Notes under the pieces: generated by a model
Seen by the model: the letters and a program-made list of their open reading frames with translations, nothing else
What the model was told of the DNA's origin: nothing
The model's database searches: none
Translations under genes and position numbers: made by a program
Shown here: one piece after another, positions 1 to 64,000 of the stretch
How positions within the stretch are numbered: the first letter of the stretch is position 1
Layout of the letters: each line of letters starts with the position of its first letter
Source of the DNA: Cantharellus purpuraceus
Taxonomy: Eukaryota > Basidiomycota > Agaricomycetes > Cantharellales > Hydnaceae
Assembly: GCA_025174535.1 (NCBI GenBank)
Contig: JALBUN010000001.1
Coordinates: 3,162,001 to 3,226,000 of the forward strand
DNA length: 64,000 nucleotides
Direction: 5' to 3'

Positions 1-1400
1 AACGTCGCTGCCATCCCCAATTCTTTTGGCGCATCTTGGATTTCTGCCTCGGCCTGACGACACGGTATATTGTCGACAAGATCTATCTAAGTATCAGGTG
101 TATGTCTTTTAGGGGTACCCAGCTTATGCCTTTCTGCCGGCGCTGTCAGGCAGAATCGAGATCTTTTCTAGTTTCTTCTCCGTGTTTCCGCCGTCCTGAT
201 GCTTGGAAGGCTTGTCACTTTTCTTGATCGCGAAGGCGAGACCTTGATCCCGCCTTTGGATACGCCACACCTCTGAGGGTCTTTCATCTGGTACCTATGA
301 TTACCGAAGGAATTTGTGCTCTATCCACACGAGTCATGCCAGCCCCGGGATCTCGATGTTCTACTGTCGCGACACGTGGAAGGTTAAAAGAGATCCCCCA
401 GATTTGCTTTCGGATGTATATATATGCTGATGATATAGACTGTAACTCACAACCTTTTATGGCAGTCACCCCCCACAGTTCCGTTAGTTTCGGTGATTTC
501 TCGGACTCTGACGACTGTGTTTTCGTTCTATCACTATTAGTTCCATCAAGAAATCAACACCATTTTTCAACATCACACGGAGTTTTGAAGATGTTGCATG
601 TGTCACCAGGGGCAGGAGGCGAGGTACATCACTGGCGCGGGGGTTTACTCCAAAGGCATGGCTAAGCTGTCTATGTCACCAAAGCCTAAGGCCTACACCC
701 CCGATATAGAATCTTAACAGTCACTCTCATGTATGAAACACTATTTGATGTGACTCCTGCCACAGTTGAGGCTACGCCACCCTTGAAATCCATGGCAGAG
801 ATCAATTATGACAATTCGCCTGTAGCTGGCGGGGTGGGACAGGGCAAGGCGGACGGGACGGCGGGGATCGACATCGGGAATGTCAACGAATGGCGGGGTG
901 TCGCTGAATCCTAATTCCCCCCATGCCCTATTCGCTACCACAGCACGGTGTTACACCACGCCGGAAACATCAGTAAGTACGGGAGTAACTTCTGCCGGAC
1001 GTTGGCGGTGGGACGTAATTGTGTACGTGAGCTGGACACCTTTACAGGCTCACCACCGTGCAATCAGTGCATCAAACGACACGGTCACGTGACTGGCTCC
1101 GCCTGTTCGGACCTCCGCGGCACAGCGCTATATGGGAAACGAAACAATCGGTGTGCCCGTCGGTTCAGTTTTTATGTGGTTGCGTGCGGAATTTAGCACG
1201 AAAGCCGACCATGCTATCTTCCCTCCAGGCAACAAGTATGTAATAATCACAGATTGCCAAGTGGTGAAGGATAAGTATTTGTAACACGCAAGTATAGCAA
1301 GGACCCAAAAACGAATCGTCGAAATGCTGTACTGACGGGATTAGATAAAATACAATGTAAATCCAAGCGCCCCTTCCAACCCCCTCTCACTTGCTTCCTT
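1..1400. other. Left flank, one possible 3' exon, otherwise no gene recognised
   Basis: No protein family is recognisable here. On the minus strand 287 to 124 reads as an open, lysine-rich stretch of 53 residues ending in TAA, preceded by a CAG that could be a splice acceptor, so it may be the last exon of a gene. No convincing upstream exon was found between 288 and 700. Short ORFs on both strands at 297-665 and 729-941 overlap each other and carry no motif. The remainder is probably intergenic or the 3' flank of the zinc-finger gene that ends at 1401. Confidence 0.25.
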
Positions 1401-2322
1401 TTAGATTCCGATCTCTTTCTTGACGGGTTTGGTCTTGGCCCGAGATCTCCTTTTGGCTCCTTCAGGAGTATGTCGGACTCGAAGCCAATCCTCCTGTGCA
1501 CAGACGGGGTCTCTTTCCCAATGCCTTTTACGGGCATCCGGTCTTGATGAGATGTTAGTGGGCAGCGCGAGCGGAAATTGATAGGTGGGGCGTACCTTTT
1601 GAATCCGGAGCCACAACCGTGACAGCGGTAGGGAGTTTCTCCAGTATGTGAGCGTTTGTGTCCTGGTGGATAAAAATATGGATATGTAAGGAACGTTAGA
1701 CGTAATGAAGATTATACTGACGGTCACGGTCGTGAGCTGAGAAGTAAGGTATGAGCATGAGCAAGAGCTTGGAAGAAGTGGTAGCTTACATCGAGCAAAC
1801 GCTGCCTGACATATGTCACAAGCGTACGGGCGCAACTCGTCGACCACCTATATGGTGAACATCAGAATCAGCTGTAGCAGTGAAGAGGGTAAACCAATCT
1901 ACCTCAGAGGCAGACTTGCTCTTTCGACCACGAAACATTCGCGTGTAGGTGTTTTCAGCAGTATAGGTGACATGGTGCCCGGGGGAGAACGTTTCCGGCG
2001 CGTATGCAAAGTCGGAGGGGGTAAACGAGTGGACGAGGGACCCGTTATACATGTTCCCCTGGTCTGATGGAGAGACCCACATGACAGCAGGCATTCCGTT
2101 CAAGTCTTCGTACATGCAGTGTTCGGGGGGGAGAGAATAGGAAATCAGACTCTGGTCCGTGGAGTATGTACGCAGGGGAGGGTATGGCTTGAGAAGGTGC
2201 GGTGACGAGTTGTCGGGGATGAGCTGGGGGGTAGACAACTCTGCTTCGGTCATCGCTGGGCTATCTTCGTAATATGTATATCCTTGCGCAAGCTCGGTGT
2301 AGCTACTGCATGGGAAGTTCAT
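1401..2322 (-). CDS. C2H2-type zinc-finger protein, probable transcription factor
   Basis: Five exons: 2322-1903, 1847-1790, 1736-1722, 1662-1596 and 1542-1401, giving 233 residues. The first 140 residues are low-complexity, rich in Ser, Pro and Tyr, with no recognised domain. The C-terminus holds two tandem fingers. The first is a textbook C-x2-C-x12-H-x3-H finger starting RPYACDIC and followed by the TGETPY linker; the second (CHGC, then x12, H, later C) is C2HC. Correct Cys/His spacing is reached only if a 15-nt micro-exon (1736-1722) is included, which also keeps frame through three introns of 53 to 59 nt. The role is inferred: sequence-specific DNA binding in the nucleus. Targets are unknown. 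ATG 2322 is the first in-frame start. Confidence 0.8.
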
Positions 2323-3345
2323 ATTTGATTCTTAACCCGTGCATGAGCATATGGCAGTAACGCGCATATAGGCAAACTCACTTTTTAAAGACGGACGTCG
2401 GTCTCAAAAGACAAGGCGTGGCAAGTGTCGACAGGGAGACGAGAGTCAGCAGCCAAAAAACGGAAAGGGAGAGAGGGCTTTTTTAAAGTCACGTCCATAG
2501 CCAGAGCGATCAAGATCAGGGAAAGAAGCAGGGTATACGTTAAGCGTTAATCTAGATTTGTTTGAATTCCTGTAACCCCGTCACATCTTTGAATGGCAGG
2601 AGAAGAAGACCGTTGCTGGGACCTGCTCTACCTACAAGGGACCCACTTGTTAAAATTCCGGGGACTTGGCGGCGCTGATAGCGGCACAACGATTTTGACA
2701 TTTTTTTAAGTGACGGAAGTTTGCCGGAGCGCATCTGAATGTGTAGAAAATATGCGACTCTTCCATTGGAGCCATCGTCCTGGACCGGATTATGACGGAT
2801 TATCCAGAGTTTCGAACGATCTTGCCAGGACGGGAGTACATTGATCACTATATAGGGTATAGTCTCAAAAGTGAATTCATTGAGGGGCACAAAACAAGCC
2901 GATAACTCACACAGTAGCGGGGGAAAAGAAGCCCAAGAAGCGACCAATCCTGAAACATTAACTCTACAGTAGCATCAGGATGTACCCAGCACACAAAAAT
3001 ACCTCACCGAAGCTCCACGTCGATACTTTGGTAGGCACTCATATTCGTGGGCAGGGTCCTGGAATGAAACGTCATGTTCTCTCGTATTTCGCACTGCACA
3101 CATACAATAATAATCAGGATATTGGAATCCTTGGCTGCCCCCGACTCATTCGGATTCGGGCCAACTAAGGTGCCGATCTCCAACAAACTTGAGTGGATAC
3201 GCGCCAAAGTGTGATAAGGTGCTCTCGGCGGCGCGCGGGTATGACAAGCTAACTGGGGTTTTCATTTTGTGTGATTGACCGCTGGTGCCACACTGACTGG
3301 GTCCACGTGGGTCCGCACCACTTTCCTGTCACAGAAATTTTCTCT
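2323..3345. other. Divergent intergenic region between zinc-finger gene and EMC7
   Basis: About 1 kb separates the start codons of the two divergent genes. It is unusually long for this region and includes polypurine runs at 2450-2480. A minus-strand ORF of 131 codons at 2947-2552 lacks a recognisable domain and is treated as chance or unproven. A long regulatory region for the zinc-finger gene is a reasonable inference. Confidence 0.4.
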
Positions 3346-4398
3346 ATGCCTCGCTACACGGTAACATGTCTGCTACTCATGAGGTCCTCTCCATCCTCAC
3401 GTCCTCCTCTCGTGTTCTCCCGTGTTAACTTGTCTTCAGTCTGTCTCTCCTCTCCAGTGTCGTCACTGCTTTCGACGTAACCGGCAGGATAGCCTGGAAT
3501 GATATCTGTCATGGTGCATCGTCCCTTCTGCATTTCCGCCACCGGACACTTATTCCCAGCCGCAGGTTATCAGGATATCCAAGGTGCCAAGGTGGCTCTC
3601 GATGATGGGCGATGGTCAGGTTATGTCTGCAGGGACGGTCGTTTCACCATGTAAGTGTTGAACTTCTTTTACCACGTCATTCTGTCATCGAAATATTAAA
3701 TCTCATTTCCCTTGCAGTCCAAACGTCGACCCAGGAATTCACGTCCTGTCTGTCGTTTCGCATGGCTTTCAATTCGACCAGGTCAGTCAACCCAGGCTCG
3801 GGACGATGTGTCAACGTTGACAGTGGTCATTGCCGAGCTAGTTTCGGATAGATGTGTCGACTATGGACCCTCACGCCTCAGCCCACGCCTATATTCCTGG
3901 CACACCGCTTGTTCCAGCCCCTCCTGTCAGCGTACCATACCCCATTATCCTGTCAGCTCGTTCCAGATATTCATACTTTGTTGAGCGAGAAGGGTTCAAC
4001 CCTCTGGATATGCTCAAGAGCCCTATGATGCTGATGATGCTTGTCACCGGTGGTTTACTATTCGCTACGCCCTATCTGATGGTATGTGGCACTCGTCGGG
4101 TGGCCGGCAGCTTTTGACAGCATTTCGCAGGCCAACATGGACCAGGAGACGCTCAGTGAAGTCAAGGAGCGACAGGGCAAGCTGCTTGCTGCTCAAAACT
4201 CGATCCAGAATATGGATATTGGCGGGTACAATGATATTTTATTTTTGGCGAGAACCTAAATGCTAACTGGGCGCCTATAGTATCACAAACTTGCTAGGTG
4301 GTGCAGAGTCTGACAATGCTCCCAAGTCAGCCAAGCCGGCTGCGCCGATGGCTGTAGCAGTCCCCGGGAAAGGCAAGGGAAAGACAAGGAAGCGGTGA
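3346..4398 (+). CDS. EMC7: ER membrane protein complex subunit 7 (EMC7/Sop4 type)
   Basis: Seven exons: 3346-3383, 3440-3513, 3560-3650, 3718-3781, 3842-4081, 4131-4225 and 4281-4398, giving 239 residues. Residues 1-23 form a clear signal peptide that appears only when the 56-nt first intron is removed. Next comes the EMC7 beta-sandwich, with FDVTGRI, a GYVCRDGRFTI strand and PNVDPGIHVLSV, about residues 24-145. One membrane segment (MMLMMLVTGGLLFATPYLM) lies near residues 150-170, followed by a cytosolic tail ending in a Lys/Arg cluster. This is a single-pass ER protein whose lumenal domain caps the EMC insertase, which inserts tail-anchored and multipass proteins. Branch-like TTAAC and GCTAAC motifs sit in introns 1 and 6. 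Identity is firm; the exact N-terminal exon is the least certain part. Confidence 0.88.
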
Positions 4399-6384
4399 TG
4401 AGTATTCAATTGGCCAAACATCCATTACTTTGAGGCGTTTGAGCTGCTCCCAGACAGGGCCTACTTTCGTCCGCCATTATTCCCTCCATATTTAGCCTTT
4501 CGTCAGTTTTCTTGTGGCGCTCACGTGTCAAAGTTCATTCAAAACGTCGGCGACCTCCAGCTAAATTAAATAGAAGTTGTTTTGACTGGTATCTCGGAGC
4601 TGTCAGATTCTGTCAAACCAGGATGGATTTGGCAATCATGGTTCGCGAAGAATGTCGCGTGAGCATGGATGGACCCCGGTTTCTTTTTGCAGGACTAAGG
4701 CTTTTGAGAAGTACCGTTGGTTGTAGCTTGTCCATACCACGCGAATCAGAGTGGGATCTGAACGTATCCAGGCACCTAATCTCTTGTACCCAAGAACGCC
4801 ATTTTCTGATCAAGTTGGGGCGTTTTGGATTCCTTTGTCACAGCCCCGTGTCTACCAACTATTCGGTGATAGTGTCGTCTTGTTAATCCATCAAATGGAT
4901 CAAGTGGAGGTGTATTGTTCTTGGAGCGAAAATTTTAGGACGACGTGAAATGACTATCAAAGGGAGATGAGCACATTCTCATCACATTGGCCCATTGGCT
5001 TCCAGAAGTAGCGCGTGGGGCTCTAACATGCTCGTATTTGATAGACTGATATGCGACGTTTAGCGAGAATGTGCCAGTGCATGAAAGGTGTAAAGTCCGA
5101 ACAACATTCATTCACAGCCACAAATAGAGGTCTCATGAAATTGTATAGTGTTCCTTCATCCCCCTTGACTGAGCGCAGAGTGGAGTGTGAACCACAAGGT
5201 CAAGTCAAAAGTGAATTGTGCACTACAATCACGGGGAACGAGAGTGCATACCGCTCGGCAGGGTCTAGAGTTCGATGACAAGACATCCATTTTTAAGCGC
5301 ACTCTGTCGAATTCATCGCTTCACCATCCGGACCGTCCGATGACTGTCCGCATGCGGTGACCCTGCATGTCGAAATCCTGTCTTCTCAAGACTTGTGTAA
5401 CAAGGGGGCAATTGCTTTTAGGATAGTTGCGGATCTTGTGGAAACGAGTAGTTGGTGTGGCCCTGGGATTGAGTTGGCTTCGTATTTTTGGGTTCTTTGT
5501 GCTGAGCTATTCCAACAGAGAAGGCATATGTTTTCTGACCCGACGGGCGATGAGGCACCATCCTGACGCTTAGCTGAGGCTTGTGATAAGTGGATGATGG
5601 GACTTGATAAATAAAGAGTGTAAGGGTCGATATTGGTAGCATATCCGAGCCAAAGACTTGAGCTTGAGATCTTGGGGGCTGCACACAGCGTTTGGGAGCA
5701 CCGTGGACCAAAAAGCAAAGAGTACAAAAGTCGCCTACCGACGCAAGAAATCAGGCAGGCTTTCTAGCAAGTCATTCGAGAAGACAGAAACCCGTGCTGG
5801 GGACTGGCACATCGAGCCAAACGAAGATGAGAAGGCAGACGGATAGGTCAGGGCAAGCCCGGCACCATGTATACATGTCATTGTCTGACACCATGTCCAA
5901 TTCTCTCAATGACATGCAAACCTTATATCATAATAGTAAGACATAGGTAGACCCAAGCCCGTTTCAGCTCAGTTTTTCTGGATGTTTTTGTCCTTTTTGT
6001 CGTCTCTGTTTTCCAAGAATAAACAGCTCAGGGATGTCGAGACAAGTGTCACAATGTCACCCAAGATGCAGAGGAGTTGACGTGTTGTTTTTCTTGGCGA
6101 AATGGGGACAGCTGAACTTTATGGAAAGGCTGGGTCATAGATGTAGAGTTGTCTCCAACTCCAGACGTTGTCTCCAGATGTATCAGCTCTTGTCGACAAC
6201 ATATCGATTATTGCAGAGGCAGATTTTAATCGGAGTTTGCAAGGAGTTCGTCTCGCGCTCCGCTCTAACTGGCAGGCGACGGAATGGCAGCCAAATCTAA
6301 CACTGGCTGCTTCCGAGTGCCACCGTTCATCCCGTACTTCCAGCGCAACCAACTTTTCCCTCATTAATCACCGCCTCAGGCATC
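4399..6384. other. Intergenic region, no gene recognised
   Basis: Nearly 2 kb between EMC7 and ITC1 with no protein family that I can recognise. Several overlapping ORFs of 60 to 125 codons occur on both strands (for example 4512-4886 plus, 5727-5386 minus), but none shows a motif or extends through plausible splice sites. For this gene-dense stretch the gap is large, so an unrecognised fast-evolving gene or a noncoding RNA cannot be excluded. Confidence 0.35.
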
Positions 6385-9300
6385 ATGCCAACATGCAGGC
6401 GCAAGAGAGTGATGCTCAAGGAGCTCACGTCTTCCCTACTTGAAGAGGCCCAAAGAGACCCCTCTACGCCCGTTTTCTACATGGAGCAAACCGGCGAGAT
6501 TTTCACAGACTATGAGTATGGCATCTCACCCCATCTGCCTACGTTTTTCTCACGTTTTTGGATAGATCATACGCCGCTCGCCTTTCCTTCTACAAGCTCA
6601 AACAGTTTCAGTGTGAAGTTACTGGCAAGAGTGGTTTAGACTACTTTCAGGCTCTTGAGAGTGAACAGCAAGAAGCCAGAACTCTGCATACGCGATTCCC
6701 ACAACCACTTAAAGCACCTGTTCTTCGTGCAGTCCAATGGCGTGAGCTCATTAGACTTTGATCCTGTCTGATGTTCCATGTTCCTGATCGAGACGCTTTC
6801 GTTTTCAGAGGTCATAGGTAGGCTGGATCACTTGGTCGAAGCCGTCTATGAGCGTTTTAAAGATCGGTACTTCGAGGGTGAACGTGCGTCAGATGGGGTT
6901 TTGTCTTCCTTCCAGAACATTGACCGTCATACGAATTAGGTGTCTACATTGATGTACAAGGAGACAGGTGAGGATGAGTGATATCATGACTCTCTTACCC
7001 GTCTTAACAATGTCTTATGCACAAAGATACTGGGCCCGCGTAGTGAAAGTTTTTCCACCCCGATCCTTGCGCACACGCGCATCATCCTCCACCAGTGATT
7101 CCATATCGCCTCCGTCAGATGATGAGATAGAGCCACACCGCCTCTCAGGGGACCTTAAGCAACCCATTGCGCAGCTGAACGCTACTGATGAACCGAAAAG
7201 TTATTATTATAAAGTTCAGCTCATTGAGGAAGGTACCACCAGCGACGCTGACCATCCCGACGTTAAAGGAAAAGGGAGGCCGTCGGCACCATCAGCAAAA
7301 TGGGGCGCTAGCTTGATGGAAGTGCAGTGCGATGCAATGAGGTAATCTTTTCTTGCAAGTTGCTCTCACAGTCTTCCCCTGACTATTTATTTCTCAGTCG
7401 TGATCGTCTCTCGTTCTCAAAGTCTATACTTCGTCGATTTATCAGAGATTGCGTCGATCGCGATGCCGCAGTTGCGAGCCCTTGGACAGTCAAGAAGTCT
7501 ATCGCCGACAAGTACGGGGTTGAGAACGTTATGCCTGAGGAGACCAGGAAGGGTGTACAAGAGGTTAAGAATAAGGAAATCGAGAAGCGCAAGAAAGTCT
7601 GGGAAGATAAAGATGGTCCACCGTCCAAGAGGCAAAAGAAACTTGAAGAACGTGGTAAGCGCTCCATCGATAATCGACGGCCTGGCCTGAAGCGTCGCTC
7701 CGCAGCTGCTAAAGGAGGCAAAGTCAATGAAGAAGACAAACGCGCCAAGAAGGAAGAAGCAACAACTAGACATCAGCAAGAACACCAATCCTCTTCCAAC
7801 CCCATCACTACCGCTACTCAGAAGAAACGATATATCAAATATCCTACAGAGGATCTAGACGTCGTTTTATCGCAGAGGGAAAGAGCAAAACGAATGGCAA
7901 CGAACGGGCATGCCAAGTCAGTCAGACCCACTCCGTGTACAGAGTTTCCGTTCGAGGCACCTGTATTTGAATCACTTCTGATGATCTGGGCCTTTTTTGC
8001 TGCCTTTGGGTACGTGGTGTTTGGAACTGAATGTAAAATCGTGTCGAATTTTGCGGCTTCTAGGGTCCCGCTGAAGTTATCACCGTTTACATTGGACGAC
8101 ATAGAACATGCAATACGACATTCAGATTCTGATCAACCTGTAACTCTCATAGCGGAGATTCACAGTTCGCTCATATACGCCCTCCGAGCGCTTTCTACAC
8201 ACCGCCATCTAGCTGTACTATCTCTTCTAGAGGAAATGGACGAGACGGAGATGAAAGGTGGAGTTCACACTGAAGTCCTTACAGACGCTTTAGCAGAAAT
8301 TGGTAATAATTGGGAGAGGCAACCTCTGAGAGCAGATGAGGGTAGGTATGGCTGGGAAGAGGCTATGATTGGTTGTATTAAAGACGTAGGTCATCTTACA
8401 ATACCACCTTACGAGTTTTTACAGCTGATTATTATATGCAATGTTTTCAGCAAGCAACTGTCACGACATTTCCTAAACTTAGAGGAGTCCTAACGAGGCT
8501 CTTGTTTGTACCTGACCCTGACATACCCGATTCCACCACTTCGGGGGGTTTGGCAACAAGTGATTCTGATATCATTCCAACCATCCGTCGCGCTAGCCCC
8601 GGAGAGCGTTATTACCTCCTTCCCCCTGAAGACAAGATTGCCATCCTTGCTTTCCTCTGCGACGCGGTCGTATCTCACAAGGAAATTCATACGTACATGG
8701 AGACTTGTGAGGCCAACCTGACGCAATTAAGGAAAGAGAAAATCGAGGTGAAAAAGGAAAGGAAGAAAATGCAAGTCGACGTTTCTTTGTCTACTGTTTG
8801 ACCAGTATTTAACTTGTTTGTCGTCACAGTCAGGAGGAAATGAGCGCTCTTGTCAAAGACGAACCTTCCGCTAGTAATGGACTCAAAGAGACAAATGATG
8901 CCACGGAGTCCAAAGAGTCAAAAGAGTCTAAAGAGTCTAAGGAGTCCAAAGAGTCTAAGGAGTCCAAAGAGTCTAAGGAGTCCAAAGAGTCTAAGGAGTC
9001 CAAAGAGCCCAAGGAGTCCAAAGAGTCAAAAGAGTCTAAGGAGTCCAAAGAGTCCAAGGACATCCAGGATGGCGACCAAGACGAGGTGGAAGTCGAATCA
9101 GTCCTCAGCGATTTTGATTCAATCATCTCACCACTCTCGGACATCGACTGCTCTGATGCCGAGACCGCATCAGGCGCAGAGAGAGGTCGTTCAGGATCTA
9201 GTCGCCAGAAGGCTCTACGGCTTAAGGTACAGAGCCAAGCTCATGCCAAACAGCGAGAGATTGCTCGCGCAAAGACTGCGTCTGCAAAGCAAGCTCAAGC

Positions 9301-10014
9301 GGAGCACCGTCGACTTGATGAGGAAGATAACAAGCTTGAACGTAGGATGGAAGGCATTGAGCGCGAGTTCAGGAAATGGTCTGGCGTTGTGCGGCTGAAG
9401 CCGCTGGGGAAGGATCGATTTCACAATCGTTACTGGTGGTTTGACGGTATAGGCGGATCATCGCTGATTGCCAGTGGAGGCACAACCATGTATGGAGCTG
9501 GCCGACTGTTCATTCAAGGACCGACGGAGTCGGATATCGAGATCATGGTACGCAAACAAAGAGAGGATCCATCCTTCGACCTCAAGGAGCGTAGACTAGA
9601 CCAGGAAGGAGCAGAAGGCATACTCAGGACTGCTTCATGGGGACATTACTCCGAGCCTGAGCAGGTGTGCATCTCGCTCTTTCTTCTCATTACCATTTCT
9701 CATTTTTTCTCTCTAGTTTTCGGAGTTAATGTCATGGTTGAATGTGAAAGGAAATCGCGAGCTGAAGCTAAAAGAGAACCTCACTAAGTGGGCTGATCAT
9801 ATTATTGGTGGAATGCGGAAGCGCTCAGCTGTGAGCTTACTTGAAGTCGCTCACGAAACGCAAGCTGATTACATCCTGATAGGATCTTGCTATCAGTGCT
9901 AAATTGCCCGAGGCACGTCGCAGCACTCGTGGCAAGAACATTCCGGAGGCGGCGCGGCACTACGGGCCCTATCTTTTGTGGCAGAATAAGAAAGCCCCTA
10001 GCGCACCATCATGA
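6385..10014 (+). CDS. ITC1: ISWI chromatin-remodelling complex subunit, ITC1/ACF1 (WAC-DDT-WHIM) type
   Basis: Eleven exons: 6385-6515, 6566-6741, 6809-6883, 6940-6967, 7027-7341, 7398-8009, 8064-8385, 8451-8774, 8834-9664, 9717-9830 and 9883-10014, giving 1019 residues. The WAC DNA-binding domain (residues ~25-150) includes FYMEQTGEIFTDYE, KSGLDYFQALESE and RYWARVVKVFP. A basic region follows, then the DDT domain (~425-490) and WHIM motifs, with LPPEDKIAILAFLCDAVVS near 600 and KDRFHNRYWWFDG near 850. There is no PHD finger or bromodomain, as in fungal Itc1 and unlike animal ACF1. These proteins pair with the ISW2 ATPase to space nucleosomes and repress genes. Residues ~688-737 are a nearly pure Glu-Ser-Lys repeat. 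Exon 4 is only 28 nt. Confidence 0.92.
8905..9060 (+). repeat. In-frame KES tandem repeat inside ITC1
   Basis: An imperfect 9/18-bp repeat of AAAGAGTCTAAGGAGTCC type runs for about 155 bp and encodes alternating Lys-Glu-Ser. It lies between the WHIM region and the conserved C-terminal block, where a flexible linker is expected. One unit reads KEP instead of KES. Its antisense frame is also open and produces a Ser-Leu-Asp ORF that is only a shadow. Confidence 0.9.
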
Positions 10015-10375
10015 ACTGTTGCTATGAAATCCGGAGGGTATAGCAGTGTATGAGTCCAATTTCTTGTTTACGATCGTGATCAGTTGGTATGCCTACTAGA
10101 TGCCCTATTCCTATGCCATGTCCTATGTCTGGTTATGGTACTTTACCTGACTGTTATCAGTACGACGGAATTAGATCAGTTCATTTCTAGCACCACACGT
10201 GGCGAGTATCACGTGATAACGTGGGTGCAGCATTCTCCTCGTTGAGTGATGTCGGCTATTAGCAATGACCCGTCCCTTCATTCTTTTCATCTGGTGACAA
10301 GATCGCCGGGCTCAAACATTCCTCAGCGGTTCAAACGTAACAACACATGCTGCATTTCCTGAATGCTAGAGTCAC
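10015..10375. other. Short intergenic region
   Basis: About 360 bp between the ITC1 stop and the first recognisable remnant of the transporter pseudogene. I see no gene, RNA or repeat in it. Confidence 0.4.
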
Positions 10376-12359
10376 GAATACGAAGACTGCGATGAGATTG
10401 CAGTTGCCAGCATTGGGGGTGAAGAAGGCACACCACAGCCCAATGCTATTGTGGATCCCCTCTGGGATACGGACTTCCAGCCTTCCAGCATGCCAGACGC
10501 TGGCTCCACAACGAGTGAACGCACCCCCTACTAGTGGATAGAAGAGTGTCCTGGAATGAATCAACTCCCACAGCGACGCAGCTGGGGAATAAGAAATTAC
10601 CAAGGCCCTCTCAAAGATCCATAGACTCAAAGTATTATTATCAAGGTGGAAACAGTACATACAGACAAACAGTATGTTCATCCGCTATGCTTTGTTGAGT
10701 ACATATGGAACAATGCTCACACTATTTCCCTTTCAGCTTTTCAAATCGATTGCAATTCTTTTGGGAATTGGAATGCTTAGTGAACCGCTAGCTTTTGCAT
10801 ATGCAGGCTGGATATCGGGCACCCTACTGATAATATTCTATGGATTTATCGCATGTTATACGTTCGTGATTCTTCTCTCTCTCTTCCTTCCTGCAACTCC
10901 AATGTTTGTTTTGGACAGTGCGAAAATCCTTGCTCGTATCATTTCAGAAGATCCAAGTCTGAGAACCTATGCAGATATTGGCTTCAAAGCGTTCGGCCGA
11001 CGATCTACTGTATTAACTGGGCTTCTTTTTTGTCTTGAACTCTTCGCTTTGAGGTATATTGTTCGTCATGAAACTGCGATCCTGTAGCCTACCTTCGTTA
11101 CAGTGTTGTCCTTGTAACTCTCTATGGCGACTCTATGCGTTTGGTTCTACCCGGGTTCTCCTCAGATCAATACAAAATCCTAGGTTTGATGATGTGAGTG
11201 TGTGCCCTAGGGCTCCTTCCTGCCAACCTTACCTATTCAGCATTATCCCACTGTATTCATGCCCCTCTCTTTCTTGTCCTACGCTTCTATCCTCGGCATT
11301 CTGTCAACAGTCATGATCATAGCCTGCATAGTAATAGATGGGCTGTCTAAGCGTGAGGCTTCAGGAAGCCTTTGGCAGCCTGCCCTACTGACTTGGGCGT
11401 GAAAGATGCTATAAAGCTTGGATTTCCTTCGGCCTGCTTATGGCAGGAGTGAGTCACCGTTGATTGGTGGATAGATCTTACATCGATGGACCCATCTCAG
11501 TTTGGTGGCCATGCGGTCATACCCAGTCTGGCGCGAGATATGAAAGATCCATCACAATTCGACCAAGTGATTAATTGGGCCTTTGTGAGCTTTTTCTGTT
11601 CTCGGCTTTTGTTACTCTTTTAATTAAATATGTGATAGGGAGTGGCTACCGCCATATGATTGGGGGTGCTGGTTATTTGATGTTTGGCGACTGTGTCAGC
11701 GAGGAGGTACCGCTGTCTTTATTCTAGCATTGTGCTTGCCTGAGTCGAGGGATAGGTCACCAAGGACATCCTTGCAACATCTGGATACAATGCCTTCTTA
11801 AACAAGGTTGCCGTTTGGATGTTGTTTATTTCCATACTGTATGATCTCCCCTTTCTTCCTGCTGTCGAAATTTGACTTAATGGTGCTTTGAAAACGTGTC
11901 TTAGGTCCAAATTCGCCCTGAGTACTAGACCAGTGAGTACGCACTATGCTTTTCAAGTATATCATTGCTCAACTTCTTTTGGCAAGCTTAATCTGACACT
12001 TGAAATATGGCTAGGCATCGACAGACCTGCTATTCCCCCTTCCCCATCAAGCCCTGTGTCACCTTCATCTAAGTCTGCCGCGGCCCTAGACACATCGCCA
12101 CGCACAACGAACCGTCCAATAACGCTCATCATTGAGCGTATTGCCTTGACTCTCATGGCAGTCAGCGTTTCGATTCTTGTCTCCAAAATTTTCGACCGTT
12201 ATGGCTTTTCTAAGCTCTTTCTCTGCATTTGTCCTATGTGTGATTGGACCTATCTGCGCGAAGGTTGCGATTGAAGGGAGATGCTCATGGTATGATGGAG
12301 TTTTATTAGCAATGTCTGTTACATTCGCTGTGTGGGACACGACAGTGGCTTTCCATTGA
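10376..12359 (+). pseudogene. Decayed AVT-type vacuolar amino-acid transporter (Aa_trans family)
   Basis: Blocks of an AVT1-like amino-acid/auxin permease appear in order. They are an acidic N-terminal segment (DEIAVASIGGEEGTP), the first membrane helices (SIAILLGIGMLSEPLAFAYAGW), the YADIGFKAFG region, VTLYGDSMRLVLPGFSSDQY, FGGHAVIPSLARDM, FGDCVSEE, LNLTLEIWLGID and a final helix ending in stop at 12359. Several introns still have good borders. The reading frame is nonetheless broken: an in-frame TAG at 10532, then single-base frame changes near 11240, 11384, 11420 and 11655, and one extra base near 12180. No splice choice I tried repairs all of them, while both neighbours are intact. Such proteins export or import neutral amino acids across the vacuole membrane. 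An error-rich assembly is the alternative. Confidence 0.75.
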
Positions 12360-12589
12360 ATAGATGCGATCATTTATGATGCTCTCATAGGTTGCAATGA
12401 TTGCACAAGTATTCTGTAGGATCACATGATAACATACTGAGGTGGACAAAAAATGTTTGTCCGTGTTCTCTAGGAGGCATGTGATAATTCCACCGCACCG
12501 TACCCATTTGTCCACTCGTTCACAATTCACGTTATTCATGTGTCACTGCCCGTGTTACATCCCTTCATTGTTACATGAGGCTGGCCCAA
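12360..12589. other. Spacer before transposon block
   Basis: AT-rich spacer between the transporter remnant and the first LTR. No feature seen. Confidence 0.35.
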
Positions 12590-13107
12590 TGTTATGGCTA
12601 TATTCATTAACGCCCAGATCCCCGTCCGATCCACTCAGATCCCCGCGCATATGAAATCTATACTCCATTTGGAAACTGCTATGTCTCCATTTACCTGTCT
12701 GATTGTCACTGCCAATTCCACCCATCTGTCTCCGGTTCCGATTGATGCATCAGCATCACCATAGGAACCTGGACATCCGTCCCCGTTGGACTTGGACATA
12801 CTCATGTAAGGCCGTCGGCCTCGGAGACCCATCACCGGAGTAATTATTATTAGATTTCAAATATGTATTTAAGTTGCCCGACTGGGGACTTCATTCCCCA
12901 GTTTGAATATTGAATCACGCCTAGCTCCTAAGTCTGATCCTAACTCTCTAAGTCATACTCCATCTCCGAAATCTCGGACACCGGTATTAGTGAGGGCACA
13001 GCACATAAGCTGAAGCCAAGTCTGTTCCGACCCCCACGACATACTCCGACCCTGACCCAACCTCCAACCCAACCTCCAACCCAACCTCCGATCCAATCTC
13101 TGCTAAT
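12590..13107 (+). mobile_element. LTR family 1, truncated copy
   Basis: Starts TGTTATGGC and matches the complete family 1 LTR at 53069-53632 through its 12-bp GACCCAACCTCC-type repeat, but lacks the final 40 bp ending in TAACA. It runs straight into a chromovirus integrase tail, so the junction is a recombination or deletion point rather than a clean insertion. The GGCCGTCGGCCT palindrome and the CTGGGGACTTCATTCCCCAG hairpin are shared by all copies. Confidence 0.8.
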
Positions 13108-13749
13108 AAAGGCTACCATCCGAACATCTCTGTCCACCCTGAGAAAGAACTTGCCTCCACCAAAGCCCGCCAATTTGTAACCAACCTCGATCAACTACAC
13201 CAACATCTCCAAGAGACCATCTCCAATGCTCAGAAACAATATCAAGTCTCCACAGACCAACGCTGCATTCCAGCTCTGGACCTGCAAATCAGAGACAAAG
13301 TATTCATTAAGGCCAAACACTTCCGGACCACCCGTCCATCGAAGAAACTCTCCGAGAAATACTTAGGTCCTTATGAGGTCATTGTTCGCGCAGGCAGCAG
13401 GTCTTTCACCCTCCGCCTCCCAGACCACTTCCAAGCAGTTCATCCGGTCTTCCACATATCAATGCTCAAACCCGCTACTATGAACGAGATCTCCGGTCAC
13501 ACACAACCCCCACCTCCCCCGATCATCATCGAAGGAGACAATGAATATGAGATATCCGAGATCCTGGACTCGAAGATCGACCGTTGATACAAGTGCAAGC
13601 TCCAGTACTTAGTCCTATGGACTGGGTATGAAGGCACTGACGAAGAGTCCTCATGGATCTCCGCATCCGAACTTGATCATGCATCCGAATCCGTCTCCGA
13701 CTTCCACTCCGCTTATCCAGACAAACCTGGCCCTCTTATGAATCTTTAA
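13102..13749 (+). pseudogene. Chromovirus (Ty3/Gypsy) integrase C-terminus with chromodomain, broken
   Basis: An open frame of 216 codons reads as the end of a Gypsy polyprotein. It has the integrase C-terminal region (LGPYEVIVRAGSRSFTLRLP, then HPVFHISMLKP) followed by a chromodomain (EYEISEILDSKIDR, then LQYLVLWTGYEGTDEESSWI). A TGA at 13585 interrupts the chromodomain where family members have Arg, so a CGA-to-TGA change is likely. The integrase catalytic core, RT and gag are absent. Chromodomains of such elements steer integration toward heterochromatin. Confidence 0.85.
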
Positions 13750-13896
13750 GTTTGATTACTAATGCTAATTCTATTATTTCGCATCATCATTTTATTACAA
13801 GTCAAAGGAAATTACATGCCTGCCCAAAAGCTCCAAAGGAATCACTCCGCCTCATTTTTCTCTGTTCTGAAATTTATAATCATTTTCATTTTTATT

Positions 13897-14847
13897 TTAT
13901 ACATCGCATTTCCTTTTCCCCTTTCCCTTATCTACCTCAGGCTCCGTCTCCAACTCCTCATCACTCTCTACATCCGACACCCAATCCTTCTCATCTCCTA
14001 TGTCCGAATCCTCGTCCAACGGGGCCATGAACTTCCACAACCGACATAACTTGGCTGTCCGACAACCCTCCAGAACCTCCTTCCGTTTCATCGTCCTCAC
14101 CAAGTCTACTAACAACCCCTCCGTCCACCGAAGGTGCTCCGACTGCAGGTTAACCAGCTGGATAAGCTGGCCTACGGTGCTATTGGGCGCCGAGATGTGC
14201 CCTGTACCTGCACCGGTCGTTGCCCCTTCCAATCCGATGCCGCTACCCCCAGCTGCCACAGCACCCATCTCTGTCCGCCTCTTTTTGGTCGGACGACCCT
14301 CCGATTCCTTCTCTGCCCCTCCTTGTACCACTAGTCGGGGCTTGACGCTCCGACTCCAGGGATCGAACTTCCCATCGATCCTACACCCTCCTTTCCGACC
14401 CCGACAACGATCACAGGACCGAAGTCGGCAAGTTGGGCCAGTAGGCCACATGCACTCCACACCCGCATCACGACATAAGTCGCAAGTTATGCTGGGTCCG
14501 CCAAATGGCTCCGTTGGAGCCAGAGCCTTGAGTGGTCCGCCCCTTCTCACTGTAGCCTCCAAGTGTTCCCTCTCCTCCTCCTTGTCCTGCTGTTCTGCCG
14601 CTGCCTTCTCCATCTCGCACTTGCGAAGCTGGATCGCCGACCTTGCGACACGCAGCTCCTTCTTACGGATCGCCAACATGCGACTCTCCACCTTGCACCA
14701 TATGACCCTCCGGTCTGCCTCTCGCTTCTCCATATCAGCACTTGGGTAGGCCTTCAATGAAAAGACTGTGACATCGAGATTCTTCTTGGTGGTAGCGGCA
14801 TAGAGCTCCGCTCTTTTGCGAGCCTTGACCACAGCTACCCAAGCCAT
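13897..14847 (-). CDS. Uncharacterised Cys-rich protein, probably transposon-associated
   Basis: An intact ORF of 316 codons on the minus strand. Residues 1-100 are basic and helical (KRAELYAATTKK, then a long Arg/Glu stretch). The centre has two cysteine clusters, CDLCRDAGVECMW and CRLRSCDRCRGRKGGC, that resemble a degenerate zinc cluster. The C-terminus is acidic (SDVESDEELETEPE) and ends in KGKGKRK. The coding frame stays open 30 bp upstream of the ATG to a possible splice acceptor near 14890, so an upstream exon may exist. I recall similar proteins as multi-copy hypotheticals in agaricomycetes, but cannot name a family. Function is unknown; nucleic-acid binding is a guess from the clusters. 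Confidence 0.6.
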   Translation of the reverse strand: MAWVAVVKARKRAELYAATTKKNLDVTVFSLKAYPSADMEKREADRRVIWCKVESRMLAIRKKELRVARSAIQLRKCEMEKAAAEQQDKEEEREHLEATVRRGGPLKALAPTEPFGGPSITCDLCRDAGVECMWPTGPTCRLRSCDRCRGRKGGCRIDGKFDPWSRSVKPRLVVQGGAEKESEGRPTKKRRTEMGAVAAGGSGIGLEGATTGAGTGHISAPNSTVGQLIQLVNLQSEHLRWTEGLLVDLVRTMKRKEVLEGCRTAKLCRLWKFMAPLDEDSDIGDEKDWVSDVESDEELETEPEVDKGKGKRKCDV

Positions 14848-14957
14848 CTCCTCGTAAGAATTCGAAGTGGGATCCGGCTCTGCATCCGTCTGTCAGGGTT
14901 CAAATAAGTCATATTCTATTTTTAGTATTTTCTCTTGACACCCCTATCAGCGCAGCC

Positions 14958-16431
14958 TGTCAGGGTGTGTCTCCCCTATTTCATTGCCCCTATCACTTCC
15001 CCTATCCTTCCTCCCCTATCTTGGTTGTATGGGAACCACCTTTTCCCTATCAAATTCCATTTATGCAGCACCAATGTGCTATTCTTTGCTTTTCCATTCC
15101 TAAATATCAGCATATATTTGATGCTTGTACCTGGAATGGACTTATTCAAATATTCTCTATTTTTCCATATTTTTTCAGGAATATTCCATGCAGAACTCGG
15201 CTCAGAATCATTTATTTCTGCTGTGCTACAGTTGTGGACCCATAGGCGCCCACAAACCTTCCCACAGCTGGCTCTCCCCTTTTGGACCAGGCATTTGGCC
15301 TGAATTCAAGCTCAGATGTCTCTGATCAATAAATATTCTGTAACTTAACAACCACAGCCTCTCAGGGCACTATTTTCCATGGAGATCATCACCTGAGATG
15401 TGGCTATCCATGGCTGTCCAAACCAGTGCAGAAAACAGGGTGGACACCCTTCTTTTTGCCTGATCAGTGCCTAGTTCAGGGATCAAATCAGCTGATGGGT
15501 GATCAAATCAGGTGATTGCCTTGGAATATTCTACCCCTTTCCATAACATTCTAGCTGTTTCCTTCTATTATTAGATAGAACTTTCCAGAACCATTATTCA
15601 GCTCCTGATCAGTGTTAGTGCTGTGATCAGATCCTGTGATTGGCTTGGAATATTCTACCCCTTTCTTCCACATTCCACAACCTTCCAGTAGCTTCCATCT
15701 ATTAATAGGTAGAATATTCCAGAAGCATTAGTCAGCCCCTGTAAATACAATATATAAGGAGGCCATTCTGCCTCTGAAAGAATAACATATCATCATATTC
15801 TACCCATCTTCTGCACACCAGTGTGACTAGAGTGACATACAGTGTCATCCTCTATCTCAGTAACTGTTGATTACCAGTTCAAGGATCTTTTACAGTTGTG
15901 TAACTGTACTTGATTGCACTCGAAGTAGTGATATTCCTGCTTTGGGCGTGAGTGTAGTATCTGCCTCACTGACTACGAATCTACAGGGTGAGATTGTCTG
16001 TCAATAGTCCTGCCATTAGTGCTCTTGTTTAAGTTACTAGTGTGTACTGCCTTTGCAGAGCATTAGAAGCTTGAACTCGTGTGAAGCAGTTGCTAGACTA
16101 CTTCACACATCGCTGTTACCCGCTTCTGAGTGCCACTGGTTGGATGGTTGGATTCATCCACCTACTTCCTTTAGCCTCTAAGTGCATTCCCCTCTTTTTG
16201 GAATATCTGGACCCCTAAGCATCTGTGAACTCTAGACTCTGGAAGTCTTATTCATTTCTTGCTGCTAAGAAACGTATTACCTTTCTGCGTATAGTCTGCA
16301 TTGACCAATACAAAGGATTGTAACCAAAGTACAAACGTTAAATTGTTTCTGGAGTTGTGCTGCAGCAGGGTTTGATATTCTTCTCAGCTGTTCATTCACG
16401 GAATTGTGGTGATTTAGAGTTTGCCCTAACA
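14958..16431 (+). mobile_element. Putative long LTR or LTR-like repeat
   Basis: Noncoding stretch of 1.47 kb starting TGTCAGGGT and ending CCCTAACA, an imperfect inverted terminus typical of LTRs. It has a pyrimidine-rich beginning and a TATATAAGGAGG promoter-like box near 15753. No target-site duplication matches either edge (CAGCC against CCATA), and no second copy is present in the window, so the borders are tentative. A similar TGTCAGGGT also occurs at 14891. Confidence 0.4.
15502..15740 (+). repeat. Two diverged tandem copies of a ~121-bp unit
   Basis: The units start at about 15502 and 15623 and both contain TTGGAATATTCTACCCCTTT, a TTCCA-rich block and a CTATTA-TAG-TAGAA segment. They lie just upstream of the TATA-like box, as enhancer repeats do in LTR U3 regions. 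Confidence 0.6.
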
Positions 16432-16659
16432 CCATAATTTTGCGGGTTCCAAAACATTGGTTCTCCTATCCGTCTCCATCATTTAGTATAAAGACTCGCC
16501 TTGGTGTAGTGTGATCCCCTCAGCTTGATCTCTGAGGATATCCGCTGTACCAGCTGGCATTATTTCTTATCGGCTCTCACTTATTGAGTATCTTGTTGTT
16601 GTGGCCTCGTCATCAGCGTCACCCTCACATGTATGCAATATGTGCATCAAGCGTGACGA

Positions 16660-17036
16660 TGTTATGCACTAGGTCTGATTGGGGGTCGGAGATTGGGTCG
16701 GAGTCAGAGCGGGAATCGGGGTGTGTTGTGGGGGTCAGAACAGACTTGGCTTCAGTTTATGTGCTGCGCCTTCACTAATACCGGTGTCTGAGATTCCAGA
16801 GATGGAGTACGACTTAGATAGTTAGGATCAGACTTAGGAACTAGGTGTGATTCAATATTTGAACTGGGGATGAAGTCCCCAGTCGGGCAACTTAAATACA
16901 TATTTGAAATCTAATAATAATTACTCTGGTGATGGGTCTCTGAGGCCGACGGCCTTACGTGAGTATGTCCAAGTCCAACAGGGATGGATGTCTGGGTTCC
17001 TATGGTGATGCTGATGCATCAATCAAAACTGGACAC
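16660..17036 (-). mobile_element. LTR family 1, reverse-orientation fragment
   Basis: Begins TGTTATGCACTAGGTC, the reverse complement of the family 1 LTR end, and follows the family through the CTGGGGA-TCCCCAG hairpin and GAGGCCGACGGCCTTA. It breaks off after TGATGCATCAATC, where the 17 kb inverted repeat begins. Confidence 0.8.
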
Positions 17037-17320
17037 GGATTTTTTGTTGTTTCAGCTCTCTGTATTCACTTCCCCTGGCATGAGCACGGCCCGGACTCCT
17101 GCCCGGCCGAGCAAGAAAGTGGTGGCGACCGCGTCAATATATCCGCTTTGCCCATCACGCACGAGCGAGAGAGAAAAGATACAAATCTCTGTCGCTCGTT
17201 CGTAATGTGGGCAAAGCAAGTCTATTGACGCTGTCGCCGCCACTCTCTTGCTCTGCCGGACAGGAGTCCGGGCGTACTCAAGCTGGTGGAAGCGAATTAC
17301 AAGGAGCTGGAACAAAAAAA
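17037..17320. repeat. Long imperfect inverted repeat (~135-bp arms, short loop)
   Basis: The sequence from about 17041 to 17172 pairs with 17186 to 17318. Examples are GCCCGGACTCCTG with CAGGAGTCCGGGC, GAGCAAGAAAGTGG with CCACTCTCTTGCTC, and ACGAGCGAGAGAGA with TCTCTGTCGCTCGT. The loop is about 13 nt around 17179. Identity between arms is roughly 80 to 85 percent by eye. Read outward-in, both arms encode the same peptide (ARTPARPSKKVVATAS and ARTPVRQSKRVAATAS), so the repeat probably arose by inverted duplication of a transposon ORF start. It abuts a truncated LTR. Confidence 0.8.
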
Positions 17321-17325
17321 AGAGT

Positions 17326-17600
17326 ATGGGAATGTGGCAAGGGTGGGTGCTAGAACATAAGCAACTCGATGTCTTTTGTGACTATCGAGTGCGGAGGTGG
17401 GAATCAGTGAGGTGAAGGAGGATCCTAAACTAGTGGACATATATGTTGTGGTAGAATGATGGGGAAGTGGAAAGGGTGGGTGCGAAAATGAAGCAGCTCG
17501 ATGTCGTTCAAGACTTATGAGTGCATATGTGAGAAACTGCGAAGTGAAGAATGGAGTAGAACTACTGTGCATGTATATATATACTAAAGGAATGTGGATG
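17326..17600 (+). repeat. Diverged tandem duplication of a ~125-bp noncoding unit
   Basis: Two similar blocks begin near 17331 and 17460, each with AAGGGTGGGTGC, then CTCGATGTC, then GAGTGC. An open minus-strand frame here (17686-17297) reflects low stop density and is not taken as a gene. This stretch forms the upstream flank of TRS65. Confidence 0.45.
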
Positions 17601-17768
17601 TGGACTAGTGGATGTGGACTATAGAAATTAGTGACAATGAAATATAGAAATGTGTGAAGTGGACGCGACCCAGTGGAATACATCACGTGCCTCCTCCAGA
17701 GAAAGCGGACAAAGCTTTTGTCCGAATTACCAATCGCGGTTTCACAAGCAGAGGGAGGGTTGTGGATA

Positions 17769-20716
17769 ATGACTCTAGAGGATATCTTTCACTCTACCAA
17801 ATTGGATGTGATTGTGTCAGAAGAAGTACATGAGCTCCCAGACGAGTCAGACGTAGACGACTGGCTACGATCCATTACAACCACCAACCAAAGAGAAAAG
17901 GCTTTCTTCGGTGAGTATGTCCTACGACAAGCCCATGAACTATCTGAACGTGGAATTAGATGAGCGCTTGCTACTTTTTTTCACTGTGAAGATCCCCCAT
18001 CCTGGCACTGTGGGGCAGATCAATCCGCTTGCACCTCCTTCGGAACTCGTTTTCTTTCTTTCTCACTTACAAGTCACTCTTGACGCGAAGTATATATCCC
18101 CTCAGCCAGCTTACCGAGCGCAAACTGCTACTCCTACCCCTGGCATTAACCTTGCACCTCCCCCGCGTTCTCATTCGTATCAGACAGGAGGAGCTCACTC
18201 TTCAATCTTTCCCCCCCACACGCCGCATCCGACTCCTCAGACAGGCGAAGCTGATCGCAAGTATGCCAGCGCCAACTCCAATGCTGAGGGAACAGTGCTT
18301 GAGTCGTTCGTATGGGGTGAAACTTCCCGCGAAGAACCTCCGGGAAAGAATTTCGCACTGCTGTGGTCGGATGTTGAGGAGATATGGGTTTCTATTTACC
18401 GTCTGGCGGTTGGTGTATGTGAGTGACGCCTATTATATGCAAAGTGGCTGATCGCTGATATTCATCAGCCTTTCTTCGCACAAGTGTTGCAGAACCCTTA
18501 TTAAGTTTAACGGTGTCTGCAACGCTTCGCGAAAAGCCACTTTCCATGACACCGGGAAGGCAAGATTTAGCGTTGCTCCTTCAAGCTGCAGGAGGTATTC
18601 CAGATAGTGGAGACAAACATACAACAGCTCCAGTCAATGGGACTATCAAAGCAGATATACATGAGGACGAGTTGCATGGCTTACAAGAAGTAAATCTTCT
18701 CGATAGTCTCTCACAAGGTTAGGTTTTGGTTTTTGGTTCATTGGGTCCAGTGGCCGCATTAACACCAGCACCTTAGGACCAACATTCGGAAACTCAGCGA
18801 CCATTCCCCTCTCATTTCCTAGCACACGACTGAATGCGAACATGCGCAGATCTGCCTATTCACTTCCGCCTCTACAGCCACTGTCACCAAAGCTCATGAC
18901 ACCATCGACTGCAACGTCGACAACAAACGCAACCCGGACCGCAGCTCCAGTCCTCCGGAAGTCTTATTTGAAAACACTCCAGACCGTTTCCGGCTTCCAT
19001 ATTCGAATGAAATCGGTTTTTGTTCCCTATGTGGTTATTCCTGGCCTCCTTGAAGACGAGGGAGAACGACGGGAAGCAGGCTCTGAAGAACGTACTGTTG
19101 TCCTTTCTGTCGAATTAGGAAACGGCAGTTCGTTTGGAGGTCCTGGTTCCACTGGATTTGCAGTCGAGGGTGTCGACGTAACGGTTGGTGGCGAAGGGGC
19201 TAAGGCAAACCTAATTGGTTGGGGCGATAACGGGTTCCACCGGAGTGATGGTGTTTTTCCTCTACTCATTGGGCCTGCCGAACAGTTTAATCTCCTCTAT
19301 GCTATCACATTCTTACGGCAGTCTGAAACAGATGATGTTGCAGACACATTACGAAGCGAGGCGAATGGCGAGAAGCTTCCTTCACCCGTTGGTACGGATA
19401 AGCAAAGGCCTGTGTCCATCGTAATTCGAGGAAAACCCTTCGATTTTGGGTCCAGCACGCAGTCAAGCTCGGTCGATGCGAAAAATCTAGCTTATCCCAC
19501 ACAAACATTCCGCTCACGATGGAATTGTGTGCTTGATCTTGCATCCGTTGGTCATAGTGAGACCTACGAAACCTCCTCAGATCCTCCGTCCGCACAAGAT
19601 GCTCTTCCTGCGCCAGCGTCGCCTTTTCCGGTGATGACTCCCAACACCGCCAAATTCACTGCTGAGAAACCTACGGCAGTCCAAGCTCATGCTGTAGCAG
19701 GTAGTAAACGTCATACCATTGGTGGGCTCTCCGAACGTGCTCAGCGCCTGAATGCTCCTGCCCGCTATCGTAATTCCACTTCTATCCTCGATGCTTCATC
19801 CACTGAGAGTCCGATTTCTGCCGTTCCTATTATCTCTGCTGTCGGTGGGAGGTTCACTCCAACACCGCCTTCGGTCGCAGTTTCTGGGAATTCACGTTTC
19901 GCCGGTCCTACCATGGCAGCGAGCGTACCATCACCCCAGCCTGGTCCCCGAACTCCAGATATGCCTCCACTCACTCCAGCATATCCAGCATACCCTGTAG
20001 ATGCGGTTCCACAGACACCTGTAGGACAAAGTCCAATATCTAACCTTCGCATCAGTGGAACCCTAGGGCAAGGTATAGAGCCTCGAAGAGAACGTATGAC
20101 GCCTGCGGGAATTCCACAGACACCTGGCCCGCGCGTGCTAGGTGCTTCCTTTGCTGACAGGATGGCGATGCAGAGTAGACACGACGCCCTTGATCCAGTT
20201 GTTGTTTCTGTGGCATTGATACCACCGGAAGAGTCTGCCTCGTCGGATCTAGATGTGATCTACTCCCTCGACACATTTGGCATCGACATTTTCGTTTTCA
20301 ACCGTAGTGACCGAACGAGAAGATTCGAAGTGAGTTATCCAGATAAGAAACGAAGACGTCAACTGTCAATGGCATTGGGAGATTCGAGCAGCGAGTTTGA
20401 GCAGCGCCAGGCTCCAGGCATTTTACCTCTGGAAAACCGCATCCGTGTGGGGTGAGTGTTTGAGGTTCCTCCAGAACTTTAATCTTACCCAGTCCGTTTT
20501 CTTTAGGCCACTTCGTCCTCATACTTGTCAGTCTGTGCGAATGCAATTTCTAGCATTACGCGCAGGCGTGCACGCTATTTCTTGTCTCACTCTTACGGAT
20601 ATTGAATCAGGATATTCGATGAACCTTAAGTGAGCGTTTGTATCATGTTCAAGGCTCTGGGCTGAGTAACCATATATAGATGGGTCATGGACGTTATGGT
20701 TCACGAAACACATTAG
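17769..20716 (+). CDS. TRS65: TRAPP II complex subunit TRS65
   Basis: Six exons: 17769-17910, 17960-18418, 18469-18717, 18777-20451, 20507-20629 and 20680-20716, giving 894 residues. Start at 17769 (MTLEDIF) matches the usual N-terminus; an in-frame ATG at 17673 would add 32 residues. Diagnostic parts of the fungal Trs65 family are RMKSVFVPYVVIPG (~361), the EERTVVLSVEL beta strand, FPLLIGPAEQFNLLYAITFLR, RSRWNCVLDL and the C-terminal block ILPLENRIRVGPLRP, then CQSVRMQFLAL, then TLTDIESGYSMNL. TRS65 is a fungal-specific subunit that helps TRAPP II activate Rab11/Ypt31 at the late Golgi. The middle (~560-780) is Pro/Ser/Thr-rich linker. It converges on CBR1, with 167 bp between stops. Confidence 0.9.
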
Positions 20717-20883
20717 TAGCAGCCGGCTGCAAATAATGACAAAAATATATCCTTATTGGTTTGAACCTGTTCACACAGACGGCTGGTATGGACATCTATA
20801 TGCTCTATCCGAAAGATTTATCGCGAATACTCTTTAAGAAACAGCTCCCCGAGGTTTGAATATTGAAGTGGTAAATGTGTCTC

Positions 20884-22202
<1,319 letters not shown>

Positions 22203-22425
22203 CGCACCACCTACATTTCTTATCCAATGGATAATGAATTTGAGCTTGATGGTAGTATTACAGGATTGATGCTTAGTATACAGTAATTACAATAGCCTAA
22301 AAGTAGTAGAAGTGGCGATTTTCCGTAATCTCCTTGTAGGCATGAGAGACTAACGGCTGATGATGATAAGTCTCCGCTTAGCGAGCAGAAGGCCAACCGG
22401 TTGCTTTCACACCGATTGGCTCCCA

Positions 22426-24302
22426 TCATGTTGCATGCTGAGATTCCTCAATGGCTTCAAAGGCACAACAGAATGCAGAGTGGTCCAGTAGAATAACTCC
22501 TTTGCCATCAGGACTCCATCTAGCATTTCGTACCTCGAACTTCTCTGAAAACGATATAACTAAACTAATTGCATCCTTGGTCGATGTAAAAGTAACACTA
22601 ACCTGTGGGTATCCCAACACACTCAGCCATTTCAGTCAAATGGTTCTCGGAATCTTTCCACTCTAAATTCCAAGTGTAGACTGCACGAGTCCCGCAACAA
22701 AGTAAAAGACTTCCCCGCTGAACGGGATTCCATCGGGCGAGGAGGACAGCCTGATTGTGTAGAATAACGGAGTGAAGGCGTGGATGGAACGGTTCCGACG
22801 GGGAGGGAAACGCATACACGTGTAATGCCGTTGGTGCGTTTTCTAACGTTTCAAAGCAAGGTCACTATATCTGAGAAAACAGCACGAGGTTGAATCATAC
22901 CAAACCTCGCCATCAATAAAGTGCCATCTAGATTCCACTCTAATTGAACAACGCCGCTCTTCGGATCAGGTTTTTCAGGGTTGGTGCGGACCAATGGTAC
23001 AGATACTGCGCTCTGTACACGGTCATCTGTATTTAACTAATAGGTCATGTCAAGTCGCATAGGCATCGTCAAACTGACATGACTGAAAGGCATGTCCACC
23101 CGTCGACTCTAACCAGTTTGATGGTTCACGCCAAACATTCTGAAGAAGATTAGCGACGTACGATACACGGACCCTACAACATACTGTGCCCACAAGGATC
23201 CGATTCTGAAGCTCAAGAGATTTCACCAAGGTCCAACTGAGAGAATCGAGGATGTGAATCTGCGGCAACAGTTTGAATACAAAAAGGTTGAAACGTCACA
23301 TACTCACCTTGTCGTCATGTCCAGCTACAGCTAGGAAGGAGCCGGATGGGTGCCATGCAACAGAACGGATTCCAAGGGCAGGATCTTGCTCAGGAACGAA
23401 TGTCGTCAAAATGTGTCCAGCAAGATTCAAAATGTAAAGTTTGTACTATGAAAACTGTTCAAAGCGGCAAACGGATACAAGAAACGGTCTTACCTCCAAA
23501 GGGCCCTCCCAGACAGCAAGATGGTTGCCGGTAGGGGAAAGAGATAATGATGATAATGAGGACGAGGGCAAGGGCACATGCTATGATACCATGAACGTGT
23601 GGGGGAAATTGCAAGCTGACAAAACTCACCCGAGCTAGTTTGTACGAATCAAGAGCATCGTAAACTCCGAGTGTGTCTTTCGACTTGTGTCGTTCGGCGA
23701 GTACGAGGTACCGGCCATCCTTACGAAAAGTGTACCCTTTATCTATGTACTTGGGAAACTGTACATACGTAGCGGAACCGGTAACAAGGGACCATATTGT
23801 CACTCGAAGCTACTCGCATTTCTGAGCAAGGCCTTTATAGCTTTAAGACAAGGAAATTGCGCACCCCCCACTCAGAGAAGCACAAAACATGCCGACCATC
23901 AGGGGCCCATTCAGCTTTCGCGAGACCCTCTACTCCGGCTTCAATCTTCGCATTCCAGGCATCATCTCGCATCTTGAAGATGTGAACCACACCGCGTCTG
24001 GCACAGCTGGCAAGAATGTGCTCTGAATCAACAGACCATCCCAATTGAGTGATCCACCCTTCTGAGTCGGCCAATTTTTTAGACTTGAAAGGCTGTTTCC
24101 CAGAGGCAAGGATAGACGAAGAGCCGGAAGGCGTACTATCTAACAGCCATGTCCTTGTGATCTGAAATGTATCGGACCGTCGCACGATGACCCTATCTTG
24201 AACAGCTGTGAGAATAAACTGAGCTCCTGGACTGAAGTAGGCGTGACTATTGGTCTGATTGTAGATTTCTGTGAAATCATAGCCTATAGACGCAGTGGAC
24301 AT
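22426..24302 (-). CDS. WRAP73: WD-repeat protein WRAP73 (WDR8 type)
   Basis: Nine exons: 24302-23865, 23809-23630, 23580-23494, 23445-23308, 23259-23194, 23139-23079, 23026-22901, 22842-22603 and 22544-22426, giving 484 residues. Family landmarks in order are YFSPGAQFILTAVQDRVIVR, LGWSVDSEHILASC, EWAPDGRHVLCFSEWGLRVT, GVYDALDSYKLAR, SLSPTGNHLAVWEGPLE, VAWHPSGSFLAVAGHDDKIH, SGVVQLEW, LLARWNPVQRGSLLLCCGT and the end ARWSPDGKGVILLD. These are WD40 blades. WRAP73 homologues act with SSX2IP/Msd1 at centrosomes or spindle pole bodies to anchor minus ends. All eight introns are 48 to 58 nt with GT-AG ends. Confidence 0.9.
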
Positions 24303-25719
24303 CGCGTACAGATGTTGTAGAACGCGTCAAGAGCGCGTCCACAACCCAAACTCCGACGTTTGACCATGACCATGCCCATGCCCCAAACGCGATCATGCCT
24401 CTAAGCGTGACTAGCCGACACGTCCTGGCCCAGCAACAGCCTACCCTCCGTAATACTACTCCGCTATTCCCCCCCACACATCCCAGCCCCAAACCCCCCA
24501 TGCCTCCTCCCACTGAAATTTCAAAAAGTCTGCCTCATCTGGAACGTCCAAAGATCCTATATTCTTTCATAGACTAACTAAATGACCCCTCTCACCTCCA
24601 TCCTAAAATCATCGTTCATTCACCACCCCTCTCTTCAGGCAAGCATTCCACGTATCTTATTCTATCCATCAGCAGAAGTACCTTATCCTCAAACAAATGG
24701 TCCCAGTGGTCCCCTGGCAAGAATACCAACACTTGCATCTGTGGAATGTCTGTACCCCCAAACTCCCATATCACCCATCTCCTCATCCATATCCACACCC
24801 TCACCATACCCACAATGGCTTCTTAGCATATGTACCGTGAATAGCTTCGTGGCTAAGATAGACAAACTAGACCAAGATGCCTACATTAAGTGAGGTACAA
24901 TTAGGCACTTCTAATTCCACCCTGGCAAGGTACATAATAACAGTATCAAACACATTGTCAAAGATCGGTCACTCCATGACTGGTAATCGCGCGCGATTAA
25001 CTCTTATCGTTGTTGCCTGTGGAAATGCTGTTGTCACCTACATGTGGTTTTTCTTACAGAACGTTGGGAGAAGCTGCCATGACTATTTTGGGGGCTTGTA
25101 TCACGACATGAATTGGTGAGTTTATCCCAAGCTGAATGCGTGGTATGGCGGGGTGGCATAATGATTCTTTGTTCTGCCGACTCCTATTCATGGCTCAAAT
25201 ATGAGAAGGCACATATATGGCGTGTCCTTCGGTAGAGGTGGTGCGATCATGTATTAGATAGAAACATACGTGTAGGACGGTCAAATATCTGCACAATGTG
25301 TGATACAAGTATCTCCCTGGCAAGATAGGGATCTGGTATTGGACTGGAATTTAAGTCAACAGCAGTCTACGATCTGCGAGGAAGGATAATGATTACTCTC
25401 TTACCCTTGTGAAAAATCACCAACATTTAGGGGTAGCCGAAGGCAAGAGAACGACACTTGCTCTCGACAATATCGATGCAACCATGACGACAACATAGAA
25501 GTGCCACACGCACTGTTAGGTGTGGAGAATGACACGTGGCATGTTTCGCACAGCACTGGTGGCGAAAGTTGATACTTAAGGATTGACAAATGAACCGCGT
25601 TGACCAAATCCAAATGGTGGATCATCGCTGCATGTGTGCCAACTGCCAATCATCTCTGTACTCAGCGAATCTGAAGATCGATGAGTAAAGTAAGTCTGGA
25701 AAGTAGAAGAGTCTAAACC
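24303..25719. other. Intergenic region with unsupported ORFs
   Basis: About 1.4 kb upstream of WRAP73 and downstream of DLT1. Plus-strand ORFs at 24582-24893 (103 codons, Pro/Ser-rich) and 24877-25119 have no recognisable domain. A GT after 25116 and an AG before 25060 allow splicing, but no product emerges that I recognise. A minus-strand ORF at 25649-25401 contains CETCHVSFSTP and a second Cys pair but no known finger. A small lineage-specific gene is possible. Confidence 0.3.
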
Positions 25720-26596
25720 TCACATGTCAAGGAGCTGCTGATATGCTCGCATCCCTACCTTAAACTCAGCTTCCGTGGGTTCTCGCTCAGAGTACCGTGC
25801 TATTTGTACGAGAGAGTCATATGTCCTCAAACACGAAACGCCCTCGGGAGTAAACAATGCTGCTAGAGGCCGCAAATGTTGCGCCATACGAACATGGGGT
25901 CTGGGATCTGGTAATCGGGGAACAATAATCCGTGCCTGTGCATCTTGTGCGATGTCAGGTGCAGGCGCATCATATGGAGTCCGCAACTCCAACCTATAAC
26001 CGAAACTGTGTCGAGTATCTCACGTCGAAAGTATATCCCGTCATACGGCGATCCTAGAAATAGTTCAATAAAAATGTGGTGAGGCATCAATCCTAACTTA
26101 CCGGGCAATCCCCAACCCTTCTGCTTGCTTCCCTTCGGCTGAGACGCAAATATGATGGCAGAAGTCCGCCAGTACTCGTCCTGGATGAACTGATGTACAG
26201 CCTAAAAGGCCAGCCGCGATGTCCCTGTGTCAAATATATACTTAGAGACAAGAACACCACGTACCGAAGGTGCAATGTCTTCCTTCTGTGGTATCCGTCT
26301 TAGCTTCAATGCCAGAATTCGAGCACGCCTGCCTGTCAATATCAGGGAAACCAGACCCTAGCCTGCAAATGAGCTTAAGGAACGTCGAATGAAGGCGATT
26401 TTACAAGAGTGCCATAACAGCCAAGGATAAACCACGCCTTCCAGTTACTCGAAAGTTGAAGTTGTGGAGCAGTCCTTTCAGCCTGCAAGAACAGAGCATA
26501 GCCACCGACCAACACAAAAACAGCTGTGGCCAAGAGTAAAAACGTAAAAAGAAGGTTATTCTCTGTGAATTGTCGAGCGCGAGTGGCTCTGAACAT
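25720..26596 (-). CDS. DLT1: Defect-at-low-temperature protein 1 (Dlt1) homologue
   Basis: Five exons: 26596-26405, 26357-26265, 26201-26102, 26053-25994 and 25943-25720, giving 222 residues. Two membrane helices (NLLFTFLLLATAVFVLVGGY and WFILGCYGTLGLVSLIL) are joined correctly only when the 47-nt first intron is removed. Then come a basic RRARILALKLRR stretch, AVHQFIQDEYWR, GSKQKGWGLPGSPYDGIYFR, RREILDTVSVIDAQARIIVP, RPHVRMAQHLRPL and YDSLVQIARYSEREPTEAEF, all in Dlt1 family order. The yeast gene is needed for growth in the cold; its molecular role is unclear. Splicing past the final TGA cannot be excluded. It is divergent from NAA40, with 87 bp between starts. Confidence 0.82.
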
Positions 26597-26683
26597 CGTG
26601 ACAAAGCGTGGGCTGGTGTGTTGTAGCTTGCGCGGAGTTTCTTGTTTCTAGTCTCCCACCTTCACCTCAGCCTCAGGCGAGGA
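26597..26683. promoter_or_regulatory. Shared 87-bp divergent promoter region (DLT1/NAA40)
   Basis: Only 87 bp separate the DLT1 and NAA40 start codons. Any promoter and both 5' leaders must fit here or extend into the genes. It is CT-rich toward NAA40 (CCCACCTTCACCTCAGCC). Confidence 0.6.
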
Positions 26684-27643
26684 ATGTCGACCTCGCGTGC
26701 TCTTAAAAAAGCGAAGAAGGTATTTTTTTGTTACCTAATCTAGATTCAGTGCGTTGACATCGCCTGTAAGGCATCAAGTGCCGCTCTCTCACAAGTCTTG
26801 GAACCTCAACGAAACAGACAACTCCAATCTAAAAAGTAGAGGTCAATGACACCGCGAATTATAAGCAGTGCCAACAACCTCACTCTCCCAGTTATTCACT
26901 CACCCTCGTTAAAGCTACAGAGCTCACATCGGCACTGAAGGAGGCCATATGGAACATATTTTGTGCCAACATGGAAGGATGGTGAGTGCTCTATATCCAT
27001 TACATCCATTATAAGAATTCCATAAGGAGACTTCAGGTACAAATCGACAGAAGTTTTTCATTGGGACCCTATTACGAAACGCGCAGAGCTGTTTCATCAA
27101 GATTCCCGTTTCTTCTTGGTTGCACCCGATGGTGGGGGACTGGAGACAGACCTTGTTGCATATTCGATGTTTCGCTTTGACAATGAAGAAGACGTGGAGG
27201 GAAAGGATCAATACGTATTATACTGGCACGTACACTAGGTTTTTCTCAAGCTCGTCCACTGTGATGTGGCTCCCAGCTATGAGTTGCAGGTGGCTGAAGC
27301 TTGTCGAGATCTTGGGATGGGAAGATGGCTTGTCGAAATGCTGGAGAAAATTGCACAAGAGTGGCGCATGACGAAGCTCATGCTGACTGTCTTCAAAGGT
27401 TGGTCTAATAAATTACTTGGCTTTGCGCCACTGACGAACTGTCACTAGCCAATGTGGCTGCGGCACGTTTCTATCAGAGAGAAGGGTGAATCGTCTCTGG
27501 AAATTTCTGTTCACTTTCTCACAATGCAATTACAAAGGTTTGAAACTGACGAAATCTCACCGGAAGACGAGGAATATGATATTCTGTCAAAGGCGGTACA
27601 AATACTACCGACTGACAAACCACTCGGACCCGAACATCCATAG
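26684..27643 (+). CDS. NAA40: N-terminal acetyltransferase NatD (NAA40/Nat4) of histones H4 and H2A
   Basis: Seven exons: 26684-26719, 26771-26835, 26892-26981, 27037-27225, 27277-27398, 27449-27485 and 27538-27643, giving 214 residues. It starts with a basic MSTSRALKKAKK segment. The NAA40-type fold follows: YSLTLVKATELTSALKEAIW, a WD-x5-K-AELFH block with DSRFFLV, VLYCYELQV, then the acetyl-CoA loop CRDLGMGRWL, KLMLTVFKANVAAARFYQREG and the acidic end DEISPEDEEYDILSK. NatD acetylates the N-terminus of H4 and H2A. VLYC-YELQV is restored only if the intron 27226-27276 starts with GC (GCACGT) rather than GT. Confidence 0.9.
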
Positions 27644-28166
27644 CTGCTTCGGATACTGATCTTAACTCTTCATGGCTATTAAGATCTAGAATCAGGTATC
27701 TACCCCCCTGCGATGTCCCAGCTTTTTGGCCATAGTGACTACTAATTACCGCACGAAGGAAGCGAGCCAGGACGGGGGACGGTCGATTTTAGAATCACAC
27801 TAGACTGGATATTACTAATGGTAATGACACTCAGTCTGGCAACCTGGAGAAGCGATTGCTGCAATTGTATATTATCACAAGTTGTTGTTCCATAAGCTTC
27901 ATCGTCGCTCGCGTGTCAACCTGAGAACAGATGTATAGACTGGATGATTTGGCGGACATATAAACGTTCACGGCATGCATTTTGTGGTGATGACCAGAGG
28001 TCTCGACTCATTCATAGCGCACTGTCTACTGATGTGAAAAGAGACTAGGCCACCACATGGCCCCTTGACCACCGGTGATGATCCTTGAATTAACGAAAAG
28101 CAAATTACATTCTAAGTTTGCATTTCGACAAGTCATCCAAACGCAAGCTCCGGTTGCTGAAGCTGC
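27644..28166. other. Convergent intergenic region NAA40/COX13
   Basis: About 520 bp between two converging stop codons. No ORF, RNA or repeat recognised. Confidence 0.4.
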
Positions 28167-28827
28167 TCATTCCTCACTACCCTCCTCCAGATTCTTATTA
28201 TTCTAGAGATCATGAATATTCAGCCATTGGCACTAATGTAGTTGTCTGAATAACTTACGTGGGGATTGAAGAACAACGAATTCATGCCCCAGGGGAAGGG
28301 TTTCGCCCGTCTGTGTAGATAGTCATACGGTGGTGTTTCGGGTAGCTCTCCCCCGTTCTCTACTTTGATGTGCTCGACATGCTCAGCGTGCTCTGCTTCC
28401 ACGTTGCGTACCCAGGCAGTGCAAACTATCGCTATAAAGGGATGAATATCACCATTGGACGTGCAAGCTGCGACAGACGCACTAGCAGGTATGCAAACGA
28501 AGAAACTGCATGGCCAAGTAAGATACACACGTAAGACACTAGGAAACTATCATCCTACCTGATTTTTCTCCAGAGATCCATCGTATCTATATGTTCAAGG
28601 CAGGAGATGTATGCGGTCGTGTGCACATACGTGAGACTACGTACGAGCCGCATGTTCCTTTATCGCATTCCTCTCAGCAAGGTAGCTGTTCTCAACAGTA
28701 GTTGCAAACCTAAATATACACCGATTAGCTCATAGTGCACTTCGATTTGTCTTAAATTGATGCACCTCCGAGATGATATGCGCGTTGCGCGACTGGCGCG
28801 AGAAAGGGCAAACAGTGGTTTTGACAT
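28167..28827 (-). CDS. COX13: Cytochrome c oxidase subunit VIa (Cox13)
   Basis: Six exons: 28827-28766, 28709-28645, 28586-28559, 28505-28483, 28431-28259 and 28202-28167, giving 128 residues. The N-terminus is a mitochondrial targeting peptide (MSKPLFALSRASRATRISSR). The body reads SYLAERNAIKEHAA, WRKISFFVCIPATIVCTAWV (the single membrane helix), EHAEHVEHIKVENGGELPET and RRAKPFPWGMNSLFFNPH. That is standard for COX6A, an inner-membrane subunit of complex IV that helps dimerisation and regulation. The helix is contiguous only with a 23-nt exon and a 51-nt intron. The last splice site is ambiguous by three codons (NNK). Confidence 0.9.
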
Positions 28828-28913
28828 CGTGCTGGAGACGCTTATGAAATGTGAACTCCGCTTGTACTCTCGTGTTTTCAATCGCGTCTTGAGTACGCGT
28901 CATCCTGACAAGT
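28828..28913. promoter_or_regulatory. Shared 86-bp divergent promoter region (COX13/RPN2)
   Basis: The start codons of COX13 (minus, 28827) and RPN2 (plus, 28914) are 86 bp apart. No TATA box is evident. Confidence 0.6.
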
Positions 28914-31900
28914 ATGTTTCGAACATCTGCTGCAGGCGTCCTTGCCTTACTATCCGAGCCCGAATCTGTCCTCAGGCAGCATGCCATTAATGCACTTTTA
29001 CCCTTGGTACCACAATTTTGGGCAGAAATTTCAGAACACATTGCAGCAATGTGGGTGTTCCCAGCCTTTTGTGCCTTTGGGTCGTTCTTGACGTCTCATC
29101 TCTTCTAGAGAGACACTTTATGAGAGCGATGATTTGCCAAAGGTGTCTCGGGATGCCGCAGCTTTGCTTGCCAGCAAAGTCTACTATTATCTCGGAGAAT
29201 ATGACGAAGCCTTGTCTTTTGCACTTGGAGCTGGACTGGCCTTTGAAGCTGAGAGTAGGGCTCAAGGTTCTGAGGAGTACGTGGAGACAGTGGTGTGTGA
29301 GTACTCGTAGACTCCCTGGTATATTCCTGTTATATTCAATGACTATGATAGCCAAGGCGATTGATCGATACATTGAGTCTCGTTCTGCGGAGGGTTTGAC
29401 AGAGAAAATTGACCCACGGCTACAAGACATCGTTGAAGGTATCTTCAAGCGATGTATAGAAGATGGGGAACACAAACAGGTTTGTTGATTGCAAGTATGC
29501 ACAATTCACAACTGAAACCTGTTTAGGCCCTTGGAATTGCACTGGAATCACACCGTTTAGACATCGTCAAACACATCTTCTCATTATCATCTGATACAGA
29601 ACTCATATCCTACGTCATGGAGGCCGTGCTCGATACTGGTTTTAAACTCTCGTACCGTGATGAGGTTCTCCACTTCCTCCTTCCTCTCTTCCCCCCTCCA
29701 TTTCCCCACTCGCCACATATATATGCACTCACTCGCCTACTTGTGACGTTGTCGGATGCCTCGCTCACTGTACCATTACTAACGTCCCTTGTCCCCAAAG
29801 AGAAGCTTCTCGCTTATCAGTTTGCGTTCGACTTTGTCGAAGGTGGCTCTCAAGAATTTTTGGAGGCAGTCCGTAATGGACTTCCCACTGGTATTGATGA
29901 GGTATGGTTGATTATTTGAAATTCTTTTAACTTGTTTAGCATGATTGTCCTTCACAGACAGAGAAAGATATATACGATAATCTTCGTCAAATATTGAGTG
30001 GAGAAGAGTCCATTAAGCTATATTTGGACTTCTTGAAGCGAAATAACAAGGTTGATATGTTGATTTTGAAGGCCACAAAAGTAATATGCCATTATCTGTC
30101 AATCAGCAGCAGCTCATTACACTCTGCAGGACTCTTTGGAAGCTCGGTCATCCGTTTATCACACAGCGTTGACCCTACAAAATGCCTATATGCATTCAGG
30201 TACAGCGTCCGACCTCTTCCTTCGTGAAAATCTTGAGTGGCTCGGTCGTGCATCTAATTGGTCGAAATTCAGTGCTACTGCTGCACTTGGGGTAATACAT
30301 AAGGGTCACTTCGAACAAAGTATGGAGCTACTTGGGCCTTACCTCCCTGGTGCAGACGCAAGTACAACCAGCAGTGTGTACTCTGAAGGAGGCTCCTTGT
30401 ATGCACTGGGCATTATTAATGCGGGAATGGGGAGCACAAGGGGAGTCGAGAGTTATCTTAGGGAGAAGCTGAAAGCTTCAAATAACGAGGTGGTTCAACA
30501 TGGTGCAAGCCTTGGCCTAGGTGTTGCCGGAATGGCCAGTCAAAGCCAAGGCTAGTTGTCCAAGTTTTCGGCCACGACTGGCAACAACTCATCCATCTAT
30601 GTCCACAGATGCGTACGATGATCTGAAAGAGAAATTATATTCTGACTCCGCGGTCGCCAGTGAAGCCGCTGGGTACGCCATGGGTCTGATCAAGTTAGGG
30701 TCTGCCTCCTCAGAATGCGCAGAAGAGATGCTTGTATATGCCCACGAGACACAGCATGAAAAGATCATCCGTGGCTCAGCCATCGGGGTGGCTTTCATCT
30801 ACTATGGTAGACAAGAGCAATCGGATGACATAGTAGCCACATTACTGGCAGAAAAGGTACAGATTATTTCATGTCCATTGAAATATTATACTTATGGTTG
30901 CATGCATAGGATCCTATCCTTCGTTATGGCGGAGTTTATACTCTTGCCCTTGCTTATGCTGGTACATCAAACAACGATGCTATTCGCAAACTCCTTCACG
31001 TCGCTGTTTCTGATACGTCTGATGATGTGAGACGTGCAGCCGTAACCGCCCTCGCCTTTCTTCTCTTCAAGAATCCTAGTCAGGTACCACGGATTGTGCA
31101 ATTGTTAAGCGAAAGCTACAACCCTCATGTTCGTTGCGGTGCCACGCTAGCATTAGGTATTGCATGTGCAGGAACAGGGCTACAGGTGTGTCCTCTTGTT
31201 GGCATTTTTCAAACTCCAACTACTACATTGGACCAGGATGCTGTCGAGATCCTCGAACCGATGACCAAAGACCCCGTTGATTTCGTACGGCAGGGTGCAT
31301 TCATAGCTCTCGGTATGGTCCTTGTTCAGCAGTCGGAGGCTGCTTCACCTTCCTTGAGCTCGACCCGGTTGCTATACACTAAAACCGTCGCTGATAAACA
31401 TGAAGATCCCATGGCAAGGTTCGGCGCAGCGTTGGGCCAAGGTTTCATTGATGCCGGCGGAAGAAACGTGACGATTAGCCTTCAAAGTCGTGCAGGCAGT
31501 CGCAACATGAGTGCTATTGTCGGAATGGTCATGTTTTGTCAATTCTGGTATTGGTATCCACTGGCACACTGTGCTTGTCTCGCCTTCGAACCCACGGGGA
31601 TCATTGGTTTAAATGATGACCTGAAGGTTTGCTTTAGCCTCCCTGACGTTTTTCATGCAGAAGTTGACAAGCGGTTGGACACCAGCCACTGAAGTTTGAT
31701 TTCGTTTCGAATGCCCGGCCAAGTCTATATGCATACCCGCCACCGACGAAACCCCCAACAAAAGAAACTGTAGAGAAGGTTGCAACTGCAGTACTGTCTA
31801 CCACTGCAAAAGCGAAAGCGAGGGAGAAGACCAAGGAGAAGGGCAAGGCCGCCGTCGATGACGAGGCCATGGATATGGTAAGTTCATATACAGCGTCGTC

Positions 31901-32601
31901 AGGTTATCCCCCTCACTGCCTTATCAGGATGAAAAGCGCGAAGTCAAAAAGGACGGAATTGACGATATTGCCATGAAGGTGGATGAGCCTACCGCATCAG
32001 CTCCCATTCCAGCCCCTTCTGCTGGTAAACCAGGTGACATCTCCCCCATTTCTGGATCTATGTCAGGTCTGCCAGACACAGCCATGTCTTCTGCTCCTAC
32101 CCCTGCACCTGCGAAACGACGACAACCTGCAGAGCCACCTTCTGAGACTTTACCCAATTTCTCGCGGGTTACACCGTCCCAACTCGCACATATCACTTTT
32201 CCCCCTGATGGACGTTATCAACCTGTGCGGCCAGTCGCCACCGTGCCGGTTGCGCAGTCATCATTGTCTAAGGCTAGCCGAATGTCGAGCGGAAGGCTTG
32301 CAGCGTCGGCGTCAGAAAGATACGCTGGAGGTGGAGGCATCCTCCTGTTGGCAGATCGGAGGCCGAATGAAGCTGCGGAATTGATCGACTTCGAAGTGGA
32401 AGAGAGGGCAATAATAGTAGAACAGGCGAGCCACGGGCAAGCAGCAACTACTGTCGCAGAGCCTGGGCGTCCAGGAGCATTCATAGATGAGTCTGCACCA
32501 GAAGCAGATCCTCCGGAACCTTTTGAGGTACGTCTTTATGCTACCTGACCATATTGTCCTGATTGTTTTTCTTCTAGTATGCTTTTGACAACGACACGTA
32601 A
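28914..32601 (+). CDS. RPN2: 26S proteasome regulatory subunit RPN2 (PSMD1)
   Basis: Twelve exons: 28914-29050, 29109-29296, 29352-29479, 29527-29901, 29958-30080, 30130-30550, 30609-30856, 30910-31185, 31237-31626, 31686-31877, 31928-32527 and 32578-32601, giving 1033 residues. The alpha-helical N-terminus starts [20 protein letters not shown]. From about residue 360 to 760 come PC repeats such as [34 protein letters not shown] and [36 protein letters not shown] and a Lys/Glu linker ([12 protein letters not shown]) follow, then a C-terminal beta domain. RPN2 is the scaffold of the 19S base that holds RPN13 and contacts RPN1. Intron 30551-30608 must start with GC (GCTAGT) to give MASQSQDAYDDL. 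Confidence 0.93.
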
Positions 32602-33107
32602 ACCCGCTGTCAATAAACACTTTTTATACACTTACGTCTCTGAAAGTAAAGTTCGACATTTCCAAGGGTTTTTAAACCTCTTGGACCTTCTCATCTTTAG
32701 CAATCTCTATATTGCTCAAGCCAAACAAGTGGCAAGGAGGCATGTCTATGGTTCTTGTTCAAAGGTTAGTTCATGATCTCTGTCAGTGGATGCATGCGGA
32801 TATCTGCAATGCCCTGCTGTCGTATCAAGTAAGCAAACACCTCTCTGTTCGGCCCTTAGACGTGACAAAGTAGAGTATTACTTTCTGACTCAATTACTAC
32901 CACAATATTGTTCACGGTTGATCGCTCCAGCTGAGTGATTAATCAAGAGTGTTTTATTAACTTAGTCTTCAAGTCAAAAGGCTATGTATATATTGCAAAC
33001 GGGTGACTCAGAATCCAGCATTACAAGGATCCATACTGAGATGCCTCAAAGTCAATTGGGAAGCAGAGGCATAGTGTGACCCAATTGTGACCTCCCCATA
33101 GCGTGCT
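32602..33107. other. Intergenic region
   Basis: About 500 bp between RPN2 and the complex I subunit gene. It includes the 3' flank of RPN2 and an AT-rich promoter-like stretch around 32950-33000. No gene recognised. Confidence 0.4.
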
Positions 33108-33552
33108 ATGCCTCCAACGCTACCTATTCGCGCTTTACCTTTGCGTACTTCTTCAAATGTTGCACGACGTCGATATGCTAGCCATGGCGCCCCTCAATAT
33201 AATGAGCCAACAGGCTATTTGTTTGGAGAGAAAGTAAGTATTAGATACCCAGCATTCCGGCTCTATTAACCATTTTCATTTATCTTGCATTAGCCACCAC
33301 CACCAGGACAGAAGAGAAAGAGGGAGGAATGGGAATTGGTATTCTACTGGGGCATGTTTGGCTCTATGGCCCTTGCGGCTATAGGTCTGTATTACAAGCC
33401 AGACACCAGGTACGTTGTCAAACACTGTGTTTTCCAGTATACTTAGCTAATATACTTCATACGCCAGTATACAGACATGGGCTTTGAAGGAAGCAAAGGC
33501 ACGAATGGAAGCTCGCGGCGAGAGTGTGGAGTATAGGCCTTCCAAGCCATAA
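33108..33552 (+). CDS. Mitochondrial complex I ESSS subunit (NDUFB11-like)
   Basis: Three exons: 33108-33233, 33294-33409 and 33468-33552, giving 108 residues. An Arg-rich presequence (LPIRALPLRTSSNVARRRYA) precedes HGAPQYNEPTGYLFGEKPPP. A charged patch leads into one membrane helix (ELVFYWGMFGSMALAAIGLY), then YKPDTS, IQTWALKEAKARMEARGE. Size, the Pro-rich YLFGEKPPPPGQ motif and the helix position fit the ESSS/NDUFB11 subunit of the proximal membrane arm of NADH:ubiquinone oxidoreductase. Other single-helix accessory subunits are less likely. Confidence 0.75.
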
Positions 33553-33790
33553 GGAAACGGACAGCATATCGTTGACTTGCATAGACCATACGATATACAA
33601 ATGTCTTTAGGGGTGTCATAGTGTGGATGAGCTCTAACTCTGTCTAGATGGATAACTTTATATCCTCGTGCTGATAAATAGCCTTGGACATAACTGCCCA
33701 ACCTTGGCTTTTGATAGCAGTTGAGTGTTACCTATTAATGCTCTATAAGACTCTTCACCAGCCACACCGTGCTGGGTCGCGTTTCACTAC

Positions 33791-34565
33791 TCATTTATCT
33801 TCACAGAACTTTTCATACGCCTCTAGGGTAAGAAGCGATTCGAGCTATACATATTATAATTCAGAATGCTTGCGTCTGGAGAAGCTCATGCATGGACGTA
33901 CTTCATCTGGTTTAGTGAGCTTAAGATCGCACAACCAACCTGACGGATGATAAGGTGTTCTTTAAACATTGACCTCTGTATGTCTAATCTCACGTACCAG
34001 TGGTTTCTGGCTCTGAGCTCATCAATCCAGGCTTTTCCCCTAGGCTTTCGTTGATCTGAACTACAGTCCCAGAGACCGGGGCGTACTGTTGGAGGTGCCT
34101 TTCAGCTCTCGTTAGGTCAGACGTAAAGTGATAAGCTCAAACAATGTCTGAGGCCGCTTTCACACTTTCAACTGCTCCAATTTGTTCTATTTGTTTGGGT
34201 TCAGTCTCTCGATGATTCAGTATTCAGTAGAGACTCAGGAGTTGACTCACCGCCTTTCTCAACCTCTCTTCCTTCCTTCGGTAGTTCCACAAAGACAACA
34301 TCACCTAGACTCTTCGACGCGTATTCTGTGATGTGCAACCTGCCTATTGCCGTAGCATCATCGTAGCTGATTACTTCATGCTCCTCTGTATATCGCTTGG
34401 CTGTGTAACGAACTATCAATGTCTCGAGAAAGGTGATGGTCACTTCTTTTACGCACTGACGACCGTTCGCGCAAACCAAGCCGTGGGAGGCAACACAGAG
34501 CGTGTGCGTGCATGTGAACGCAATAATACAGCTGGACGTGAGGCCAGACGCAAGGGAGAAATCAT
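33791..34565 (-). CDS. GCV3: Glycine cleavage system H protein
   Basis: Six exons: 34565-34457, 34412-34251, 34186-34143, 34085-33998, 33939-33902 and 33844-33791, giving 164 residues. A mitochondrial presequence (MISPLRLASRPAVLLRSHAR) leads to the mature start RYTAKRYTEEHEVIS. The lipoyl domain contains ITEYASKSLGDVVFVELPK, then GAVESVKAASDI with the lipoylated Lys, YAPVSGTVVQINESL, GWLCDLKLTKPDE and a C-terminal helix LESLLTLEAYEKFCED. The protein shuttles the aminomethyl group between the P, T and L proteins during glycine breakdown in the matrix. Introns are 44 to 64 nt. It lies 224 bp downstream of TUF1 on the same strand. Confidence 0.92.
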
Positions 34566-34789
34566 GCTTGCGATGGAAAAAGTGCAAAACTGCCGGATCG
34601 GTGTAGAGGTATGAATGGCGCGTCACGATCTGTGCCATTTCCCTTTTGTATTTGTATTTGCTAAAGTGTAACGTATGGACTGTTCTACTTTAGAATCCTC
34701 AGTCAGAGTGGGGATTCCATCTATTATACATGTACAGAAAGGGTTACTACTAGCGACGCATTTTTTGCACATCCTCATATAGAGCTACC

Positions 34790-36825
34790 TCACAGGATCT
34801 TGGTAACGAGCCCTGTACCGACTGCCATGGAATGGGACTCATGTCAGTGCCTTGGGACAACTTATTCAGCAGCAACTTACTGGTTTTGCCACCTTCCCGT
34901 AACGTGAAACGTGAGCCAACCTCTGCCGGTACATCGTGTACGAGGTCGCAAACCAACTCTACGTTCTCTCCAGGCATGACCTGTACGATTAAATAGTTAA
35001 TTATGGCGTCGACGATGTGGAGAGCTTGAGCAAACCATCTTTTCTTCTGGGTTCTCTGTCCCTTCTGGGAATGTCAACCCCACGGTCACATCAGCAGTGC
35101 GGATGAAAAGCTGAGGGCGGTAATTGCTCATAAAAGGGGTGTATCGTCCTCCTATAATCCATGCCAGTCATTAATATAGTCACAGAAACATACAATTGAA
35201 GATTCGCCTTCATCCTTAGTAAGCACCTAGCCAACGAATGCAAAGTTCGGCACATAATATGAGCATAAAACATGAAGATACGCACATAAACCTGGGCCAG
35301 AAATTTCCCAACAGATTTCATGGATCCAGGTGCAATGATAACCTGTCCACGGCGGACTTGCTCACGCTTGATACCACGGAGAAGTGCGCCCATGTTGTCG
35401 CCGGCCTCGCCTCGATCAAGCTCCTTGTGGAACATTTCTGACCTATGCTGTGAGTCAAGTGCAAAAGGAGGAGAACGAGTGATATACCGATGCCAGTCAA
35501 TGTAGTCTTCAAGTTAGCTCCAAGGCCGATGATCTCAATTTCAGCACCTTTGACGGCAGTACCTCGCTCGACCTAAATGAAGAGGAGTATGAGTCAAACT
35601 TTTCTAATACATGATCGTGAGAGAGACATACCCGGCCAGTGCAAACAGTCCCACGTCCAGAAATGGAGAACGAGTCTGCCTGGCTTGTTAGAAGATAAAT
35701 CAATTCTGCACCAATGACGTATTGTATTACCTTCAACAGGCATCAAAAATGGCTTTTCAAGATCACCTGGAGATGACAGTTAAGATTGACGACTACGAAC
35801 TCGTAAGTAAACACGTACGTGCAGGAACGTCAAGCCAATCATCGCACGCCTTGACAAGTGTCCTAATCTTATCTTCTCCGACCGCTTTGTCGCGCCCTTC
35901 GAGAGCAGCCAGTGCCGATCCCATAATAATGGGCGTGTTCTCTCCATCGAAGTTGTAAGTACTCAACAACTCTCGCATTTCCATCTCCACGAGTTCGAGC
36001 ATCTCAGGGTCATCAATTTGATCAACCTTATTAATGAAAACCACTAGTTTGCTGATGCCAACTTGGCGAGCGAGAAGTAAATGCTCCCGAGTTTGAGGCA
36101 TTTGTCCGTCTGTGGCAGAGACAACCTTGAAGCACATAATTATCAGACCAAGATGAGTGTATATTAATGATGCATCATACAATGATGGCACCGTCCATCT
36201 GAGCAGCACCTGTAATCATGTTCTTGATATCTATGTGCCATAAGCCCTCAGGTTGCGGAGGACATCCAGAGCAACTTACAATCTGCATGTCCCGGACAAT
36301 CAATATGCCCATAGTGTCTAGAATCCGTCTCATATTCGACATGTGAGGAATTGATAGTAATTCCACGCGCTTTTTCTTCTGGAGCCTTGTCGATTTGAGC
36401 ATAATCTATAAATTTGGAACCGCCGCTTTCAGCAAGCACTTTTGTAATAGAAGCCGTTAAAGTTGTTTTCCCGTGATCGACGTGACCGATAGTGCCAATG
36501 TTCATATGAGGCTTTGCACGAGAAAACTTGACAGCGTCCGCGTAACCTCGTCGAGACGCTGCGTACTATATCAGTAACCTAACGCACGCTCCCCCAAAAA
36601 TCGATAATTCACCCGCATTGCCCCACCTTTGGGTAGATGATGACGAGTGCGATAACGTGGATACCGCGGGAAGAAAAGCACCGGCGCAACTGGGTCTTGT
36701 AACAGTCGAGATAGCTAAGCAGACAGCATGTGCTTCAGTATGCCCCCCATAGAATAAGTGAAAGATTTACTTCTCGATGAGCGCAAGCTTCCTCCGGTGA
36801 GACGAGCCAGCTGCTGCCTCAACAT
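34790..36825 (-). CDS. TUF1: Mitochondrial translation elongation factor Tu
   Basis: Thirteen exons: 36825-36771, 36714-36613, 36558-36280, 36230-36181, 36125-35819, 35766-35731, 35675-35632, 35572-35488, 35437-35286, 35226-35208, 35151-35036, 34980-34881 and 34821-34790, giving 458 residues. A long mitochondrial presequence precedes [20 protein letters not shown] (P-loop). DCPGHAD, NKVD and GSALAALEG follow in the GTPase domain, then [15 protein letters not shown] of domain 2, and TKDEGGRYTPF and [12 protein letters not shown] of domain 3. It delivers aminoacyl-tRNA to mitoribosomes. Exon 10 is 19 nt, and the intron after it (35207-35152) starts GCGAAT; only this gives KDEGGRYTPF. Thirteen exons is many for such a conserved gene. 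Confidence 0.94.
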
Positions 36826-36903
36826 AGTTTTAGAGTGAATAGTCAATTGTACGGAATTTTGAACGGGACCAAACCCGGTCGTGCCAGCTCCGACCAACCA
36901 ACC
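36826..36903. promoter_or_regulatory. Shared 78-bp divergent promoter region (TUF1/PEX14)
   Basis: Only 78 bp lie between the TUF1 and PEX14 start codons. It contains an imperfect palindrome around AACGGGACCAAACCCGGT (36863-36880) that could be a regulatory site. Confidence 0.6.
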
Positions 36904-38071
36904 ATGTCTTCCTCACCTGAACGACAAGAATTATTCCGGAATGCAGTCACCTTCCTCGCGGACCCCAAGGTGATGTCCTAGTTCTTTAGTTGATGAAATA
37001 AATATATTCACCCGTGTATTCTAAAGACTCAGGCATCGCCGCTTGCCAAACGAATCGAATTTCTAGAGTCCAAAGGGCTTAACAGCTCGGAAATTGAAGA
37101 TGCAATACGACAGGCCTCCTCGGGAAACCCTAGTGTCACCTCAGCCTCCTCATCTATTGCTATGCAAAATCCTGCACAACAGTATTCACCGTCGTACCCA
37201 CCTTCGACATACGGAGTACTTGCGCAATCCCCCGCTATTCCCCAACTGGATTGGCGCGATTATTTTGTGTGTACCATCCTAACTCAAGGTTTTTCTGGTT
37301 TTCATGTCAAAAATCACTAAAGGTCATGGCTGTCGTATCTGGAGGGGTCATGTTTGGCGTGGTTTCTCTAGCTAGAGTATCTAAACTCCATTCAAGCATG
37401 GTTTCTTTGCTTATCTTTGTATACAGAAATATCTTTTGCCTCATCTCAAACCACCGTCATTAACAGCTTATGAATCAGACAAGGAGTCCTTGACTGTCCA
37501 ATTTGATGCTGCAGAAGCATTGTTGAAGGACATCCAAGCTGAAACCAACGCAGTTCGGCAGGCGGCAGAGGATCAGAAGGCTAAAGTTGAACAAGCTACG
37601 GCAGAAGTCGAGGTTGCTGTTAAGGAAATGAGAGAGGGGGAGAGTCGTGCACGGGACGAGATGCGTGAGATTCGACAAGAGGTCGACACTATTCAGGAAA
37701 TGTTGCCAAAAGTAGGAGTTTTCGACATTATGCTGCCATCTTTGACTAATGACCTCAAGATGCTGGAGAAAAACAAAGAGGCACAGGCCCAGAGCCTTGC
37801 TGAACTACAGCAGGAATTAAAGTCTCTTAAGACCCTACTCTTGAGTCGGGGGCCATCTGTATCTGCGTCGGGAACGTCGACACCTCCATCCCTTCCTCTC
37901 TTTACGGGAAGACCATCTATACCTGCATGGCAGTTGGCAGGTGCAGAAGTTTCTGGATCTACGACTTCCATCCCAGCCATTGCCTCTGGAAGTGAAACTA
38001 AGCTCTCAGACATTCCGGACTCTGGCAATGCCCAGAATGGGGTAAATACTGCCACTAATGTGTCTCCATAG
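36904..38071 (+). CDS. PEX14: Peroxisomal membrane docking protein PEX14
   Basis: Five exons: 36904-36969, 37033-37266, 37323-37376, 37427-37711 and 37760-38071, giving 316 residues. The conserved N-terminal helical domain reads RQELFRNAVTFLADPK, ASPLAKRIEFLESKGL, and SEIEDAIRQAS, the PEX5/PEX13-binding fold. A Pro/Ser/Tyr linker and one hydrophobic helix (VMAVVSGGVMFGVVSLARKY) follow, then a coiled coil of about 130 residues and an unstructured tail ending NGVNTATNVSP. PEX14 docks the PEX5-cargo complex at the peroxisome for matrix import. The fourth intron (37712-37759, 48 nt) is in frame and could be read through, but removal restores a continuous coiled coil. Confidence 0.92.
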
Positions 38072-38190
38072 TCTGCAGTCTTTTGTATTTAGTCTGCTTG
38101 TAAGCGATGACTTAGTTCCCACGACCACCCGAAGCCTCTCCGATTCCATACTACTTCGCTCATCTCACGTATAGCTATCGCTCGTAACTC

Positions 38191-41100
38191 ATGTTCTCAC
38201 AATTTCGCAATGCAGTCGAGCATCTTGCGCAGCAGCAGCAATCTCCGCCGGCGGATCGACGATCTGCAAGCAATAGCGTTCCTTCCCAGCAATCTCGCAC
38301 ACATGCTCCTCACACTGACGCACGGCATACTCGCACAAATTCGTTGGATGAAACCCATCGCTCACCCAGCCAAGCTACGCCCAGCCAATTGGCTGAGACT
38401 GCTCTTTTGAATTTCCGAAAGACCTTCGTATCGTCGCGTTCATCTTCACCAAGTCCATCTCAAATGCTAGATACGGATAGCAACAGGCGTGTCAGACCAT
38501 TAGAAGAGCGACTTCGGGCTTCGTTTACTGTAGAAGATGCATCCGAACAGACAACGCCAAATGCGAGCATGGTTCCTATTCCTGGAGAAGTCGAGCCCGC
38601 GTCTATAGCTTTACCTCTTTCCCCAGAACTAGAACAACCGATCTCATCACTTGAGGAGGCCTTTGATCCATTGGGTGTTCAACTTTCCCCTACACCATCG
38701 CAGAGTTTCCGTTCATCTCCACCCACTGCCTCTGAAATGGATTATCTTTCCATAGAGGCTTCCTTCCGGGATCTCACCAGTAATACTAATGCTTCTGTGG
38801 TGACTTCGTCTTCTCCCCCATCGCAATCTACAGTCCTACCTCCGTCTGATTCTCCACCACAAACGGTATCGTCACCAACATCACCATCACCACCATCCCC
38901 TTTATCAGATTCTGTGAATGTGGCGGATCCTCCCGGTGTGGCATTAAACCAGACTGTATTAGACGTAGCGGCATTTGCGGAACCAGCACCCAAAGCCTTA
39001 CTTACTGGACTTTCCGTACCTCATGCTGACTCACGTCCTTCTACCTCTCGTCTATTATCACTACTTACAATTGAGGAGAAGGAACTTGACGTGGAGAAGT
39101 TACGCGACAGACTAAAACTGGTTGAGCAACGCTTCAGTGGCGAGTTCTCTATCTCTCGTTTTGTTTAATTTGTCAGTAATGTTGGATTAGATGTTTCCAC
39201 CTCATTCAAGCGTTTGCAAGCCGAGAAGCGTGCTGCAGATAAGGTTTTAAAGGACATGTCACCGCTAGAGAGTATATCTGATGTTGATGGCTTACGAGCC
39301 CACTTCAAAAACCTTCAAATGAAAACCCAGGTCGGGCTCCGGATGTAATTATTTCTTTGCACACCTAATTGGCTCACAAGTATGCTATCTGCCAGATCTC
39401 AACAGAAGAGATCAATAGACTCAATCGAAGGTTACAACGTATGTACCGTTGTTTTTAAAGGCATATGTTCCATCGACATCATTCCAGAGCACGACACGCA
39501 GCTAGAAGAGCTTCGTGACACACATCGTCTCGAGACTGCATCCCAGTCGGAACAGGTGGAACGATTACGAAAACAAGTCTTAGAGGCGGAAGCACTTTTG
39601 AAAGTCGGTGAGGAAGTATCAAACGCGTCGAAGACGGAATCAGAACAACTTCGAGCAGAGGTGGAGAAAGTCAGAGGTGTTGCAAAGGAGGAGGAAGAGA
39701 AACGGACCAAAGCCATAAGTCTTCTCAAGACCGTGCGAGCGAAACTGGTCAAAGCTGAAAAAGAGAAAGACGATGCTGTCAAGGGGGCAGCAGAGGTGAA
39801 GGACAAGGACAGCGAAGAAAGGGAGAAGGATCAGCTGGAGAGAGCACGTTTGCAACTTGATCTGGAAAGGGCAAAATTGGACAAAGAAAGGGAAATTGCT
39901 AGTCTTCGTGCTCAATTTGAGAGGGAGATGTCGGGGCTGAAAGACAGGTTCGAGCGGGAGAACGCTACTCGCAAAGGCCAGTCTGAGCTTGATGCAATTA
40001 CCACTAAAGTGCGTCGCACTTTCTTAGGATCACACTTCGATTTTTAACAAAAGGCGGCAGGCTGCTCATGCTAAAGAACTTGTTTCTAAAACCGCCAGAA
40101 TCACTACTCTTGAAACCAGTGTTCGAAACCTATCCCAAGAAAAGGACGCTATGTTTGACCAGTTGCAGATGCGACAAGCCGAGCTCGAATCCTCTCAGTC
40201 ACACCTGGACTCTGTGGAGGCTCGGTCAACAGAGCTTCAATACCAGTTACGAGAAGCAGCGGACCGTATAGAGATTCTCATCGAGGAACTGGCTGAAGCT
40301 CAAGGAAGGCTGACCAGCGGTCAATCTCCAGGTTCTTCGGCGGAAGAGCTTGCGCGAATTTTATCCGAGACGGAGGGCAAGTACGAGGCGCGGATCAGCG
40401 ATCAAAGATCAAAGATGCGAGCTTTAGAAAAGGAACGACACGATGCGGAGGATGAATGGAGCAGAAATCTTCAAGAGCGGAGTCGAGAGTTGGAGAGATT
40501 ACGGCGTCTTGTTGAAGAGAAAGATAGCGAGTATGCCGAGTCAATTCAGAGCAAGACAGAAATGGAAAATCGACTCGCCGAGTTAGAAGCTGATAACCGT
40601 AGATTGAAGGCACAAACAGAGACCGAGAGTGGGGTCCTTCTTGGACTTCAGAAGGATATTGATTGGTTGAAAGAGGCTGAGGTATGTCGCAGTGACGTAA
40701 AGGTCAGGTAATCGCTTATTTCTTCCTATAGGTTTCGATTAAGCAAGAGCGGGATGTGGTTCATGACCGACTAGAAGCTAACGGAAGAGAACTCGAGGAA
40801 GCGAAGGCTCGCGAAAACGTGCTCAAGGCCAGTAACAAGGTAATCGATTGTGGGATCATAAGGTCATTACGCAGATGTTCATCTGTCTCTTGGCAGGCGC
40901 TACGAGAAGAACTACGGAAAGTCCAGTCATCAGCTGCACTTCTAGAGCGTCAACGCAATCCAGGCATTGGGTACTGGAGCACGTCGCCTCGTACGAACGG
41001 CTTTACTCAAAGCGCGGTGGAACTGCAGAATCCTGGGCATCCATCCAGAAGTTCTGTTGACGAAGGCTCTACTACCAGTTTTACAAGACCAAGTTCTCCT

Positions 41101-41322
41101 ACTTCTATCGTGCCGAAGAAGAACGAAGAGGAGATCAATTTAGAATATCTACGGAATGTCATTCTTCAATTCCTCGAGCATAAGGAGATGAGAGTATGTG
41201 TTTATTTGACGAATGCCTTTCCTTGATCTCACATTCCTTTGTAGCCCAATTTGGTCCGCGTGCTCTCCATTATACTTCATTTTACCCCACAGGAAACACG
41301 ACGTATCATCGCGAAAGTGTGA
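38191..41322 (+). CDS. GRIP-domain golgin (long coiled-coil Golgi protein)
   Basis: Eight exons: 38191-39139, 39191-39330, 39396-39438, 39488-40008, 40061-40681, 40732-40839, 40897-41193 and 41245-41322, giving 918 residues. The first 290 residues are Ser/Pro/Thr-rich. A long coiled coil follows (about 300-760), dense in Glu, Lys, Arg and Leu. The C-terminus is a GRIP domain: EEEINLEYLRNVILQFLEHK, EMRPNLVRVLSIILHF, then TPQETRRII. GRIP domains bind Arl1-GTP at the trans-Golgi, as in yeast Imh1, and the coiled coil tethers vesicles. The first intron, 39140-39190, starts GCGAGT; this gives VEQRFSDVSTSFKRLQ without a break. Alternative GT donors there give a less natural join. Confidence 0.88.
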
Positions 41323-41608
41323 TTCTGCATGCCTAGTTACGTGGAGACCAAGTGAAGGCTTGCAACTTGCACATACCTTTTGATGTAAGAATACCCTTGC
41401 ATGGATGCTCTTGCTCTTGTAGCAGCGACTATTGTAGGAGCGACCATATAACAGATTGGAGTATTTTACATGGGAAATTTGGATCGAGATGCATGGATGA
41501 AATCCCAGAAATAGTTAGTGGCTTAAAGTTTGACATAGGCTATTGACCATTGTAGACCACGTGAAGTCACACGTGCAGTCATATTGTCACTTTCACTGGC
41601 TACTTTCG

Positions 41609-44600
41609 ATGTCTGAACTTCAGCAGCTGACTCGCACAGCCTATTTATCTGGGTTGTCACCGGCCAAGGTATCCTTTATCTTACTACGTCTTACGAGTTG
41701 TTCACCATCACCATCTACAATAGTGGCACGATCTCGTCAATGCATTACTTCCCAGATTGAACCCCAAACCTCCAGACGACTTCATTGCTTTGACAATTTG
41801 TGGTGAAGCTTTTTTTAGGCCAGATCCCTCTTCCAAGCTGATGAGCAATTAGATGCAATACTCTTGCTGTTCAATTCATATCACGCGGACAGTACATTAA
41901 AGGAATACCTTCGCAGAGCTGTTTCCGATCCCAGCATTCCTGTCCAGCTGTGGAACCTCCTTCCTGCGTTTTTGAGGAGTGTCCGTTCAACAACTATCCA
42001 TGATGCATCTACAATGCACATGGTCTGTCGTTTGATCCTGGACCTTCATTATGAAGCGCAAGGGCCGCCTCTTGGATCCCTTGTCCCATTCTCGGAACTA
42101 CCCAGTGAACTTCTACACATAATATCGGACGCACTCTATCTATTAAGGTTATCATATGAGTTTCCTGCTTCTCCTTTTCACAGCTTGACGGCAACTTCCT
42201 CCGAGCTTATGATTCATTTGTTAACCTGCGTAGGCGATATGTCTGAGGTGTCGGCTACCCAGGCTACAGTGCTCCTGTCGGTCGTTCATGATGTGCTGCA
42301 GATTGTTGCACTTCAGGACAACGTTCGACAGGCTCTAGACCCATTCCTTCTCTCTCTAAGTATGCTCCTTGGTGACGGCACTAAGCAAGCTGAAGAAGCG
42401 GAAATGTTTGCGAGCTTTCAATTGACACCTGGAAAACCAGAGAATGGGGGCCCCAACCCTAGTCTTGACCTACTTATGGGAAGTTTAATTATGAGCCGTC
42501 TGGTGTGTTCATGTTGAGAAACTCCTCACCATACTGTTGCTGAACGTTGTTTGCGTACAGGTCTCTAATCGCGCTGCTCAAAGCGGGTCAGGTTGCGAGC
42601 CAGTCGCAGTGGCAAATCTTGTTGCTTGGTACCGAGTTTCAATGCAAACGCTTGGGGTGTTTTACGAACATGCGGTCTTGTCCGCGCTGGCTTGTCTATC
42701 TCAAATACCACCAGATCCGAATCCGACCAGCACATTTGTATGGAGAAGCTTCATTCTTGGACGGGTGAGTAGTTAAGCTCCACTTGGATATAACTGAGTT
42801 CAGTCATTCAGTTGCCTTTGCTACTGCTTAAATTTCAAGAAAGAATTGTCGCAGAGGCAGGAACAGATGCAGATTTGGTGTGTCGTGTAAATATCTCTAG
42901 CATTTGCCGTCCAATCTTACTATTATCGGACAGTCAGATAAATCTATGCAGACGGCAATCGCCCAAGTATTCAATCACCACGACCTCCTGGATCAGTGCG
43001 AACTCAACGTTCGCCCTTCGGGCCCTGCTGGTAGTGAAACTACGGAAGAGGATACCAAGTTAGTAGCTTTTCTATGCAACTGGTGTTGAAGTCTGATGTG
43101 GTTTAGAGGAGCGTCATTCAGAGTCGAGCTTCTCATGGCAATGGTCTCTTCTGGTCTTCTAGACTATGCGTCTGCAAGCGAATTGCTCCCGTCTCTTCCT
43201 CAAGATTCCCCGACCAAATTATCCATAGATGCGCAGGAGGTTGGCGTCGAAGTGGATGTGAGTCTTGCGTGACATACTGTGCGTGGTCTTAATAATAACA
43301 CTGGATCGAAGACATTCATAGAATCTAAGTTTTATATAGATACTACTATTGATGACGCTATTGGGTTTCTCGACCGTGCTACGACTGACTATCGAAGTCA
43401 CTCCACTTTGGCCGAGGTGTTGTACAAAGTCAGCATATCAGCTTTCTTGGTCATCTTCACCGAATTGACACTCAAGCTTCAAAGCGTTTTGTTCACACCT
43501 GTGAGATGGCTGATGTAGAGAGCCTGGGTCGCCTTTGCAAAGTTCTGTCTGAGCATGACAATGCTCTTGATGTCATTTCTTTGCATGCGCCTTTGCGAGA
43601 CGTGATTGCTCACGCGCTTGCTTGCCTAGAAGACTATGACCTCACCACGGTCGGTACGTTAGGTTCAAAGTTGGCAGTGCGTGCTCTCATCCCTGTGTTT
43701 CTAGGCGACCCCCAGACGGCAGTAGGCCATCTCGGTGAAGTAATCTTATTTTTACAATCAATCTTAGCTCGATACAAGGTACGTCCATATTGCACCTTAT
43801 GACGGACGTCATAACACCTGGAGGATGCAGATATCATCATCGGGATACAAAGTTGGTGATCGAATACTCCGATCGGACTCATTGAGTTCCACATCTGTCG
43901 TATACCTTTGGGAAGCATTGCCAGAAGACGATAGGACGACTCTAGGCGCATGGAGAAAAGCTATCTTTGACCACAGTAGCGAAGGTATCGACGATGACAT
44001 TCTGAGGTACATATCTCACTCCCATTGTCTGATTGATCGACGATTCTAATCATCTTACTAGATCCACGAAACCTCAGACATTGCTGCGTTTGTCCGCTAC
44101 ATTGTTCTCAGAAGCCATGGCAGCGTGTATGGCGCAAAAGATTGATGTGGAAGCCATCAAGAATGGCGTCTCCTACTATCTCGGACCCCTCCTTAATTGG
44201 ACTCTAGTTGGGGTTGTGCAAGCTTTACTCGAAGAAGTTGAGCGTGGCAGGTTAGCTTTTTGTGTCTCACATGACCTTGTCTCATGTAGATCAGTTTCCA
44301 AAGTCCACCACATGTAGCAGTCTTAGATGCGATACTGATGGACAAGAACTGCCCTAGCGTTGTGCTTCGCATAACCAAGCAACAGATTTTGAGACTATAC
44401 TCGGACCCAAAAGCCCAATCGCAGTCAAACCTTCCGAATATGCATTCACTCGTTAGCCGGGTAATGAAAGGTACTTGTGGTACGAGACTCAACGTTTATT
44501 CGCTAACTAGTCTTTGCCCAGTACTGCCACCTCAAATATCAGTTGAATCGGGTTCATGGGTGTTTCAGCCAAGGAACATGATTCGGAATGCTCTCGCCTC

Positions 44601-45129
44601 TGCTAGCGCTGGCAAGGTACCTGTTTTCGACACAGGACGATGTCTCTTTATATTGGGAGTCCGTACTTTTTTTGACTGTATGTGGAGAGAACTTTCGGCA
44701 TCAGCATCTATGGGAAATATGGAGATCTGTTCAAGGTTTGCTACGTTTGTGCTTTCGCCAACTTCCGGGCCAACCACCGAAAGTCTCACCAACGTGCCGC
44801 CCTTACTGCCTATTTTCTTGCACGCCTATGTGCCTTCTCTTCTGACAATGATCGATGCTCAAGTGCCCTCGGACCAGAACCTCAGTATTCAACTGCTTAG
44901 CGCCATAGTAGTGTCTGCGCTTACCTTCGCAGTGAACTTTGAACGCGCACTCTTAAAACCTATGGAAGGGATCGGGAGCCGCGACGTCAAGGTACATAAC
45001 CTTCCATGCTCGGCTATGGCCCGCCGTCTCCGACTTGATTTACGGAAAGCGAAAGGTCCTAGCGCGTTAGCTCTGTTCCAGAAGCTGTCAGCATCTTCCT
45101 CCTTCGTTTCGACGTTTCCAACCCTTTGA
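41609..45129 (+). CDS. MED5: Mediator complex tail subunit 5 (Med5/Nut1)
   Basis: Fourteen exons: 41609-41668, 41724-41802, 41853-42502, 42561-42764, 42812-42877, 42934-43058, 43107-43257, 43312-43428, 43485-43653, 43705-43778, 43831-44006, 44062-44250, 44295-44470 and 44522-45129, giving 947 residues. It is all-helical, as expected. Family-like blocks are VSNRAAQSGSG, TFVWRSFILGR, a DVESLGRLCKVLSEHDNALD segment, LACLEDYDLTTVGDPQTAVG, LGEVILFLQSILARY, and a C-terminal SAMARRLRLDLRKAKG, FQKLSASSSFVSTFP. MED5 sits in the Mediator tail and links activators to RNA polymerase II. Low overall conservation makes some exon edges approximate, especially around 41803 and 42878. Confidence 0.82.
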
Positions 45130-45220
45130 AGCACATGATGGAATATGTAATACATTATATGTCCGACGGTGCCTAGTGATACAAGGTTTGCAGCCGGACA
45201 AGCTACAATATCAGAAGGTA

Positions 45221-47025
45221 CTAGACGTCGACTAATGGCCGCGACGGTGACGGAGGCTTTGTCGGCGCTGTAAGAAGGCATTTCAGATGTCCACGGTCGA
45301 CACGGCTACATAGAAGACACTCACGGCAGCATGCATTTTCAGGCTTGCAAGCCTCATTTGAAGAACAGGATATCAAGCAGTGAGTTTCTTGGCTGGTCTG
45401 TAGGCATTGTTGGTACACACACGTGACAATCAAGGCCTTACGCACAATCGAATCCTCCTCAGGATGGATTTCAGGCTGAATGGTGATGGAATGCACACCA
45501 TGGTCATGAAGGATCTTACGAATGTCTTGTGCAAGGGGCATATACTCCCTGTCACGACTCAACCGGACATGAACAGAAGCGACGATTTTATCCTCAGAGA
45601 GTTGCCAAACATGCAGTTCATGGACAGAATGGACGCCGCTGACTTGCTGAATATCCCCGCGTATGTTTTCGAGTGAAATGGTGGAAGGTACTGCTTGTAA
45701 GAGAATAAATGATGCGCTACGAACTTAAACGAAGTCAATCACTCCCAAATATAGTGCTAGGTTATAAATCGACCAACCTAATGGCAAGGCTGAGGAGAAA
45801 ATAATGACTGTAATGACCAGACTGACAACTGGGTCAAAGTAGTACTTGTACTTCCAATCTGATAGCCATATGACAAGACCAGTCGAGATAACCCCAACAT
45901 TACCAAGTGCATCACCGATAACATGGAGGATAAGGGCATGCATATTCATCGAGCCATGAGAATCTCTGTGCGAGTCACTGGTGTGTGCGTGGTGCTGCTC
46001 GTGATCGTTCCGCTCATTTTCCAAGTCTCGGTTCACATCTTGTGTCGCATCATTCCCGGAATCCAAGGTCGATTCTTCCATGAGGTCTATTAAAGCATTC
46101 TGAGGCCGTTGCGATGCTTTGATGTCCTTTCGTCCATATCCAATATCTTGTGCCGCCTGAACAACAGACGCTCTAGTTGCAGCGGGATACCCATACAAAT
46201 CAGTAAACGAGTCACTGCGTGGGTGGATTATACCCTGAGGTACTGTTGTTTCATTCGTCGTGACTGGGAGAAGTAGTTCCGTGGATGACCTCGCAGCCTC
46301 CTGGTTCGCCTTGGACTTGGACGGCGACGTCTCTCCATGCGAATGGCTGTGTTCTGTGATGATCGTGTACAACATAGTGAGCGAGTGAGTAAGAAACCGT
46401 CAGCTTTCATACCATGAAAAAGAAATAGTCCGAGGAAGTTCGACACCAATCCCAGTGTCCCAACAATGACCACTAGCTCCGCATTCGATATTTCTGAGGA
46501 CTCGATTCTCAACAATAAATAATAATATTGATCCATCAACGAACCTGGCTTGCTGAAAAAACGCTCAAGAGCTTCCATAAAGATAGAGAAGCATAGTGCG
46601 AGAAGGAAGACGCCATTTATAAGGGCAGCCACAATCTCAGCTCGATGCCATCCATAAGAGTATTTGGGAGATGCTTGGCTCTTAGAAAGCTGCAGGAGAA
46701 CATGGTGAGTTATTTTCCTCCTTAGCAAAGGTGAGCTAACGTGCCTTGATGGCATATAACGCTACTATCAAGCTCATTACATCACTTCAAGCAAGCATGA
46801 TCAGACCAGAACCAATGACTGTTATGACTATAACACACTTGAGCATGTGGAAGCTGTCTGCGACGAGTGCTAGTGATCCCACAGCAGAACCTTGCATTGC
46901 AATTATACTCAGTGGCAAAGCACAGCCTCCAGGCTAATTTGCAGCTTACCAACGATAAGCTCAATAAAGAAAAAGACAAAATCAACGGCAAGGAGGAGAG
47001 TGATTTTGGTCGATCGTGAAGGCAT
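45221..47025 (-). CDS. ZRC1: Vacuolar zinc/cadmium transporter, CDF family (Zrc1/Cot1 type)
   Basis: Nine exons: 47025-46950, 46890-46839, 46784-46745, 46689-46545, 46493-46413, 46353-45778, 45723-45446, 45397-45325 and 45267-45221, giving 455 residues. Six membrane helices carry the CDF signature GSLALVADSFHMLNDVMSL and the zinc-site pair HVIGDALGNVGVI. A long cytosolic loop is rich in His (EHSHSHGE, then HEQHHAHTSDSHRDSH). The C-terminal domain (SGVHSVHELHVWQLSEDKIV) ends in a Cys cluster (CLISCSSNEAC, then ENACCPP). It pumps zinc or cadmium into the vacuole in exchange for protons. Intron 46744-46690 starts GCACGT; only that donor gives ALYAIK-LSKSQASPKYSYGW. It converges on MED5, with 91 bp between stops. 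Confidence 0.92.
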
Positions 47026-47345
47026 TGAATATTGAAAGAACAGAAGACTGTATCACCGAGGGGGCTCCTACCCTGGCTAATATATTTCTGTGACTGTCGG
47101 GCCGGGTTCCCACCCTGACTAATAAACTTAGATGTGCCTGTCGGGCCGGCGGTTTCAACAGTAGATATCACAGTGAGGCCCTCATACGTAAACAGATAGT
47201 GGGCACCTTTAATGAAAAGAACAGGTCACCGGTCTATGGCGGTTAAACAAAAAATCACGAAGACTTTCATACAAATTTTCACAAAATGTTACAGCACTTT
47301 CAAAAAACCCTGACACGCCTTGTTTTCCTTTTCTCAGGACTGCAA
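47026..47345. repeat. Upstream flank of ZRC1 with two ~43-bp direct repeats
   Basis: Around 47066-47150 two units share CCTACCCTGGCTAATA or CCCACCCTGACTAATA, followed by CTGTCGGGCCG. The unit spacing is about 43 bp. No gene is seen. The repeats lie where a metal-responsive promoter would be, but no known site is recognised. Confidence 0.5.
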
Positions 47346-47907
47346 TTAGGCGCCGGATAAACATCGCCTCCAGAGAGCAATCCTGATGATGGATAGCTTA
47401 GATCCAACCCCCCCATATGTTCCAGGAGCTGTGGAAGGTACCACTGACACTTGAAAGAAACTCACCACATCTTCAATGATGAAGTCAAAGAACTCAGTGC
47501 CACTGACCATTTCAGGCATGACCCATCTCCTGTGAGTGCAGGGAGGACACTGTATCTGTCCCCATGCACTTTGTGCTAATAGTAGCATGCTAGCCCTGAG
47601 CAGAATGACCATAATGACGGTAAATTGTCCTGTCATCCTTGCTAGACTTGTCAGTCCATATATTTGGCTTGCCACAAAATGCCTCTACATTGTCAAGGTT
47701 GATTCTTGGCCAAAGGGATAAACTTTGAGCCAATGAATGCTATGTAGTGAATAGTATTATTAAGACTCTGAATATGGAAGCCTACAGTCAGGAGAGAGAT
47801 ATCCAAGGTAATCTGGTTATATGCAGGATTGTATGTAAAGTCTTTTGACTTAGTTCACACCAGCACAGAACTCAACCAAGATATATTGGTTGGGCAATGT
47901 GATATAC
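47346..47907 (-). mobile_element. Degraded retroelement fragment ending in LTR family 3 remnant
   Basis: A minus-strand open frame (47675-47346) lacks a recognised domain. From about 47848 to 47907 the sequence (ACTTAGTTCACACC, ACTCAACCAAG, ATTGGTTGGGC) matches the end of the family 3 LTR at 51384-51660. The match stops exactly where LTR family 2 begins at 47908, so family 2 probably inserted into family 3 material. Confidence 0.5.
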
Positions 47908-49075
47908 TGTTAAGGGCTGGGACACAGGGTTCAATGGGGCAACCATAGTTTGGATGCTAGAGATGTATGGAGAGGGACTTTACTGTTCTAGTTCAACTAG
48001 AGACAGAGTAGGTGATAACTATTGAGTTGGATCAAGTGGACTTGGCTTCAACTTGTGTGTTGTGCCCTCTTGGATCATTGGTCCAATATTTCAGAGTTCA
48101 GGAGTATGGAGTTGGATCAGAGATCCAGAGTTTGACTTGTCAAGAAGCTAGCAACCAAGAAGATAGAGGTCAAACTTAGTTGATATATGAACTACTGTAA
48201 CATACAGAGAATAGCCCATATAAGTATATGAAGAATTGAATGAAAAACTAGAGTAGGGGAACAATAGGATGGATATTGAATACAACATGAAAAGGAGTTT
48301 GGAGTTTGGACTCAAGTCCAAATGAATACTAATCAATGACGGTTATTGTAACCCATATCAAGGAAATTACTTATCAAGAGAACAATAGATGGAGTTTGGG
48401 GTTGTTGGAGGTGGAGTTGATAGACATCAAGTAGATGGGGATGGAGATGGAGATGGAGATGGAGATGGAGATGGAGATGGAGATGGAGATGGAGATGGAG
48501 ATGGAGATGGAGATGGAGATGGAGATGGAGATGGAGATGGAGATGGAGATGGAGATGGAGATGGAGATGGAGATGGAGATGGAGATGGAGATGGAGATGG
48601 AGATGGAGATGGAGATGGAGATGGAGATGGAGATGGAGATGGAGATGGAGATGGAGATGGAGATGGAGATGGAGATGGAGATGGAGATGGAGATGGAGAT
48701 GGAGATGGAGATGGAGATGGAGATGGAGATGGAGATGGAGATGGAGATGGAGATGGAGATGGAGATGGAGATGGAGATGGAGATGGAGATGGATATGGAG
48801 ATGGAGATGGAGATGGAGATGGAGATGGAGATGGAGATGGAGATGGAGATGGAGATGGAGATGGAGATGGAGATGGAGATGGAGATGGAGATGGAGATGG
48901 AGATGGAGATGGAGATGGAGATGGAGATGGAGATGGAGATGGAGATGGAGATGGAGATGGAGATGGAGATGGAGATGGAGATGGAGATGGAGATGGAGAT
49001 GGAGATGGAGATGGAGATGGAGATGGAGATGGAGATGGAGTCCAGAGATTGGACTTGGTGTTACAGGATGTAACA
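47908..49075 (-). mobile_element. LTR family 2, copy with giant hexanucleotide expansion
   Basis: Begins TGTTAAGGG and ends GGATGTAACA. Outside its repeat tract it matches the solo LTR at 50167-50892 over several hundred bases, for example GGACTTGGCTTCAACTTGTG, CATATAAGTAT and GGAGTTTGGGGTTG. The edges (TATAC left, CAAAC right) do not form a target-site duplication. Orientation is inferred from the minus-strand ORF that follows. Confidence 0.75.
48442..49040. repeat. (GGAGAT)n microsatellite, about 100 units
   Basis: Nearly perfect hexanucleotide tract of about 600 bp with one visible variant unit (GGATAT at 48791). All six reading frames are free of stops (Gly-Asp, Glu-Met, Arg-Trp, Leu-His, Ile-Ser, Ser-Pro), so the long ORFs of 212 to 299 codons across it are artefacts and not genes. 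Confidence 0.97.
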
Positions 49076-50166
49076 CAAACTCAAAGAGTTTGCCCAGCTG
49101 TTTAGCATCCTTGGAGAGACAGGAGGAGACCATGTTCATGGTCATAGTCCTCCCAGATTGGGTCAGTATCATCCCAATCTTGACCCTTGAGGGTTCAAGG
49201 GTCAATCTGAGGTGGTTTGCCCAGGTGATCATCCTCCTTGGTGAGATTGATCATTTCCCATGATGATGATGCCATAGGTTGTGATGAAGGAATGGCAGGC
49301 AATGATTTGCCTGCTGTAGTGTGTGATGATGATGCTACTGGGGCCAAGTGCACTGTCATGAGCTTGGTTTTAAATGTAGGAGGTGCCTTTGTGGCAACCT
49401 CCTTAAATGATTTTAACTCATTCTTGAGACAAGTCACTTCAGACTTCTCTTGTTTGAGAAGTTCTTCAAGTTCTTGGACCTGTATGAACAGGTCCAAATT
49501 GTCCTTGAATAGCTTATTGTAATCTTTATGATGAGCATTTGCAACATTGTCTTTGATGTCATGGATCAATTGTGGCCATGTGATTCTCAATGCCCTCTCC
49601 ACCAAAGCAGTGGAGAGATATAGTCAGCTCCTGTTCTGAGCCTTGATCAAGTGCAAGACATAGTTGTTGCACTTTTGGCACTCATGAGGGTGATAGATGG
49701 CAGCACCTCCATGCCATCCACTGATCTTCCAGGTCATCTTATCTTGATGACCTTGGATCATTTCTGCAGCACTCATTATGGGTGTTGCAGATGTGGAAGG
49801 TTGTTCCACTTCCATTGGATGTTTATTTTGAGTATCCATTATCTCCCTTCTGGGAGATGATATTTTTGGATAAGGGGGTGATGGTGGTTTGGAGAAGCAC
49901 CATTAGCCTTTTTATGGCTATACCTGAAAAATTCTTATTGGGGATTTTTCTCAGTGACTAGGTGACATGGGCATGATGTGATTAATTATCACCTGTGCCT
50001 TTCATGCTACCATGGGTAGCATGAAGATGAACTGCTATCAAGCTGCCTTTTACTGTGGCAGCTCTATCCCACCTAGGAACTACCATTATTCAAGGTAGTT
50101 CCTCCCCTTCTTATTGAGCTGCCATCAGTGATGGTAGCTCCTCATTGCTTTCCACTAGGAGCTACC
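49076..50166 (-). mobile_element. Retroelement internal region with one ORF interrupted by TGA
   Basis: A minus-strand frame from 49839 to 49195 reads as one protein of about 214 residues with a single TGA at 49626-49624 (QNRS-stop-LYLSTALVERAL). The N-terminal part has GGAAIYHPHECQKCNNYV with a Cys pair; the later part is a coiled coil (VQELEELLKQEKSEVTCLK). I do not recognise a named family; it resembles gag-like basidiomycete hypotheticals. The flanks are full of short perfect hairpins, for example 49841-49858, 50076-50102 and 50133-50166. Confidence 0.55.
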
Positions 50167-50892
50167 TGTTAAGTGTCTGGGACAACTTGGGGTTCAATGG
50201 AAAAGGCCAGAGTTTGGCTGCTAGTAAAGAGGGAGATGGGACTTTACTGTTCCAGTTCAACTGGAGACAGAGTGGGAGCAATACTAGTGAGTCAGATCAA
50301 GTGGACTTGGCTTCAACTTGTGTGTTGTGCCCCCTTGGATCATCGGTCCAATATTTCAGAGTTCAGAGTATGGAGTTGGATCAGAGATCCGGAGTTCAAC
50401 TTGTCAAGAAGGTACTTGTCAAGAAGCTAGCAACCAAGAAGTTAATGGGGCAAATCTTAGTTGATATACGAACTACTGTAATAGACAGAGAGTAGCCCAT
50501 ATAAGTATGTGGAGAATTGAATGCTGAAACTAAAACAATAAAACAATAAGACAGATGGGGAGTACAACATGGAAAGGAGTTTGGAGTTTGGACCCAAGTC
50601 TAAACTGAAACTAAACAATAATAGAGAAGGAGGTTTGTTGTAACCCATAAGAAGGAACTACTTATAGAGAGAACAATAATGGAGTTTGGGGTTGATGGAG
50701 GTGGAGTTGATGGAGGTGGAGTTGATGGAGGTGGAGTTGATGGAGGTGGAGTTGATGGAGGTGGAGTTGATGGAGGTGGAGTTGATGGAGGTGGAGTTGA
50801 TGGAGGTGGAGTTGATGGAGGTGGAGTTGATGGAGGTGGAGTTGAAGGAGATGGAGGTCTGGAGTTTGGACTTGGTGTTACAGGATGTAACA
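50167..50892 (-). mobile_element. Solo LTR family 2 with 5-bp target-site duplication
   Basis: TGTTAAGTG to GGATGTAACA, 726 bp, flanked on both sides by CTACC (50162-50166 and 50893-50897). This is a clean insertion signature of an LTR retrotransposon reduced to one LTR. The insertion point lies exactly at the end of a perfect hairpin arm (GGTAGCTCCT at 50133 pairing with AGGAGCTACC ending 50166). Confidence 0.88.
50687..50855. repeat. 15-bp minisatellite inside LTR family 2
   Basis: About eleven copies of GATGGAGGTGGAGTT. It sits at the same place in the LTR as the GGAGAT tract in the other copy, so the two tracts are alternative expansions of one site. It is not CRISPR: there are no spacers. 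Confidence 0.95.
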
Positions 50893-50913
50893 CTACCATT
50901 ATTCCTGGTAGCT

Positions 50914-51383
50914 TGTTATGACTATATTCATTAATGCCCAGATCCCCATCCGATCCACTCAGATCCCCATGCACATGAAACCATCACATCTCCATTAGTC
51001 TGTCTGATTGTCACTGTCGATCTTGCTCATCTGCCTCTGATTCTGATTGATGCATCAGCATCACCATAGGAACCTGGACATCCGTCCCCATTGGACTCAG
51101 ACATATTCATGTAAGGCCGTCGGCCTTGAAGACCCATCACCGGAGTAATTATTATTAGATTTCAAATATGTATTTAAGTTGCCTGACTGGGGACTTCATT
51201 CCCCAGTTTGAATCACGCCTAGCTCCTAAGTCCGATCTGAAGTGTCTAAGTCGCACTCTATCTCCAAAATCTCAGACACAGGTATTAGTGAGGGTGCAGC
51301 ACATAAGCTGAAGCCAAGTCTGTTCCAACCCCCACATACCCAAGCTCTGACCCAAGCTCTGACCCAAGCTCTGACCCCCAACC
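50914..51383 (+). mobile_element. LTR family 1, truncated by family 3
   Basis: Starts TGTTATGACTATATTC and follows the family to GACCCCCAACC, where the family 3 LTR begins. It carries three copies of a GACCCAAGCTCT unit in place of the GACCCAACCTCY unit of other copies. Confidence 0.85.
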
Positions 51384-51660
51384 TGTTAATGGATGTCTTA
51401 GTTCACACCGTTGCATGGAACTCAACCAAGTGTATTGGTTGGGTGATGTGCTGTACAGTGTGGTAGTTACTAAGTGCTGTCTACTATATGTGGACCCACA
51501 CATGTACTTGGGTCCACTGGCTTACATAATAACTATACATATGCACCCTATGGGTGCATATATCTATCAAGAAGACAGCATTCCTTAATGGAATGCTGCA
51601 TACATTAATTATAACTATCTAGCTATATACTATAGCAAGTAAGTACCTTGGGTACTTACA
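51384..51660 (-). mobile_element. LTR family 3 (277 bp), 3' LTR of minus-strand hairpin-rich element
   Basis: On the minus strand it runs TGTAAGTACC to CCATTAACA. It is the same length as the plus-oriented copy at 60051-60327. Immediately inside (51661-51673, minus) is the purine tract AAAAAGGGGAGGG, a typical polypurine tract for second-strand priming. The LTR itself contains hairpins such as GCATTCC and GGAATGC, TATGCACCC and GGGTGCATA, and AAGTACC and GGTACTT. Confidence 0.85.
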
Positions 51661-53068
51661 CCCTCCCCTTTTTGAATGAGGCACAATCTCATTCAGTACC
51701 TTTTAATCATACAGCTCCTTATGGAGCTGTTCCAATGAGTCAGTGTCCATATGGTCATCTTGTTCATATGGCTCTGGAGGGGGATGGCTCTCAGTCGTTG
51801 TTATGACTATATTCATTAACGCCCAGATCCCCATCTGATCCACTCAGATCCCCATGCATATGAAATCTATATTCCATTTGGAAACCGTCACGTCTCCATT
51901 TATCTGTCTGATTGTCACCGCCGAATCTCACCCATCTGTCTCTGGTTCCAATTGATGCATCAGCATCACCATAGGAACCTGGACATCCGTCCCCATTGGA
52001 CTCGGACATACTCATGTAAGGCCGACAGCCTTGGAGACCCATCACTGGAGTAATTATTATTAGATTTCAAATATATATTTAAGCTGTCCAACTGGGGACT
52101 TCATCCCCAGTTTGAATATTGAATCATGCCTAGTTCCTAAGTCCAATCCTAACTATCTAAGTCATACTCCATCTCTGAAATCTCAGACACCAGTATTAGT
52201 GAGGGTGCAGCACATAAGCTGAAGCCAAGTCTGTTCTGACCCCCATGACATACCCTGATTCCCTCTCCAACTCCAACCCAACCTCTGACCCAACCTCCGA
52301 CCCCCATTCGGACCTAGTGTGTAACAGTTGTCCCTGACATGGTTGCAGTATCCTCATCCACTTGAATGGATGAGAAGGATGCAATTGCTACTGCAGCATC
52401 CCAATTGAGTTCACAATTAAGTTGATTGTGACTTAAATGCTCAGCAAGAGAGTGTTTAGCAGCTTTATGAGCTGCTTGGGAGGCTCCCTGAGTCTCCTGC
52501 TTTTGCTTACCAACCCTGGTGGGCTGGTTAAATGCTGCTCTGGAGGTAATGTGTTTAGCAAACTCCTCTAATATAGCAGTGTGATTGGGGATGATGCCTC
52601 CCAGTTGTCCAAACCAGAGTGCAAGCTCTAATTCAGTATGTTCTTTGGGGGAATGATTCCCCCAATCATATGCTCCAGTGACTGAAGTGTGGAAGGTGTC
52701 ACCAAGAGTTGGTGAGAACTTTTGACCACTGGTCAATAATCCCCAGTGGCTGGGATTTTGGAACATAGTCCAGAGGTTCTTTTTAAATACAGAAGAGCCC
52801 TTCTTGGGAGTGGCCTTTTGTAGCCACATCCAGACATCCACATTGGACAAGTTCATAGTACCATCCAATTTCTGTTGGATGGCTGGGGGGACCCCATTAG
52901 GGTTTACTTGCCACCCCTGTATGAGGGCAAGTGTATCTACTGGTGTGGTCAGTAGAGTGATGATAAGACTCGCATTATCAGCACGAGCCAGTAGAGTCAT
53001 TCTCTTGATGACTCTGCACATCAGTACAGTCCGTTCCACAAATGGCGTGGCCAATGCCTTTTTATGGA
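51661..53068 (-). mobile_element. 3' coding region of hairpin-rich element, split by an LTR
   Basis: A minus-strand frame enters from 53068, runs to 52327, is broken by the family 1 LTR at 51799-52326 and resumes at 51798 to a TAA at 51703. Joined conceptually across the insertion, the flanking codons read SGTT then TESHPPPEPYEQ, ending LEQLHKELYD. The protein has no motif I recognise (SNVDVWMWLQKATPKKGSSV, FGQLGGIIPNHTAILEEFA). The same protein occurs at 63262-63700 on the plus strand. Hairpins are dense throughout. Confidence 0.7.
51799..52326 (+). mobile_element. Solo LTR family 1 inside the hairpin-rich element
   Basis: TGTTATGACT to GTGTAACA, 528 bp, flanked by GTCGT (51794-51798) and GTTGT (52327-52331), a 5-bp duplication with one C/T difference. 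It splits an ORF that is otherwise continuous, so it is younger than the host element. Confidence 0.88.
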
Positions 53069-53632
53069 TGTTATGACTATATTCATTAACGTCCAGATCC
53101 CCATCCGATCCACTCAGATCCCCGCGCATATGAAATCTATACTCCATTTGGAAACTGCTACGTCTCCATTTACCTGTCCAATTGTCACCACCGATTCCAC
53201 CCATCCGTCTCCGGTTCCGATTGATGCATCAGCATCACCATAGGAACCTGGACATCCGTCCCCATTGGACTCGGACATACTCACATAAGGCCGTCGGCCT
53301 CGGAGACCCATCACCGGAGTAATTATTATTAGATTTCAAATATGTATTTAAGTTGCCCGACTGGGGACTTCATTCCCCAGTTCGAATACCAAATCACACC
53401 TAGTTCCTAAGTCCGATCCTAACTCTCTAAGTCGTACTCCGTCTCCAAAATCTCAGACACCGGTATTAGTGAGGGCGCAGCACATAAGCTGAAGCCAAGT
53501 CCGTTCTGACCCCCACGACGTACTCCGACCCCGACCCAACCTCTGACCCAACCTCCGACCCAACCTCTGACCCAACCTCCGACCCAACCTCTGATCCAAT
53601 CTCCGACCCCCAATCGGACCTAGTGCGTAACA
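53069..53632 (+). mobile_element. LTR family 1, complete copy acting as 5' LTR of a Ty3/Gypsy element
   Basis: Starts TGTTATGACT and ends GTGCGTAACA, giving a 5-bp inverted terminus TGTTA and TAACA. It is followed within 35 bp by a gag ORF in the same direction, so it is a 5' LTR. Near the end is a 12-bp repeat (GACCCAACCTCY, five or more units) whose number varies between copies. Confidence 0.88.
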
Positions 53633-53664
53633 GTGTATTTGAACTGCCATACTCACCCCTACCA

Positions 53665-54019
53665 ATGCCACGATCCACTGCCAATTCCGAACAGGCACGA
53701 ATTGTCGAGGTACCCACCCCCAGCATCGACACCATCCCCGAGGTCGTCAAAGAACCGACGGACCACATAGAGGCCATCAATGAAGAAGACGACACCCCAC
53801 CCTCTCCAAATCTGGTGCAAGCCATCTCCCTGCTCGCTAGCAGCATCCATAACCCACAAGCCCCTAAGTCCCAGACCAAGGTCCGAGAACCCGACCCATT
53901 CGATGGCTCCGATCTGCGCAAACTCCAGCCGTTCTTGGTGCAATGCCAGTTGAATTTCCATGACCGCCCCAACGCATTCACATCCGACCGGGCGAAGGTC
54001 ACCTTCGCCATGTCCTATC
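53665..54019 (+). pseudogene. Ty3/Gypsy gag, 5' part only
   Basis: Reads MPRSTANSEQARIVEV, then EEDDTPPSPNLVQAISLLAS, REPDPFDGSDLRKLQPFLVQ and DRAKVTFAMSYL, the N-terminal capsid region of a chromovirus gag. It stops abruptly at 54019, where reverse-oriented RT sequence begins. The minus-strand copy at 59953 continues past this point with KGTALDYFKPAL. Confidence 0.85.
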
Positions 54020-54691
54020 TCAATGTTTGCAGAGATGTTGGAGTACTTCTCAGACATGTGTCCAATGTTCATCTTCATTATCTGAATATACCAAAATGTC
54101 ATCTAAGTAAACAAGGACGGTAACATCAAGGAGATCGGTGAAGGTATTGTTCATGAACCTCTGGAAGGCGGCTGGAGCATTGGTTAGTCCAAAGGGCATG
54201 ACACACCATTCAAAAGATCCATATTGAGTGCGAAAAGTTGTTTTCCACTCATCGCCTTCTCAGATATGGACTAGATGGTAGGCATGTTGGAGATCTATTT
54301 TGGAATAGATCTTAGCCTTTTGCAGGCTCTCGAGTAGGTCCACGGTGTGGGGTATTGGGTATTGGTCTTTCTTGGTGATCCTGTTGAGTCCATGGAAGTC
54401 GACACATAAATGGAGTGATCTGTCCTTTTTGCAGACAAATAGGACCAGAGCTCCATGGGGGGATAGGGATGGGCAGATGAAGCCTGTGGCCAAGTTCTCA
54501 TCTATGAATGTTCAGAGAGCCAGTAGCTCTTTTTGGGATAGCAAGTAGATGGGGCCAAGTGGAGGGGTGGAGTTGTCATCCAACTCAATCTTGAGATCGT
54601 ATGGTCAGTATTCCACTAGTGAGTCGGCTTTAGACTTGCTGAACATGTTGGTGAACTTGTGATACTCTTTAGGAACCATAGATAGGTCCGG
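54020..54691 (-). pseudogene. Ty3/Gypsy reverse transcriptase fragment, broken
   Basis: Read on the minus strand it contains [53 protein letters not shown], a TGA at 54262-54260, then [38 protein letters not shown] and [12 protein letters not shown], which includes the YxDD catalytic motif. Another TGA is at 54054-54052. Both stops fit Arg CGA codons. Confidence 0.88.
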
Positions 54692-56108
54692 TGTCGGTTC
54701 GCTTAAGGAATAGATCCTATAAGCCTGCGCGCAACGGTCCTAGCAAACAGACGGTGTGTAACGCAGTTGTTCAGCACTCCAAAGATCAATCAGGGCGAGG
54801 GGTACGTAACAGGGAAGTGGGATAGTGCTCTGTGGTTGGATGGGGATGGGAGCTAAAGGTCGGTCCCGATGGCTGATCGTGCTCTGTGACTGGATGACAA
54901 TGCAGAGCCCAGTTGGGAGGTACGCGAAAGCTGGTTTCAGGAGAATCAACCTCTCGGTGGCGGAGGGAAATCTGATCGTTGAACCAAGGTGTTTTACCTC
55001 AGTGTAGAGATGATGGATTGTGATGTAGAGCGTAGAGCGTAGACTTAGAGCGTGGACTTTGACTTTAGAGCGTTGGCTGAAAACTTGTTGATTAATTCCA
55101 AAGGCGAAAACTAGCGCCCTTTTATATACAAATCCCCAGGGCACAACGACACAATATGAGGAGCAAATGATGCGATATGATGCAAGAAATGCTGATCAAG
55201 CCAGCTGATGAAGCGTGTGAAGTTGAACTACTAAAAGGGGGAAATCATGGAGAAATGAAACGACAGATAGGGGTAATCTTTGTAAGAATAGGGGGTGATG
55301 AGTAATAAAAGAACCAAAAATAGAACAAGGATGAGTAAGTCGTGTATGAGTGAATTAAAAGATGAAACAGGGGTGAGTCATATAAAAGAACAATAGAAAC
55401 GTCCACCAATACCATCTTCCCTACGGCTCCGAAGGTTAATTGACCCTGAGTCACATGAGGACTTCAGTCAGCATCCACAACAAATACTCCTTATTGTCTT
55501 AGTGATCTGTCTCCATATGGTATCCCATTCCAAGAGTATTTGGTCCCTTTGCCTGACACGATGTAACCTGAGTCGGATTGAAGTGGGAGGATAGGTCAGC
55601 GATGGCGACTGAAATTCCACCTCACGTTCGACTCTTCTATCCGTGTTACGATATAGAGGTGAAATGTCGAGGAATGTATATGGTTCAATGGAATTGTGAA
55701 AGAATATGGGATCGCCAATGGCATAAGAGAGACATGGTGGGGATCTTGGACGCTGAAAGAGTTTTGGAAGTATTTTGACACGTGGAGGTGGCTTAACATG
55801 CCCGTGGAGCTCGGCGTATTTTTGATAGTCCTCTGTGTCCAGAGACCAGTGTGACGTATTATTAGAAGTGATGTTGGAGAGGGGAATAGAATGGGAAGCC
55901 ATGTGAATGATGATGAAAGGATTGGTGTGAATAGAAGGCTGATAATGATCGATGGCGATGAAACACGAGTGACGATCGATGGCTAGAATTAGAGACTGAG
56001 GTGGAGAGGGAGTTGCGGCGCTATTTAAAAGTTGATACGAAAAGACGCTGGCGGAGTTGGACTGTCAGAGTGGTTCGATATGCGTCCTCGATGCGTCCTG
56101 GCTCGTCA
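54692..56108. mobile_element. Solo LTR family 4, copy 1, with 4-bp target-site duplication
   Basis: TGTCGGTTCGCTTAAGG to GGCTCGTCA, 1417 bp, flanked by CCGG (54688-54691 and 56109-56112). It interrupts a Gypsy polyprotein between protease and RT. It has several promoter-like AT-rich stretches and minus-strand ORFs without known domains (55902-55468). Family 4 also occurs at 57280 and 63701. Confidence 0.85.
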
Positions 56109-57279
56109 CCGGTGGAGTTGATTGAGCAGAACAGGTGGCGAGGAGCATTGGATCAGAGAGGTGAACCTGGAATGTTTGTGAGCCATCCAGTTTGCTTAGT
56201 CTGGTGAAGACCATAGTGTCCACCACTGATATAGACAGAGGGGTAGGCAGAGTATCTATTGGAGCAGAGTCAGCAGAGGCGGAAGATAATTTTGCACCTA
56301 TCGTTGCTGGTGACATCAGGGATGACACAGCCTGCACTGGAGAACAGAATGTGATATGGCCCAATGCCCAGTCAATCAACGGATTGTAGCGGGTGAGCCA
56401 ATTATGTCCAAGAACCACAGAACAGCTGGAGTCAAGTGGAGTAACATAGAATGCAAGGTTCTGGATTTCTCTGACAGAAAAATGGATAGACAGATCTATA
56501 GCTTGTGAAATAACAGCATTAGTAGTGCCATCAAATAATCAGAGTGATATCGGAGTTATGGTGTATGTATGGAGTTTATGTAAATTGGAAAAAGTGGAAT
56601 CAAGGAAACAGTGAGTAGAACCAGAGTCAATTAATGCTTGGATAGTGGTATCAGGAATGGAGTCAGAGTAGACAAGGAGGGTAAGAGAGTTGGAGTGAGA
56701 AGGAGTGGATGCATTCAGGTGGACCTTGTTTGTCATATGGGGAGTACCAATGCAGCCCTCAGCCTGTATGGAGGCTAGAGGACTGCTTACTATTTTTTTG
56801 AGTCTGTCATAGCATTGGTGGCATGGCCCTTTGCCTTTGCTGCAGACAAGGTTGCCTTGTTGCAATCCTTGGCTTGGTGACCTGGCTTTCTGCAGAACAG
56901 ACAGAGGTTGTTGTCCATGCAGTGCTGGCATTCCTGCTGGGTAAGTTTGCCATCCATTCCCAGCTTGGTGGAGAGGTCCAGAGTGCTCTCGCAAGCTCTG
57001 GAGTTGTTGCCAAAGCTGGAGTTGTTCTGACCGGAACCGGAACCGGTGGCATTACCAGTATTTGACTTCTGGCCAGAGTTGGGGGTGGTCTTCTTATCGG
57101 ACCCCTTGTTGGACTTTGGAGTCTTGTCTGACAATTTGTCCGATTTGTTGTTAGCTGAATTTTCATGGGAGACCTTGGATTGACATTCCCAATAACGGGT
57201 GTTGATGGATTGGGTGAGCTTGTGAAGGTTAACCAGAGTATCCGGCTTACCAACGTGTGATATCTCGTCCTTGATGCAG
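56109..57279 (-). pseudogene. Ty3/Gypsy gag nucleocapsid and protease region
   Basis: On the minus strand: end of gag (HVGKPDTLVNLHKLTQSINT), a Lys/Ser/Asn-rich linker, a CCHC zinc knuckle (CLFCRKPGHQAKDC), then a retropepsin (IQALIDSGSTHCFLD with catalytic DSG) and [17 protein letters not shown] that leads to RT. Several stops split the frame. Solo family 4 LTRs bound it on both sides, so it is the middle of one Gypsy copy. Confidence 0.85.
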
Positions 57280-59365
57280 TGTTGGTTTGCTTAAGGAATA
57301 GATCCTATAAGCCTGCACACAACGGTCCTAGCAAACAGACGGTGTGTAATGCAGTTGTTCAGCATGCCAAAGAACAATCAGGTCGAGGGATAGGGGTAGC
57401 ACTGAGTAACAGGAAAGTGTAATAGTGCTCTGTGATTGGATGAGGATGGGAGCAAAAAGGACGGTCCAGATGGCTGATCATGCTCTGTGACTGGATGACA
57501 ATGGGGAGCCCGGTTGGGAAGTATGTGAAAGCTGGTTTCAGGAGATGTGACCTCTCAGTGGTGGAGGGAAATCTGATCATTGAACTAAGGTGCTTTACCT
57601 CAGTGTAGAGCTGATGGATTGTGATATAGAGTGTAGAGCATAGACTTAGAGCATGGACTTTGACTTTAGAACGTTGGCTGAAAACTTGTTGATTGATTCC
57701 AAAAGGCGAATACACCCTTTTATATACAAATCCCCAGGGCACAACGACACAATATGAGGAGCAAATGATGTGATATGATGCAAGAAATGCTGATCAAGCC
57801 AGCTGATGAAGTGTGTGAAGTTGAACTACTAATGGGGAAATCATGGAGAAATGAAGCGACAGATAGGGGTAATCTTTGTAAGAATAGGAGATGATGAGTA
57901 ATAAAAGAACCAAAAATAGAACAAGGATGAGTAAGTCATGTATGAATGAATTAAAAGATGAAACAGGGGTGAGTCATATAAAAGAACAATAGAAACGTCC
58001 ACCAATACCATCTTCCCTACGGCTCTGAAGGTAAATTGACCCTGAGTCACATGAGGACTTCAGTCAGCATCCACAACAAATACTCCTTATTGTCTTAGTG
58101 ATCTGTCTCCATATGGTATCCCGTTCCAAGTGTTGAAAAAATTTCGCTTTGCTGGGGGTGTGTGGAGAGTAGATTTCGAATAGGGACAGAGGGAGTGATG
58201 GGAACTGGATGTATGCGTAATCGAATTGAAGATATACTTGAGTAGTATCTTCCTACTAAGTTTGATGAAATTTGGTGTGATCTTCGTCTAGATATTGACA
58301 ATTTGAGCAGGGATCAGGAGCAGATGACTGAACGAGAGTAAATGCTTAATAGAAAATCAACCAGTGGAGCTCAGGCTTCACAAACTGGGATTAGAATATA
58401 TGTTGCAATACTCTGGAAGAGTATGCAAAAGATTGTAGAAATACGCGTTCGTTCTGGAGTTATTCCAGAAACGAATAGTTCAGACACTTCTCTAGTCCAT
58501 TGCATATCTAGCTAGGCGTGTTTTATACAAGATATGCATGTTAATAACTCGTGATAAAAGTTCTGTGTCATTTGAATAAAGGGAAAGTGATTTATGATAA
58601 AAACAAAATGGGGGGTGATGTCAAATAGGGAAAAATGACGAAATAAATCAAAAGAAAAATTAGGGTGAATGTTCAGATCATTGTGGAGCTTACAGGGGCT
58701 CCTCCTTTCCCCTCTCAGTCATTTCTCCTCATCTCCTTATCCCCTCCTAAGCTCCTGAGCCTCCTATATGCTCCTATCCCTCCTATCCCCTCTGTTCCAC
58801 CAAGGATATTCAGTCCCTTTGCCTGACACGATGTAACCTGAGTCGGATTGAAGTGGGAGGATAGGTCCGCGATGGTGACTGAAACTCTACCTCACATTCA
58901 ACTCTTCTGTCCGTGTTACGATATAGAGGTGAAATACCGAGGAATGTATATGGTTCAACAGAATTGTGAAAGAATATAGGATTGCCAATGGCATAAGAGA
59001 GACATGGTGGGGATCTTGGACGTTGAAAGAGTTTTGGGAGTATTTTGACATGTGGAGGTGGCTTAGCATGCCCATGGAGCTTGGCGTATTTTTGATAGTC
59101 CTCTGTGTCCAGAGACCAGTGTGATGTATTATTAGAAGAGATGTTGGAGAGGGGAATAGAATTGGAAGCCATGTGAATGATGATGAAAGGATTGGTGTGA
59201 ATAGAAGGCTGATAATGATCGATGGCAGAAACATGAGTGACAATCGATGGCTAGAATTAGAGACTGAGGTGGAGAGGGAGTTGCAGCGCTATTTGATATG
59301 GACACTGGCAGAGTTGGACTGTCAGAGTAGTTTGTTATACGTCCTCGATGCGTCCTGGCTTGTCA
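57280..59365. mobile_element. Solo LTR family 4, copy 2, itself interrupted
   Basis: TGTTGGTTTGC to GGCTTGTCA. Minus the nested 669-bp insertion and its duplication it is 1412 bp, matching copy 1. The flanks GCAG and GCGG are a 4-bp duplication with one change. It interrupts gag between GLPSR and IKDEISHVGKP. Confidence 0.85.
58131..58799. mobile_element. Nested solo LTR (family 5) with 5-bp target-site duplication
   Basis: 669 bp from TGTTGAAAAAATTTCGC to CTGTTCCA, flanked by CCAAG (58126-58130 and 58800-58804). Copy 1 of LTR family 4 has the uninterrupted site near 55530, so the borders are supported by an empty site. There is no coding content. Confidence 0.88.
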
Positions 59366-59953
59366 GCGGGATGGGAGACCAACGTAAAATTGGCATTGGA
59401 GTGCAGTGTTGCCCCATTGGACTTTCAGAGCTAGCTGCTGGAAACTCACAATGTATTTTGCAATCTTGTGATTTTCCTTCATCTGAAGTCGATCAAGTTC
59501 ATTCTCAGCATCAGCCTTGGGGTTATGAGGACCAAAATTGGTCTGGAGTTTGGAGATGAAGTTGGAGCAGTCTTCTGACTATATCAGGTCATCGGAGTCA
59601 TCCATGAGTGCTGGCTTGAAGTAGTCCAGTGCGGTGCCCTTGAGATAGGACATGGCAAAGGTGACCTTTGCCCAATTGGATGTGAACATGTCAGGGCAGT
59701 CACAGAAATTCAACCGGCATTGCATCAAGAATGGTTGGAGCTTGTGCAGATTGGAGCCATTGAATGGGTCAGGTTCCCAGACCTTGGTCTGGGACTTAGG
59801 AGCTTGTGGGGTACAGATGCTGCTGGCAAGCAGGGAGATGGCTTGCACCAGATTTGGGGAGGGTGGAGTATCGTCCTCTTCATTGACAGCCTCTATGTGG
59901 CCCGTCGGTTCTTCAACAACCTCAGGGATGGTGTTGATGCTGGGAGCAGGCAC
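59366..59953 (-). pseudogene. Ty3/Gypsy gag, N-terminal half, minus strand
   Basis: Mirrors the gag at 53665 (EEDDTPPSPNLVQAISLLAS, EPDPFNGSNLHKLQPFLMQC) and continues through SYLKGTALDYFKPALMDDSD. It then runs toward GNTALQCQFYVGLPSR at 59366, where LTR family 4 is inserted. One stop (near 59580) interrupts it. Confidence 0.85.
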
Positions 59954-60028
59954 CTTAACAGTTCATGCATGTTCAGAATTGGTGGTGGATTGGCATTGGT
60001 AGGAGCGAGTATGGCAGTTTGAATATAT

Positions 60029-60050
60029 TGTTACGCACTAGGTCCGGTTG
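60029..60050 (-). mobile_element. Stub of LTR family 1
   Basis: TGTTACGCACTAGGTCCG is the reverse complement of the family 1 LTR end; the rest was lost at the junction with the family 3 LTR at 60051. It marks the 5' end of the minus-strand Gypsy copy. Confidence 0.75.
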
Positions 60051-60327
60051 TGTAAGTACCCAAGGTACTTACTTTCTATAGTATATAGCTAGATAGTTAT
60101 AATTAATGTATGCAGCATTCCATTAAGGAATGCTGTCTTCTTGATAGATATATGCACCCATAGGGTGCATATGTATAGTTATTATGTAAGCCAGTGGACC
60201 CAAGTACACATGTGGGTCCACATATAGTAGACAGCACTTAGTAACTACCACACTGTACGGCACATTGCCCAACCAATACACTTGGTTGAGTTCTGTGCAA
60301 CAGTGTGAACTAAGACATCCATTATCA
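60051..60327 (+). mobile_element. LTR family 3 (277 bp), 5' LTR of the plus-strand hairpin-rich element
   Basis: TGTAAGTACC to CATTATCA, the same length as the reverse copy at 51384-51660. It is followed by an internal region with gag, zinc knuckle and protease in the same direction, so it is the 5' LTR. Confidence 0.85.
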
Positions 60328-60732
60328 CTTTTTTGAACTTCCAAAGGAAGAATCAATTGATTCTTCCTCATTATTGAAGTTTTCTAGTCAACACTAGAAA
60401 ACCGGCTGTTGCTAGTGTACAGATGTATACCAATCCCCCCCAGTCGCTCATATAAGTGAGCAACTAGTAGACTAACTTAGTTAGCCTACAAAGACAGAAG
60501 AAAGAAAGGAGTCATCATAATGATGACTCACAGTAGAGTGAGTTGTGCTGGCAGCACACAGGACATAATAAATGATGAACGGTGGCACATAGCCAGCAGC
60601 AGAGAAGGGGAGCTAGACTCTAGAGAAGTTGCAGGGACTTCTCGTAAGGAAGACTCTAGAAGAGAGTTGCCACAATCGTGAGACCACACAGATGATCACA
60701 CAATAGATCATCTGTCAAACAAGAACCCTTCA

Positions 60733-61107
60733 TTGAGTGGTTCTTTGATTAGAGAAGAAAGGAGGAGACAGTCATCCACTGTCTCCAATGTTCCTAAAGG
60801 AAAGGAGCATGCTCAATATATGAGCACAAGTAGTAGAAGTAGCAATACTTCTACTAGGGAATTGTGCAGCATGGAGCGGCATGAAACCCACAGGTCAATC
60901 ACAAGATTGACTGAACAACTCATGTGTAATCAACATGAGATGAAGAGCATTAGCAAAGCTAGTGCTCAGGCAGCTAAGATGGCTGCTGAAGCAGGGCATG
61001 CTGCCACTACTATGGGGCAGCAAATAGCAGAGCTAGGAACAATGTTAAAATCACTCCAAGAGAACTCTGAGCGACACAAGTCGCATCACCAAAGATCAGA
61101 TTCTTGA
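60733..61107 (+). pseudogene. Helical gag N-terminal region, frame broken by TGA
   Basis: Reads MSGSLIREERRRQSSTVSN, then HRSITRLTEQLMCNQHEMKS and ASAQAAKMAAEAGHAATTMG, a Ser-rich head followed by helices. After the TGA (61105-61107) the same frame continues QESESRESGPPWGERIQLND, so the stop probably replaced a CGA. A separate frame at 61184-61444 (AKELNQEIELWKQREVEASH) is a coiled coil that may belong to the same protein after a frameshift. Confidence 0.6.
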
Positions 61108-61711
61108 CAAGAATCTGAATCCAGAGAGTCTGGACCTCCCTGGGGTGAGAGGATCCAACTGAATGATTGGTTAGACAGAGGAAATGAAATTCCCCCAATG
61201 GAGGGAATTAGAGACCCAGTCACAGCAAGGATTACCAATCCAGATTGAAGAGGAAACTCCTCAATCTATGGCAAAGGAGCTCAATCAAGAGATTGAGCTA
61301 TGGAAACAACGAGAAGTTGAGGCTTCTCATAAACATAGATTAGCCCTCAAACAGCAGGCTAAACATGCAGAGCAAGAGCTCAGCCAGCTGTTTAGAGAGC
61401 AGCAGCCCCAGCAAGAGCTCAATGTGGCTGTCGATTTAAATTGACAGTCACAACATGCGCTGAACAGTTATCAGCGTGTACGAGCAGCAGGCCTCTCAGG
61501 AGACACCTGCCATGAGCAACGAGATACCCAATGGGTACCTCAAGAAGATGTTCCCCATAATAGGGAACAATCAGTGCCATTGACCCTAGAAGGTCAAGGC
61601 ATACCGGATCAATTGGACACAATTGATCCTATCAATGGCATTACTCACATGGTGTGAGTAGCCATAGTCAATAATAGAGACACAGACCCAGAGAAGTCTG
61701 TACTTGCCAAG

Positions 61712-62221
61712 GTGGGCATTAAAGTATTGCCTCCTGAGCAATACGCAGGAGGTGCAGATCTCAAAGAGTTTGAGATCTTTGTAGCAGGTATGCTACAATG
61801 GCTGAAGATGAATAATCTCCTAGGGCCATCAAGTACAAAGTTTCAGCTATTGTACTTAGGCACTCGCCTTAAAGGTGAGGCCCAGGAATGGTTCTACAGG
61901 AATGTAGAACACTACGACAGGGCAGTCCAAGACTGGACCCTGGAAACTGCAATCCAAGGATTGCAGCATAGATTCCTACACACCCTGACACATCACTATG
62001 CATCACATAAATTTGACTCTGTAATACAGGGTCAAAGGACCGTTCACAAATTAATGAATGACCTAGATAAGTACGTGGGTCGCATGATAATGCCACCAGA
62101 CACATACACATACAGGAAGAGGTTTGTAATCGCAATGCATGAACCTCTGAGACAAGAAGTCCTCAAGAAGGGCTTCAATGCCAAATTTAGCAGTATCAAG
62201 CAGTTGTACAAAACTGCTTGA
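61712..62221 (+). pseudogene. Retrotransposon gag capsid domain, frame broken by TGA
   Basis: 169 codons reading VLPPEQYAGGADLKEFEIFV, GMLQWLKMNNLLGPSSTKFQ, YLGTRLKGEAQEWFYRNVEH and GLQHRFLHTLTHHYA, typical of retrotransposon gag (PF03732-like). The frame continues beyond TGA 62219 as MIEEVT, another TGA, YHHSMQHPENM, and a third TGA. All three fit CGA codons. The upstream start is uncertain, as the frame is open before 61712. Confidence 0.75.
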
Positions 62222-62539
62222 ATGATAGAGGAAGTGACGTGATACCACCACAGTATGCAACACCCGGAGAACATGACTAACGCATCCTCCTCAACCCATA
62301 GACCAGTAGTCAATAGAATTACTGGTATGATGAATATGGGGAGTTGACCCACACCCCAAGGATGTGTGTATACAGCTCCCAACACACACTCATGACAAGC
62401 AAGTGTGTCAAGGTTGGAACCCCATAATGAAAGCTCTGGGCCCAATTCCAATAATTACCTTTTCAAGAGTAATTATCAATTGAAACCACCAGCACACACG
62501 AGTGGTAATTGATCGAACAACATTACTGGTAACATTGTG

Positions 62540-62581
62540 TGCTATGAATGTGGCCAGACAGGTCACATGCGACCTAGCTGC
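62540..62581 (+). other. CCHC zinc knuckle (nucleocapsid)
   Basis: CYECGQTGHMRPSC, a C-x2-C-x4-H-x4-C knuckle that binds genomic RNA. The DNA that encodes it contains the inverted repeat TGTGGCC and GGTCACA, so the knuckle codons lie in a hairpin. Confidence 0.85.
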
Positions 62582-63083
62582 CCCAAATTAAAGGGCAACA
62601 TAAGATTGGCTGTGGTCCAAAAGGACATGTCCTCACACATAGTGGAGGATATAAAGTAGACAGATTCTCCCCGATAGAGGGAGAACATGAAGAAGCAATG
62701 GATAATCCCAAGGACCATCTAGACAAAAAAATGCCAGCTATAGAAGTGACTGACGAATGGGATGAAGAGGTCGCCCCATATGAATGGGATGATTAATATG
62801 ACACCCCCAAAAGGGAGGCTACACCAATGTATCACTCTAATGTGATATGTATTTGACCCAATGATTGAATTCCACCGAGACACACCTATGCAGTGCATTT
62901 CTGTAGTGCAACAAGATTCCTGAGAAACAGGGAATCACGACAGCTGCATATAGCTGCTGTCAGTGTCGACAGATCAGCTGAACCTATGTATAATCATAGG
63001 AGCCAACAGAAGTTGACAGCATGACCAGATAGACCGCACATAGACAACAAAACAATCTCTGGGTATTGGGAGATTGGTGGAAC

Positions 63084-63250
63084 ACTAGCCCACTGTCAAT
63101 TAGACAGTGGAAGTGAGGGGATAATGATATCCCCTGAATTCACATGCACGACAGGTATGAAAACCTTCACGCTAGAGCAACCCATTGCACTGCAATTAGT
63201 GTGCATTGGGAGCAGGAGTACCATAAATTATGGTACTCACACTACCACCA
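63084..63250 (+). pseudogene. Retropepsin-like aspartic protease fragment
   Basis: GTLAHCQLDSGSEGIMISPE carries the D-S-G catalytic motif, followed by LEQPIALQLVCIGSRSTINY. The frame stays open into the next ORF at 63262, but the fold appears truncated after HTTTNVEYYD. The DSG codons (63103-63111) lie in a perfect inverted repeat (CCACTGTC at 63090 and GACAGTGG ending 63110). Confidence 0.75.
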
Positions 63251-63261
63251 ATGTTGAGTAT

Positions 63262-63700
63262 TATGATGCCATGCCATTTGCAGAACGGACTGTACTGATG
63301 TGCAGAGTCATCAAGAGAATGACTCTACTGGCTCATGCTGATAATGCAAGTCTTATTGTCACTCTACCAACCACACCAGTAGACACACTTGCCCTCATAC
63401 AGGGGTGGCAAGTAAACCCTAATGAGGTCCCCCCAGCCATCCAACAGAAATTGGATGGTACTATGAACTTGTCCAATGTGGATGTCTGGATGTGGCTACA
63501 AAAGGCCACTCCCAAGAAGGGTTCTTCTGTATTTAAGAAGAACCTCTGGACTATGTTCCAGAATCCTGGCCACTGGGGATTATTGACCAGTGGTCAAAAG
63601 TTCTTACCAACTCTTGGTGACACCTTTTGCACTTCAGTCACTGGAGCATATGATTGGGGGAATCATTCCCCCAAAGAACGTACTGAATTAGAGCTTGCAC
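63262..63700 (+). pseudogene. 3' ORF of hairpin-rich element, truncated by LTR
   Basis: AERTVLMCRVIKRMTLLAHA through DNASLIVTLPTTPVDTLALI, LDGTMNLSNVDVWMWLQKAT and YDWGNHSPKERTELELAL, where the family 4 LTR begins at 63701. It is nearly identical to the minus-strand copy at 53060-52610, which continues FGQLGGIIPNHTAILEEFAK. No known domain is recognised. Confidence 0.65.
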
Positions 63701-64000
63701 TGTCGGTTCGCTTAAGGAATAGATCCTATAAGCCTGCGTGCAACGGTCCTAGCAAAACAGACGGTGTGTGATGCAGTTGTTCAGCACTCCAAAGATCAAT
63801 CAGGGCAAGGGGTAAGTAACAGGGAAGTGGGATAGTGCTCTGTGGTTGGATGAGGATGGGAGCAAAAGGTCGGTCCCGATGGCTAATCGTGCTCTGTGAC
63901 TGGATGACAATGCAGAGCCCAGTTGGGAGGTATGCGAAAGCTGGTTTCAGGAGAAGCAACCTCTCGGTGGCGGAGGGAAATCTGATCGTTGAACCAAGGT
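63701..64000. mobile_element. LTR family 4, copy 3 (runs off the window)
   Basis: Starts TGTCGGTTCGCTTAAGG after TTGCAC and follows copy 1 (54692) closely to the window end. Confidence 0.85.

Follow-up and report, generated by a model that had tools for sequence, protein, structure and literature searches.

A Ty3/gypsy retrotransposon family of Cantharellus purpuraceus filled with short hairpins whose stems are conserved

The window (the whole 64,000-nucleotide stretch of Cantharellus purpuraceus DNA analysed here) carries near its right end an element which, judged from its sequence, belongs to a Ty3/gypsy family of about 7.75 kb; this copy is truncated and has lost an internal part. The first-pass annotation had described an LTR element at this place, which is correct, although only one LTR is present (60051-60327), the 3' LTR is absent, and the interior is interrupted by a deletion at about 63247/63268. 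The features of this copy, and of its relatives in the window, are the following:

60051..60327, plus strand: 5' LTR, TG...CA, 277 bp, 96% identical to window 51384-51660 over 277 nt
60052-60072, 60113-60135, 60150-60172, 60194-60221 and 60270-60288: LTR hairpins found by the hairpin scan
60682..61657, plus strand: N-terminal gag region, hairpin-dense, with open stretches (ORFs) at 60682-61107, 61175-61444 and 61445-61657
61658..62221, plus strand: capsid part of gag, 187 aa, Ty3_capsid-like (PF19259), with 7 hairpins
62540..62584, plus strand: zinc knuckle CX2CX4HX4C (CYECGQTGHMRPSCP), read from the sequence
63025..63247, plus strand: first part of the protease region (LDSGSE), which the internal deletion cuts short; longer homologue L027:2902-3567
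63247..63268, no strand: internal deletion junction, with loss of reverse transcriptase (RT), integrase and some of the 3' ORF region
63268..63700, plus strand: hairpin-dense piece of the 3' ORF that follows integrase; the element ends here without a 3' LTR
51384..51796, minus strand: second copy of the family, comprising a 3' end and LTR
52619..53051, minus strand: second copy of the 3' ORF piece
49076..50167, minus strand: fragment D, a diverged piece of the 3' ORF region in which hairpins are conserved and compensated

The capsid matches PF19259 with an E value of 6.1e-06 and 26.2 bits, under the curated cut-off of 29.1, and the N-terminal gag region (60682-61657) gave no credible Pfam match. 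The cysteine-histidine motif at 62540-62584 is taken by us to be a zinc knuckle, and the homologue of the protease region in L027 matches RVP_2 (E 5.3e-05, 23.5 bits, cut-off 20.3). The alignments of many copies to the window stop at about 63247. Left of the junction, the sequence matches L005 up to its position 3051 (about 3339 of L025), and right of it the match resumes at L025 6811-7243, to which 63268-63700 is 90.5% identical (95% to window 52619-53051, minus strand).

The genome holds 151 gag matches, namely the window capsid and 150 further ones. The copy L025 is full-length, with an LTR pair at 183-452 and 7663-7932 (93.3% identical) and the 5-bp target duplication ATGAA on both sides. 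The domain order is seen in L027, where protease (2902-3567) is followed by RVT_1 (4218-4607), Integrase_H2C2 (5616-6101) and SH3_Tf2-1 (6453-6872), while rve reaches just E 0.031, below the cut-off. Assignment to Ty3/gypsy is based on this protease-RT-integrase order, on the TG...CA LTRs and target duplication of L025, and on the zinc knuckle and the Ty3-type capsid, with its score below the curated cut-off. The family resembles the Ty3/gypsy elements (Metaviridae) with a Tf2-1-like C-terminal SH3 integrase domain in domain order, capsid, TG...CA LTR, 5-bp duplication and a purine tract preceding the 3' LTR. Unlike Ty3/gypsy at large, it has behind integrase a 3' ORF that matches no Pfam family and for which two protein relatives were found, and in the tested coding pieces its hairpins are roughly 5 to 13 times as dense as in shuffled sequence.

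At least three subfamilies and many decaying copies coexist in this one 40-Mb genome. Fragment D is 76-79% identical to four main-family copies, and the low-identity gag copies L041-L045, with 3.3-6.7 hairpins per kb, look like decayed members of the family. A more distant family within the genome was sought through P0048, and nearly all matches among those listed belonged to the same family. DNA relatives outside the genome were found neither in viral contigs (gag and integrase alignments) nor in genome contigs (gag).

The dense short inverted repeats reported for the element are borne out by counting. Under the criteria used (perfect arms of at least 7 bp, loops of 0-15 nt, no overlap, 3650 nt counted), 60051-63700 contains 45 hairpins, against 3.07 ± 1.91 (maximum 10) in 100 dinucleotide shuffles; with arms of at least 9 there are 19, against 0.15 expected from the density of window 1-50000. 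The interval first given, 20 to 35 bases, is too short: the median spacing of centres is 67 nt for the 44 hairpins of the window copy with loops of up to 12 nt, 57 hairpin axes are seen in 3154 columns when 20 copies are pooled (roughly one in 55 nt), and the overall interval is about 55 to 80 bases, in control regions as well as in protein-coding sequence. Seven of the eight hairpins originally quoted are exact, while GTGGCTGTC/GACAGTCAC at 61424-61451 contains one mismatch; the one quoted as 63117-63134 extends at full length over 63116-63135.

A typical hairpin has arms of mostly 7-11 bp, a loop of up to 11 nt and a length of mostly 19-28 nt. Arms measure 7-12 bp in 1126 of 1130 hairpins, taken from segments that were chosen by hairpin density, and the longest reaches 15; among those with arms of at least 8, 638 have loops of 0-11 nt and 37 have loops of 12-20 nt. 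The pattern had been reported for LTR, gag and protease, where hairpins were indeed counted, and in the family it also runs through RT, integrase and the 3' ORF.

Chance, base composition or a coincidence of protein coding could be invoked for such a pattern, with nothing in their favour except the A-rich composition, and the controls refute them almost beyond doubt. Dinucleotide and codon shuffles both fall far below the observed counts. The hairpins of 12 coding pieces (from gag, upstream ORFs, protease, RT, integrase with three pieces, and 3' ORFs, some of them mutually homologous) outnumber the codon-shuffle mean by a factor of 4.8 to 13.5; they exceed the maximum of 500 shuffles in 10 pieces and equal it in two (window 61175-61441 and L027 5616-6101). 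Mock pairing rules applied to the same alignments yield 15-25 hairpins, against 178 real ones at arms of at least 6. Host genes had been said to be free of the pattern, and 14 stop-to-stop frames of at least 200 aa in window 1-47500 agree with this, having 10 hairpins in 12,465 nt (0.80 per kb, against 0.82 after codon shuffling). Five other reverse-transcriptase loci of the same genome have 0.3-2.3 hairpins per kb, the highest value (L048) comparing with 1.0 when shuffled.

Folding of the RNA leads to the same picture. The mean folding z per 120 nt is -2.92 for the window element, -3.17 for L027 600-9600 and -3.25 for L025 183-5500, whereas host sequence at 20-32 kb averages 0.05 and the five other RT loci average -0.10; on the coding strand of the element a fraction of 0.71-0.75 of the stretches has a z below -2. 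An Rfam search of the window returned no matches.

The first-pass annotation had further proposed a constraint that keeps each segment self-complementary, and the distribution of variants supports it, since stems vary less than loops and unpaired sites both within the family and between subfamilies. The within-family test comprised the window and 19 loci (L022-L040), leaving out L011 and L017; CpG-type columns were removed ahead of the rate counts, and LTR columns were too thin for counting. Columns from 63205 on were excluded from the variant counts, hairpin spacing, axis pooling, the pair counts within the main family and the composition of unpaired sites, and were kept in the LTR-column check and in the one that gave the single-copy case at 61188/61209 described below. 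Non-CpG variants shared by at least three copies occupy 8 of 748 stem sites, 11 of 261 loop sites and 46 of 1392 sites outside, and none of 3124 circular shifts gave stems as low; with the loosest stem definition, the depletion just reaches p = 0.05 (15/841 vs 38/1258). At gag third codon positions, the shared variants number 0/60 in stems, 4/19 in loops and 7/70 outside. Sites with singletons are equally frequent in the three classes (0.178, 0.188 and 0.175, respectively). Variants common to several copies therefore avoid stems, while private mutations spread evenly, and the shared variants would predate insertion. An asymmetry of A>G over T>C was considered as a trace of editing and rejected, as it shows no concentration in stems.

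Between subfamilies A, B and D (one copy each), fixed differences affect 39/608 stem, 35/191 loop and 140/773 outside sites, so that stem sites differ about a third as often as others; the non-coding part gives 4/103, 3/23 and 29/131. Here a stem site requires a call in at least two sequences, and hairpins present only in D, A or B count as outside; D was sampled in a region other than that of A and B, and may belong to the same subfamily as one of them. Mock stems (arms of at least 5) are not depleted, with 32/239, 27/171 and 28/143 (0.134-0.196) against 0.134-0.137 outside.

Co-variation of the arms, suggested as a check, was obtained in part. Between subfamilies, five compensatory pairs (one of them in a weak hairpin) lie in register, against a mean of 0.46 and a maximum of 2 in 24 slid registers; with arms of at least 8, there are four, against 0.29. 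Within the main family, none of 491 pairs has a non-CpG double change carried by at least two copies; 26 show two Watson-Crick types in at least two copies each, all of them transitions of the CpG-decay type, and the compensatory case at 61188/61209 occurs in a single copy. Three clustered changes on the right-hand side of the hairpin at 63216-63238, considered as an arm conversion, lie at the deletion edge and were judged an aligner mismatch to a similar neighbour. In metagenomic gag homologues, back-translated pairing revealed no overall covariation (0.815 vs 0.812 shuffled), with one of seven hairpins above nearly all shuffles.

One of the meanings first suggested was a footprint of repeated local template switching. 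Spelled out, RT (or replication) would perfect imperfect inverted repeats everywhere, without any function. Such events, or similar ones, do seem to occur: in each of five family hairpins, one copy carries the loop as the reverse complement of that in the other copies (L034, 1/5 rows; L038, 1/18; D against C, 1/6; L032, 1/21; L027, 1/4), two of these loops being merely 3 nt long. Automatic pairing of loops gave 118 reverse-complement, 2 reversed and 0 complement-only cases among 1496 loop pairs with at least three differences, a count that is too high, since the opposite strand can be matched when hairpins are long. A further candidate, an axis in the RT region (L022/L028), proved to be an artefact in the oriented check, and a loop of L033, apparently of another family, is also inverted (1/6 rows). 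Minute inversions of chloroplast DNA likewise show a hairpin loop in both orientations among relatives, but those hairpins are isolated and mostly non-coding, whereas here they fill a mobile element and their stems are conserved. The spread of hairpins over all domains would also suit such a footprint. Nevertheless, conversion alone should let stem sites change as fast as others, and as double changes, while they change about a third as often, and no multi-copy non-CpG double change appears in the main family. Moreover, complementarity inside 3-4 nt loops, which are too tight for pairing, is at chance (11 of 39 outer positions, 9.75 expected), and the other RT loci of the genome have few hairpins. 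Template switching as the sole cause is consequently unlikely.

The type of pairing bears on which molecule is folded. G·U is not favoured over A·C, with 55 vs 82 single-mismatch stems, 388 vs 466 cells, and 7 vs 12 between subfamilies; this counts against selection at the RNA level, which should tolerate G·U. It fits selection on DNA hairpins (single-stranded cDNA or cruciforms), which might control strand transfer or integration, and the inverted loops suggest that hairpins took part in events at the DNA or cDNA level. On the other hand, A is frequent (0.37-0.44) and T scarce at the unpaired sites of the coding strand, a bias more usual in structured RNA genomes, and we know of no reason why one family alone would need DNA hairpins over its whole length, so that we regard this explanation as rather improbable.

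A route to small RNAs, also suggested at first, can be considered very improbable. Processing by Dicer would agree with the density of hairpins in an element whose movement depends on transcription, but Dicer products require about 20 paired nucleotides, and the perfect arms observed, with the lengths given above, are too short for an enzyme of this type.

Among the three meanings proposed, a structured RNA genome fits best. As long as it was active, the family probably experienced long-lasting selection in favour of small hairpins, formed on a single strand that folds and that is most likely the genomic RNA. Selection during activity would have kept a string of small self-contained hairpins in coding and non-coding parts alike, which template switching may have seeded and extended, the exact loop inversions of single copies being possible traces of it. 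Compact local self-pairing might protect the RNA against antisense small RNAs, against nucleases or against misfolding, or might instead present it to Gag. More tentatively, host RNA silencing (or Gag packaging) could have driven the whole RNA genome, coding parts included, into short independent hairpins, each with arms too short for Dicer to cut, and the chain would leave less open RNA for antisense small RNAs.

Genome-scale ordered RNA structure is a property of persistent RNA viruses. The element resembles them in that its folding energy lies well below that of sequence-order-randomised controls over the tested length, coding sequence included, and differs in consisting of separate perfect hairpins within an LTR retrotransposon. 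For yeast Ty3 genomic RNA, dispersed stable structure has been described: about 20% of the RNA forms a well-folded core, highly structured regions make up as much as 30%, and short palindromes are proposed to act in dimerisation; in the parts of that report consulted, no regular string of selected short hairpins in coding sequence is described (PMC11381356). A literature search found no precedent for a chain of selected short hairpins in a mobile element.

If this reading is true, the family follows a dual-coding strategy, protein plus local self-complementarity, which to our knowledge is known from no mobile element. Self-complementarity is preserved in the LTR, at the 3' end and at third codon positions of gag, and it is present in all tested coding domains, which suggests that selection for fine-scale folding can act on the genome of a retroelement as a whole. 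Through its many decaying copies and its subfamilies, of which there are at least three, the family constitutes a natural experiment that sets selection before insertion against neutral decay after it, and would offer a direct handle on the role of RNA structure in LTR retrotransposons, be it silencing escape, packaging or reverse transcription.

The first-pass annotation had described dense short inverted repeats running through the gag, knuckle, protease and LTR sequences of an LTR element at window positions 60051-63700, unlike the host genes, and the counts bear this out. This interval holds 45 non-overlapping perfect hairpins (arms of 7 or more, loops up to 15) compared to 3.07 ± 1.91 in 100 dinucleotide shuffles; the 44 with loops up to 12 have a median centre spacing of 67 nt. 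The repeats also lie within coding sequence: 12 coding pieces, spanning gag, protease, RT, integrase, and the 3′ ORFs, contain 3-13 hairpins each versus codon-shuffle means of 0.49-1.33, and 10 of them exceed the maximum of 500 codon shuffles, while the other two equal it. In contrast, the 14 stop-to-stop frames of at least 200 aa within window 1-47500, used as the host control, hold 0.80 hairpins per kb versus 0.82 when codon-shuffled. Predicted RNA folding, one of the checks proposed in that annotation, agrees with the hairpin counts, with a mean z per 120 nt of -2.92 on the coding strand of the element and -3.17 on the other; for window 20-32 kb, this value is 0.05. In yeast Ty3 RNA, a well-folded core of about 20% has been reported, and no design like the present string of hairpins is described in the accessible part of that work (PMC11381356). 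A literature search by title and abstract, with subscription papers mostly outside its coverage, returned no such element.

The gag piece of the window matches Ty3_capsid weakly, and has at least 151 matches in the 40.15-Mb genome among the best candidates scored, some of which are pieces of one copy. The full-length copy at locus L025 spans 183 to 7932; its two 270-bp LTRs share 93.3% identity, and it has a 5-bp duplication. Another locus, L027, encodes protease, RT, integrase zinc-binding, and Tf2-1 SH3 domains. The window copy consists of a 5′ LTR, gag, the start of protease, a deletion, and then a 3′ ORF piece, and lacks the 3′ LTR.

Pieces of the 3′ ORF region, which lies 3′ of integrase
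L025, 6988-7584
L027, 7709-8518
Window, 49195-49902, minus strand

None of three 3′ ORF pieces, those of L025 and L027 among them, had a match in a Pfam scan. For the L025 piece, the protein collection yielded two protein relatives among 61 candidates. By identity, the 150 integrase matches listed form two groups, one at or above 53% and the other at or below 43%, and none lies in between.

The 20 gag loci, flanks included, hold 6.2-12.9 hairpins per kb versus 0.7-1.3 shuffled. Five loci at other RVT_1 matches, among which L047-L049 are mutually related, show 0.3, 1.0, 2.3, 1.3, and 0.7 hairpins per kb (shuffled 0.9, 0.8, 1.0, 0.7, and 0.3, respectively); their folding z averages -0.10. Another repeat family adjoins the window copy: a direct repeat (57275-57591 and 63696-64000, 85-90% identity) lies on each side of the region, with a minus-strand gag remnant in between (Retrotrans_gag, 59363-59578, E 5.4e-07).

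With regard to geometry, hairpins with arms of at least 8 in the hairpin-rich parts of 20 loci number 638 for loops of 0-11 nt and 37 for loops of 12-20 nt. For loops up to 15, arm lengths are 7 (484), 8 (273), 9 (200), 10 (121), 11 (44), 12 (4), and longer (4). Of 114 hairpins scored as physical (loop of at least 3 nt) in two reference pieces, 39 have 3-4 nt loops, and the outer loop bases are complementary in 11 of these versus 9.75 expected. This is near chance, so complementarity ends where pairing is impossible, as expected if folding has been selected.

The family comprises at least three subfamilies. A (within L027), B (L051), and D (minus strand, window 49076-50167), each represented by a single copy, show 76-79% identity to copies of the main one, C. 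Fixed non-CpG differences between subfamilies affect 39/608 stem, 35/191 loop, and 140/773 outside sites, and in the non-coding 3′ end plus LTR, 4/103, 3/23, and 29/131, respectively. D versus C is the strongest of the three alignments (25/366, 26/125, and 85/424), while the tail alone of A versus C is weak (7/88, 5/23, and 19/142; p 0.15 versus outside). Mock pairing rules in the same pipeline (arms of 5 or more) gave mock-stem rates of 0.134-0.196 versus 0.134-0.137 outside, so the stem depletion is no product of the method. Compensatory pairs number 5 in register; over 24 slid registers, they average 0.46 and never exceed 2. Examples are CTACC...GGTAG in D versus CTACT...AGTAG in C, and GAGG...CCTC in A and B versus GAGA...TCTC in C, the latter with a half-changed state in one C copy. 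A main-family element has apparently inserted into a subfamily A element at L027, both flanks of which (76-578 and 9631-9913, reverse) resemble the same subfamily in reverse orientation. The D fragment adjoins a long simple repeat (window 48427-49080) with several open frames (dipeptide repeats, e.g., Gly-Asp, Met-Glu).

Within the family, the window and 19 loci (L022-L040) were compared in window coordinates with CpG-type columns removed, on the assumption that variants in 3 or more copies predate insertion and that most singletons are younger. When a stem had to be called in 2 or more copies, the proportion of sites with a shared variant was 8/748 in stems, 11/261 in loops, and 46/1392 outside (Fisher p for stem 0.0007 versus outside and 0.0028 versus loop). 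The stem map was also shifted circularly, and none of the 3124 shifts was as low as the real one. Sites with singletons are similar (0.178, 0.188, and 0.175). At gag third codon positions, shared variants number 0/60, 4/19, and 7/70 (p 0.011, stem versus outside). The loosest stem definition weakens the contrast (15/841 versus 38/1258, p 0.05), and a single-reference version (4/493, 9/177, and 52/1731; 3/3124 shifts as low) is biased because the stem has to be intact in the reference. Nearly all LTR columns have too few copies for this count. In window 60051-63247 and its copies, strong CA/TG interchange is seen at paired sites, the pattern expected of CpG decay, and the two arms of a hairpin decay independently.

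Loops have also been inverted. An automatic count over 1496 loop pairs differing at 3 or more sites gave 118 reverse-complement, 2 reversed, and 0 complement-only cases, a figure inflated because long hairpins match the opposite strand. Six of seven candidate axes hold in an oriented check, five of them in the hairpin-rich family; the remaining one, from the RT region, proved to be artefactual.

Loop inversions holding in the oriented check
L034: AGA to TCT, 1 of 5 rows
L038: ACAA to TTGT, 1 of 18 rows
D versus C: ACCC versus GGGT, 1 of 6 rows
L032: AAGA to TCTT, 1 of 21 rows
L027: TTT to AAA, 1 of 4 rows
L033, near 960: TGTCCATCATC...GATGATGGACA hairpin, 1 of 6 rows (versus L026, L022, L047, L048, and L049)

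The L033 case appears to sit in a different gypsy family, so hairpin-loop inversion seems not to be limited to the hairpin-rich one. These inversions suggest that copying or recombination can switch at hairpin arms, and such switching is a plausible source of the hairpins. However, a pure copying process would not cut stem differences to one third.

Regarding whether selection acts on RNA or DNA, unpaired columns of the coding strand are A-rich and T-poor (A 0.37-0.44, T 0.18-0.19; stems A 0.30, T 0.29), which fits sense RNA. On the other hand, G·U is not preferred to A·C in any of three counts, which speaks against RNA-level wobble tolerance or for a DNA stage. On balance, we lean modestly towards RNA as the molecule on which selection for hairpins would have acted in this family.
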